From: Polytrichum commune
Lineage: Eukaryota > Streptophyta > Polytrichopsida > Polytrichales > Polytrichaceae
Direction: 5' to 3'
DNA length: 64,000 bases
Assembly (NCBI GenBank): GCA_950295325.1
Contig: OX485803.1
Coordinates: 498,001-562,000, forward strand
Numbering within the stretch: position 1 is the first letter of the stretch; the number at the start of each line of letters is the position of its first letter. The notes beneath the pieces are model-generated. The model saw only the letters and a program-made list of their open reading frames with translations, was not told the DNA's origin and did no database searches. This document shows, one piece after another, positions 1 through 64,000 of this stretch. The translations under genes and the position numbers were made by a program.

Positions 1-438
1 TTTACAATCATGAATCCAGCCTCGTCTCTTACATACGTAGGGTTGCCCCGGTTGTCATATTGCTTCATCCACTCACACCTAAAAAGTATGACAGGTGTAC
101 GAAGTGGCCCATAGTTCAATTTTAGTATATCCTTTAGTACTCCCACATAGTTCAATGTCACCTCCTCCGAACCCACGGAAGGCATGTGAAACACAGAGGC
201 AACACCGCTGTCATAAGTTTTTAGCATCCTGGATTGTTGGTCCTCCACCCGAAAGTGGTTTCCATAGGCCTTCATCCTCGTATATCGTGTGGCTAACTGT
301 GACGGTCTGCTGCACAATAGAACCCTGTCCATGTCATCCTCATCGTTCGGGTCAATAGGGTGATTGTGTACTACGTCTTTAATCCAATTCTCAAATGGGG
401 ACATGTTGGGGTTTTGTAGCTGTTCCTCTTTCCATTGC
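1..438 (-). CDS. CACTA transposase, DUF4216 exon (partial, runs off the window)
   Basis: Third visible exon, opening at acceptor tgtgcag|GCAATGG (438); the phase joins cleanly with the previous exon's CATAG. The frame is open to the window edge. It reads MSPFENWIKDVV, then LATRYTRMKAYGNHFRV, and the DUF4216 pattern: DSGVASVF, YVGVLKDILKLNYG, a lone Cys-Glu-Trp (FRCEW) and DEAGFMIV. DUF4216 commonly follows DUF4218 in plant CACTA TNP2 proteins, so this continues the same transposase. The C-terminus and stop lie to the left of base 1. Confidence 0.85.
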
Positions 439-790
439 CTGCACATCCAACTAGTCAAATATTAGTCGTTCACTAGTCATTCACTACTCTTTCACCTCGT
501 CAGACAGTAGTCATTCACTAGTCATTCACTATTCACTACTCGTCCACATGCTCAGAGAGTAGTCATTCGCTAGTCATCCACTACTCATCCACCTGGTCAG
601 ACACTAGTCATTCACTAGTCATTCATCACTCACTACTCGTCCACCTGGTCAGACAGTAGTCATTCACTAGTTATTCACTATTCATCCACCTGGTCAGATA
701 GTAGCCTTTCCCAATGGCGATCATGTTTAGGAAAACAACAGGGCACACTGAGACATGAACGTGCAATCACAAATACATAATCATGCTCAC
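439..790 (-). repeat. Intron with dense 'tagtcattcactagtc' short repeats
   Basis: The intron between the DUF4218 and DUF4216 exons is almost filled, from about 455 to 705, by near-tandem copies of TAGTCATTCACTAGTCATT and variants with 'caccTGGTCAGACAGTAG'. The same word recurs at 4065-4200, 4970-5090, 9275-9440, 13585-13660, 14905-15030 and 15640-16020. CACTA elements carry short subterminal repeats that the TNPA-type protein binds. Copies inside introns suggest the motif spread through the whole element. Confidence 0.8.
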
Positions 791-1721
791 CTATGCCAAG
801 GTGCCATGAGGGATAAATTGGTCAAAGCATATTGGTGGGCAACATCTCTCAATATTGGTGTCATCAAGTACTTTGTTCCTGCCCCTTCTAGCACCTCCTC
901 TGCATCTCCGTACTCCTCCTCTGCATCTCCGTACTCCTTATCTGCATCCCCGTACTCCTCATCTGCATCCCAAACTCGACGGTCAACCACTTCAAACTTG
1001 TGGAAATATTCCGTGATGAAACCTAGGCATTCATCCCTCGCATAACCCTCTGCCATGCTTGCTTCCGGTCTTGCCATGTTCCGAACATAATGCTTTAATG
1101 TCTTTCAATAGGATACATCCACCTTGTGGAGACAGGACCACATATATCCAATTCATCGACTAGGTGATATAGTAAATGCGTCATAATGTCAAAAAAAGAC
1201 GGAGGGAAATGAATCTCCAGAAGTGCCATGCTCCGTGCAACGTCCGCCTGTAGAGCTTCAAATTCCATTGGGTTCCAAACACTGTCACATATCCTTCGGA
1301 ACACTTTCGAAATCCTCATCACCGCCATTCGTGGACCAGGTTGTAAAAGACCTCTTAAGGCTAGCGGCATGATTTGCTGCATAAGCACATGGTAGTCATG
1401 TGACTTTAAACCCCCATACGTCCTCTTCCGTATATATTGAGCCATGTTGGAAACATGTCCTGATGGTGTCTTCAAGTTCTCGATAACACTAGAAAACACT
1501 TCGAACTCTTCGCTTGTCAACACATATGGGGCCGCCGGTTTCAACATTTTGCCATTTTTCTTTGGGTGGGGAGTGAGCCACAAATGCGGCCTTATGCCTC
1601 TGCGTTGCAAGTCCCGACGGACCTTTACGGTGTCCTTATGTCCAGTGACGGTCTTCAAAATGTTCTTTGAAAAGTTTTGCTCACAATGCATAACATCCAG
1701 CGTGTATCGTATGAGCAGATC
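791..1721 (-). CDS. CACTA transposase TNP2, DUF4218 exon (one frameshift)
   Basis: Second visible exon, from acceptor ggcag|GATCTG at 1721 to donor CATAG|GTGAGC at 791/790. It encodes the end of TNP2 (LDVMHCEQNFSKNIL) and DUF4218 (LKSHDYHVLMQQIMP, HFPPSFFDIMTHLLYHL, GPVSTRWMYPIER). After MYPIERH the frame meets TAA at about 1095. The continuing family sequence (KHYVRNMARPEASMAEGY, FITEYFHKFEV) lies one frame over from about 1090, so a one-base deletion or sequencing error breaks the gene here. Near the end is an acidic repeat of DAEEEYG/DADKEYG units (about 910-970). The family match is strong; activity of this copy is doubtful. Confidence 0.88.
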
Positions 1722-2223
1722 CTGCCAATATAGTCATATATTGGTTAGTTAAAGGGACATGTAAATACGACTGTGATTATGACTGTCATTACGACTATGA
1801 TTGCGACTGTGATGGCGACTGTGATTATATAGTTCATATATGTCGGTGATGGCTACAATGACTAGTAGTTTTGTGTCATTCTGGACGTATTGTAATGCAC
1901 ACATGGTATTAATGGATGGGAGGCAGGAGCCTATACTCTTTACTATACTGCCACGTGACCATTCCTATAGTTCTTTTGTAGTCATTTCCATTTGTTGAAC
2001 ATGTCGTGTTCCAGACGTGCAGTACGCTAGGTTTAAGCATGTGGCCATGTGTATCCTAAACGACTATTCCGTTACTAGTCAATAACTACAGCCTGGTGAC
2101 ACGTGCACATGTTTATGCCATATGTGACCACATTGAGTCGTTCTTTACTCTTTCTTTAGTTGGACATGTCGTTGCATGTGAGGATACATGCAATAATCAA
2201 GTCAAAGCAGTTGGATCATTTAC
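1722..2223 (-). other. Intron of the TNP2 gene
   Basis: GT-AG intron (GTAAAT...GGCAG) between the TNP2 core exon and the DUF4218 exon. It contains a 'gactgtgattatgactgtcattacgac' simple repeat (about 1770-1820). No other gene is visible in it. Confidence 0.75.
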
Positions 2224-3966
2224 CTTCCAATAAGGCAGGTTGTGTAAAATGCTCCTCCTTTTCACACCATGTGTTTTCGAAGGGTCTCCAGCGGAGCCTT
2301 CTTTGTTCCCTTCATCCAACCAGGTTTGATACTCGGAGGCTCGTGCCACTTGCTCACCTGCGGTAACCACATTGGGCTTACCTCGAACTTCCATACGTCC
2401 ATTGAAGTGGTCCTTCATTTCCGGCGACCTCCACGGATCGTCATGTGCAAGCCACCTCCTTGTGTCTGTATAGGTTTGCTTTCCAAGTTCGATAGAATGT
2501 TCACCTTTAAAATGTGGCCCACACACAGGACAAGCCGCATAGCCCTGATGTGCAACACCTGCAACTGTCCCATAACCGGGAAAATCGTGTATGGTCCATA
2601 GCAATACTGCTCTAAGTTTGAAAGCCTTTGACCCCACCGCTTTCAGCACGTCATAGGCACCCACACCCTTCCATAATTGGATCAACTCCTCTACCAATGG
2701 TTCCAAGTACACATCAAAGAATTGAGATGTTACAGACTGTTTTCCTAGGATTAGCAATGCCAACATTATGAAAAATTTCTTCGTAGTCAACCATGGGGGT
2801 ATGTTGTAATTCAATAACATTACCGGCCATGTACTCCAACTTGTACGTTGCAACTTGAAAGGGTTGACTCCATCGGCTGCCATTCCTAAGTGAATGTTAC
2901 GGTTTTCTTGGCCAAAACTGGAATCTACATTTTCATGTACATGTTTCCATGCCTTTGAATCACAAGGATGTCTTACCAATCCATCTGTGCTTGTGTTCTT
3001 TGCATGCCACACCATGAGTTCAGATATTGTGGGTGTACGGAACATACGTCTTAGTCTTGGAATAATGGGAAACTGTCTAAGTACTTTCCAAGGCCTTTGT
3101 TTTTTGGCCTCGTCTTTGTAACGTGGTTTCTTACACTTTGGACAATGAGTTGCACCTTCATATTGCCCTCTAAATAATACACAACCTGCTTGGCATGCAT
3201 GAATTGTATTGTAATTCAATCCTAATTTGCGAATCAAGCCTTTTGCAGCATGAAGGTTTTTGGGTAGCATATTCTCACTGGGTAGTAGGTGTTCTCGGAA
3301 GAGGGTGAATAGCTGGTCTGCAAACTTGTTGCTTACACCATGGATCGTACACAAAGTCATTATCAATATCGTGGCGGCCAACACCGAAGATTTGGCTCCA
3401 TGGTACAACTCCCCAATTGCTTCTTCCAACTCGTGTGGATCACCATAATTGTCTTCCTCTGCAATGCCACCTCCATTTTCCCCCAAAGGCTCGTCCTCTG
3501 ACTCATCGTCAGAAAACGTCTCTTCATCATTGGCCAGCTCATCGATAACTGTGAAGGCACCCATTACTATGTCCTCAAACTTTTCTTCCACTGCAGAGGG
3601 GGGGGCTGGTGCCTCATCATTTTCTTGGAATGCTTCCTCTACCATCGCGTGCATATCCAACCCTTCGTCAATGTGTCTGTCATGTGGTCTTGGGGGTCTC
3701 CTAAACTCCTCTTCCCACTCCTCATCGGAGCCGTCCCTCTCTCCATGCCCCCTCCACACTCTGAAGCTGGGTTCCCTCCCATTTCTGATTAGATGGTCCT
3801 TTACTTTTGCAATGTAAAGTTGACATCGTCCTTTACATTTGCAGCATGGGCAGTGAATTCGTTTCAGGTTATACAATGAGGCCCTCTCTCGCTCCCTCCT
3901 CCACAGACGGTCGTCGCGATGTTGTTGCCGTCTCCTATCATTCAGAGGGAGCCTTCCTCCGTCCAT
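2224..3966 (-). CDS. CACTA transposase TNP2, N-terminal exon
   Basis: Main exon of the TNP2-type transposase that cuts and moves the CACTA element. The N-terminal part has the transposase-associated zinc-binding pattern (CPCCKCKGRC, then DHLIRNG). An acidic linker follows, then the TNP2 core with CPKCKKPRY, HLGMAADGVNPF, NYNIPPW and the CPVCG motif. The reading frame stays open to 3993, but the first ATG (MDGGRLPLN) lies at 3966, just inside a good acceptor (cttgtgcag), so an upstream non-coding or coding exon is possible. The exon ends at 2224 in a consensus donor (AAG|GTAAAT) after NLPYWK. The next exon (1721 down) starts DLLIRYTLDVMHCE, which restores the family's typical 'LPYWKDLL..LDVMH' block in phase 0. 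Confidence 0.9.
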
Positions 3967-5354
3967 GTGCCCTGCAAGCTTGCCACTCTGCACAAGTTAA
4001 TGACTTTAATGTGTGGTCTCTAAACAGTGTTCCTTGCACTCATTCAATGGTGGTTCATCTGTCATTAATTGGTCGTTCACTAGTCACATACTAGTCGTTC
4101 ACGTGTACGCAGACAACATTCAACATGAACTGATCATTCACTAGTCATTCAGAAGTCATTCAGGTGCCATTCACTAGTCGTTCACTAGTCACTAACCTTG
4201 AATTTAAAGTAAGAGTGCGAATTTCAAATAAGCGGGAGTTTGGGGAATAAATAGTTCACATTCACAACTTCAGGAAGATGAGTGGTCATACTACAGGAAG
4301 CTCATGAAATATATCTCAAATCAGCGATGAAAACCTGATCGACATCAACACGTAACCATGCAGATTTGAAAACACTAGGATCTCAAGTGGTTTTGCTCAA
4401 AAATTGCATTACGTGAGTCCACACTACTCAAGAGTGAGCAAGAGCTGAGTGTTTATTTATTTTAGCCTACCTAGGACAAAGGCTACAATTAGGAACATGA
4501 CATAGAATGACTGACTAGCTACCTAAGGTACAGTGGGTGTTAAGTGGTTCAGTTAGATAAACATACTTTAAGTGTTTTTTACCATTAGTTGAACCAAACC
4601 AATCAGACCAGAGACAGAGCTTGTCAAAATTATCGGAGTCCTCATCCAGAATGCAAGCTTATTTTCACTTGAAGGTCCCAAGATGTTAAATAAAACAAGA
4701 CACAATTTTATTGCTCTAAAGCAGCAGATAGTATTGTCCACAGTTACCAAAGAGACCTGAAAAGGTTGCAATTCCAAATCACAGAAATGAAGCCTACTTT
4801 GTACACTGTGGGAAGCCAAGACCATGTTAGACTACCCTCATAATAGAGCCAAATGATCCTCCAAAGACTAAAGATGGCTATGCACATGTCTTAGGCCATA
4901 GATGTAAGTCATGGGTACCTACATATTTCATGAGCTCGTAAATGCTACTGTGATCAAGGGTTCGAATGTCACTAGTCATTCGCTAATCATAAACTAGTCA
5001 GTGTTAAGTAATTTAGTAGTCATTCACTAGTCAAAAAACATTTACTCGCCAGTCGGACGAAAGTCGCTATCTAGTCATTAATTAGTCGTTCTTCAAATTT
5101 GAACAATCTACGTATTCAAACCCTAGCGCCTGGAATTGTATCCGTTAGGTCCCCGTCCCTAAATACCTTGCCGACCATGGCCATGGCGTATTACACGTAT
5201 GGGCTGAAGGGAAAGGGCTCCAAGACTCAAGTGCAATCGAGAGCACATTGTGTAGTATCGCCTGGGAGGTAGAATGGGTGACTAACATTTTTGACGTATG
5301 TGTACAAAGTATAGAGGTAGTGAGTGTGAATCTGTCCACTTAAGCGCAAAAGGT
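3967..5354. promoter_or_regulatory. Divergent intergenic region between the two CACTA genes
   Basis: About 1.4 kb separates the minus-strand transposase start from the plus-strand gene start. It has two clusters of 'agtcattcactagtc' repeats (4065-4205 and 4970-5095) and no recognisable ORF. It would have to hold both promoters if the two genes are transcribed divergently; I see no convincing TATA box to assign. Confidence 0.4.
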
Positions 5355-8300
5355 ATGGAAGAGGACAATGGGGACCCGGATTGTAGGTGCCCCTACGAGC
5401 AGGAACGCGACAAGCGAGTTGCGAAAATCAAGGAGCTAATGAAGCCCATGGAAGAAGCGGCAGCGAGTTTGTAAGTGTTTCTTACCACAGTAATTTGTTG
5501 ATAGTTAGGAGCCGATTGTGCCGAAATGGGGGTCGAAATTGTCTGCCACCTGTGGGCGCCACCACAGCCGGCGATGCTCCATCCACAGGGTCAGCAGATG
5601 CTCCGCGGCCGGCCGATTCCGCAAAGTCGGGGTTAGGTATATTCTGGGGTTTTTGGAGCTTTGTGGAGGATGTAGACTAAGTCACATGGGGCATGGGGCA
5701 CGTGGCGAGATCGCAGCCATGCATCTGGACGGTTCAGATGGAGTCCACTACTTTGTGGCTCCCTAGGGGTCCCAGTGTGTAGTCGATTTTGGCCCCTCAT
5801 TCTTCAAGTTGGGGTTTCGAAAACGCTCTGTGGGTCTCAACACTAGTCGGGAGCGCACATCACGTGGTCTTTGTCTATCCTTGCGGTCGTCGGTTCTAGT
5901 ACACTTCGCCCCTACTACCTATCTCCCTTTCTGTGTTATTCTTGTTTGCACTCTGAATGTGTGCGGTATTGTGAATGAATATGGGGTTTAGGGTTCAGGT
6001 TGTGCATCTTACACCCCTTAAGCTTGATGCTATGTGTTGTTGTGAGTTAGGGTTAGTTATTTATCTGATTTAGGGTGTGATGCCATGTAAAATTATGTGA
6101 CCAATGCTGAGAGTCAATGATTTTGTGAGTGATGCTAAGTTGCTCTAGGAAGTGAGTTTGTGTTGCTAGTCAGAAGTGAATCTTATGGCTCTGATGTGGA
6201 TTTTCATATTGACAAAGGATCTGCTTGGTTAGTAGGTCAATAAGTGTGTGTTTGGGGTGGAGGGTCAACAAATGTTATGTAAGTCAACTAATGTGTGTGG
6301 TGAGGGTTTCATAAAGATCGCCAGCACTTGAGTATGTCCAAGTAGGTGTTTCGAACATGGATCTGGGCACTCTCAATCTGTATACACAAAGAGTGAGCAT
6401 ATGATATCAGGTTAGTAGTAATGATCCTGAGGGACTCAAGAAGGTGTCTACACTTTCTACTATTGTTGAAGGAACAACCTGATCCTAAACCCTAATGCGG
6501 AGATAACTAATGCCCAACCACTAAGTCCTCACTAATGCCTAAACCCTAAGTCCTCACTAATCTCATTCATTAATAATGGATGTGAGTTTGTGAACTCTAA
6601 ATCAGTTAGATAAAGGCATGGCTTACATTACAGATTTGTGAAGAGTATTTTCTTTAATAACCATTGCACATCATATCTGTTTGAAGAAACACGGCTGAAC
6701 GACTATTGTGTTTTTCCATTTTGGAGAATGGGCTATGATGTCTTTACCTTCACAATCATTGGGTTCAAGAATCAGTTAGAAAAGGCATGACTTGGTTTAC
6801 AGATTTCGGGTGAGTACTTGGTGTGTGGTGGTTTTTTGAGTGTCATTTGTAGTTACTAAACATGTTGAAAGTAAAAGTTTACTGGCCTCTAGTAACACTG
6901 TCAAATGTCGTTTATAGCAAAGAGATTGGACGGATATAAAAACTATATCTTGGGTCAGCTGTGGACTGATAGGGGTCCCTGATTACATACACCAGTCATC
7001 TTTAACAACATGGCATTCTTAAGTGGTGTAGTGGGTGGTGACCCTAGATAAGCATCTTGCAAAGTTCACACTTTGTGAGATTCCTCTTGTCAAGTTAATT
7101 GAGTTGAATATTGATAGATGGGAGAACTTGAAGGCTTTGTCCGAAGAAAGGTAGCATCAGGGGTCTCGACTAATGAGAGTTTTTGTTACTTGCCAATGTT
7201 TGGCATTCATGTAATCAAGTACCTTGATGCTTGGATTTTATTATGAAGCTAGAATAGAAAGAGTAAGTCCTTGCACATGCTTAAGAATGTTGAGAACCCA
7301 CTTGTTGTAAACATGACTGCATCTTTGTCAATTGCCTATAGTCATGTTTGTTCATTTTAAAATGGATCCTTGATATGTGGATCATGTTTATAATTCTCAA
7401 ACCTTGTTCAGTAATGGAAGTGTGGTTTTTAGGGAGTCTGAAAATGTAGTTACTGGGAGTCTCAGTTGTAATGCTATAATTTTTGGTTGAAACCGGTCTT
7501 TAGATTCCAAACTTGTGCAGTGTGTAGACCCTTAGAATGAAAGGTGCTCCTAAATTACAACTTGAAACCTAAATTGTTGGTTAGGTTAATTCTGAGAGCT
7601 TATTTGACCTTGCTTTTAATATCTGCAAGATTTTCTTGTTAAATCCAACAACTCGAGTCTCAACTTATGAATTGAAATTGATTTGAGTCTGGGAAGCCAA
7701 AATGCTACTGGCTAAAAGATGAAGATCCTATTGTTCTCCTGTGATAATCCACTGCATGCAACTAACTACTGTATTATTGCAGCTAATATTAAAAATAGCG
7801 TGGAATGTTGATATATCAGTGTGGGGTAACTTATTGGTGCACATGTCAATATTTTTAGCATCTTGTTCTTGTATCCTTGATGCAACTCACTTGCTGGTAT
7901 TATCATACATGAGGATCTTAGCAGACTGTTCTTGTGTCATTGATTGTCATGCATCAATTTTAGTGAAACATGCAATTTTTGACAGTGTTGGATGATTTCT
8001 TGTTTTTGCACCCTCAATTTAAATTTGAGTTCCATCTTGTGCTAATCACGTGTTTCATATCGGATTAGCAGTGGGCTGGTAGGGAAAAAGAACAAGTCAA
8101 GACCCATCTACCTTAGTTGCAGTGAAGCACAGTGAGCTTCCGAGAATTGATATCTTCAAACGTGCCAATTTATGTCTGCCAATTTTTCGTTGCATAATAC
8201 AGTAGCTAGTTGCCTACAGTGGATTGATTTGGAAGATTTTTGCTTATTTCATATCCACTTATATGCTCATCTGAGAGGAAATTGTGTGGCTTCTTTAGTG

Positions 8301-11300
8301 TGTGATTCTGAAATCATTAGGATGCCATCTGATGCAAGGCCTTCTGGGCTTTGCGGTGTTCAAAACTCAAGTCATTGTTGCATGCCCTCCATTTGTGTCC
8401 ACTGCAGGCGCGAGAGCTTCAGCGCACCGAGGTCATCTTCAATCGGTTTGCGTGCGGTACCGGGGACTAGATTGCGCCGTAGCCACAGAGTGATGCGGAA
8501 AACAGGAACCTGCGAAGCCCGGGAAGATGTTCGGGACATGGTTGGGGATTCGGAATCAGCGGACACAAAGACCGAGGACGACTTCAGTCCAGGTGAGCCT
8601 CGTCAACCATGACCATGGTTTCTATAAGGCGTTATACCCATCCACAACTCCTTTATTTTTGAGTTGTGGACAACTAGAAACTGGTATCCTAAGTTATGAT
8701 ATGATATATGTAGACAAAGGCCTTCATGACTGATAGTATTGTTGGTGTTGAGTGAACTGAAATTGAGAAACATTTGCATATTTTGACTTTGCTAAACTTG
8801 GAAGATTTAGATGCACCTTATGTGCATAGACTCAACTTTTAAGAAGTAGTTGAAGTAAATGGCAATTTTTCTGCAACTTCTGTTGAAATGACAATGTGTT
8901 CTATAGTGGGACAAACCTATCTGTATATGTGTATGAGAGCTTGTGATATAGTGAACAAGAGATAGCATGTGGTACATATTATAGCAGTTTAGGTTGCCTT
9001 GTAAATCCATGTCTGTCTTTGTCTGATTTCCAATGATGGTGTAGTACATGACACTAAATGGCAAGGTGAAGCCTGAGCACTGAACTGCTAGTCACAAAAT
9101 TACTTATATGATATGTTGAATTGGATTTTGGTATGTATTGAAATGAATCCCCATTGACATGAGTTTCAATTTTTGATCCTAAATGTACGCTGGTCATATG
9201 AAGATGGTAATAGATGATTGCAACTATGCATTGACTTGTGCTATGTAGATAGCTAATCCCCTGCATACTCCATGCCGTCATTCACTAGTCAACTAGCAGT
9301 CATTCACTAGTCATGTAGCAGACCATCACTAGTTGTTTAGCAGTCATTCACTACTCAGTCAGCAGTCATTCGCTAGTCAGTCAACTCTCACTCATGGTTG
9401 CAAAGCAGTCATGAAGTAGTCATTCATAGTCACTCAAAACCCATACATTCCCTAAACCTAAGACTATCAACTGTCATATATATACAATTAACATATAATA
9501 AACAAGCGTTTGTAGCCTTCGACTAACATCCTTTCTTTGGTTGAGCACTAGAACTGATTCCTTTGGAACGACCGCCCTAAACCACGTTGCAATTTTTGAC
9601 TGAACAGGCATGGGGGATTCTAGTGGCTCCAATTTCGGTACATTTCTGCACGGTTGGACTTATCACCACGTTGCATGATCTTGATTGCCACCGCAACTGA
9701 AGCTATGTACCTGACTGTGTGCTTGGTGAGCCACTTGCAGATGAGGAAGAGGATCAAGATGTTCACTCACTACGAGGGGGCACCGAGGATCTGCCAAGGT
9801 CAAATGCTACAAAGAGGCGCAACCGGGAAATATTCAAGAGCCCAACCAAAAAGGTAATCTTCATGCCTTCATGTTGGTTTGTCTCAGAATATCTGATGTG
9901 GTAGATTCTGGATGTGAATATGTTAATAAATGCGAGGTCAGCCGGTTCTCATGTGTGTAGGATCTCGTGTAGCAAGTTGTCTAAACCCAATCCTAAAGCT
10001 ATCACCGCAATCTTCGAAATGAATTGAGTTATGATTTCATGGTGATATTGGTTTTTTGCACGAAGGCGCACCTATCCCAACCAGCTACAACAACTCCACC
10101 TCAACCAGAAGTTGCCCCTTCATCCAATCCCTCGTGGATGCAACAACCATGGATGGCGCCGCCATCCACACAGCAGCAACCGTGGATGATGGGGCAGCAG
10201 AACCCGTGGATGATGGGTCAGCAGCCCAACCCATGGATGATGCCTCCACAATATCCTGGTCCATGGATGCAGCCACAACAAGCTCCCGCGGCCCCACAAA
10301 ACGAGGGTCCCTCATTGAAGAAAGAGAGCGAGGCGAGGGCAGCAAGGAGAGCGCATAGGAAGGAAATAGAGGAGGCAGTGGATGCCCGGCGAGCTATAGG
10401 GCAGAAACCGCAGAAGGTGAGGGTCAAGGCAGGTGGAGGTATCGATGGAGGCTGCGAAGGCAAGAATGAGTTTGACGAATTACTTCGGAGCCTGGTACCT
10501 AGGATTTTGGACGTGAGTTGTGTGAAGTGGGAGGACCAATCCCCCTCAAGCATTGAGAAACTGAGGAGTGCCCTGGACAATGAGTTTGAATATTTGGGGA
10601 ACAACCTATCCGAGAGGGGATTCAAGAATGCAGTAAAGAGGCAGATGAAGACCGATAGGTCCAAAATGAAGGCATGGTTCTTGGGCGGAAAGAAAGAATG
10701 CCCGGTTTACATTGAGCCCGATCAGTGGGCACGCCTTTGTGACTATTGGTCTAAACCCGAAACGGAGCAGAAGGCAATGAGAATGGCAAATGCAAGGAGA
10801 CACGTGAAGAAACAGTCTAACGTTGGGCGGGCTGGCAAAGCTGGGAAGGAGGCTATGTTGGTATGTGTTGTGTTTAGTAGTATTTAGTACAGATTTTGTG
10901 GTGTTCATGTACATTATGTTGAGTTGGGAATGTTATGTTATGAAAGGTGGGCCATTGAAGCAGCTGATGCGCCTTGTTGACAGAGGAAGAAGAGACTGAG
11001 GAGTCCTGGGATTACTGAAATAGCAGAGGACTTGCTTGAATCAGAGCAGACAGGGGCATGCACTTCAGTAAGATCCTCTGCTTTGATGCATGCACATTTG
11101 GCAGGTTCCTGGTCAGTTATAGACAGTTAGTGCCACGATATGAATTGAATCTAATTTCTGTCATTTTGTAGTTGTTTGCAACTGCTGTTCATGTCGTTGT
11201 GTAGTTGTATTCATTGGGTTATCTATCATTGTTCAGTCATATACTGTGCGTTCAGTCATTGTCTAGTTGTGAGTTGTGTCTACGAGTTTCAGAGCCATTG

Positions 11301-13514
11301 TGTTGTTGTATCCAGCGTGTGATGGGTCATTCTGCAAGTGGTCAAATTATGTTTAAGAAAATGAATTGCCCTACACCTACCTGGTCCCTATTCTGGGTGT
11401 TTCAGTGTACACTTGCCTCTCTCATATATATCATACTAGCTTATTTTCACTAAACAATGTCTAATGGTAGGTTCTCTTTGTGTCATTGTGAGTATGAGTG
11501 ATTACGACTGTGGTGGGGGTATCTGTCAATGTTTAGTCATATTCTGTGCGTAGAGTCATTGTGTAGTTGTAATTCAATTTGTAAGAGTCATTCTTGTGTT
11601 GTATTGGTAGTTGTATTGAAGTAATTGTTGAGTTGTGTCTACCCCTAACTGGTGCCCATTCTAAGGCTGGTCGTTGGGGTTGGTGGCGTGCACAACAAGC
11701 TGTGTCAGGTAGGATGTCAGCACGCATGGCTGCTGTGGAGCAAACCCAAGCCGAGTTCAGGTCACAGTTGTCTGAGGTGTTGTTGACTAGCCACAACGAT
11801 GAGCAGGCTTTGAAAGCTTGCACCAACAAGTTGGACAACCTAGCTACAATGGTGGCGAACATAATGAACAAGTTGGAGTCCATGCCCATTGTGAGCGAGC
11901 CCAACCCGACATTCAACAACAGGGACGTGCATGGAGGCGTACCGAAATCCACGTGCGAGAATCAAGCCCAATCCCGTCCGACTCGCATTGGAACATCCAT
12001 GACGTTGCCAATAGATGTGGAGGATAACACGGACGATCGATTTGAAGATGTGACCCCTCCCAAAGACTACACGAGGTTGACACGGAGCAAAGATGCTAAA
12101 TTAAAGGGGGTTACCGTGTCGCAAGACAACAGTCAGGTGGGGAGTAAGGGACGTGCAAGCGAGAAGGCACCGAAAAAAGGGAGGGTAGCAAAGGGAGGTG
12201 TAAAGAAGCTGGCTGCAACGACGGCAGCCACTGGGCAGCCAATAAGTGCAGACGAAGGGAGGCCGGAAGTGGGGGTTGTCATTGGTGTGGTTCCAGAACA
12301 TGGCAGCATCTCTCCCAAGACAGTAGTGGATGGCAGCGGGGTGGAAGATGGTGGAGAGGGAGGGAATAAGGAAAGCGGGACTAGGGGGTTGGTAGATGTG
12401 GAGGGTGGGATAGGGGAGGGTGTCAGTGGTGTAGATGGGAGTTTGGAAGGAGGGAAAGGGCGGTTGCATAGAGGGGAGAGTGACCCTGTAGAGGGCGGGG
12501 ATGGGGATGTGGGAGTGTTAGCAGAGGCTGCATCCCTTGTTGAATCGCATGGGAAGGTCATCTCTCCAAAATCTGGGAGCCCAAACCCCCCCACCATGTC
12601 ACCAAGCAAGATAGGTGACATTGGTGGTTCACACAGTGCGTCGGCTGGTCAGGTGAGCCCGCCGCATAGTGTTCTTCATTCGTCGATAGCCGAGATCAAC
12701 AATCCTACCAAATTGTTGATTTTTAATGTGCATGGCACACTTCTGGACACTAGCCTATTAATCCAACCAAATCCAAATTGTGCCATTCGTGTGACGAAAA
12801 AAACTCCGACACGATGGTTCGTGTTCAGGCCATGGATGATGGAGTTTTTGGGCCATTGTTTTAAGAAGTTAAAAATAGCATTTTGGGGTATAAAGTCCAG
12901 TGAGTATATGTCAGAGGTTCTACGGGAGATCCTACCAGTGTTCGCTCATTTGGATGGCCACTCACCAGTTTTCACGTGGTCAGGAAAGGAATGGAGTTAT
13001 TTGAAAAGAGTGAGGATGTTTCAATGTGGGTGAAACCTTTGACAAAGGTTTGGAAGGCATGGCCATGTTGGGATGCTACCAACACTGTAATTATAGACCA
13101 CCATGAGCCTAGGGTGGAGTGCAACCCACCGTCGAATGTGATCATCCCCCCCCCCCCGATTCTATGTTACAAGTATGAAGGATTTAAGTGAGGACAAAGA
13201 TTATTTAAAAAACATGTTATGGCCAGCTCTTGAAGGCCTCTATCTGCACGAGGACGTTGGAACCTTTTTGTCTACTTACAATGTATCCAAACTGCAAGCA
13301 AGGGTGTGTGAACAGACTCAAATTTCGGGGAACATGGCAGACTCAATGGTGCAGGTTCCAGGAGGTGAGGGGAGTTGTGAACTTGAAGTTCACAATGCAC
13401 ATTGTCCCCCCTCCATTTAGTTGGTTGATGACTAATTGTCCTTGGATATTGCTTGCATGTGTATCAGGTTCCCGGGATGGAATTGCGGGGAAGGGGCGCG
13501 AAAACAAGGGATAG
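5355..13514 (+). CDS. Ptta/En-Spm (Transposase_24-type) gene with C-terminal NIF-like domain
   Basis: Second gene of the CACTA element, the likely DNA-binding TNPA-like partner. Exons inferred from splice sites and phase: 5355-5470 (starts MEEDNGDPDCRCPYEQERDK), 8408-8592, 9741-9853, 10066-10860, 10984-11067, and 11666 to about 13370, with a possible last piece to 13514. Exon 4 has a Met/Trp/Pro-rich stretch (repeats of PWMMGQQ), a basic coiled segment, and the family signature: GFKNAVKRQMKTDRSK, WFLGGKKECPVY, EPDQWARLCDYWSKPE. Exon 6 has a coiled coil (VEQTQAEFRSQLSEVL), a long Gly/Ser/Glu linker and a NIF-like domain. Frameshifts occur between about 12975 and 13030 and at a 12-13-base C run (13146-13158), so this copy may be dead. 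Exon borders are inference; the family call is firm. Confidence 0.75.
5471..8407 (+). other. Long first intron of the plus-strand CACTA gene
   Basis: Begins at donor GTAAGT (5471) and ends at acceptor ctgcag (8407). It contains two AAACCCTAA-like telobox clusters (about 6480-6560), one copy of the 145-bp direct repeat (7988-8138), and no coding stretch I can support. Its base composition is AT-rich and plain. Confidence 0.55.
7988..8138 (+). repeat. About 150-bp direct repeat, copy A
   Basis: Nearly identical to 14651-14803, starting ggatga(t/a)ttcttgtttttg and running through 'cgtgtttcatatcggattag' to 'gaagcacagtgagctt'. Copy A lies in the long intron and copy B downstream of the same gene, both within the CACTA element. 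No terminal inverted repeats were seen. Confidence 0.85.
9275..9440 (+). repeat. 'agtcattcactagtc' cluster in intron 2
   Basis: Seven or more degenerate copies of cagtcattcactagtca lie just upstream of exon 3 of the plus-strand CACTA gene. Same word as the other CACTA short repeats. Confidence 0.75.
12700..13305 (+). other. NIF/FCP1 (CTD-phosphatase-like) domain captured in the CACTA gene
   Basis: The C-terminal part of the plus-strand CACTA gene resembles the NLI-interacting-factor/FCP1 haloacid-dehalogenase fold: KLLIFNVHGTLLDTS, RWFVFRPWMMEFLGHCF, IAFWGIKSSEYM, then one frame over VKPLTKVWKAWP, NTVIIDHHEPR and NPPSNVI. Known active members need DxDGT and a later DDSP-type Asp. Here these read NVHGT and DHHEP, so the phosphotransfer aspartates are gone. 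The domain would be a non-catalytic, perhaps protein-binding, module. Capture from a host gene is inferred. Two frameshifts fall inside or next to the domain. Confidence 0.7.
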
Positions 13515-15054
13515 CACATCAGGCAATGCAACATTGCCTGCACGCCCGGTTTGTGCAATCCATCCCTAAACATTGTTAGAAGTAATTCAGCAGTCGTTAT
13601 TTAGTCTCTCAGCAGTCGTTTATAGCCATGTAACAGTCATTAGCAGTCATTAGCTGACATTTGATGTTCAGTTATGGAAGATCCTCAAAGACCTTCAGCT
13701 TGGGTGGAGTGTTTCGAATAATATTTAAAGGCCTAATTCAACGATAGATGCTATTACAGTCAAACGAGTGACGAAACGTTAGTACTTAGGGTTGGTTCCA
13801 AATGCAAGAGTGATCTCATTCTTTTCAAAACATGGCAATTCCTGCTGAATGTTCATGGGTTGGTCAATGCGCTTGCTAACAAAACCCTTGATAAAACCAA
13901 TAGTGCCCTCTAAATTTTGTAGGATATATCTACGTAGACGCTTCTAAGAATGTGAATAAAGACAGAGAAGTAAATATTTCCAACATAGACTCAACCTGGA
14001 TGCTTTTTATCATGTCTGGATTCATGCTCGAAGCCTTCTGAATAGAAAATGATCTCCAATTTCGTAACAACCTACTAGAGAAACAGACATATCAGAATTC
14101 ATCTGCAAGGAACAAATTTAGACACGACATATATATATAGATTAATCATGTATTAAAATATTTATCACAGTATGAGCATCAGCCTAAGGAAGAGAAGCCG
14201 GAATGGCGCCTGGCCCTGTTATAGACTGAGTTTTTTGTTTGGCATAAATTGAGGTATCATATTCTAGCTGCGAGGTTTTGATCATTGAGCTGATCTTTAA
14301 ATGGAGGCCATGCACAAAAGGGTCTGCGAGCATGTTCAAAAGTTTACGAGATTCCTTGAGTACAAACTTTGTGTAATTCCATACAAATGAATATGCTATC
14401 GAGGAGATGCAAATTTGGGATATGGAGAAGGTGGTGGTCCTGTATGGTATGTGGGCCTTATGTGGTTACTCGTCTTAATTGTACACCTGTATATGAGTGG
14501 TATATGGGAAGGCTTGTAGTTAAGAACGGACAATAAATTGACACATGTTACAACGAGTCTGGACTATGTGCTTAAAATAAAGACACAATCACGCTAGGTT
14601 CAATAAGCTAACATAGTTAGGAGGAGGTCATGTGAGGAATTATATATATATGGATGAATTCTTGTTTTTGCACCCTCAAATTAAATTTGAGTTCCATCTT
14701 GTGCTAATCACGTGTTTCATATCGGATTAGCAGTGGGCTGGTAGGGGAAAAGAACAAGTCAAGACCCATCTACCTTAGTTGCAGTGAAGCACAGTGAGCT
14801 TGAGCACAAGGAATATTTTCAGCATTGAGCTCTTGCTGTTGGGAGAGTGAAATGGGTTTGTTGCTCTTACTTTAATAAGTATCAGAATTTGAAGGCAGAA
14901 AGAGACTGACATTTAGCAGTCATTTAGCAGTCAGTTAGCAGTCAGTTGTCAGTCAGTTAGCAGTCAGTTAGCAGTCACTTACCAATCATTTAGTAGTCAC
15001 TTAACAGTCATTTTGCAGTCAGTGATTAGTGCCACATGATCTCATTGGTTAGAC
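13515..15054 (+). repeat. Non-coding DNA with two 'agtcatt' repeat clusters
   Basis: Apart from the direct repeat at 14651-14803, this 1.5-kb stretch has no gene I can support. It holds variant subterminal-type repeats: 'cagtcgtta/cagtcattagcag' at 13585-13660 and a tighter run of 'ttagcagtcagttagcagtc' at 14905-15030. Confidence 0.6.
14651..14803 (+). repeat. About 150-bp direct repeat, copy B
   Basis: Second copy of the repeat at 7988-8138, about 6.7 kb away in the same orientation, with only a few mismatches. It follows an AT-rich stretch (tatatatata near 14640). It suggests internal duplication of CACTA non-coding DNA or a short dispersed repeat inserted twice. Confidence 0.85.
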
Positions 15055-15402
15055 TTGGTTGCTGACACATTGCTAATTAGATACTTACATTGTATGAGGT
15101 ATGCCATTGATTGTTTTGTGGATGGTGTATGGGTGGAGTTCAATGTAGGGCAATCCGTGCAAATGATGAGCCCGAAAAATAAGAGACGGAAGGTGGCCAT
15201 TGGTAAGATCAGCGGTGTGGGGGGTGTGGATAAGTTTCATTTTAAGGTCATTCCGGAGTTTTGCTACAAAGTGGACGTGACCACTGCTTACCTAGGTGAC
15301 GTGAAACTTGCATATCCACATGAGGATGGAGACCAATGGTTAGTGAAAGATGTGGTGGGAGGTTGCACACTGTGGAACGAAAGAAATTTGAGAGCAGCAT
15401 GA
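15055..15402 (+). CDS. Hypothetical exon, C-terminal domain of a CACTA-associated protein
   Basis: A 115-codon open stretch containing YAIDCFVDGVWVEFNVGQ, KNKRRKVAIGKI, FCYKVDVTTAYLGDVKLAYP and QWLVKDVVGGCTLWNE, ending in TGA at 15402. The pattern (a 'GxVW...VAIG.I...V.V..A.L..P' beta-rich domain ending in a W-x-K-like basic tail) resembles the uncharacterised domain that often follows Transposase_24 in plant En/Spm-like proteins. The true start is unknown; the ORF is probably a terminal exon. It lies 1.5 kb past the NIF-like part, so it may be the last exon of the same gene or a separate unit. Confidence 0.5.
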   Translation: MVADTLLIRYLHCMRYAIDCFVDGVWVEFNVGQSVQMMSPKNKRRKVAIGKISGVGGVDKFHFKVIPEFCYKVDVTTAYLGDVKLAYPHEDGDQWLVKDVVGGCTLWNERNLRAA

Positions 15403-16241
15403 TTTTTTCCCCCTCCACGGACTTATGAGGGAGGACATAGAGGGTTTACTTGTTGTAAACTCTGAACCCACCCTAAACCACGCCCACGCATTTTGTAGGG
15501 AACTGAACAATTGATTTGAAATATGTATTCTTTTTCAAATATGATACTCACTCATCCATTGAGTCTCCCTCTTTAATGCTTAAATGGTAGTTGCATGCTT
15601 GAAAGATATGGTGAACGCAATTTCTCATTGTGATTGGCATGCGTTGACTAGCAAGTTTGTAGTCGTTGAGGTAGAGTTCATAACAGATTTTGTAGTCACT
15701 GTCAAGTCATGCTAAGTGTACATCAATGATTGCACACCTTTTATAGTGTAGTCATTGTTAACCATTCACAGTCAATCCGCAGTCAAAATGGCATGACACA
15801 TGAAGCAAAAAATTTGCTACTGCTGTCGTATTCTAGTCATTTATGCATCCACGTGTAGAACTGAGTCATTACTATTGACACGTGTACCCCTGACACCTCG
15901 GCACACGCATTCAAATGTCCCACTAATGAAAGAGTAAACAATGACTCAATGTGTTGACAGATGGCCTAAACCCGTGCACATGTCATTTAAATATAGTTCT
16001 TCAATAGTAACATAATAGTCGTTTAGGATACACATGGCAACCGGCAAATGACTACACAATCACTATATTGTTGGACACGTGGCATTATATTAGTTGCCCA
16101 CATGTAACGATGACATGGACAATTGACTCGGAAGCCACGTGTCTGTTGACATGGCGTGAGAACCAACTCAGATGATGACATGTATATGAGGTTCTGGCGT
16201 GGATGCCATGTCAAATGATGACTTGGATGCGAGGTCGTGGC
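15403..16241 (+). repeat. CACTA right subterminal region, left part
   Basis: No ORF. Contains scattered 'agtcatt/agtcgtt' words and, from 16172 to 16246, two copies of a roughly 44-bp unit (gatgatgacatg...gaggtc...tggcgtggatg). A third copy sits at 23300-23341, beyond the Gypsy insertion. Together with 23297-23571 this is the original subterminal region. Confidence 0.65.
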
Positions 16242-16246
16242 GTGGA

Positions 16247-17219
16247 TGTCGCAACCCTTGCTAGCCCCCCTTGACAATCTTGCCAATTTTCAATTCTAGC
16301 AAAGGTTACGAGCGCTAACCATTCGCATTCCGCCATGCTAATGGTTAACTCCTCCTACCCCGGACCTTATAGTTCATAGGAGGGAACCAACCCTCCTACT
16401 TTGCTTTCGGGACTCACCCCTTAATCGGTAACCCATTCCTAGATGTGGACTTCCGTCCATGGAAGTCCAATCCCATGTTGATCATCGCGTTGCCGGAGCA
16501 ACACTACAACAACCCGAACCATACTAGGCAACTATGGCCTCACAATGGGCCAAAGCCCATGGAGGCCGAGCCGTTCGGCCTCGGGTGGGTGAGGCCACAC
16601 CACCTCACCCATATAAGCCTCTAGGACTTCACGCGGGGCCCCTACCCCACTGTCAACCAACGTCTTGTCTCTCCACCAAGAGTTGGGGCCAAGTGGACAT
16701 TTTCCTTTAGCTGCTGGGCCTAGAGCCCCCCAGCAGCTTCAGACCATCATAACTTCTTTGTATGATGTCTGATCATAACAAACAACCACTCCATCGTCAT
16801 CTACGCTTCACGTAGATGCCGATGGACTCCTCACCTGCCCCATTCGGGCAAGTATTGAGGAAGTTATGCCTGTTTGAACCTTGGCAGTCCCGGGAATCAC
16901 TCCCAGGCACTGCTGTACCAGGGCGCTGTCCCGGGACAGCGCCCCACTCAAATGGCCATAACTCCTAGCTCACACCTCCGATTGAGGTGTTCTTGAGCTT
17001 TCTAGAATCACCATGCCATGAGCTACGCATAGCTCATGGCCTTACCCCCATGCCTCCTAGTCTCCGTGGGTGGGAGGCGTTCCCAACGCCCGGGGCCCTC
17101 ACCCACACTAGGATCACTTGGGCCCTCTCACCAACGGCGCCACAAGTCCCGGGTGTCACTCCGGGGTCCCCCTTGTGCCCGTGGTGTTTCGGGCACTCCT
17201 CATGGAGAGGTGCGCGACA
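16247..17219 (-). repeat. 3' LTR of the Gypsy element
   Basis: Downstream LTR, same length as the partner and one visible mismatch. Its inner neighbour on the minus strand is a purine-rich stretch, the likely polypurine tract. Confidence 0.95.
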
Positions 17220-17232
17220 CTCACCCCCACCA
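17220..17232 (-). other. Polypurine tract
   Basis: On the minus strand GGTGGGGGTGAG immediately precedes the TGTCGCGC start of the 3' LTR, as expected for the plus-strand DNA primer of an LTR retroelement. Confidence 0.75.
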
Positions 17233-18495
17233 AACGGAGTCGATGCCCTCATCGACTATACTCGTAGTCGGCACACCAATTCTCAAGTTGCCATCCTCTA
17301 TGGTGCGGCATTGTGTTTACCTTAGGGCGCGACCCCCACAATGCATCTTCAAGTTTGGCATAGTCCCAAAGGTGTCGTTCCTAGGTGGTCCGTTAGCGAC
17401 CTTGGATCTCTCCTCCAAGGACCTAACCTACACTAGACCCACCTACTTTGGGACTCACTTGGGTTGCCCCTCCTTTGGGGCCTCCCCCGTTAGGCTCCAC
17501 TAGCCTAACATGACACATCTAGGCGAGACCTCAACGCTTCCACTAAGTTGTCTCGGTTGCAACTCCGAGATGGCTTTCCATTGTTAAGCCACGCCTCGAT
17601 CGCACGGGGGTGATGCCAAGTCCCGCCCGACTCGGTTCCCACTTTGCTCTTTCGAGACATGGGTTCATGACTCCCATGCGCCAACTCTCGTTAGCTCGCG
17701 GGTAGCACTTTTATGAGCACGCGCCATCACCTTGTCCCCGCCCGGACAAGCCCACAACTAAGAAGTTTCTTGGTTTTATTCAAGGCCCCTCCAAGCCATG
17801 GCCCCCAATTACTCGGCTTACCCAACCTAGTTTGGCATATCTATTCCCCCTCTTCCATTAACCAAGCACAAGTACAAGACTAGGACCTCATCTCATACTT
17901 TTCTCTTTGCACCACTAAAGTTTGGACTTTATTCCCTCAAGCCAAAGAACAAGTTCATGTTGTGGCGTAATTAACCTCGAAGCTAAGTGTGCTACTAGCG
18001 TCTCTCCCCCACTAAAGGAGATTGATGTCCTCATCAATGCCTACACTTCATTTTATTGGAATCCTTAGCCTTAGTTTCTTCAAAGTGCTTCACCTATTCA
18101 TTGGTGTTCACCATGTCTCTTGCCGCCACCCAAACGGTTTTTTTTTCATGGTATCCTCACCATTTCACCAAGTACTCTTTTGCACATTTTCTTTCATTTT
18201 CACTTGGGCTTCCTACACTTGAGGGTGCCCTCCTACCTCATGTTCCAAATGACCTCCACAATGTCGGGACGTGGCCTAATCACTTGCTTGTGATCGGGCC
18301 ACAAGGTGTTGTCCTAAAATGACTTTCGTAATGAGACATGAAATGTCGGATGCACTTTGATCTCCGGCGGTAATTCCAACTTATACATGTCCTTGAACAC
18401 TTGTTCCACAATGGAAAACGAAGCTCCAATTTTGGACATGAACTTTTGAAGTAAGGCCTTTGGGCAAGGTGAAGTTGTCCACATTCAACAACACC

Positions 18496-19482
18496 TTATT
18501 GGCCCACCTCGTACTCCACTTCGCGTCTTCCGGCATTGATTTGCACTCCGTAGCACCTTCGGGCTTTCTCCACCAACAACTTGGTCATCTCCAAGACTTG
18601 TTTACCATCCTTGGCCAAGTCCTCACCATCTTGGTTGAACTCTAGTGTTGAATGTGCCCCCTCGAGAGCTAGGTTAATAGGTTGGAGCGCATCCACTCCA
18701 TAAGCCACCACGAAAGACCACCCCTTGGTAGCCAAGTGCGTGGCTACATTGCAATTACACTCCGCTCGACCCACATAGACCGCCCAATCTCCTTGGTCCG
18801 CCCCCACCAAGTTCCTCAAGTATTGCTTCAAGACTACATTCACATGCTCCGCTTTCCCATTCATTTGGGAATGCAAGGCCGTGCTAAACCTTAGTTTCAT
18901 TCCGACCTCCTTAGAGAAATGCATTGAAAATGCACTTGTGAACTTTGGATCTTGATCCCACACAATCACTCTTGGCAACCCGTGGTGCCTCAACCATCCT
19001 TTGAGAAAAGGCTATGCGGTCTCCAACGCGGTGGCGGTTCCCACAATCGGCACCATGTGTGCCAACTTGGCAAACCGCTCTACCATCAACAAGATGGCAT
19101 CATACCCATGTGACTCCGGCAAACTTGTGATCAAGTCCATGCACATACTATGCCATGGCGCCGACGGGATAGGCAACGGTTGCAAGAAACCGCCTTGCTT
19201 TTGGTAAGAGGCTAGGTTCACTTGGCATTTTATTCACGCCTTCACAAAGTGGGTTATATCCTACTTTATGCACCGCCAATGGTACCTCTTTGACACCATT
19301 CTATGGTGGTTTTTTCTTTCTACTCTATGGCCGGCAATAGGACTATCACATTCTTCCTTCAAAACCGATAGCCTCAACTTGCCTTGTGGCACATACACCC
19401 GACTTTGTTTACACTTGAACAATCCGTCCACCAACTTAACCTCTTTGAGCACCTTGCTCTTGCGAAGCTCACCTAAAAGCAT
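18496..19482 (-). pseudogene. Gypsy integrase remnant
   Basis: Three broken blocks in the order of a Ty3/Gypsy integrase. 19482-19261 is the zinc-binding N-terminus (RVYVPQGKLR, SPIAGHR, KRYHWRCIK). 19221-19012 has GGFLQPLPIPSAPWHSMCMD and GYDAILLMVERFAKLAHMVP. 18993-18496 has LPRVIVWDQDPKFTSAF, LRFSTALHSQMNGKAEHVN and LKQYLRNLVG. The three catalytic residues (Asp in CMDL, Asp in DQDPKF, Glu in GKAEHVN) are still present. A TGA sits at about 19230 where the family has a zinc-binding Cys, and frames change between blocks, so no full protein can be made. Confidence 0.85.
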
Positions 19483-19714
19483 TTGTGCTTTGGGGTAGTT
19501 AATTTACCCCTCCCGTATCTTGCATCACAAGTTTCCTTCGCCGGCACACATTAGCCACAAGGTTTGGATGGTTCTCATTGCTTGGAACTCTTCCCGTCTA
19601 CTTAGCGCATCCGGCACCACATTTCCACGGTCCGGTTTGTGGATTAAATCCACCTTCATAAGCGCCAAGCTATCATGCCAACGCAATGACTTGGCGCTCA
19701 CTTGCGCTTGTATG

Positions 19715-21199
19715 TCAAAATACTTTTAGGACACATTGTCCTTGTAGACCTTTACTTTGTGCGACCCCAACTAGTGTCGCCACATCTTCAAGCAATGCAC
19801 TACCGCAAAGAAGTTCTTTGTCATGAGTTGGTTGTCTTCTTTGACAACCATCGAGCTTTATGCTCGCATATGCAATGGCCATCCATCTTACACATAATCC
19901 ACCATTGGCAAAGTCACTCACCCCCGTATGCACCTCAAAAGGTTTGTCAAGCTCCGCGAATTTGAGCACGGGCGGCGAAGAGAACTTGGTCTTAAGCTCC
20001 CCAAAGACTCGTGACAAACATCATCCCACTCTTGGGATAGCCATTTCTTCCACAAGTCGAACCATCGAGCTTCATGCTCTCATATGCGATGGCCATCCAT
20101 CTTGCATCAACATCCGCCAATGGTAAAGTCACTCGCCCCCCGTATGCACCTCAAAAGGTTTTTCAAGCTCCGCGAACTTGAACACGGGTGGTAAAGAGGA
20201 ACTTGGTCTTAAGCCCCTCAAAGACTTGGTGGCAAGGCTCATCCCACTCTTGGGATAGCCATCTCTTGCACAAGTTGGACAAGCTTCTACAACCATGGAG
20301 CTTAATGCTCCTATAAGCAATGGTCATCCATCTTGGATCAACATCCGCCAATGGTAAAATCCTTCGCCTTCATGTGCACCTCAACATGCTCATGAAAACC
20401 CGGAAACGTAACCACATGTTGTGAAGAGAACTTACTCTTGAGCTCCCCAAAGGCTTGGTGGCAAGGCTCATCCCACTCTTGGGATAGCCATTTTTTCCAA
20501 CATGTTGACTAAGGTTCTAGCAACCTTAGAAAAACCATGAATGAAGTGGTGGTAGTAGTTGTCTAGGCCAACAAATGACCTAAGCCCTTTTCTTGAATCA
20601 AGGGCCAATTCTCTTCTTGGATTGCCTTGACATTCTTCATGTTTGTCCACCAACTTCCTTTGTCACCACATACCTCAAGAACTCAATCTCTCGTTGAGCA
20701 AAGTTATTTTTCACTTCTTGGCGGTAACTTTTTGGGCAACACATTGGTGAATACATCCTTGTATCTCACCAACATCCCACCAATGTGGTTTGGAGGAGGC
20801 CCATCTTTCCTAGCCTCCCCATACATTCCTTGGAGTTGCTCCAATTGAACCACGACCATTATGTTTTCTATTTTTCATTTGGTCCATTAAGACCAAATTC
20901 AACTTGGGTCCTCCTACCATAGGAGTCCTTGTCAATTTGAACTTCAATTCTTTGCCATTATGACACATCATAATGCACCGCAAGCTCACCGGCTTGCACC
21001 TCACATCTATCATGTGAGTTTCAAAGTAGGCGGCCTTCACAATGACATGCATTTCATCTATTTCACATGGTGTGAAATTTTGACAAAAATCCAATGTCCC
21101 ACATTGAAAGGTTACATGCATCGCGGCCTCCTTTGTCTCATGCGGTTCGCCCTTTCCAAACCGCACCTTGGTGGGCTTGCTTTCTCTATCAATCGGCAA
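19715..21199 (-). pseudogene. Gypsy protease/RT/RNase H remnant with RT core deleted
   Basis: In minus-strand order: a protease-to-RT linker (21199-20810; FTPCEIDEMHVIVK, GPKLNLVLMDQ), then a jump directly to the RT connection (20653-20468; LRSFVGLDNYYHHFIHGFSK), then RNase H start blocks (KPFEVHTG, IAYASIKLDGC). The RT palm with its YxDD motif should lie between 20810 and 20653, but there is room for only about 50 codons, so the catalytic core has been deleted. The RT/RNase H junction is repeated in tandem (see 19836-20500). Confidence 0.75.
19836..20500 (-). repeat. Tandem repeat of the RT/RNase H junction, about 180-bp units
   Basis: Three to four diverged units share 'catcccactcttgggatagcc', 'accatcgagctt(c)atgctc', 'atggccatccatcttg' and 'cacctcaaaaggttt' (starts near 19836, 20020, 20215 and 20440). 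They encode versions of FEVHTG...IAY.SIKLDGC. This is internal amplification of coding DNA within the element. Confidence 0.8.
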
Positions 21200-21339
21200 G
21201 CCCCAACTCCCTTGTGAGTTTTGGGCTCAAGAAGGAGTGGTAGCCTCTTTGTCAACACATGAGACATTTCTCCCATTCATTGAGCCTCAAGGTACAAAAG
21301 ATTTGGCCTTGGCTTAAGGCTACTAGCCTTGGTCACAAT

Positions 21340-21660
21340 GCCATCGTCTTACATTCGGTCCTCGGCAACTTGGCTTGGCTTGGTCCGCAAAGCCAACTTT
21401 AAACATTTCGTCCGCGGGACAAATTGGTTTGGCGCCACAAAACCAATTTCTAATAGTTTGTCCGCAAAACAAACATGTTTTGCCTTGGTAGCACAAAGCC
21501 ACCTTCCCACACTCCGTCCGCGGCACGAACATGAATTGCCTTGGTAGGACAAACCCACCTCCCAACATTCCGTCCGCGGCACAAGTATGATTTGCTTTGG
21601 AAGCATAAAGCCACCTTTCAACATTCCGTCCGCGGCACCAACATGTTTTGCCTAAATAAA
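21340..21660 (-). repeat. Minisatellite, about 60-bp units, in the Gypsy gag-proximal region
   Basis: About six units built on 'ccgtccgcggcac(a/g)aacatg...tttgccttggtagcacaaagccacctt'. On the minus strand they read as repeats like VPRTEC..V.LCYQGK, but no gag domain is recognisable. 21200-22304 otherwise shows no identifiable gag gene. Confidence 0.75.
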
Positions 21661-22304
21661 ATGGACCAAACAATTTGCACTCATTTCCTTTGGGACCTAC
21701 TTTGGCTAAAGCCACTTGTGGTGATGCGCCGCCACACTTCTCTTTGGGACCATCGGCTTCAATGCTCTTGCAAACTTGATGGTCCCCACCATGTCCTCAA
21801 GAAGCCTTAGGGACTTAAACAAGGCATCCACCACCCGCTTTTAAAACCCCACCTAAAAGGATGCATTTCTTAGAAAGCTCGTCCGTTTTAGGTGTATCCT
21901 TCATTTGTGTGTTTGAATAGCGCACATAGGCCTTAAGAGGCCCCGGGTGCCTCATTAGCACCAAATTCATTCCAACATCAATACCTTCCAAGCATTTCGA
22001 ATTGGAATTTCAATCCAACATTAATGCCCTCCAAGGTTTTGGGTGCTTTCGGTATTCTAGGCCCCAAATGTTTTTTGAGGTTTGCGGGAGCCCTTTTCAA
22101 AGCACTCCTCCTTTTTCCTTACAAAATCCACCCTCATGCCCACCATTGTCATTAGAACCAATGGTATGGTCAAATTCCACTTGCACATGATCCTTGTTCC
22201 AATTTGAGCCTCACAACCTTTTGGAAACCCCGGGCTCACCATCATAACCTGCATTTTTGATACCCATGTTTCCATCAAAGTACGAGCTCAAAACTTGGAA
22301 CCCT

Positions 22305-22316
22305 GCTCTGATACCA
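22305..22316 (-). other. Primer-binding site (initiator tRNA-Met type)
   Basis: On the minus strand the sequence is TGGTATCAGAGC, the common plant LTR-retrotransposon site complementary to the 3' end of initiator tRNA-Met, two bases inside the 5' LTR. Confidence 0.9.
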
Positions 22317-22318
22317 AA

Positions 22319-23291
22319 TGTCGCAACCCTTGCTAGCCCCCCTTGACAATCTTGCCAATTTTCAATTCTAGCAAAGGTTACGAGCGCTAACCATTCGCAT
22401 TCCGCCATGCTAATGGTTAACTCCTCCTACCCCGGACCTTATAGTTCATAGGAGGGAACCAACCCTCCTACTTTGCTTTCGGGACTCACCCCTTAATCGG
22501 TAACCCATTCCTAGATGTGGACTTCCGTCCATGGAAGTCCAATCCCATGTTGATCATCGCGTTGCCGGAGCAACACTACAACAACCCGAACCATACTAGG
22601 CAACTATGGCCTCACAATGGGCCAAAGCCCATGGAGGCCGAGCCGTTCGGCCTCGGGTGGGTGAGGCCACACCACCTCACCCATATAAGCCTCTAGGACT
22701 TCACGCGGGGCCCCTACCCCACCGTCAACCAACGTCTTGTCTCTCCACCAAGAGTTGGGGCCAAGTGGACATTTTCCTTTAGCTGCTGGGCCTAGAGCCC
22801 CCCAGCAGCTTCAGACCATCATAACTTCTTTGTATGATGTCTGATCATAACAAACAACCACTCCATCGTCATCTACGCTTCACGTAGATGCCGATGGACT
22901 CCTCACCTGCCCCATTCGGGCAAGTATTGAGGAAGTTATGCCTGTTTGAACCTTGGCAGTCCCGGGAATCACTCCCAGGCACTGCTGTACCAGGGCGCTG
23001 TCCCGGGACAGCGCCCCACTCAAATGGCCATAACTCCTAGCTCACACCTCCGATTGAGGTGTTCTTGAGCTTTCTAGAATCACCATGCCATGAGCTACGC
23101 ATAGCTCATGGCCTTACCCCCATGCCTCCTAGTCTCCGTGGGTGGGAGGCGTTCCCAACGCCCGGGGCCCTCACCCACACTAGGATCACTTGGGCCCTCT
23201 CACCAACGGCGCCACAAGTCCCGGGTGTCACTCCGGGGTCCCCCTTGTGCCCGTGGTGTTTCGGGCACTCCTCATGGAGAGGTGCGCGACA
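22319..23291 (-). repeat. 5' LTR of the Gypsy element
   Basis: Upstream LTR in the element's own (minus) direction: begins TGTCGCGCACC at 23291 and ends GGGTTGCGACA at 22319. An AT-poor, cytosine-rich strand with a perfect 'gctgtcccgggacagc' palindrome near 22998. ORFs inside it are not genes. Confidence 0.95.
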
Positions 23292-23296
23292 GTGGA

Positions 23297-23571
23297 TGCC
23301 ACATCAGATGATGACATGGATGTGAGGTCCCGTCGTGGATGCCACGTATTGCCACGTGAAATTTGTCTCATCTCGGCTTGCCACGTCCCCTCAACATGTT
23401 TACGACTGCCCTATATGACTATATCATCCATGTTCCCACGTCACATCCCCAACGACTGCCTGTCCGTTACAAGTCGTCCGTTATGACACAAAAATTGGTA
23501 GTCATTGTTGTCCTCAACAACTCAAATAACAGTCATAAACAAAGTCGTTTTTTGTCAATTTTGCTGTAGTG
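23297..23571. repeat. CACTA right terminus and subterminal repeats
   Basis: Continuation of the CACTA after the Gypsy insertion. Contains the third ~44-bp unit (23300-23341), 'tgcc(a)cgt' words and 'agtcgt/agtcatt' repeats, ending in CTGTAGTG at 23571 (reverse complement CACTACAG). Confidence 0.85.
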
Positions 23572-24318
23572 ATATTGGAGAAGGTAAATTTTGTGGACCC
23601 TATTATTATGTAATTTTCTAGCATTCACTATTTTTTTGAGGACCCTATAGGTAAACTTCGTGTTCTTCTATTTTTACATCGGCATATAGTAGTTATAAAT
23701 GATAGGTTTAAATTTGCTAATGTCATTTAAAATCTAACACTTACATAGACAAGATCAAGATCAAGATCATAATTCGCACATCAACAAAGCTTGCACGCAA
23801 TTTAGCTTCCTAGTATGCACTCTATTGATTTCAAGACACCCTCACGGAAATGGTGATAAAATGCTTGTGTTAAAAAAACACATGCAAATGCTCCAAAATT
23901 TGTGTTTAAAAATACAATTGCATAAATATATGTGGTAAGATTTGCTCCATCATGTGTCTCCATTTCAAAGCCCAAATCGGAGTTTCTTAGAGAGAGAGAG
24001 AGAGAGAGATACCTTTGGAAGTTTATGTTACCCTCGCATTGGCAACCATGCAACTCATAAATGATAATGTGTCATAGAGAGGTGGTAGAAAGAATGCATA
24101 TGAATCATTGCAAATTCTAAATAAGGCCTTAACAACTCTAAGATCAGTTCTCTTTGATGCTTATGCATGTATATGTTGGTACTTCTCATACTCTCAAGAT
24201 GTTTCAAGCCACATGGATTTCATTATTGGTTATGTTCATGGTTTGTGCAAATTTATTGACCTCTCAACATTTAATTGCTAGGTGCCTCCATTCATGCCTG
24301 TAGATGTAGTGGCCACCA
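23572..24318. other. Flanking DNA without a recognised gene
   Basis: About 750 bp outside the CACTA. It holds a (GA)n microsatellite at 23990-24009 and nothing else I can identify. Confidence 0.5.
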
Positions 24319-25291
24319 TGTCGCGCACCTCTCCATGAGAAGTGCCCAAAACACCATGGGCACAAGGGGGACCCTGGAGTAACACCTGGGACTTGTGGTG
24401 CCATTGGTGAGTGGGCCCAAGTCATCCCAGTGTGGGTGAGGGCCCCGGGCGTTGGGAACACCTCCCACCCACGGAGATTAGGAGGCACAAGGGTAAGGCC
24501 ATGAGCTATGCGTAGCTTATGGCGTGTAGATTCTAGAATGCCCAAGAACACCTCAATCGGAGGTGTGAGCTAGGAGTTATGGCAATTTGAGTGGGGCGCT
24601 ATCTTGGGACAGCGTCCTAGGACAGCAGTGGCCTGGGAGTGGCTCCCAGGACTGCCAAGGTTTGAACAGGCATAACTTCCTCAATACTTGCCCTAATGGG
24701 GCAAGTGAAGGAGTCCATCGGCATCCACGTGAAGCGTACATGAATATGGAGTGGTCGTTTGTTAGCATCAAAAATCACATAAGGAAGTTATGATGGTCAG
24801 AAGTTGTTGGGGCTTCTAGGCCCAGCGGCTAACAGAAAATGTCTACTTGGCCCCAACTCTTGCTAGAGAGACAAAAGGTTTCTTGACAGTGGTGTAGGGG
24901 CCCCGCCTAGAGTCCTAGAGGCTTATGTGGGTGAGGTGGTGCGACCTCACCCACCCAAGGCCGAACGGCACGGCCTCCATGAGCTTTGGCCCAATGTGAG
25001 GGTATAGTTGCCTAGTATGCTTCGTGTTGTTGTAGTGTTGCTCCGGCAACGCGATGATCAACATAAGATTGAACTTCCATGGATGAAAGTCCACTTGTAA
25101 GAATTGGTTACCGATCAAGGAATGAGTCCCGAAAGCAAAGTAGGAGGATTGGTTCCCCTCCTATGAGCTATAAGGTCCGGGGTAGGAGGAGCTAACCATT
25201 AGTATGGCGGAATGCGAAGGGTTAGCGCTCGTGACGCTTGCTAGAAATGAAAATTGGCAAGATTGTAAAGGGGCTAGCAAGGGTTGCGACA
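24319..25291 (+). mobile_element. Solo LTR of the same Gypsy family
   Basis: Begins TGTCGCGCACC and ends GGTTGCGACA, exactly 973 bp, in the opposite orientation to the LTRs of the nested element and visibly more diverged. It is flanked by a 5-bp duplication CACCA (24314-24318 and 25292-25296). A single LTR with a matching duplication means a full element once sat here and was removed by LTR-LTR recombination. Confidence 0.93.
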
Positions 25292-26436
25292 CACCATCTA
25301 GTCGCATCCAAGGAAGATTCTTCATTGTTTGATGTCATCCTATCATCATTGCGTGATGTAATACTAAACTCCTAGTTCAAATGGAACTATGGAACTATGG
25401 CTTATGTAGTCTTAGTGAAATCCAACAAAAAGCATGTCAAGAAGGTGGCAAGGAAAAAATCAATTGAGCACCTAAATACAACCATTTCTCCAGATTCTCT
25501 TGATTGTTTGACATCCGTAGCTTAAGAAGTGCCCACTTGAAGTCTAACATTTACAATCCCATCATGTAGAGAATTTGATGTGATACTTCCTCGGGGGGTG
25601 CACTGTACTAAACATGTACGAGTATACGTGAGTGCACAAGAGGGGTATTGATTTGGACCTTGCCGTATTACATATACATATGGTATACATGTTGTAATTT
25701 ATAGTTACGTACATATATGGAAGGCCTTTAAAAAGTATACAATAATTGTACTTGTATGGTACTGTTACTATACTACATATCATAAGTTTTCATATTGGAT
25801 GAAATTAGGATTAACTAGGATTAACGATTTTCGTTAGCAACCTTATAGGGTAGTATGAACCATGTACAAGGTGTCAAGGTAATATCGGGGAAAGAGGCAG
25901 TATTAGGGTTTTGAAATGATTCGTTCAACTCAAAGTAACAAGGAGATTGGTTTATGTTGGTATCAAAAAGGGGCTAACAACAAGTGGACATATGATCTTA
26001 CTGATCATTTGATGGTAGACTTAGAGACAATAATTGCATTGGCTACAATGACATATATTGGTGAATCAAATGTTTATGAGTTACATCCGGGAGATGAAAA
26101 AGTTTTCAACGACTTTGCTGATGAAAGCTAGGATATTTTGTTATACATATTATAGGGGTTGATTATTGTTCAAAAGTATATTTGTATACTTATGTTAATG
26201 ACTATATATGAATGGATGTTTTTTGTGTATACATATTGTCACTTGTATATTTATTGTTGCAATTGTATGTGTATTACTTCATTTCACAAAAAATAACTTG
26301 TATATAGGGGGTTTTTAGAGTATGCAATGAACGCACGTGATTCTAGGTTTTAATGAAAGGTGCACCCCCCCCCAGGATACTTCCTCCTAGCTTTAAGGTT
26401 TAGCCTCCAGAGGCACTATTAACAATGTTAGTCTCA
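25292..26436. other. Mostly non-coding; one short ORF
   Basis: AT-rich DNA with no recognised gene apart from the 71-codon ORF at 25916-26131, annotated separately, and a C-run at 26367-26375. Confidence 0.5.
25916..26131 (+). pseudogene. Gene fragment related to the ORF inside the hAT-like element at 35874
   Basis: Seventy-one codons. Its C-terminal half (WYQKGANNKWTYDLTDHL, then DLETIIALATMTYIG, VYELHPGD) lines up with the C-terminus of the 262-codon ORF at 36392-37180 (YYRKYPGRNKF, DVDCIISTVTMSYN, VYTLDRND). Both preserve the spacing of Tyr, Lys, TD, TM-Y and VY-L. I do not recognise the parent family. It is probably a truncated copy of the same host gene. Confidence 0.5.
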
Positions 26437-26835
26437 TGCCCCGATCACACCAAACTTAAAGTTCGTTTTCAGTAGATGAATATGTCTCTAATAGTGATTT
26501 TCATGGTGGGCCATCGCCGTCCATGATGTATGACGGCGACGGAGATGGCCACCATCTATAATCTGACATCCACGTTTGGATGTCCGTCGGACATGTGGGT
26601 CCCACCACCGAAAACGGTAACCCCTCCAATATTAGCCTCTGCCGGTCACTCTATTCCGGTTGCTACACCTTAAAAGTCTATGCCAACTCATTTGACCGGT
26701 CATGACGGTGGCCACCGGCCGCCAAAATGTTGACCAAACCGGGATGTTGGTGTGAACAACTTGGCATCCGGCCGTCATCACATCCCCAACTATTTCACAT
26801 CCGGAAGTTGAGGGAAAGTTGGTGTGATCGGGGCA
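26437..26835. mobile_element. MITE, 399 bp, terminal inverted repeat TGCCCCGATCACACCAA
   Basis: Left end tgccccgatcacaccaaact and right end agttggtgtgatcggggca are inverted repeats of about 20 bp. TCA flanks both ends (26434-26436 and 26836-26838), a 3-bp duplication as in PIF/Harbinger-type elements. There is no ORF. The class is inferred from duplication length only. Confidence 0.7.
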
Positions 26836-26838
26836 TCA

Positions 26839-27325
26839 CACCGTAGGTATCAACAAATTGTTCATCACCCATTCATATATGACGAGGCGGATAAGTGCAT
26901 TAATCTTCATGATTAGGCTAATTATGACCAAATTATAGTTACGGACGTGTTTGTGCGAGTATGTGTAGTATGACTCTGATTTGCATTTTCATTAATCACA
27001 AAATGGCCATTGTGTTGTGTGTGCATTTGACATTTTTGCCTTATACCCATCTCCCCCATGTGTTTAAAAAACTTTGTTGTGATAATTCCTCTTAAATCAA
27101 AATGATAATAAGATAGATAGAAACTCCGGTCCCTTTTAGGGGCCGGCGTGAATGGAGTGTCCGTTCGTAATGCTAACAACCCGATGCCCACAAGACATGG
27201 GGAAGCTGGGACAAAACTACTCTCCTCTTTCGAGGATGGACACTATAGTAACCGAGAGACAAATAACGTGGGCCGATCATGGCCCACGGCGATGCATGCC
27301 TTTTAGGTATAATTAGTGTTTTTGT
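26839..27325. other. No recognised gene
   Basis: About 490 bp with no supportable coding or RNA gene. Confidence 0.5.
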
Positions 27326-27329
27326 TATG

Positions 27330-27535
27330 AGAGTGAACGCCAAGTCATGATTCCTCGGTTGGTTGCGGGAGGATGTTTGAGTTAAGACGTTCCGGGTTCG
27401 ATTTCAGTCGAGTCCGTATGATCGTCTAAAATGTAACGCGTGACTTGGTGCTGCAAGTGAGTAAAAGGCAGGAAATTTGTACCAACCAACCAGCACCAAT
27501 CCCTCATTCTGAGCTGTAAATAGATACTAAATATT
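27330..27535 (+). repeat. Possible SINE-like sequence with a pol III B-box
   Basis: GGGTTCGATTTC at about 27390 fits a tRNA B-box, with a weak A-box-like TGGTTGCGGGA about 35 bp upstream. The block is bracketed by inverted words gccaagtcatg (about 27332) and cgtgacttggtgc (about 27433). There is no full tRNA cloverleaf. It lies next to the 3' end of the large LINE, which could be chance or a shared 3' tail. Confidence 0.3.
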
Positions 27536-27553
27536 ATATAAGTTTTTTGGGTT

Positions 27554-30500
27554 TTATGGAGGGTCTAAGTTTTGGGGGAGCGGTTGGTGGTTTTCAATTC
27601 TCCTCTTATGGAGGAGGATGGACATGGCATATTGTATTGCAATGGTATTAATGTTTTTAAAGGTATTTTTGATGGTAACCAGGGGTATTTTGAGATTTTC
27701 TTCTAGTATTTCCATAGATGGGATGTGGGCCGTAGCTCGGGCCCCAGCTGTGATGACAATAAGTGGTTTGATTTTCCATCCTCTTGAAGCGATACTATCA
27801 ATCAAAGGTTTGTATTTGTTGTTTTTTGCTTCTATTGTTTCTGGGGAAAATCTGTCGTTACAATATGTGAATTCAATAAATTGTATGGTGAGGTTAGGGT
27901 CAATGTCAATGGGAGGGTCATTTTGATATGGTAATCCTTTAACGCAGAGTATATCAGGTCGAAATCTTGCGTTGCAATGACATCTTTGTGTGTTACATGT
28001 GCAGGGGAGTAGCCAATTGGAGACTGTATTTTCTTGGGGGTTATTATTGAAGGTACCGGCATTCATGAGAGTAAAACATCGGGATTTTTCGGACGAGATT
28101 AGAAGCTTCCTAATTTCTCCGACTGCTTTGTTATGTCTTTTAATTCGTAGTGAGTGTATATGTTGTTGGTTGCATTTCAGTAGAACATGTAGCCAAGTGT
28201 CTGGATCGTTTGAATTGCATATAGGGCATGTGATAGAGGGGTACCTCTGGTGACCGAAGAACATTTGTTTTCTAGCATTACCCATGTATGTTCCCGTGCG
28301 GAATTTAATAAGGCATGATTTTTGTTTGTCTGTGATTAAGGGATTTGTCCAGAATTCGTTGGACAATTCTTTGTCAATGTCTATATTTTCTGTCCATTTA
28401 CACGTGTTGGGGGTTTGTGTGGCCATGATTGCTATATTGGTTTCCCTATCATATTTTTTAATTTGTTTTTCTAAGAATCTTACTGGGCCTTTGTCTGGGA
28501 CGTCTGCCATCGAGGCCCGGACGTCCTTTTGGTAATAGTAAGGGATGGCATGGGCATGTTCGTATGGGTGGATGGCAATTCTGTGTTCTAATTCTAACCC
28601 GTCTTTTGCTAGTTTATCCGCTTTTTCATTACCGTCAATGTTGACGTGTGCTCTGACTTTGTATAGTGTGATTGGCTGTGTACGGTCTTGGAGGATTTTT
28701 ACCATGGAGTTGAGTGTGGTTTGGTCGGGGTGACTATTATGGAGAGTGGGGTGTTTGATTTGTGTGTTGAGTAGGTATAATACGTTTAGACTGTCTGTGA
28801 ATATGAATGCGGGTTCATTAGGGAATTTTGTATTGATGATTCTTAGTGTTTTGTGTATAGCCATCATTTCTGCACGTAGTATGTTTTGATGCCCATGGAG
28901 TCTTTTGGCGATATTTAAGCCTTTGGGGCTATAGATACCGTATCCAGCTCTTTCTCTTCTCCATACCCCAGGGGCAATTTCTTTGGGTTTTATAAAGGAT
29001 CCGTCTGTGTAGTAGCTAAATTGGGGGTGGAATTTTAGTGGTAAGTTAGTTTGGTAGTTTGGAAGTTGTGGGGTGGGGATATTATTGTGTAGGGGTGTGT
29101 TTGGGTAGTTTGATTTAGCCCATTTTTTACTAGGGTTAACGGTGATGTTTGGAGGGGTGGGTGGTGCAGTTTGTGTGTGACTTTGTAGTATTTGGAGGTT
29201 ATTTGCTGTGTCGCTTATTAATTTCATTTGTTCGTAGGTGCCTATATTATTGTTTTGGTGATGGATACAAAATATTTGCATGGTAGATGGTTCTTTTCTT
29301 GTGATATTGAGTTTGGAGGGTATTGTGGGTTCCTCATACGTGATCGTATCAGCGGCGAAATGGGCAATGACATGTGTGTCTGGGAATGGGCCTGTGTGTG
29401 GGTTGGAGTTTTGGTACCAATTAGTATCCGGAGATATAAGTATAGTGATTGTATATGGATCATTTTGGGCCGCTATGCGCGCCCAGTGAATAGCTTGTTG
29501 TAGGTCTGTTGTATTGTGGGGGTGTGCGTAACCGATTCCTTGCCATTTATGGTCAAACGCTTTACCTAGGGATCCAAATATTATGTCTCGCGAGAATGGT
29601 GAGTAGAATTGGGTGAATTGTGTGGGGCATGTAACTAGGCATGAAAAATATGAGTGGTTAATATTGAATGTTGTAATCAGGAGATCTAATATTTGGGTTG
29701 GTATTGTATATTGGGCTCGTTTGAGTGGGTCATTTTTTGGGATAAAGTATTTGTACCTTTGGTATAACCAAACAATTTCAGTTTCGAACGATTGGGTAGA
29801 TGGTTCTAGACCGTGTGTATTGTTTTTTGCCAATTGGTATTGTTTCCATAGCCATGTTAGTCTAGCTTTCGGGATGGTAATGAGGTATCGGCCATTGTCT
29901 TCGTATATGTGAGCGATATCGAATTGTGTTTGGATGGTATCAGAGTTTGTTTCGATGTCGTTTTCTGGGTTGCATTCATTAATAGAGATATGTGCTAGTG
30001 GAATTATTGTGGTTGGTGTGACGTATCCTGTGTCTCTATGTTGTTCTGTGGAGAAGTAGGCATTAATTATGTTTGAAAAATGTTTGTGTTGTCTTTCTTT
30101 GTAGTAATGGATAAGTAGGTTTGTGTTGTGCTTACATGTGTTGGCTTCACAGTAGGGGTATAGGTCCCTTTGAGTTCGCCATTTGTTATATGTGTTGTTA
30201 TTTGTTGTAGTCCATTGACATAAGTACGACGTGACTGTTCTTTTTATTCCACTATGGTCATTGGATTGCTTTTGTTTATGATCGATTATTTTGTGTATGG
30301 GGAATTGTCGGGGGTCTTTAAGCATGTTGTTGGGAGGAGGGGGTAGAGGGGGGATGGGGAGGTTAGGGGGGTGTACGGGGGCGGTTGGTGGGTGTGGTAG
30401 GATATTGTGGTGTCTTATTATATATTTATTTTTAAGGGATCTTGGTGGATGGTGTTGTTGGCATGGTAGGGGGCATTGATTACAAGGGGGGTGGCAAAAT

Positions 30501-30688
30501 AATTGATTAGCTATGTTAAGTGCGCTTTTGATAAGTTTAGAAGGAGTGGAGTGGTAGATTTTGAATTCGTCCGGGTTCATTAGAATGGTACCATTAGGCA
30601 TGGTAATTTGGTCTAGTGTGATTATATTATGTATAAGTAGTTTGTGTAGTAATTTAAGTGAGGTGTTGGGATTTAGGCCATGAAGCAT
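27554..30688 (-). CDS. LINE ORF2 C-terminal part: RNase H, CCHC finger and restriction-like endonuclease
   Basis: An uninterrupted 1044-codon frame. Residues 1-340 are a Pro/His-rich linker with Cys clusters (CHPPCNQCPLPC). Residues about 345-450 hold a block (FYSPFSRDIIFGSLGKAF, GIGYAHPHN, AIHWARIAAQ) like a degenerate methyltransferase. Residues 558-700 are RNase H with all four acidic residues (YYTDGS, LRAEMMAI, FTDSLN, GNEKADKLAKDG). Residues 821-852 are a CCHC finger (CPICNSND..H....C) followed by RIKRHN. Residues 909-965 show the restriction-like core RPDI, IQFIEFTYCND and EAKNNKYKPL. Finger, RHN and RPD-E-K(Y) together match the R2/Dualen endonuclease. The first Met is only the first after a TAG that splits ORF2, so this is not a natural start. 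Confidence 0.88.
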   Translation of the reverse strand: MLHGLNPNTSLKLLHKLLIHNIITLDQITMPNGTILMNPDEFKIYHSTPSKLIKSALNIANQLFCHPPCNQCPLPCQQHHPPRSLKNKYIIRHHNILPHPPTAPVHPPNLPIPPLPPPPNNMLKDPRQFPIHKIIDHKQKQSNDHSGIKRTVTSYLCQWTTTNNNTYNKWRTQRDLYPYCEANTCKHNTNLLIHYYKERQHKHFSNIINAYFSTEQHRDTGYVTPTTIIPLAHISINECNPENDIETNSDTIQTQFDIAHIYEDNGRYLITIPKARLTWLWKQYQLAKNNTHGLEPSTQSFETEIVWLYQRYKYFIPKNDPLKRAQYTIPTQILDLLITTFNINHSYFSCLVTCPTQFTQFYSPFSRDIIFGSLGKAFDHKWQGIGYAHPHNTTDLQQAIHWARIAAQNDPYTITILISPDTNWYQNSNPHTGPFPDTHVIAHFAADTITYEEPTIPSKLNITRKEPSTMQIFCIHHQNNNIGTYEQMKLISDTANNLQILQSHTQTAPPTPPNITVNPSKKWAKSNYPNTPLHNNIPTPQLPNYQTNLPLKFHPQFSYYTDGSFIKPKEIAPGVWRRERAGYGIYSPKGLNIAKRLHGHQNILRAEMMAIHKTLRIINTKFPNEPAFIFTDSLNVLYLLNTQIKHPTLHNSHPDQTTLNSMVKILQDRTQPITLYKVRAHVNIDGNEKADKLAKDGLELEHRIAIHPYEHAHAIPYYYQKDVRASMADVPDKGPVRFLEKQIKKYDRETNIAIMATQTPNTCKWTENIDIDKELSNEFWTNPLITDKQKSCLIKFRTGTYMGNARKQMFFGHQRYPSITCPICNSNDPDTWLHVLLKCNQQHIHSLRIKRHNKAVGEIRKLLISSEKSRCFTLMNAGTFNNNPQENTVSNWLLPCTCNTQRCHCNARFRPDILCVKGLPYQNDPPIDIDPNLTIQFIEFTYCNDRFSPETIEAKNNKYKPLIDSIASRGWKIKPLIVITAGARATAHIPSMEILEENLKIPLVTIKNTFKNINTIAIQYAMSILLHKRRIENHQPLPQNLDPP

Positions 30689-30697
30689 TTGTGCTTC

Positions 30698-32454
30698 CTA
30701 CATCCATGCAGTTTCAAGTGGGGATGGGGTTAGTAGGAAATTGTTTATTGTACTTTTTAGGTGGACTCCGGCTTTATGTTTGAGCAAGAATAATGTTCTA
30801 GTGATGGGTGATCTAACACAGTGGTGGTATTTAATGCGGGTGATTTCCTTAGAGCCCCCATATTTGGCGAGTATGAATTGAAGTAGACCAACATATATTT
30901 TCCCAATTCTACTTTTATCATTGAGGGCGTTTTGTAGTTGTTCTCCAATGCATCTTAAATAGGCATTTTGTAGTGAGAATGCTTTGATTCCGAATAGATT
31001 GTGTGGGAGTTGTGTAGCGATGTTAGATGTGCATTTGGGTATTCCGCATATCGTTTTGTCAAGTGCTATGATTTTTTTATCGAGTTTTTTGATAGCTGGT
31101 ATGGAGTATGGCACTGCGTTGAAGCTGTATGCTATTCCAGCACGTATGACTGTAGCTGCCATGCTTATTTTTTATTTCATAGTAGCTGGGCATGTTACAA
31201 AGGCTTGACACTGTTTTATTACTTTAGCTGTAGTGGTATTTATTTGTGTTTTCCATTTGAATGATGGTGCAAGATTTATTCCTAGATACGTGTATGGTTC
31301 ATGTTGGTTTAAGACTGGTATAGGTTGGTTTCTGTAGTTGATATTGGTAGATTGGATTAGGGCTTTAAAGGTTGTGGGGTGAAGTTTGGATTTGTTTGGG
31401 CATCCAGTTATTGCGCATTTGGGTATTCCAAGATCCATTCCTGCCCATTCGCAGAATTTGTCTAGTTTGTTGAGTTGTGTTTGTAGTGTCTCTAGTTTAT
31501 TGGCGATTGCTGCTAGGTCATCTACATATGCTGCTGATGAGATTTTAATTTTAGATGTACCAAAAGTGTATCCATTATTCCCTTGTTGTAGCCATCTAAG
31601 GAGGGGTTCTAGGAATATGATAAATAGATATGGGCTAAGGGTATCACCTTGTATTGTACCTCTTTGAATGGGGATTGGTAAGGTTTTACCGAAGTGTTCA
31701 CCAGTAAATATTGTTGAGGATTGTGAATATATGTTTCCTATGAAATTTATGGAGTCAGTGGGATATCCGAGATCTTTCATTATGGCTAAAAGTCTGGCAT
31801 GATCAATAAAGCCGAAGGCGTTTTTGAAGTCAATGTAAAAGATATATATATCTTGGTTCGTGAGTCTTGCGTCTTCAAGCGCTGCGATTAATAATTGGAT
31901 TTGTCTAGAAGTATTTCTCTCTGCTCTGAACCCTTCTTGACTATCGTGTAATATTTGGTATTTTTCTCCATACGCTGATAGGATAGAAGTTAATGTACTC
32001 GTGTAAAATTTATATATGGTGTTAGCTAGTGCAATAGGTCTATGGTTTGTTAGTTGTGATGGGTTACATTTTTTGTATAGTAAAACTGTTAGACTGGTTT
32101 TCTATGATGCAGGGATTTTTTTTTGTTTATAACAATGTTTAAAAAATAAAAAGAATAATTTATGGAAGCGTGGAGGCATGTTTTTTAGAATTGAATTGGG
32201 TATTTTGTCTGGGCCTGGGGCTTTGTTATTACTTAGGTTTTTAAGACAAAAGTCATATATTTCTTGGTCAAAATACGTGTGTAGGGGGGTTGGGGTTCTC
32301 CTCGTTTATCAATGATGTATCCGTGTAAGTCATGCCATGGATATTGCCGGACTCCACATGTGTAGTGTAGTGGGTGTGTATTTTGATATTGGCATGTGGG
32401 AACTGTAGGACGGTTACTGATGGATTGTTGCGTATATATTTTTGCTGCGATGTC
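30698..32454 (-). pseudogene. LINE ORF2: reverse transcriptase region
   Basis: RT motifs run in order on the minus strand: NNKAPGPDKIPNSIL (about 32230), LTNHRPIALANTIYK, SQEGFRAERNTSRQIQ (about 31930), YIFYIDFKNAFGFIDHA (about 31830), RGTIQGDTLSPYLFIIFLE (about 31650) and AYVDDLAAIAN (about 31520). The active-site YVDD is conserved. Breaks: a one-base shift at the G6 run (32284-32289), TAG at 32102-32104, TAA at 31172-31174 and TAG at 30698-30700. The thumb follows (NHRYYC-type spacing is not clear). It is closely similar to the RT relic at 62860-63330. Confidence 0.9.
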
Positions 32455-34356
32455 TTATGGGTTAGTTAATATATTGTTTTGTCTATCAATGATGGAGTCC
32501 AGGGGTGAGGTTTCAGTGTTCTTGAAGACTTTTCGATTTATCTTTTTGGGGTTTTTTTCATACATTTGACGGTATTTTGATACGGCCTTTAGAATGCAGT
32601 CTTTGGTGTATTTTGTGGTGATTTTCCTGGCTTCTTTATTTTCATTTTTTACGATGGTTGCTATGGCATCAAACCATTCAGTAGGAGGTGCCGTTATAAC
32701 AGGTGGGTGTGGAATGTTTGTGTGTTGGTGGTTTCGTATATCGTTTAGGATGGGGCGTGCTTGCCAGAGTGGATCATGTTGTGCAATGTATATGGTTTTC
32801 CTAATGATGTGATATGTGTTGAGGTGTCTTTTCCATTTTCTCGCAAGTTTACGTGGCAAAAACCCACCTTGTTGTGATGTTCTGTTCGTAAGGTTGGGTA
32901 GTGGGTCTGCTTTACAGGTTTCTTCAATTGTTTCTGAGATTTTGTATACAATGTGGTCGAATGTTGTACAGGCTTCCGTCCATTGATCCGGGCTTAAGTG
33001 TTGGTGGTTTTCGAGTAGGGTGGTAAGGCCTTTTATTTGTGCAGAGTTTTCTTCGAAGAATGTTATGTTGAATTTTTCGATATTTTCTGGTGGTATTGGG
33101 TTTAGTATTCTAGTTGGTGACGTGTTTGTTGGGGGTGGGAATCTGGCTATAAGGGTGTTGTGGGGGATATGTAGTACAACTGGATAATGGTCTGAATTTA
33201 GATTCATGTTTGTGTTTGTGGTAGAAATGAATTTGCTGTTGTCTGGTGAGTGAATGTAGAATCCATCTATTAGATTTGTTGATGTGTAATTATAGCCTCC
33301 TTGTCTGGAGATGCTAGTGTTAGTTGGGATATATTCTAGGTTGAGTGATGCGGTGAAAATTTTCCATTGGTAATCTTCTTCTTGTGGAGGGGTGTTAATG
33401 TTGTTATTTTGTCTGCCTCTAAGTGCGATATCTCGGTTAAAGTCACCAGATAATGTATACATATGATTGGGGTGTATAGTGATTTCGTTAGTGATTTCGT
33501 TCTTAAGGTGTGGAATGAGGCTTGTGTCTTCTAAGTGTGTAGGCATGTACATGTGTATGATTAGCCAAGGTATTAGTGGATGGTTGTTTATTTTAATTAT
33601 TTGTAAGTATGGGGATATATTTACTGGCGTGGGAATTTTGGTGATATTCCCAGGGAATGCATATTTCTTGTGGATAAGTGTGAATAAACCTCCTCTTCCG
33701 GTGGTGTAAGGCATTCTTTGTTGTATGCATCTTGTGAGTACATGTGTGTTGTTGAAAATGAATTTAAATTCCGGAAATAGGTTTTGTATGTATTTTGTAG
33801 ATTTATTTGCAGTTAGTTTGGTTTCTTGGATATGTATGATTGCTGTGTTGTTTAGCGAGTTGTTTATTAGGCTTTGTAGGTTTGGTAATGATGTGTTGAG
33901 TGATGACGCGTTCTATGTTATTATGTTTGTTTCGTGCTCGGTGTCGGTGTTAATTCTTGGGGTTGGTGTGGGAGTAGCTGGGGGTGTGGGTGGGTGTGAA
34001 TATTCGTTGATGCTTTCTAGGCATCTGAGTGCTTCGGTGATTAATTGATTTGGGAGGAAGGAAAATTTATTTTGAAGGGTGATTGGTGTTGGTGTAGTAT
34101 CTTGGTTGTGGATACATTCATATATCTCTGTGTGTATTGAATTTTTTGGGTATATTATATCTTGATTATTTTCTACAAATGTTGTATAGGGGTGAGGTGT
34201 TGATATATGCCTTTCGGGGGGGTTGGTGAGGTTGGCCAGTCTGATAATCAATGTGTTCGTCCATATGTTATTAAAGTGGTAATTTTGGGGTTGGGCTAGT
34301 ATGTTATTGCATGTGTCTATTGAGGGGTGGATGGTGATGATTAGAGCGTATAGCAT
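32455..34356 (-). pseudogene. LINE ORF2: APE-type (EEP) endonuclease region
   Basis: Two open stretches (34356-33913 and 33714-32455) lie in one frame, interrupted by a TAG at 33913-33915. The EEP fold motifs appear in order: IIHIQETKL (about 33830), GRGGLFTLI (33690), SGDFNRDI (about 33435) and SDHYPVVLHIP (about 33185). These are the metal-binding and catalytic signatures of AP-endonuclease-like LINE nickases. The stretch then runs into the linker before RT and hits TAA at 32455-32457. Because catalytic residues look intact, the breaks are probably recent. Confidence 0.85.
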
Positions 34357-34499
34357 ATGGGTTAGTGGTGATTGCCTTTGTGTTTGAATATATTGATGTA
34401 GATGCGGGTAGGTGGTTATTGCTTGAGGATGTAGTGGGTGTATGTTTTTTAGTATGAGGGCAAATGTGTTTGCTATGTGTTGGTATTCAGGTTGTAGTT

Positions 34500-35294
34500 T
34501 TATAGTGTGTTCGGAATGAAGTAGATGTTGGCTCTTTTTTTGTGTGTAGCAGGGTGTGTATGTAGGATGTTAGGCATTGGTCCGGGGTTGGGTTCTATGT
34601 CCCCGCATTTTAGCAATTCTAGTTTGTTAATAAAGTAGTATCCGTGGGAATGGAGTGTTTTTGGATTTTTCATGTTTGTTTTTAGATGTATTATGATTGT
34701 GAACTTGGTTGTAATAAAGAGGTTAGGTATAGCGGGTATGATGTTTTCTATTTGTTTGGGTGAGAAGTGTGAGTTTGTATTTTTTATAGATTTTTGGCTT
34801 GTTATTGAGTTAGGTCTCCAGTTATTTATGAAGTGGTATGTGTTATTAATTGTGTGGCGAGGCCGGTAGGCCGAGGCCATTGTATCTTTTGGGTGAGGTT
34901 GGTATTTTGAATGAGGGTTTAATAGGTGTTTGAAATAGGGTTTGTGATGGTGTTTGATGTTGAGGTGAGGTTTATTTAAGGTGAGTAGTTTATATTTACT
35001 TTTTGTAAATAGATTAGGTAAGGCAATTATTGTTTTTTGTGTAGTTTTTGGGAGGTAGTGTATAGGTTTAGTATGTTGGTGGGTAGGCTTTGTGGTTGTG
35101 TTAATGATGGGCTTGAGGGAGTGGTAGTGTATATATCTTGTTAGTTTTATCTTGTGGCGAGGCCGGTAGGCCGAGGCCATATTGTGTACTTTGTTGTATT
35201 GGGTAGGGTATTGTTGTATTGTGAGTAAATAGATTTGTTTTTGTGAGGTGTTGGGGGGGTTTTCTTTGTGAATTTTTGAAGTTATAGTATTCAT
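34500..35294 (-). pseudogene. LINE ORF2 N-terminal region with repeats and a 2A-like motif
   Basis: Open frame reaching 35399 (first ATG at 35294). It contains two ~100-residue repeats, each opening MASAYRPRH (DNA copies at 35153-35180 and 34853-34880, exactly 300 bp apart) and sharing an 'IxxLPNLF.T/K' core. Then LELLKCGDIEPNPGP ends at about 34578. D-I-E-x-N-P-G-P is the 2A consensus, which makes ribosomes skip the final Gly-Pro bond, and LL-x-x-GD just before it also fits. In an active copy this would release the N-terminal segment from the enzymatic polyprotein. The frame ends at 34500, but shifting one base at the T7 run (34535-34541) continues it into the next block. Confidence 0.7.
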
Positions 35295-35873
35295 GAATAC
35301 TATAGGCAGAATTTTATTTTTAGTATATATTAATAATTTAATTATGTTTTTGTTTTTAGTATATAAATATACTATAAGTAATTTATAATTGTACACCACC
35401 GGGATGTTTGTCGAAATTAGTTTGTCAAGTCCATATTGTTTTCAATTTCCGATATATCCGGATGAGCCGCTTCGATAGCATCCAAGGTAATCTTCATTTG
35501 CCTTTGAAGGAGTTGCATTTGGAGCTTGGAATTCTTGTTTGACTCCGCTTGCACATGGTCGGCATAGACCTTTGTCTCTTGCACAATCTCACCTTTAAGG
35601 TTCACCATTTCCTTTCGTATTTCATCCGTCCCTTTTTTTACCGCTGCTTCTACCATCTTGTTGAGATCTTTGTTGGTGATGTTTTGGTGCGGTCCATTCT
35701 CCAGAGCTTGGATGGTGTTTGCAAGTGCAGTGTTCACGTCTGAAAATCCAAGTCTAGCTAGCTCTTCTTTACTAGGTGCATTTATCCCGTCTAGACTTTT
35801 TGGATGGGGGGTAAATTCAACATATTTACCAAGTATTTTTTCATTTTTCTTAACAAATTTCTTGTAGACAAAC

Positions 35874-37374
35874 CACGGGGAGGTCACTCAGTAGGATTTT
35901 TGTGTACCACGTGCGGCGGAGGGGTATTTGTTTAGGGGCTATTTACCTCCAAGGCACGAATTAAAAGCTCCCTATAATTACATAATATTCTAAAATGGCT
36001 TATTTTTTTGTACCCTACCATTACTTATAATGCCCATGTCATTGAAATTTTTTGTAGTCTATATTCCTTTTAATTAAAAAATTTGAATTTAAGAATGTAT
36101 GCAATGCAAAAGTGATGGGAAAAGCATGGCAACAAAAAAAATATAAAAATTACGTAGCATTGCAAAAACCAAGTACAAAAACTTAAAGTGAAAATACAAA
36201 AAGAAGACTTAGGCTGGAACACAACATGATTGAGTGTGTGTTTACAAACACAACAAGATTGTGTGTGTGTTCACAAACACAACACCCGCTCCATAAAAAT
36301 CATTTATTCAAAATCACTTTACATGCTAGTGAAGACCAAAACCATATAGTGTGAAACACTTTAAGCTTGGTCATGAATCTTATATAGTTTGTTATGTCAC
36401 AAACTTGGACAGTTGCTCTGAATCATTCCTATCAAGAGTGTACACCTCATTTGTAGAATTGTAGCTCATGGTTACCGTAGATATAATGCAATCTACATCA
36501 ATCCATTTGCTATCCGTGTGATCATTCTTAAATTTGTTACGGCCTGGATATTTTCTATAATATTGCAACATTACTTCGATGTGGGGATTATTAGGATTTC
36601 TCCTCCCTGATTCCTCTGTTCGAGCAAGGAGGTCAACCGCTTGCCTAAGTACTCCAAATTGTTTCCCATTGCGCCGCCGCATAGCCTGCACCCTACCCAC
36701 CCACCATGAACTGGAATCTACTCCGTTCAATATGTTAGTAGCATTTCTAGCTTTAACATCAGTCATTGAACGTCCCCTTTTTCGTTTGGCAACGGATTTT
36801 ACAGTTGACAATAGCATTGTTGTGCTCCGTTGGACAAAATGCACCCCACAATCAGATCCTATAGATAACAAACTTGATCCACATGAAGATCTTGCTTGGA
36901 GACAATTATCATGGTTGTTGAAATGAATACTATGTATAATTCTTGCTAATCTATCTTTGGATAGAAAAACATTACCATTGAGTTGCGAGACAAACGTTGA
37001 CTTGTAAATGGAATGCCCATCAACTTCTACGGTTGGCAAAAAATTTCCGGTTCTTTGTATTGAGGCTTCCAATTTCATCCATTTTTGGATGAATGATGAG
37101 TAATTTTTCATCCATCCCTCATGAGGCATGCGTACGAAATTGATTCTACTAAACATATATCCTAAGATCCTTATTTTCAACCCCTATATTATTTTTACTA
37201 AAAGGGAATGGCCCATATTTTATACCTATCTATTTTACTTGTAATGGGCTTATGTACTTTTAATGGACCCTTTATTATTTGGAATTCTTTTATAATTTTT
37301 ATGTCAAATGATTTTAATCCTCCCTATATTATGCCGCACGTCGTTTTTAAAATGCACTAAGTGACCTCCCCGTG
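35874..37374. mobile_element. hAT-like non-autonomous element (1501 bp) inside LINE ORF1
   Basis: Perfect 8-bp duplication AGACAAAC (35866-35873 and 37375-37382). Terminal inverted repeats start CACGGGGAGGTCACT and extend, with small gaps, to the shared 'gcatttttgtgcaccacgtgcggc' / 'gccgcacgtcgtttttaaaatgc' blocks (about 40 bp). Eight-base duplications and CA..TG ends fit hAT elements. The subterminal 150 bp match the 560-bp element at 43500-44059, so both belong to one family. No transposase is encoded; the interior carries an unrelated ORF (36392-37180). Confidence 0.9.
36392..37180 (-). CDS. Unknown ORF carried by the hAT-like element (possible gene capture)
   Basis: A 262-codon frame within the 1501-bp element and absent from its 560-bp relative. 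Notable parts: TVEVDGHSIYKSTFVSQLNG, LSKDRLARIIHSIHFNN, a basic patch (SVAKRKRGRSMTD), a Trp-rich VDSSSWWVGRVQAM, and a C-terminus (YYRKYPGRNKF, TMSYNSTNEVYTL) shared with the fragment at 25916-26131. I do not recognise a family. A long frame with a relative elsewhere suggests captured host coding sequence rather than random DNA; it is not a transposase I can identify. Confidence 0.5.
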   Translation of the reverse strand: MKIRILGYMFSRINFVRMPHEGWMKNYSSFIQKWMKLEASIQRTGNFLPTVEVDGHSIYKSTFVSQLNGNVFLSKDRLARIIHSIHFNNHDNCLQARSSCGSSLLSIGSDCGVHFVQRSTTMLLSTVKSVAKRKRGRSMTDVKARNATNILNGVDSSSWWVGRVQAMRRRNGKQFGVLRQAVDLLARTEESGRRNPNNPHIEVMLQYYRKYPGRNKFKNDHTDSKWIDVDCIISTVTMSYNSTNEVYTLDRNDSEQLSKFVT

Positions 37375-38307
37375 AGACAAACGAGTTGAGGCATTGGACA
37401 TTGCATGAGCCCGTATGCTTCCCGTTCTCAAGTCTAAAGTAAGAACCGAGAACATTTAGTTCTCCCATGCATTTTCGGATTCCTTCTTCGATTTGCATGG
37501 TTGTTTTTACCTTATTGAGGTTACGGGCAATTAGAATGAGTGCATTCTTTCGGGCTTTATCGTCTTCTGAGAGTTTTTCGTTATTTGCAAAGTTTACATC
37601 TACTATTTCATTAAAAAATGAAAGTTTGAGTGCTTTAATTCTTTTGGCTTCCTCTGGAGAGGGTGCTTTAATCCAAGCAAACTCTGCATCCGCCGATTTT
37701 TGCACATTCGTTATTTCAAAGTCAAGGCCTCGTCGAAATCCATCCCCAACTATTTCTACAAACAAATCATACCATTCTTTACCCTTGATTGACTGGGTTG
37801 TGACTTTGACGGAGAGCATGGATGCAATTGCAATGGTATCAAAGGATTTACACACTTTGCCTATAGCATGTGTAAATCGGCCAAGCTTGAGGATGAAAGG
37901 CCTCAATCCACAGAGAAGGCCATATCCATCCATTTCAAGGTTTTTAAGGTGGAGTTTAATAATTCCACTCCATCTTTTGGTCCTATGAAAACAAAGGACA
38001 GCTATGGGCTCTCCTAGGACTTCCCCGACCTCTATCCTCATTGTTTTTAGTCTATCCTTTGTTAAGTTGAGTATCACATCTCTATCCAATTCTATTCTTT
38101 CAATTTCGAAATGGATAGATATGTGATAGTCCAAAGCAAATCCATGGTCACCTACTTCCACATCTGAAGGAATCTGGGTGAGATTGTAGTGCATTCCCTC
38201 CTTACCATCCGTTCGTTTAGAAGGCCACTCGTCTTGGGCAACGAACGGAAAGGAGGGAGATGACTCCACCATTTCATGTGCTTCAGACTCACACATACCG
38301 TTTTTGA

Positions 38308-39120
38308 CTAATCAGTGAAAGAAGGTGTTTGAATGAGAGGCATGTTGGCAAATTTTGCAATTGTGTTCATAGCTTGAAAACCAAGCCAATATGGGGGGCG
38401 TGTTCTCTCAGTGGGTGCTATTCCTTTAACCTTCTTTTGACTTGACAATACCACAGCAAGCACTGGACGTTTTCCACTTGTAGAATCTATATTTTCAAAC
38501 AACTTACGGGATGATGAGGTTGGAGTGATGGTTCCCATTCTGATATAAGCAAAGCAAACAAATGTTTTGTACTTTAGTTTTGAATGAGGTATACTTCTTA
38601 TTTTCTTTCCTCTAATTCCTTTCCACAAATTAAGTTGTGGGCCTCCTAGGAATTGAGAGTGAAAGAAGAAGTGGTTTGCATGTTCTAACATCATATGAGT
38701 ATTAGTATGAGTACAACTTGCATTCATCCTATGATAACACCTTTTCCTATTCATATGAATCTTCATATTAGTATTTACAAATTGGTTGTAAGTGCTCTTA
38801 TGTAGATTGTGATTTGTCACAACTCTAACATTCCATACATCTCCTAAGCATTTGAGGCAAGTATAACTAAAAGCACAAGCATCTACCATTACTATCATGG
38901 GTCCATTATTTCTAATGGAACATTCATTTATGATATGAGCATTAAGGTTGTTATACCATACCTTTGGATTTATGTTGTTCTTATATGTGTTTTTAAAGCA
39001 AGAGTTTGTAAGGCATTCCCATGTGGTGTGAGAGTTGACACTATGAGAGTATATCCAGTATGGTGTGGCTAGTACTAGCCACATAATGATAACAAGGTAG
39101 GTTGCATATGCAACCTTCAT
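38308..39120 (-). CDS. Hypothetical protein with N-terminal membrane segment
   Basis: A 270-codon frame beginning MKVAYATYLVIIMWLVLATP, a hydrophobic start typical of a signal peptide or membrane anchor, followed by a Cys/His/Asn-rich middle (about ten Cys) and a basic C-terminus with RTRPPYWLGFQAMN. It ends 11 bases before the ATG of LINE ORF1, in another frame, on the same strand. I recognise no family. It may be an extra leading ORF of the LINE or an unrelated gene fragment next to which the LINE inserted. Confidence that it is coding rests only on length. Confidence 0.35.
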   Translation of the reverse strand: MKVAYATYLVIIMWLVLATPYWIYSHSVNSHTTWECLTNSCFKNTYKNNINPKVWYNNLNAHIINECSIRNNGPMIVMVDACAFSYTCLKCLGDVWNVRVVTNHNLHKSTYNQFVNTNMKIHMNRKRCYHRMNASCTHTNTHMMLEHANHFFFHSQFLGGPQLNLWKGIRGKKIRSIPHSKLKYKTFVCFAYIRMGTITPTSSSRKLFENIDSTSGKRPVLAVVLSSQKKVKGIAPTERTRPPYWLGFQAMNTIAKFANMPLIQTPSFTD

Positions 39121-39399
39121 TTTGCTTACTATCCTAACAACCTATCAATGCTATGATGTGTCTAAGACTATGTGTGTGCCTATGTGCAAATAATGAGAAA
39201 ACAAATTAACGTGTAAACTTACCAAGCGGATGAAGGGCAGCAAAACGACAGTCAGCAACAGCTCCAGCAGCAATACTTCGCCTTCAATCTCCTTGATGTC
39301 CCAACACCTTCTTTTCTTCCCTGGTAGACAGCTAGCAGATGATTGAGGCAGGTGCTTCACGGTACAGTGTTCGTACAGCAATCTCTTGATTTTGGTGTA

Positions 39400-39860
39400 G
39401 CTCCGGCAGCTTCCGAGTGATCCTAGCTCTTAGCAGTGTTGTATTGCAGCTACCAGTAGCTTCTCGGTCAACGTGCACCGACTTCGAATCAGCAGCAGCT
39501 TCTTCTCTCCAATCAGCTTCTTCTCTCTCCAATCGGCAGCTACTTTCTTCAATCAGCAGTTTCTTTCTTCAATTAGCAGCTTCTTCTCTCTTTAATCAGC
39601 TTCTTCTCTCTTCGATCACCAGCTCCTATCTTCAATCGGCAGCTTCTCACTTTGAATCAGTGGTTTCTTTCTTCGAGTCAGCAGCTACTTTCTACGAATC
39701 AGCAGTCACTTGCTTCAAAACAACAGCTTTTCCTTCAGGTCAACAACTTCTTTCTTCAAGTAGCTTCTTTTTTGGGACAACAACTTTTTCAAAGTTTCTT
39801 CTTTGAATCAGCAGGTTTTCTACAGCAACTCTTCTCGTATTCAAAAATACCTCTGTCTAG
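39400..39860 (+). repeat. Degenerate 'cagcagcttcttctctcttcaat' minisatellite
   Basis: About 15 imperfect units of 22-30 bp alternating cagcag(c/t)t and cttctttcttc(a/g)a. Short frames on either strand across it are low-complexity (Ser/Gln-rich) and not credible genes. Confidence 0.75.
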
Positions 39861-40021
39861 TCGGCGACAGGTAGGTAGTTCACACCGCTCTCTCTAGTTT
39901 TTCGGAGCTAGGATCGATGGCTAGGCGGTTCTAAAGGTACTTGGTTTTGTGGGTTCCCTACAGTTTCTTCCAATGTCTGGACTTACAACTCTTGGGTACC
40001 ACTGTATATACTAGAGAGATT

Positions 40022-40590
40022 TTGGTCACTAGATCCCTCAGAAATTTGACACAAAGCTCCTACAGAAGCCACGATTTGTAATACTAAGATCTCAACCTTG
40101 TTTACTAGCAATCTAAATAACAATATGTTTCGGAGTCTAATCAGTAGGTTTCAGCGTATGTTTCCGGTGGCGGCAGATGTTTCAGAGATTTCAGCACAAA
40201 TCTTCTACAGAAGCCAGGACTTGCAGCACTAAGATCTCAACCTTGTTTCACTAGCAATCTTGATAACAATATGTTTCGGAGCCTAATCAGTAGGTTTCGG
40301 TGTATGGTGGCGGCAGATTTCACAGAAATTTCGACACTATTATTCTACATATCAGGGCTTGCAACACTAGAATCTCAACTTTGTTTCGGCCTTGATAACA
40401 GTATGTTTCGGAGCCTAATCAGTAGATTTCGGTGTATGTTTCGGGTGGCGGCAACTCTCTAAGAAATTTCGACACAAATCTCCTACAGGAGCTAACTTTT
40501 GCGACAGACGACAGCTCTCAACCTTGTTTCATTAACAACCTTGATAGCAGTATGTTTCAGAGCCTAGTAGGTTTCAGAGTAAGTTTTTAC
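40022..40590 (+). repeat. Tandem repeat, about 135-bp units, four copies
   Basis: Units share 'cagaaatttgacacaaa(t)ct(c)ctacag', 'actaagatctcaaccttgttt', 'gataacaatatgtttcggag' and 'cctaatcagtaggtttcgg'. Copies start near 40022, 40170, 40310 and 40450. No coding potential; it lies upstream of the minus-strand ORF/LINE block. Confidence 0.85.
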
Positions 40591-40770
40591 GGTGGCGGCT
40601 TCAATCTGGGCGTCTTCGAATCTGGGTGTCTTCGAATCTGGGCTTCGATCTGGGCGGCTTCGAATCGGCAACGAAGAGGCTTTTCGGTGGCGGCTTCAAT
40701 CTGGGCGTCGTCTTTGAATCTGGGCGGCTTCGGATCGGCAACAAGAGGTTTTTCGGTGGTGGCTACTGTA
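40591..40770 (+). repeat. Tandem repeat, about 90-bp units, two copies plus shorter pieces
   Basis: 'ggtggcggcttcaatctgggcgtc' ... 'gaatcggcaac(g)aagaggcttttc' is repeated, with inner 'cttcgaatctgggcg' repeats. GC-rich, unlike the flanks. Overlapping frames here are repeat shadows. Confidence 0.8.
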
Positions 40771-43262
40771 ACATGGACGTTCTCTTCGGCAGCAATCCCA
40801 AGATTTCTTCGCTTTGTAGTGTAGGTTCTCCGATTTCGTTTGCAGCTTCTTTGGTGGCTCCCCGTTGTAGCTCCTACAGCAGCTCTTTTGCAGCTCCTCT
40901 CCAGGTTGTCGTTGCAGTTCCTTCGGATGCTCACCTCCTGGTCTCCTTCGAATCTTCTTCGACCTTTCACCTCGCGATCTCCTCCGCAGCTCCTCTGGCA
41001 GCTCCCCACAGCTTCCAAGTCTGGTGTAGATCTGGTGTCGATGTTTTCTCCAGCTCGTCAAGATATCTTTGCTAGCTCTCGAAGTGTGTATTCCCGAAGT
41101 GATGTTGTGTTGCTGTCTCTTCTGTTTATGTATCTTTCCCGAGGTTGTTGCGGTGGCCGTTTGAGCGGCCTTTCAGGGCTTGGTGAGGTGGGTGGAGAGG
41201 GGGGAGTTTCGAGGAGCATCTCTTAGCGACGCTTCAACCCTACTTCTCCCCCCTGACCTCCTGCAGCCTCCCGGCCTCTGAAGGGGCACACTACTCTGCG
41301 CTTCTCTTGCTATACATTGCTCCGGTTAAAGCCCGAGATCAACTATAACTCTAGAGCATAGTTAAATGATAATAACTTCAAAGTGTGTAGCAATGTTTGG
41401 ATCTTGGGCTTCCTTTAAGTTTTACCACAATCAGTGGACATTGATTCAAGTGAGCAATTTCTCTTACACTTCCATCTATGCCCCGAATATAAATTTGCTA
41501 CTTCCACTATGTCGGCATCAATTCATTTCTCAAACCTATGTGAGTTCTAAAAAATAGTCTAAATGACACTCAACATTTAGAATGTGCTTGCAATTTTTGA
41601 AGGATTGAATGTTTAACAAACAAAAATATTAAAATCCATTTCCACTCATATTAGTATAAACATAATTTTTACAATTTGTGGCAAAATACCACAAGTATAA
41701 GATACTATTGGGTGTAATTGCAAATATTTCCCCTCCCTCCCCACTCAGAAATTATCACTCATTGCTCATTGCTCATTGCTCACATGATTGCACTCCCATG
41801 TTTCGTTGTTACAAGGTTTTAGTGTTTTATGTTCTCATTTGTTTCCAATGCTTTTGAATAACAAAATATTACGAGTTCACATGTGAGGAATGTTGCATCC
41901 TTGGTTGTAAACCTGAGCGGACATGACAAACTTCACATCCCTGGGCCCTTGGGATCTTCCTCTTTTGTTAAACCAATGTCGACCCTTGAGCATGAGCCAT
42001 GGTAATATGTTGACATAGCTATGAAGACCACCATGTGGATCAAAATGACATCAAGCAATCACGTATTCTTGACATCATCCACAGAGCATAGCTTTTCATG
42101 GGGCACAATAGAAAAAATGGTTTTTTTCCGCAGGTATCTTATTTAGCCTTTGCTCCAAGTGTGTACAATTTACTTGATTAAGTATAATATATTAACCATG
42201 TATATTTACACATAGTTAAGTATGATATTTGCGGACTTGATTATGAAAAGCTTCAAGGTGTAGTTGTGGAATGCACTTAAACCACATTGCATTCCACTTC
42301 ATCATGTGTGCAAATATTGGATCATCCATGGATAATGGAGAAGGCGGTGGTGGTAGGTTGATATTGAAAAAAATCACTAAATACAATACTAATTGTTTTT
42401 ACCATGACTCGTGAACTGTTTGGATGGTTCACATACGCTTTTGCAACTGAACCAAGTGGGATCATGGAGGTGGCCATGTGGCTTTGTGCACCGTTACTAG
42501 TTGGGCTTTGATCTAGCTTGGGTCTAATATCCAAGTATGTTGTGTTGCTTCTAGGCAATGAAGGTGGGGGTCCTCACCATATGCAAGGTTGTCATACACG
42601 GGGCCTGGGAATTATTTTAAAGCATCTAATGGTTTTGACTTTGAATATTCATCAAATATTTTTTTGAGGCTTTTTTTGGTTCTTTATACCTATGTTGAGC
42701 CCAAAGGCTAATATACAAATTTTTTTTAATCAAGCACATAGCCATATTATGTGCAATACCTTAAAGTTTTGGTTTAAGCACCCTCTACCTTAAATACTCA
42801 CAAAACATGCATAAGTTACTGGCATCCTAGGATGTGGAGAAAATATATTGAAGATAACATGTTCAATATATCTAATCTATATCTATATACATAATTGATC
42901 TAATCCTATTGTATGCACTTCCAACTCTACATACAATTTGGTAACGCAACATATTTCTTTCGAGTGTTTGTTCTTGACTACAATCCTTGCCATATACCAC
43001 TTACATATAAATGTCCAATTTTTTTTTTAAAGTCACACAAGGTCCATATTCATAAGGTTATAATGGACTCTTTTCCTCAACGTGGAACCAATATTGCAAT
43101 ACAAAATGGAGGAACATGCTACATATTAGAAGACTTGGACCACTCTTGACATTGGTGTTTGTTTTATGGTCTCTTATGTTATACAAAAGTTAGAAAATAT
43201 TTGCACATCATGTAGGTAATGCAGTGTGCCTAGTGCTTTGTGATGTCTATGTAGACCCATCC
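40771..43262. other. No recognised gene
   Basis: 40771-41290 is GC-richer with 'gcagctcct' words; 41290-43262 is AT-rich and featureless apart from a short 'attgctcattgctc' repeat near 41760. No supportable gene, RNA or mobile element. Confidence 0.5.
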
Positions 43263-43270
43263 ATTGCAAG

Positions 43271-44189
43271 CTCGGGGGGGGGGGTAGTCATTGGTTGGAG
43301 TAGCAATATACGTGCAAACAAATGACAGGGTATTTTAAAAACATGGGGGCAAAAAATTATAAATGGACTTAAGAGTAATACAGGGTATCAAAAATGGCAC
43401 TAGACATCTTTAAAGTACTATAGGGTATGGAATAATAGGTAATTTGGAATTATAAGTAACGCAAGCCATTTTTCTATTAACCCAAAGTAGAAATTTACAC
43501 ACGGGTAGGTCACTCTAAGGCATTTTTGTGCACCACGTGCGGCTGGGGGTTTTGTGTTTTGGGGCTATTTACCTTCAAGGGCTGAATTAAAGCCTCCCTA
43601 TAATTACTTAAATTTCAAAAATGGCTCATTTGTTTGCACCCTTCCATTACTTATACTGTCCAAGTCACTGCAATTTTTTGTACTCTATATTCCTTTTAAG
43701 TAATAAAAGCTAATCTACTTCCTAACGCATTGACGAGTGTTAAGGGAAACCATGGAAACAAAGGAGGGTGCAAACAGTAATATCATTGCAAACAAAGTTA
43801 TGAAGAAAACACATAAGAGACCATAGCAAACATACTAAACATACCTTCTAGGATCCTTATCTTCAGCCCCTATATTAATTTTACAAAAAATAATGGCCCA
43901 CATTTTATGTCCATCTAACTTACTTATAATGGGATTGTCTACATTTAATGGCCCCTTCATTTTTTGGAATTCCTTTATAATTTTTATTTCAAATGATTTT
44001 AATCCTCTCTATATTATGCCGCACGTCGTTTTTAAAATGCACTAAGTGACCTACCCGTGAATTTACATAATGATAGCATGTGAAAAAAAGAAGAGAATTG
44101 AAAGTAATACCCCCTTATAAAATAGTGGTTGTTCGCACCTATATCCTTAACTTTTTAACACACTGCCCCCCCCCCCCCCCCCCCCCGAG
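43271..44189. mobile_element. G-run-ended MITE, copy 1 (interrupted)
   Basis: Starts CTCGGGGGGGGGG and ends CCCCCCCCCGAG, with a perfect 8-bp duplication ATTGCAAG (43263-43270 and 44190-44197). Without the nested element at 43500-44059 and one duplicated octamer it is about 350 bp and closely matches copies at 45113 and 63720. There is no ORF. An 8-bp duplication fits hAT-type elements, but the unusual G/C-run ends do not resemble common hAT ends. Confidence 0.88.
43500..44059. mobile_element. hAT-like MITE (560 bp) nested in the G-run MITE
   Basis: Inverted ends CACGGGTAGGTCACT / AGTGACCTACCCGTG and perfect 8-bp duplication AATTTACA (43492-43499 and 44060-44067). Copy 2 of the host MITE at about 45340 provides the empty site (agtagaaaattacataatg). 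It shares ends and subterminal DNA with the 1501-bp element at 35874-37374, and is probably a deletion derivative. Confidence 0.93.
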
Positions 44190-44197
44190 ATTGCAAG

Positions 44198-45104
44198 CAT
44201 GGAAAATGCAAAGAGGTGTTTGGTGGCTTAAACCCAAGGCCTAAATTTTGATCCCATGGGAACTTCAAGGCTAAGCCGCCTAAGGCCAGAACATGATTGA
44301 GTTGGATGGGCGACCTTCGTAGCACTTGATTTATGGTGCACCCTACCCCCTATGATCCACCCAATCATAGCACTCGGGGGTAGTTGGCTGAACCAAATAT
44401 TTTCAACCTACCATGTGGGAACGGAGGGGCTTGTCCCTGGGGGAGCTAGGTGCCAACCAGCTTGTCCGCTCCTGTTTAAGGTTCCGAAGGACGCAATAAT
44501 CGGTGGGGCCCCTCTAATTCTCCTAATGCCCGTTTTGAGATTACATATAGATTTAACTCACCTAAAAAACGAACCAACACCATAATTCACACCAATGGCA
44601 ACATCATAGTCGTATTTGTTTCCTTGTAAAGAGATATTCTATAGGCTAAATGTTTCTTTGTTAAGACGAATTCATTCTAGGGGATGGGCTTAGTATAGAA
44701 GTGGGGACTATGATAGGAGTTGGTTAGGTTTCTAATATATATTTTAATTATTCATTTTGAGTATATTAATTTTCTAATTCTTCAATAATTATGCAGTATG
44801 CATTATAATATAATATATACATTACATATATATTATATATATTGTATATATGTTTTGCTAATGCTTGATGAATTGCCTACGTCTTACTTGAAATATGTTA
44901 TTAATCAAATATTCCCATTTGTTTAGGTCTGATTGACCACTTCTCTACCTATATTAAATTTGGAGAAAATATTGGCAAACCCATCATGACACGTGGCTTA
45001 AATATTAAAGTTAATGGGCTATAGATGACTACTTGACGCTTAATATGACCTGAATGTAGGGTGATCATACTCCATTCTATGAATTATGAACTTATAGGTT
45101 TCAC
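44198..45104. other. No recognised gene
   Basis: Spacer between two copies of the G-run MITE, with an AT-rich tract (tatataatatatacattacatatat, about 44800-44855). A 77-codon frame at 44352-44585 is not supported by any pattern. Confidence 0.5.
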
Positions 45105-45112
45105 ATATTGAG

Positions 45113-45465
45113 CTCGGGGGGGGGGGGGGGGTAGTCATTTGTTGGAGTAGCAATATACGTGCGAACAAATGATTGGGTATTTTAAAAACATGGGGGCAAA
45201 AACTTATAAATGGACTTAAGAGTAATATAGGGTATCAAAAATGGCACTGGACATCTTTAAAGTATTATAGGGTATGGAATAATAGGTAATTTGGAATTAT
45301 AAGTAATGCAAGCCATTTTTCTACTAACCCAAAGTAGAAAATTACATAATGATAGCATGTGAAAAAAAAAAGAATTGAAAGTAATACCCTCCTATAAAAT
45401 AGTGGTTGTTCGCACCTATATCCTTAACTCTTTAACACAGTGCCCCCCCCCCCCCCCCGCCCGAG
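45113..45465. mobile_element. G-run-ended MITE, copy 2
   Basis: 353 bp from CTCGGGG to CCGAG, flanked by ATATTGAG and ATATTAAG (7 of 8 bases match, 45105-45112 and 45466-45473). Closely similar to copy 1 without the nested element. Confidence 0.9.
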
Positions 45466-45473
45466 ATATTAAG

Positions 45474-46107
45474 CCAAAGCAAAAGAGTTGTTATAAAAGT
45501 GAAACAAATATCACTTCATAAATGTATGGAAATACCTACAAAACATATTGATCTTCAAACCTCACTGGTTCATCAATCATATGCAAAATGGTAATAGCAA
45601 TGAGCCAAGCCCATGCTATTGTGACTACATGAAACTTGAAAATATTGAGGGGCATGGGTGATGAGGCCATCGACGTTGAGCCTTTCAAAACAAGCCAACC
45701 ATTAACAATGGATGAATGGTGTGAGACATTTATTCATATGCATGGATGTAACATATTGGGACGATGCATCTTCATACTATAATAGTGGATGGAAACAACA
45801 AGGTGGCATCCATGGGGGTTGGCTTGGACCATAATAGGACCACATTAAAACAACATAATTTATATGCACAAATGCACTACAACAGGCTAGGATGATACTG
45901 GTTCAAGCTAGTATTGTACATTAGACATTATCTCTTGGAATGCCCAAACCCTAAACCTCGAGTCCAAGTTACATGCACAACCTAAGTTTATGGAGTCGTT
46001 GAGTTATTTTTCCTAAACCCTAAACCGAATGACGCAAATTTCCACACATCAAAAAATTCCAACGTCCAGGTGGAATTTCTGTACATTGGCGTCATGAAGC
46101 CATTGAC
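45474..46107. other. 3' flank of the receptor kinase; two telobox-like words
   Basis: No gene. Contains 'aaaccctaaacct' (about 45946) and 'cctaaaccctaaaccg' (about 46013), short telomere-like words also seen at 6480-6560. Confidence 0.5.
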
Positions 46108-52917
<6,810 letters not shown>

Positions 52918-54244
52918 CTGTAAAACCACTTTGTGTTAGCCTATGAATTGTAGATGTGTTTATAAAACGTGCTCTTGATTGTTGTTGAGATTTGTGAAGC
53001 AACTGGGGGCATTCACGGTCAAGGTACTACTTTTGGGTGTCTAACAGGTAGAGGACTAAATTGGATAACTATACATAGTTGGTGTGCTTAGATTTGTATT
53101 GTGGAGCATATTTTGGATCACACCTACATTTAATATTTCATATTGAGTACACCGACAAAGTTAATTCACAAGGAATAGGGTTATCTAAGATATCATTTTG
53201 ATTCCTTAACGGACATCTATGAGTGTGGTCAAAATTGTTGACCTTAAGATCAAGGAATGAAAAGGACAACAAAAATTAATTGAAATGATCCCGACGTTTT
53301 TCCTCACAATAATCGTTCAATTGTGTATCAATAGAACTAAAAATGTATTGCATATCAATTATATAGCTTTACATATGACACCAAACGTGGCCAACATTAC
53401 ACAATAATATGGCTACATGAAATAGGAACGTTTAGTATTAGAATTGGACATTAACAAAATCTATATATGGACACATAACATTTACACCAAGGTACTAGGA
53501 TGGAAAACAAGGAATAATTCACCTCTGATGTACGCTTTAATAATGAAATTATTATTGATGTGGCTCAAAAAACAAGTCATATGGCCTCTTTATAAGTCTT
53601 ATGACCTATCTACTCATTTCATAGAGGATTTATCTAGTATTGGTAATTATTTAATATTAAAGCATATCTTTCTTCATAAGTCTTATGACCAATGTACTTA
53701 TCTATGTATATATATTTATTGATCAAATAATAATAAATCATAATAAACGCCAAGATCCAATGCGACATAGTCCTTAATTCCTTTGTCCCAAAAGTAGTAC
53801 GCCAATCGTGAATGGCCCCGACTATAAGATTTTCTGAAGGGTGCCCATATGGAGCCTTAATAATCTCTTATTATCACACATAATAAAACACATGACAAAG
53901 CACTAGGAGAAAACTTGTCCATTACAACCATCCTTTGTGGCTTGTCCATTGCAACTCATGGCAAGAAAGTGCAAATGTAAATCGTTTCCATTGTCTTTGT
54001 TCAAAAATTACAACCAAAAACCTTTGGTTGACAACCACAATGACATATTTAGGAAATATGGTCATCAATTAATGGACAAGCCACAAATAATGATTGAAGT
54101 GGCCAAGCTTGCTTCTAGCAATCACTAATGTTTTTTGTAACGCATTACATTCTAGTATCCTTCACTTCAAGTTTTTGATGTAAAGAAGCCCCAAACATGA
54201 AGGCTAACAAACCCACAATAAATTTCATTGGGTTTAAGAAGTCC
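52918..54244. other. No recognised gene
   Basis: AT-rich DNA between the receptor kinase and the hAT transposase. More LRR exons of the kinase would be expected here on the minus strand, but I could not find any. Short open frames (53444-53722, 53937-54128) have no recognisable pattern. Confidence 0.45.
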
Positions 54245-54355
54245 ATTTGCAGCTGTCTTGATTCAGAGCTTACCCATCGAAATGCTTATTTCTGCAGTCT
54301 GTCTTTATTTAGAGCTTACCCATCGAAATGTTTTCTGTCTACAGTCTGTCTGTAT
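54245..54355 (+). repeat. Two tandem 55-bp units upstream of the hAT transposase
   Basis: 'agagcttacccatcgaaatg(c/t)tt...ctgcagtctgtct(t/g)tat' occurs twice back to back. It may be subterminal or promoter DNA of the hAT element. Confidence 0.7.
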
Positions 54356-54485
54356 AAAATCAGAATTAATTCTTCACTCAGCTTAGTGGAATCTGTTTGT
54401 TCTGCTTTTTTGGTTACTATAATGTGCTTTGGTTACTGAAATTGTGTATAATTTTCTTATATGAAATGTGGGCTTAGAATTAGGA

Positions 54486-56716
54486 ATGGCAAAACGACAA
54501 AGGTCCTTAAAGGAACATTTTTTGACCACTCCTCGAAATATTGATATAGATGATTTAGCATCTGAAACATGTGCATTGGATGATTTACGATCTTCTGAAG
54601 TTCCAAATGCACAAGGTATATGGAAAGACCAATGGTATAGCCAATTTGATTGGCTAGATTTTTCTCCCGATTCGGGAAGAGTGTGTTGTAAAATTTGCAA
54701 GGAGAAGGGTGGACGTTTGGTATATGCCAAGGAGGGATCCAAAAATCTAAAGGTAAGTGCATTTCATGATCATGCATGTTCTAGTGAACATAAAAAAATT
54801 TGTTGGGTTTTACAAAGTGGTGGCAAAGTGGAGAAGGCGATCAAACAAGGGCAACGTGCATGTGATGAATCATTGTCATCATTGTTTCGTGCTGCCTATT
54901 TTATAGGAAAGCAATCCCTCCCTTATGCAAAATTTCCTTCTTTGTGTTCATTGCTTGCTAGTGTAAAGGCTCCTATCACTGCATCTTTGTATTATGATGA
55001 AAAATCATGTGCTGATTTAATTTCAAGTATGTCTAATGTCATAAAAAAAAATTATATGTAGGGTTCGAAATTCTCCTTTCTATGGTATCATGATTGATGA
55101 ATCTACGGACATAAGTGTTACCGGTCATCTTGTTGTATTTGTCACAATTATAGAGGAAGGTGTGTCTTTGACTGTCTTTTTAGGTTTGTTAGAGATTGAG
55201 GGTGGAAAAAAAATGCTAATATTATTTTTGAATGTTTAGTCAATCACTTAAAGATTAAAGAACTTGATTTATGCAAGTGTATGGCATTTGGCAGTGATAG
55301 TGCAAGCACCATGGTGGGATCTCATGGTGGAGTAGCAATAAGATTGAAAAACAACCTAAACCCATTCATTTTGTCTTGTCATTGTGTTGCTCATAGGACT
55401 AATCTAGCGGCACTTGATGCATCTAAAGCATCAGATTACAAGGTAATATCCGATGAGGTTGATAATATTTTGAATGCAATTGCTTCATACTTTAATATGT
55501 CAAATAAGCGTAAACATGCACTCACAACCTTGCAAATAGTACTTTTTTATGCTAAAAAAACTATGAAACGGTATCATAAGATATGATGGCTTAGTAGGTG
55601 GCAAGCTGTGACTACCTTATGTGATTCATTAGAGTCTGTTTTGTGTTTTTTTCGTGATGTGAAAGACAAAAAAACCTTGGTCAAATGAAGGTTCTTTTTG
55701 CCAAGTTAAAACAATTTAAATACATATATATTTTATATTTTCTAGCTGATATCTTGCATTCCTTAGCATTGTTATCAAAGATTTTTCAAAACAAATTTGT
55801 GGATGTCAAAACTATTGGTAGTATTGTTAGAACCGAGATAGCACAAATTAGAATGTTGTTTATTGTTGAGCAAACTGATTTGAATGCTTCTACATTTAAC
55901 GAAAACACTAGCTATCATGTCATTCCCGAATATGGCCCTCTTGGGGGTCATCTTCGAAAGCTTTCAAGTGAAATTCATGGAAAAATGTATCACGGTTTTG
56001 AAATGGACCGGTCTAGATTAGGAGATGACCTTGAGGAAGCACTTAAATTCCAACGTGCCTTTGCGGAAGCTGTTTGTGCAGGCTTGGATGCCAGATTTGT
56101 AGACAATGATCTTATTTCATGTTTTAAAATCTTAAATCCTACTAATATGCCTTCAAAGCAGATAGGCCTCCAAAATTGGGGGGTGGTTGAATTGGAGAAA
56201 TTACTAGCACGCTATGGGCATGATCGCTCCCAAGAAGGTTCAAAATTTCCCCCCTTTGTTGATGTGATGGCTTGCAAGCGTGAATTTCTAGCTTTCAAAT
56301 TGCAAGCCACCACTGAATGGGGAGATAAGACTTGTAGAGATTTATGGGGCATGATCACATGGAATCATTCTTTGCAAACCCGATATCTTAATTTGCTTGT
56401 CCTTGTTGATTTGGCTAGAGTACAATGTGTATCGACATTCACTTGTGAAAGGGCATTTAGTGTCCAAAATTTAATAAAAACACGAGTGAGAAATAGACTT
56501 GGAAGTAAAAATTTGGAAGCTATGCTTAGAATTGCTTTAAAGGGACCAAATGAGAACTTTGATAATATTATTGAAGAGGCAATTCCTTTGTGGAAAAGTG
56601 GAACTAAATACCGGTTTTTATATGCTAATCCTTCACTTTATGTGTCTTCGGGAAGTGATGCATCTTGTTCAGTAAGTTCAACTATGTTTTCTAATTCTGA
56701 GGATACGGATATCTAA
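54486..56716 (+). pseudogene. hAT-family transposase (TTF zinc finger, DUF4371, dimerisation), decayed
   Basis: Start at ATG 54486 (MAKRQRSLKEHF). The N-terminal TTF/BED-like finger reads WYSQFDWLDFSP, VCCKICKEKGG and FHDHACSSEHKK. A DUF4371/RNase-H-like part follows with YGIMIDESTDIS (catalytic-type Asp-Glu, about 55085-55115), CMAFGSDSASTMVGSHGG and LSCHCVAHRTNLAA. The C-terminus has the hAT dimerisation motif STFTCERAFSVQNLIKTRV. The layout resembles ZNF862/KIAA1586-like plant hAT transposases. Frameshifts lie at A-runs near 55048 and 55208, a TGA interrupts WLSRW near 55585, and another shift occurs near 55685, so it is inactive. Terminal repeats and 8-bp duplication were not located. Confidence 0.88.
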
Positions 56717-56919
56717 GAGATGCATGTATTGTTGTACTAACTAGCATCTTAATAATGTACGAACCCTTTTTGGATTTATACATTTTTTCAAGGCTAAATC
56801 CTTGGCCCCAAGTTGGTGGGGGCTTGGCAAGGTTCAAATCCTTCCAAGGATTCTTGGATTTTATATCAACACAAATTCACCCATTTAAAAGCATAATACG
56901 ATTTTTTTTATAATACTAA

Positions 56920-57120
56920 AAAAAAAACAAATCCGACATACAATACAAATCTTCGGAAACATACCGAATTGAAATTCACAAAATCGGAAAATTACTGAAT
57001 GAGAAAGTTAAATATCGGACTTTAACCGACAAAAAAAATTGGATTTAGGTAGCTTCCGATCAAAAAAATAAAAATCCGAATCTTTTCATAAAAGATCGGA
57101 AATCTACCGATTTTGGTAAA
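56920..57120 (+). repeat. Cluster of about ten TCGGA/TCCGA words
   Basis: Within about 190 bp 3' of the hAT gene there are about ten short words in both orientations (atcgga, atccga, taccga). hAT transposases bind clustered subterminal repeats, so this is probably the element's 3' subterminal region. Confidence 0.5.
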
Positions 57121-57335
57121 AAACTCCCCGGACTCTGGCGAGTGGTGTGCAGGCGAGGAAGTGCATGACATCCGAGGACAGCGCACAAGATGAATATGAA
57201 GCTGCTCAATTGCAAGCACAGGAGAGCAGGACGCTCATACACACACAACCTCTTTAGCAACGCCATGCTTTCTTGCACCTGGAGAGAGACAACGCAGTTT
57301 GTAAGACAAGACAGATGCAAATCCCATGCACATCA

Positions 57336-58926
57336 CTTGAGACCAGGGACCAAACAACAACAAAGATATAACATCCCCTTCTATGATGCAAAAGTAGATA
57401 GAGAACTCTTGCAAATCAATCACTTGCGAAAGCTTGAATCAAAATATCTCATTTAATACTTGGAAGAATCATACAAACGAAAGTAAGAACACATTAGGGA
57501 CACATTTATCTACCACTAATCATTTCCACAAAGCCTAACATGTACATTGAGAAAAAAAGAAAAACAAACACATTGTCATATGAATTGTAAAAGTACATTG
57601 GGGATCAAAAGTACACACTCACATGGTACCGATCCCCTACATTAACTTTAACCCGATGAGGCTTGCTAGGGGTTTGACAATGTATCCATTCGGTCAGCAT
57701 TTGGCATTTTAGTCGACGACGTAACGATGTGGTGACACTTTTGTACAAACTTTACTCAGAAGTGGTGAGTGGTACGCACAGTGATCAGGGAGATTTTTGG
57801 GCATAATCGGTTGAGATCCCGGTGTTTGCAAGTCCAACAGGTTACATGTTCACATCCTCCGGCTTCCCTTTATTAAATTGGGGTATATTCTATAAATTTC
57901 TCTAAAATGATCGGTAATTTTCCTGCAGTCTTGACCTTCAACCGGTTATTTCTCAAGCTCAACCGGTTAATCTGTAACTAACTGCCGGTTCTCCCCTATC
58001 ATTGGGTACACATACCCCATGATTCTAGAATCTAGAAGCACCTCAGCCTCAAATGCTACCACACTCTAACCTCCCCAATATCATGGTTGTGGCAACCAAA
58101 GTGCACGGGATATTAAGGAGGCATGTAGTGATAACATTGATGTGTGGTAATAGAGGACCAATGCAACGTGTGACAATATGGAATGACACAAAGTCAACAT
58201 TGTGATGATGACAATGTTGACAATGTCATCATTGAGACATCACTTGAGACTAGGGACCAAACAACAACGAAGATGTAACATCCCCTTTTATGATGCAAAA
58301 GCAGATAGAGAACTCTTGCAAATCAATTACTTGTAAATCTTTCATTTCATAAAAAAAAATCTAACCAAAGTGAATGATAGTCTCCAAAATTTGCATGAAA
58401 GCTTGAATCGAAATATCTCATTTAATACTCGGAAGAATCATACAAACGAAAGTAAGAACACATTAGGGACACATATTTCTACCACTAATGATTTCCACGA
58501 AGCATAGCTTGTACATTGAGAAAAAGGAATGAAAAAAATCCTCATAAGAATTGTAAAAGTACATTGGGGGATCAAAAGTACGCACTCACATGGTACCCAA
58601 CGAGGTTTGCTAGGGGTTTGACAATGTATCCATTTGATCATTTGGCAATTTAGTCAACGTTGTAATGATGTGGTGACACTTTGTACAAACTTCACTCACA
58701 AGTGGTGAGTTGTACACATCCCACTTGATTCTAGAATCTAGAAGCACCTTGGCTTCAAATGCTACCACACTCTAACCTCCCTAATATCATGACTGTGGCT
58801 ACCAAAGTGCACGGGAAATGAAGGAGGCTTGTAGTGTTAACATGGATGTGTGATAATAAAAGATCATTGTAATACGTGACTATTAGGAATGACAGAAAGT
58901 CAACATTGTAATGATGACAATGATGA
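57336..58926 (+). repeat. Tandem duplication, units about 0.9 and 0.7 kb
   Basis: 57336-58232 and 58240-58926 share long near-identical blocks: 'gagac(c)agggaccaaacaacaac', 'gaactcttgcaaatcaat', 'gtacattgggg(g)atcaaaagtac', 'gattctagaatctagaagcacc' and 'aaagtgcacggga'. No gene in either. The second unit has lost an internal part (equivalent of about 57780-58000). Confidence 0.8.
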
Positions 58927-59279
58927 TGCATGTTATGAGCCCAAAATGGTTGCTCATATTTGTTTTATGCTTAGAATTTACTCAAAGTTGCATTTGACAT
59001 CGTTATTGAAACAACAAAAAGTATTAAAAAGAGTGAGGCTTGGTGTGGATTTATGTTTTAGGCCTTAGGCTTATTAATTATGGTTCATTAAAGGATTAGT
59101 GGCATTAGGGGGGTTAAATGAATTTATTTGAGAGTGTGTGTGTTAAGTAAGGGGAAGGGCCTTGGGGTTTAATTGTTTGAATTAAGGTTTTCCCGTGTTG
59201 GTTTAGGGGTTAAGGGTTTAGTGGATAGGCTTGAGTTATTTTTAGTTGTAAGGGGTTTAAGGGATGTGTGGTTTTAGGT
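58927..59279. other. No recognised gene
   Basis: About 350 bp of plain sequence leading into a (CT)n tract at 59283-59304. Confidence 0.5.
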
Positions 59280-59570
59280 TCCCCTCTCTCTCTCTCTCTC
59301 TCTCGGCGGCGAGCCGGGGCGGCAGCTGGTGAAGCTAGCAAGCTGGTTGAGCTCGGAAGCTGGTTGAGCTTCGGAGGCTGGGTGAATTTTGTAGCAAGCT
59401 GGTTGAGCTCGGAAGCTGGGTAAGATTCTGTAGCGGGGTGAACTTCGGCAGCAAGCTGGTTGAGCTTCGGAGGCTGGGTGAATTCTGTAGCAAGCTGGTT
59501 GAGCTCGGCAGCTGGGTTGAGCTTATGTAGCTGGGTGGAGCATTCGGGAAGCAGGCTGCTAGTATTGTCG
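59280..59570 (+). repeat. (CT)n tract followed by an 'agctggttgagctcgg' minisatellite
   Basis: About eight imperfect units mixing gcaagctggttgagctcgg, aagctgggtgaa and gcttcggaggctgggtga. GC-rich against AT-rich surroundings. The 133-codon minus-strand frame across it (KLNQLA/ELNQLATEF repeats) is a translation of the repeat. Confidence 0.85.
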
Positions 59571-62500
59571 GAGGTTGAATAATGGAGTGGAGTCAATAGC
59601 GTTCGCACCATATCACTTATTAGTTTAGCTAATTAGGTTTATTACGGAATAGTGATTGAGATAATTAGTTATTAGTAAGTGAGGGGATCACGAGGAATTA
59701 GATGGGGGATTAGGGGGTGGCAATAGAGAAGAGCGTTTTTCAACACTTGTACCAATGTCATGGAATAAATTGGTGTGCCAAGTTGATGGGAAAATGTAAT
59801 GGATTTCAATGACGTTGGGAAGAGGGAGTTATTCAAACATGAATGTGATCCCCATTCCCTCACCCGGACTAGGACGCATAAGGGTGGGTGGTTTGGCCTC
59901 ACACATGGGGTTTGAATTCTTTGGTGGATAATTTTAATATCAAAACATGTGATGTATGGAAGGAAAATGTGACAACAAAGAGGGACATTTCTATTGAGCA
60001 TGTCCAATCCCTAGGGTTTCAAGATATGAGGGAGTGACATTATGGAGGGTGACATCAAGGAGGTTAGGATGTATACACTAAGCTGGAAAAGTCTAAGCAC
60101 ATAAATAGTTCACCTCGTGCAACCTCATATTATACATTTCTCGTGCAAACTGTAAAATTCACTATCTATATCACATCCTTACTACTTGTCTCATATCAAA
60201 GTTGGGGTTCGTTCTATTTGACTGGAGCAATCTTATGTTCAAAACATCTTATGACAATCCAACAAGTTTGAAGGTTGAAGGTTGAAGGGTAGAGGTCGTG
60301 CTTACTATGTGACAACTCTTGTGGATACATGCCATAAATTAATAATAGCAGGCTTGCAATATGAATATTACAAATGTGTTGAATAGATGTGACCTTTAAG
60401 TTATGGAAGCACACAAGAGTTGCTTTTGCAGTACAGGCAACAAAGACATGGCATATATTGGCTTGCAATCTCTTGAACTTAATGACACTTCTACCCATGT
60501 CAACATTTTTAGTTATTTCTTTGTACATTGTTAATCAAAGTTAATGATAAACCAGGCCTCCTTGTTACTAGGTTTGTCAACCTCCAGAACTACTGTAAAC
60601 ATTGTATTTAGTGTCATATTGTATTTAATGTCTCTGTGGTAACTTTTCTAATCACACTTCTCATAAATGAGTTTACAAGTATTGTCATCTCAACTTATTT
60701 CTACTTCATCCACTTTTTGTTTGGTATCTCTTGCATCCTTACATTTTTGTAATGAAATATTGTCATGGATGATTGAAATTTGGATGACTCAAATTTGGAT
60801 GAAAATTTACATAGTAAGCAATAGTACTTGCAACATTATACATATATGATGCCCAAGTTTTTTACAAGAAATGACAGTTAATGTTAGGTTTACATTTAGT
60901 GTTGGTGACACTACAAGGGTGCCATTGCCAACCAATCATTGGAAACCTAGATATGAGGAGGGGGACTACCACAAGGAGTCATGTTAAAGGTTTTTGGCAT
61001 GCACTCACAGTTCTTATGCAACAATGATCGGGGTCAGATGGAGTGAAGATGCTCTTGAAGTTCTTAAAGGCAGTCATTAGATGAGAAGGGACCTCCAAAC
61101 AACCCTAATATTTCCAAACTATTTTAATCCCAAGGTCATTGTTGAATGGTTTACTTATTTTCAAGGTTCCACTTCGACAAGTGGAATATTCCACTAGGTT
61201 CTCACTTTTCCTTTTTAAAATTGATGTTTTTTTATCCACAATTTTTTTCAAAAATTTCTACAAATCTCCAAATAATGCAGTTATCGTTGAAACCGTCATG
61301 ATACTATTGTAATATGTGGATATAGACTATAGTTATCAAGGTCACCTTGTTGGTCAAAATGACTTAAAAAATGACCTATTCTTGACATTTTGTGATTGGT
61401 CAAGAGCCTACAATGAGGTCTAGTATGATCTACTCATGGCTCATGGACGTTACTTCCTCTTAGAATATGTATACACCTACAATAACATTGTTTTTTTGTT
61501 TTTTTCTTGGGTGGGGAGGGGGGGGGGGGAGAGGGGGATTGTTACCTACTATAATGGATTATATGGCATGCAAAATTTCAAAATAATGGTAAAGTGTCAT
61601 TTCTATTGGCACCCTATGGGTAATTATGAGTCTTTGAATGATATAGTTAATGCTACCTTATATTGCTTCTATGTAAATGATATCCCAATTCCCAAAGTCC
61701 TTAAAGTGTATGATTGATGACAAGCCTCACAAGAAGTACATGTAGAAAACAATGAGAACAAACATTCTCTAGAGGATCAAGGTTTATGGTTTGAAATCAT
61801 AATCATGTCTAGTACAAAAGAAGCATAGTAATATATTAACAACAACAATGAATTGCATGTACTTGTCATAAAAATAATCAAAAAGACAAGAATAAAATTT
61901 TTATGTTTATTGACACAATTTAAGGGTTTCAAAATCATGGCATACTTAGAGGCCTTGATGTCATGCTTCAAGGCTATCAATATGTGTCTAAAATTCATAA
62001 TTACGAAGTTCCCACATGCCCTACACAAGATAGTCTATATATTTTGTAGTTGCATAAATATACAAACACATGGAGTATGCTAACAACAACTAATAACCAC
62101 CATAGTGACGTGCAAAACCCATAAATGCTTGTTCTAGTTACAATATCAATTGATGAAGCCATAGCCATACAAAATACGACAAGATGGATGAGAATTCAAC
62201 ACAATCAACACAAGGCACCACATCAATCAAGACAAAGAGACATATGCAAAAAACATAACCTCTTGCAAACTCCAAAAACAATGAAAAAATGTCTCAACTC
62301 CTATCACCTAATAAAAAAATGCCATTATGTCTACTAGTTTCCCAATTCCATAGAATTAGTACCTCAAGCCTAAAAGTCAAGAAGTAAAGAACCATCCCAA
62401 CACAATTCCACCACCTACCATCAATGACCCACATGCCAAACAAAATTAACTAAACAACATTGCAAACACAACCAAGGGTGCCAAGGCCGCAACATAAAGA

Positions 62501-62859
62501 ATAACCATTGTACAAACCTCCCAAAATTGTAAGAGAGCAATAACAAATTATGAATCTCTAACTCGGTAAAAAACCAAAAATGATTCATAAAATAATTTTC
62601 AACCATCAAAATTCCATACAACTCGATTGCCTCATAAATAAATATGGAAACTTAGACAAACATCATGAGGCCATCGCAAATGTCATTCACTTCCCACAAA
62701 AAGAGTCATTCATAAGATAAGCTCCCTATGTTCTAACACTTGCCGGAATGTATGTGAGTTATCCGCCTATACCCATAGCAGTCCAAAGATGGTTTCATAC
62801 TAGAGAAAATAATTTCCTCCAAACTTCCTTTACTAACCACATCATTCACTACAATCATC
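59571..62859. other. No recognised gene
   Basis: A 3.3-kb AT-rich stretch with a G-run at 61515-61535 and no gene I can support. The last 800 bp (62050-62859) is A/C-biased like LINE DNA and may be the worn upstream part of the RT relic that follows. Confidence 0.5.
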
Positions 62860-63330
62860 TAAGCTACATGCCTAAACAACCTATCCAAAGGCAAATCCCC
62901 CGAACTGGATGGTATCCCAAATGATGCCTAGAAGCACTACCAAATAACTTTCAAGACATGACGCACCAATTTTTCTTAATTACAATGTTATCACCAAAAA
63001 GCAAAACCCAATGAATGGAAGCATAGCAACACCATACTCCTCCATAATAAAGAACCCTACAATTATCACAAACTACAGACCCATAGCCCTCATAATCACC
63101 ATCTACAAGCTCTTTACAAGCATGCTAACATCCCTCCTCATTACATTAATTGAAAAACATAAAATCCTTTACCACAATTAGGATGGCTTTAAACCTATGA
63201 GAAATATGGCTAAACAATTCCAGGCAATCATCGCCGCTTTAGAATATGCCAAATTTACAGCGAAAGATATTTACATATACTTTCAGGACGCATATGGCCC
63301 CATAGATCACCCTCGACACTAACACTAAGA
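62860..63330 (+). pseudogene. LINE reverse-transcriptase relic
   Basis: Translated in changing frames it reads LNNLSKGKSPELDGIPND, then TIITNYRPIALIITIYKLFT, KHKILYHN(stop)DGF, QAIIAALEYAKFTAKDIYIY and AYGPIDH. These match RT motifs 1-3 of the big LINE (NNKAPGPDKIPN, NHRPIALANTIYK, LLIAALEDARLTNQDIYIFY, AFGFIDH). Several stops and shifts; no YVDD found downstream. It is an old truncated copy of the same or a closely related LINE. Confidence 0.75.
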
Positions 63331-63719
63331 ATCCATGGTTATTATATTCCACCCTATAATATATGCATTGAAGGTCTATGTTGTTGGTTAGAATATTTAT
63401 GTTTGATGGAATACAATGTGCAATTGAGAGACCTCCAACAAAATGAGATCCAATTCAAGCTTGTCCTACTTGGGTGGATGTGAACCTAAGATCAATTAGT
63501 CACATTATTTCCAAAATGTACTTCAACAAAAAAGTATAAAATTTCCATTTTCTTGAAGAGAGAGTCTTTATCAAATGGTACTTGTTCACAAATACAGATT
63601 CCGTAAATTCCTTTATACTACAAAATTAATTAATTCTCATTGAAGCCACACGAGTAGGAGAAGTGTGTGGATAGATTGATTTGAAAAGAAAAAAAAATCC
63701 TCAAGTGTAAGGTTCCACC

Positions 63720-64000
63720 CTCGGGGGGGGGGGGGGGGCCAATGTGTTAAAAAGTTAAGGATATAGGTGCAAACAACCACTATTTTATAGGGGGGTATTA
63801 CTTTCAATTTTTTTATTTTTTTTTCACATGCTATCATTATGTGATTCTCTACTTTGGGTTAATAGAAAAATGGATTGCATTACTTATAATTCCAAATTAC
63901 TTATTATTTCATACCCTATAGTACTTTAATGATGCCATTTTTGATACCCTATATTACTCTTAAGTTCAGTTATAATTTTTTGCCCCCATGTTTTTAAAAT
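63720..64000. mobile_element. G-run-ended MITE, copy 3 (reverse orientation, cut by window end)
   Basis: Starts CTCGGGGGG and continues as the reverse complement of copies 1 and 2 (ttaaggatataggtgcaaacaacc ... gcccccatgtttttaaaat). Its other end is beyond base 64000. Confidence 0.88.

Follow-up and report, generated by a model that had tools for sequence, protein, structure and literature searches.

A Polytrichum commune LINE with a predicted dual-endonuclease protein that also contains chromodomain-like and PCIF1-like parts

The question raised by this locus was whether a LINE of Polytrichum commune carries two kinds of endonuclease, APE and a restriction-like enzyme (RLE), in one protein, or whether two elements lie nested within each other. 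The window analysed is a 64,000-nucleotide stretch of contig OX485803.1 (positions 498,001 to 562,000). The original prediction had read APE motifs, reverse transcriptase (RT), RNase H, a CCHC finger, RHN and RPD/E/K-KY from this window, and all were located on the minus strand (Table 1).

Extent and condition of the window copy

The bounds first given for the element, 27540 to 38296, proved too narrow. Comparison with full copies by blastn delimited a damaged LINE copy from 27.1 to at least 39.3 kb, with its 3' end at 27111; the 5' bound of 39328 is the point where likeness to copy c2 ends, and the real 5' end may be further upstream. The closing (ATCT)n tail has 2 units here and 2 to 7 units over 20 loci including this one. 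Alignment of the window-copy ORF2 to c2 revealed three frames and five in-frame stops. A special genetic code was considered for these stops and was rejected, since with the standard code the frames of other copies stay open. The last block is open as predicted, at 1047 rather than 1044 codons. The DNA transposon within ORF1 was recognized by its inverted ends and an 8-bp target duplication. No Rfam match was obtained at gathering scores for positions 26900 to 40500.

Table 1. Features of the LINE copy and its surroundings, in window coordinates
Feature	Position	Strand	Basis
LINE copy, subfamily A	27111..39328	minus	blastn to full copies
3' UTR, closing with short (ATCT)n tail	27111..27553	minus	
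CCHC finger, RHN, extra Cys cluster and R2-type RLE (PD-(D/E)XK)	27557..28228	minus	alignment A5, column counts, AlphaFold2 model
RLE-block motifs	CCHC 28172-28228; RHN 28121-28138; RPD 27947-27967; E 27863-27883; K..KY 27803-27826	minus	
RNase H, D-E-D-H-D all present	28595..29017 (acidic residues and H, 28604-29014)	minus	Pfam RNase_H 2.4e-13, column counts
PCIF1-like (cap adenosine methyltransferase fold) domain	29201..29947 (AHPH within 29513-29533)	minus	
Chromodomain-like fold	30080..30325	minus	
Cys/His cluster, possible zinc knuckle	30449..30499	minus	column counts
RT	31271..32053 (YVDD 31511-31531)	minus	Pfam RVT_1 2.9e-28
APE/EEP endonuclease	33154..33912, lower limit approximate	minus	Pfam, exonuclease III profile, catalytic columns
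APE motifs	QETK 33814-33831; GDFN 33430-33450; SDH 33181-33198	minus	
2A-like motif GDIEPNPGP near ORF2 N-terminus	34578..34607	minus	sequence; constraint changes here
ORF1, C-terminal part, cut off by DNA transposon	35417..35887	minus	
1.5-kb DNA transposon within ORF1, foreign to LINE	35874..37374	.	c2 without insertion; ends read
ORF1, upstream part, two frames	37304..39141	minus	

Two predicted nucleases in one reading frame

The major data for the integrity of the unit came from further copies in the host genome. That the element is not a product of chance was deduced from the Pfam scores for RVT_1 and RNase_H, from at least 44 matches among the host-genome candidates (7473 at first look, of which 44 were scored) and from the database proteins matched (19, 166 and 399 in three separate searches). 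Four further copies (c1, c2, c4 and c5), on four separate contigs, have a single unbroken ORF2 of 2625 to 2924 codons, and in all four the APE, RT, RNase H, CCHC finger and RLE were found in one frame. ORF1 is open for 747 codons in c2 and c5. Repeats of 11 to 12 bp flank the whole unit in two of five copies (c1 and c2). The window copy itself, broken by stops, frame changes and the DNA transposon, could suggest that an APE-type and an RLE-type LINE lie end to end, insertion having merely simulated a dual enzyme. This was excluded, and is judged extremely improbable, because ORF2 is unbroken in four copies and the flanking repeats of c1 and c2 enclose the entire unit. Single database proteins also span the joins, with APE joined to RT in P0035, P0020 and P0024, and P0002 running from behind the RT core through the chromodomain-like and PCIF1-like parts and RNase H to the RLE. 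The claim of one element with both nucleases therefore held.

The full order deduced for ORF2 was 2A-like motif, APE, RT, Cys cluster, chromodomain-like part, PCIF1-like part, RNase H, CCHC finger and R2-type RLE. Of the proposed profile checks, those for RT and RNase H were clear, while the APE of the window copy scored weakly in Pfam (0.0013). The APE assignment, within the EEP family, is supported by Pfam scores above the cut-off in 8/8 chosen relatives, an exonuclease III profile match (7.2e-5) and the presence of the catalytic residues N, E, D-N and D-H in column counts. The C-terminal block, predicted from its motifs to be a nuclease, was assigned as such from the R2 endonuclease fold of its AlphaFold2 model, which matched R2 structures, and from conserved D/E/K; a CCHC finger, RHN and PD-(D/E)-K-Y accompany this fold. 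The R2 relationship was found by fold only: when the last block was compared by sequence with PDB, RNase H alone matched, and profile A5 against PDB gave chains of the RNase H type plus a single globulin at 1.4, with no R2. One LINE protein is thus predicted, from sequence and model, to hold both APE and R2-type RLE.

RNase H catalytic residues are intact in the window copy, as had been stated, and this domain was present in 14/19 members of set A1. The YVDD described for the RT is correct for the window copy and not for the family, as c1, c2, c4 and c5 have YADD. The four Cys columns of the Cys/His cluster were conserved in 10/11, 9/11, 10/10 and 9/10 of covering sequences, and the 2A-like motif reads GDIKPNPGP in both subfamily-B copies. 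Copies within the two subfamilies are 99.1% and 99.7% identical. The subfamilies (A and B) are diverged, and both nucleases are under strong constraint in both; the domain blocks of ORF2 are likewise constrained, the two omega pairs not being independent. The domains, their one-frame order, the repeats flanking two copies and the constraint on the domain blocks are established from sequence and models.

Relationship to Dualen, R2 and plant LINEs

Dualen (RandI) LINEs of green algae were reportedly described by Kojima and Fujiwara in 2005. Dualen carries a cysteine protease and is placed between the RLE-type and APE-type groups. No cysteine protease was matched by Pfam in the ORF2 of locus L024 or in a subfamily-B ORF1, which may speak against membership of this LINE in that clade; Pfam could miss one. 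Such membership, with only the accessory domains differing, is nevertheless judged fairly probable. Dualen is defined by APE and RLE in one element (PMC3636483, PMC4640811), its listed features include RNase H (PMC4640811), and a non-A tail occurs in 8/8 algal RandI families (PMC3747384). Like Dualen, the P. commune LINE combines APE, RLE, RNase H and RT within a single element and has a non-A 3' repeat; from Dualen as citing papers describe it, it differs by its chromodomain-like, PCIF1-like and 2A-like parts. The original attribution of Dualen to green algae agrees with these sources (PMC4640811, PMC3636483, PMC8226300, PMC4438587) and was incomplete, as a 2025 report applies the label Dualen to cryptophyte LINEs (PMC12747079). 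Dual-nuclease LINEs are regarded as the transition between RLE and APE elements, from the former to the latter (PMC4640811).

It is also conceivable, though doubtful, that an RLE-type LINE with R2/NeSL-like RT gained APE and RNase H separately from Dualen. The best database match outside the family was P0097 (31% identity, 2.7e-42). By eye, this protein shows fingers of the R2/NeSL type together with an RLE (hhalign E 0.0076, probability only 5%); the RT tree placed the family nearest P0097 and P0099 (support 89/90, not starred). This tree included 41 rows labelled APE, several with only RVT_1, and retained 11/17 family candidates plus L024; its references comprised one RLE-type and zero Dualen sequences, the family branch was long (1.01) and support was moderate. 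The RLE profile gave no match to P0097 at 1e-3, and the intermediate position of Dualen also speaks against a separate origin.

The RLE is 16% identical to those of R2 (R2Bm, R2Tg, R2Pm), and its PD motif is preceded by a conserved Cys cluster. Unlike R2, which has a strict target site, the P. commune LINE is dispersed, all flanks differing at 20/20 loci. These flanks bear on the R2 clade and not on the nuclease fold. Plant L1 and RTE LINEs share APE and RT with this element, and some have RNase H; to our knowledge they have no RLE. A 2022 review gives L1 and RTE as the LINEs of plants (PMC9033089).

Chromodomain-like and PCIF1-like parts and a proposed mechanism

The chromodomain-like assignment was deduced from a predicted fold of three strands followed by a C-terminal helix. 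Pfam Chromo reached 15.5 bits against a curated cut-off of 25.1, and a PDB sequence search with this stretch alone gave no match. Of the positions resembling an aromatic cage for methyl-lysine, judged by eye, two have F/Y in 12/13 and W in 14/14 sequences, and the third, known from HP1, is non-aromatic. Chromoviruses and Chronos elements similarly carry chromodomains (PMC5348765); these are LTR elements, whereas in the LINE the fold sits between RT and RNase H.

For the next domain, the PCIF1 methyltransferase fold was recognized. The catalytic motif of PCIF1, a cap-specific adenosine N6-methyltransferase, is NPPF, and N6-adenine methyltransferases have (D/N)PP(Y/F). The LINE domain, unlike PCIF1 part of a retrotransposon protein, has AHPH at this position, conserved in 23/23/24/22 of 24 sequences; the alignment was tool-based through FGSxG and its last part was made by eye. 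An active adenine methyltransferase marking the element's own RNA or cDNA would agree with the fold and with an omega of 0.09, and is considered improbable given AHPH in place of the usual motif. One scan of viral contigs gave 27 pattern matches and 0 relatives.

We regard this element as very probably a LINE with two ORFs and a dual-endonuclease (Dualen-type) architecture; it is probably autonomous, and the following mechanism is proposed. Copying would proceed by target-primed reverse transcription. Either APE or RLE would nick the first strand, and this nick would prime RT on the RNA at its (ATCT)n end; the second strand would be cut by the other nuclease or by the same one, and the template would be removed by RNase H. 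The chromodomain-like part may anchor this complex on chromatin. Lacking the usual catalytic motif, the PCIF1-like part would most likely bind the cap at the 5' end of the element's RNA rather than methylate it; its partner could alternatively be the transcription machinery. More tentatively, we hypothesized that this LINE belongs to a lineage not yet described, which would be widespread in the genomes of land plants and in metagenomes containing them. It would have kept both nucleases, one for each strand, and recruited a chromatin reader together with a methyltransferase fold remodelled to bind the cap, which would allow both RNA ends and the target to be held at once.

Searches by literal terms of mostly open-access literature, available in part, brought up, among the matches listed, neither a LINE with a PCIF1-like or cap methyltransferase domain nor a land-plant LINE with two nucleases; nor was a protein combining two nucleases with chromatin-reader-like and PCIF1-like parts found described. 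Both accessory parts are new for a LINE as far as these searches reach, and suggest that the LINE itself handles RNA cap and chromatin. Why a LINE keeps two nucleases, and how they divide their labour, becomes testable because close copies, open frames and two diverged subfamilies are at hand with strong constraint on both nucleases.

The chromodomain-like, PCIF1-like and 2A-like features and the true 3' end were absent from the original prediction. In keeping with a land-plant host, probably a moss, the genome has TTTAGGG telomeres, seven large contigs and plant-type transposons.

An APE and a restriction-like endonuclease in one LINE

The original prediction placed an APE and an RT-to-RLE region (RLE, the R2-type restriction-like endonuclease) in a single LINE, the alternative being that the two parts belong to different, nested elements. 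The copy in the window (the window being G000:C1:498001-562000 of the host assembly) is damaged and lies on the minus strand; compared to full copy c2, its ORF2 is spread over three frames with five in-frame stops. A host-genome search with the last 1047 codons gave at least 44 scored matches among 7473 first-look candidates, and four further copies (c1, c2, c4 and c5) were read from contigs C1, C2, C4 and C5. In a motif-pattern check, the 2A-like, APE, RT, RNase H, CCHC, RHN and RLE patterns were found within a single ORF2 frame in all four. The host genome thus settles the question: nesting of different elements is ruled out, and the dual-nuclease architecture is confirmed.

Copies c2 and c5 (subfamily A) have 12.0 kb in common at 99.1%, with frames of 747 codons for ORF1 and 2625 for ORF2. 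Copies c1 and c4 (subfamily B) have 13.3 kb in common at 99.7%, and their ORF2 is open over 2663 and 2924 codons; all these ORF2 counts are for frames that extend upstream of any likely start codon. Flanking repeats of 12 letters (c2) and 11 letters (c1, with six additional bases ahead of the 5' end) were observed, and none were found around c4, c5 or the window copy.

For the APE domain, the Pfam Exo_endo_phos_2 match was weak in the window copy (0.0013), and Pfam gave no APE match for locus L024. The Pfam APE match was above the curated cut-off in 8/8 hand-chosen relatives, and of the 78 family members listed for the APE-RT search (P0015, P0020-P0096), many of which are fragments, 37 are annotated with an APE family in the database. 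A profile of 16 sequences matched exonuclease III (7.2e-5), and the catalytic columns held N (11/11), E (12/12), both D and N of GDFN (16/16), and D (14/16) and H (16/16) of SDH.

Relatives and described architectures

Three database searches returned 19, 166 and 399 proteins, with 120 listed for each of the last two. Among the matches listed for the APE-RT search, identity was at least 40% through P0096 and at most 31% thereafter, P0097 being the best outsider to the family. An R2/NeSL-like finger and RLE were recognized by eye in P0097; it did not match the family RLE profile at 1e-3, and hhalign gave an E value of 0.0076 and a probability of 5% in one comparison. The RT tree (54 rows) grouped the 12 family rows at 100/100, with P0097 and P0099 nearest at moderate support (89/90); the tree is without Dualen references and hence does not place the family.

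In the literature, Dualen is the LINE group with both nucleases (PMC4640811, PMC3636483), carried by Chlamydomonas relatives (PMC8226300), listed for green algae only in 2015 (PMC4438587) and applied as a label to cryptophyte LINEs in 2025 (PMC12747079). Plant LINEs are given as L1 and RTE (PMC9033089), and chromodomains are known from LTR elements (PMC5348765, PMC6338049). Literature searches of limited coverage turned up no LINE with a PCIF1-like or cap methyltransferase domain. The family therefore has a dual-nuclease architecture of a known kind and may belong to Dualen, and the accessory module (PCIF1-like and chromodomain-like) is, as far as searched, new for a LINE.

Constraint and subfamily divergence

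Omega was computed between subfamily A and B copies; the two pairs used are almost identical to each other and amount to a single comparison. Values were 0.07-0.08 for APE, 0.06 for RT, 0.09 for the PCIF1-like domain, 0.05 for RNase H, 0.09-0.10 for the CCHC finger plus RLE and up to 0.31 for linkers; the chromodomain-like value was 0.04, with a high dS (1.2-1.3). Since omega was 0.53 upstream and 0.04-0.31 downstream of the 2A-like motif, the ORF2 protein probably begins near this motif.

ORF1 identity between the subfamilies was 31% (356 columns), versus 79-96% for the ORF2 blocks downstream of the 2A-like motif, and the 5' halves of the two subfamilies did not align as DNA. In a comparison of L023/L024 with L003/L004 and their upstream loci, the ORF1 frame had 747 codons in subfamily A and up to 1400 in subfamily B, with ORF2 closely similar. 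The divergent ORF1 and nonaligning 5' halves suggest that the 5' end has either evolved rapidly or been exchanged.

The window copy, its insertion and its surroundings

Likeness to other copies ends at 27111, the 3' end, after a short (ATCT)n tail. The predicted upper limit of 38296 lies within the element but did not hold as its boundary, as similarity to c2 runs on to 39328; the real 5' end may be further upstream, within a repeat-rich stretch. Two copies of a 27-28 bp repeat that includes GGCCTCGGCCTACCGGCC lie upstream of the 2A-like motif, at 34854-34880 and 35154-35180 on the minus strand.

Features within and around the window LINE
Feature	Position	Strand	Remarks
CACTA/En-Spm pieces	1095-3996 and 9997-10887		Transposase_21 (CACTA tnp2) 4.4e-62, Transpos_assoc, DUF4218; Transposase_24 below cut-off
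Open frame with NLI-interacting-factor phosphatase-like end	11585-13033		2.3e-5; possibly a captured piece of a host gene
1.5-kb DNA transposon inside LINE ORF1	35874-37374		Inverted ends, 8-bp target duplication; absent from c2
263-codon open frame in the 1.5-kb transposon	36392-37183	minus	Without Pfam match
hAT transposase pieces	54465-56716		zf-C17orf113 1.4e-11, Dimer_Tnp_hAT 1.5e-4

Across 20 fetched loci the tail had 2 to 7 units, and the flank beyond it was unlike in all 20 (at most 0.59 bits at each of 12 positions). Because these flanks differ, insertion is judged to be dispersed, in which the LINE differs from R2. In L003-L011, L013, L015 and L016 the ORF2 stop is immediately followed by a microsatellite, A-rich or TA, whose length varies widely.

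In the host assembly, 406 of 407.8 Mb are in seven contigs of 42-78 Mb each, and CCCTAAA arrays were present at three of the four large-contig starts read, the fourth being masked. Together with the CACTA tnp2 transposase near the LINE, these features are consistent with a land-plant host. Seven chromosomes are in keeping with a moss such as those of Polytrichaceae. Seven is also the proposed ancestral moss chromosome number cited in a 2026 review (PMC13120521). Two small contigs, L035 (G000:C10) and L037 (G000:C15), were bacterial-looking with GC contents of 0.68 and 0.61, and from this GC are perhaps contamination.
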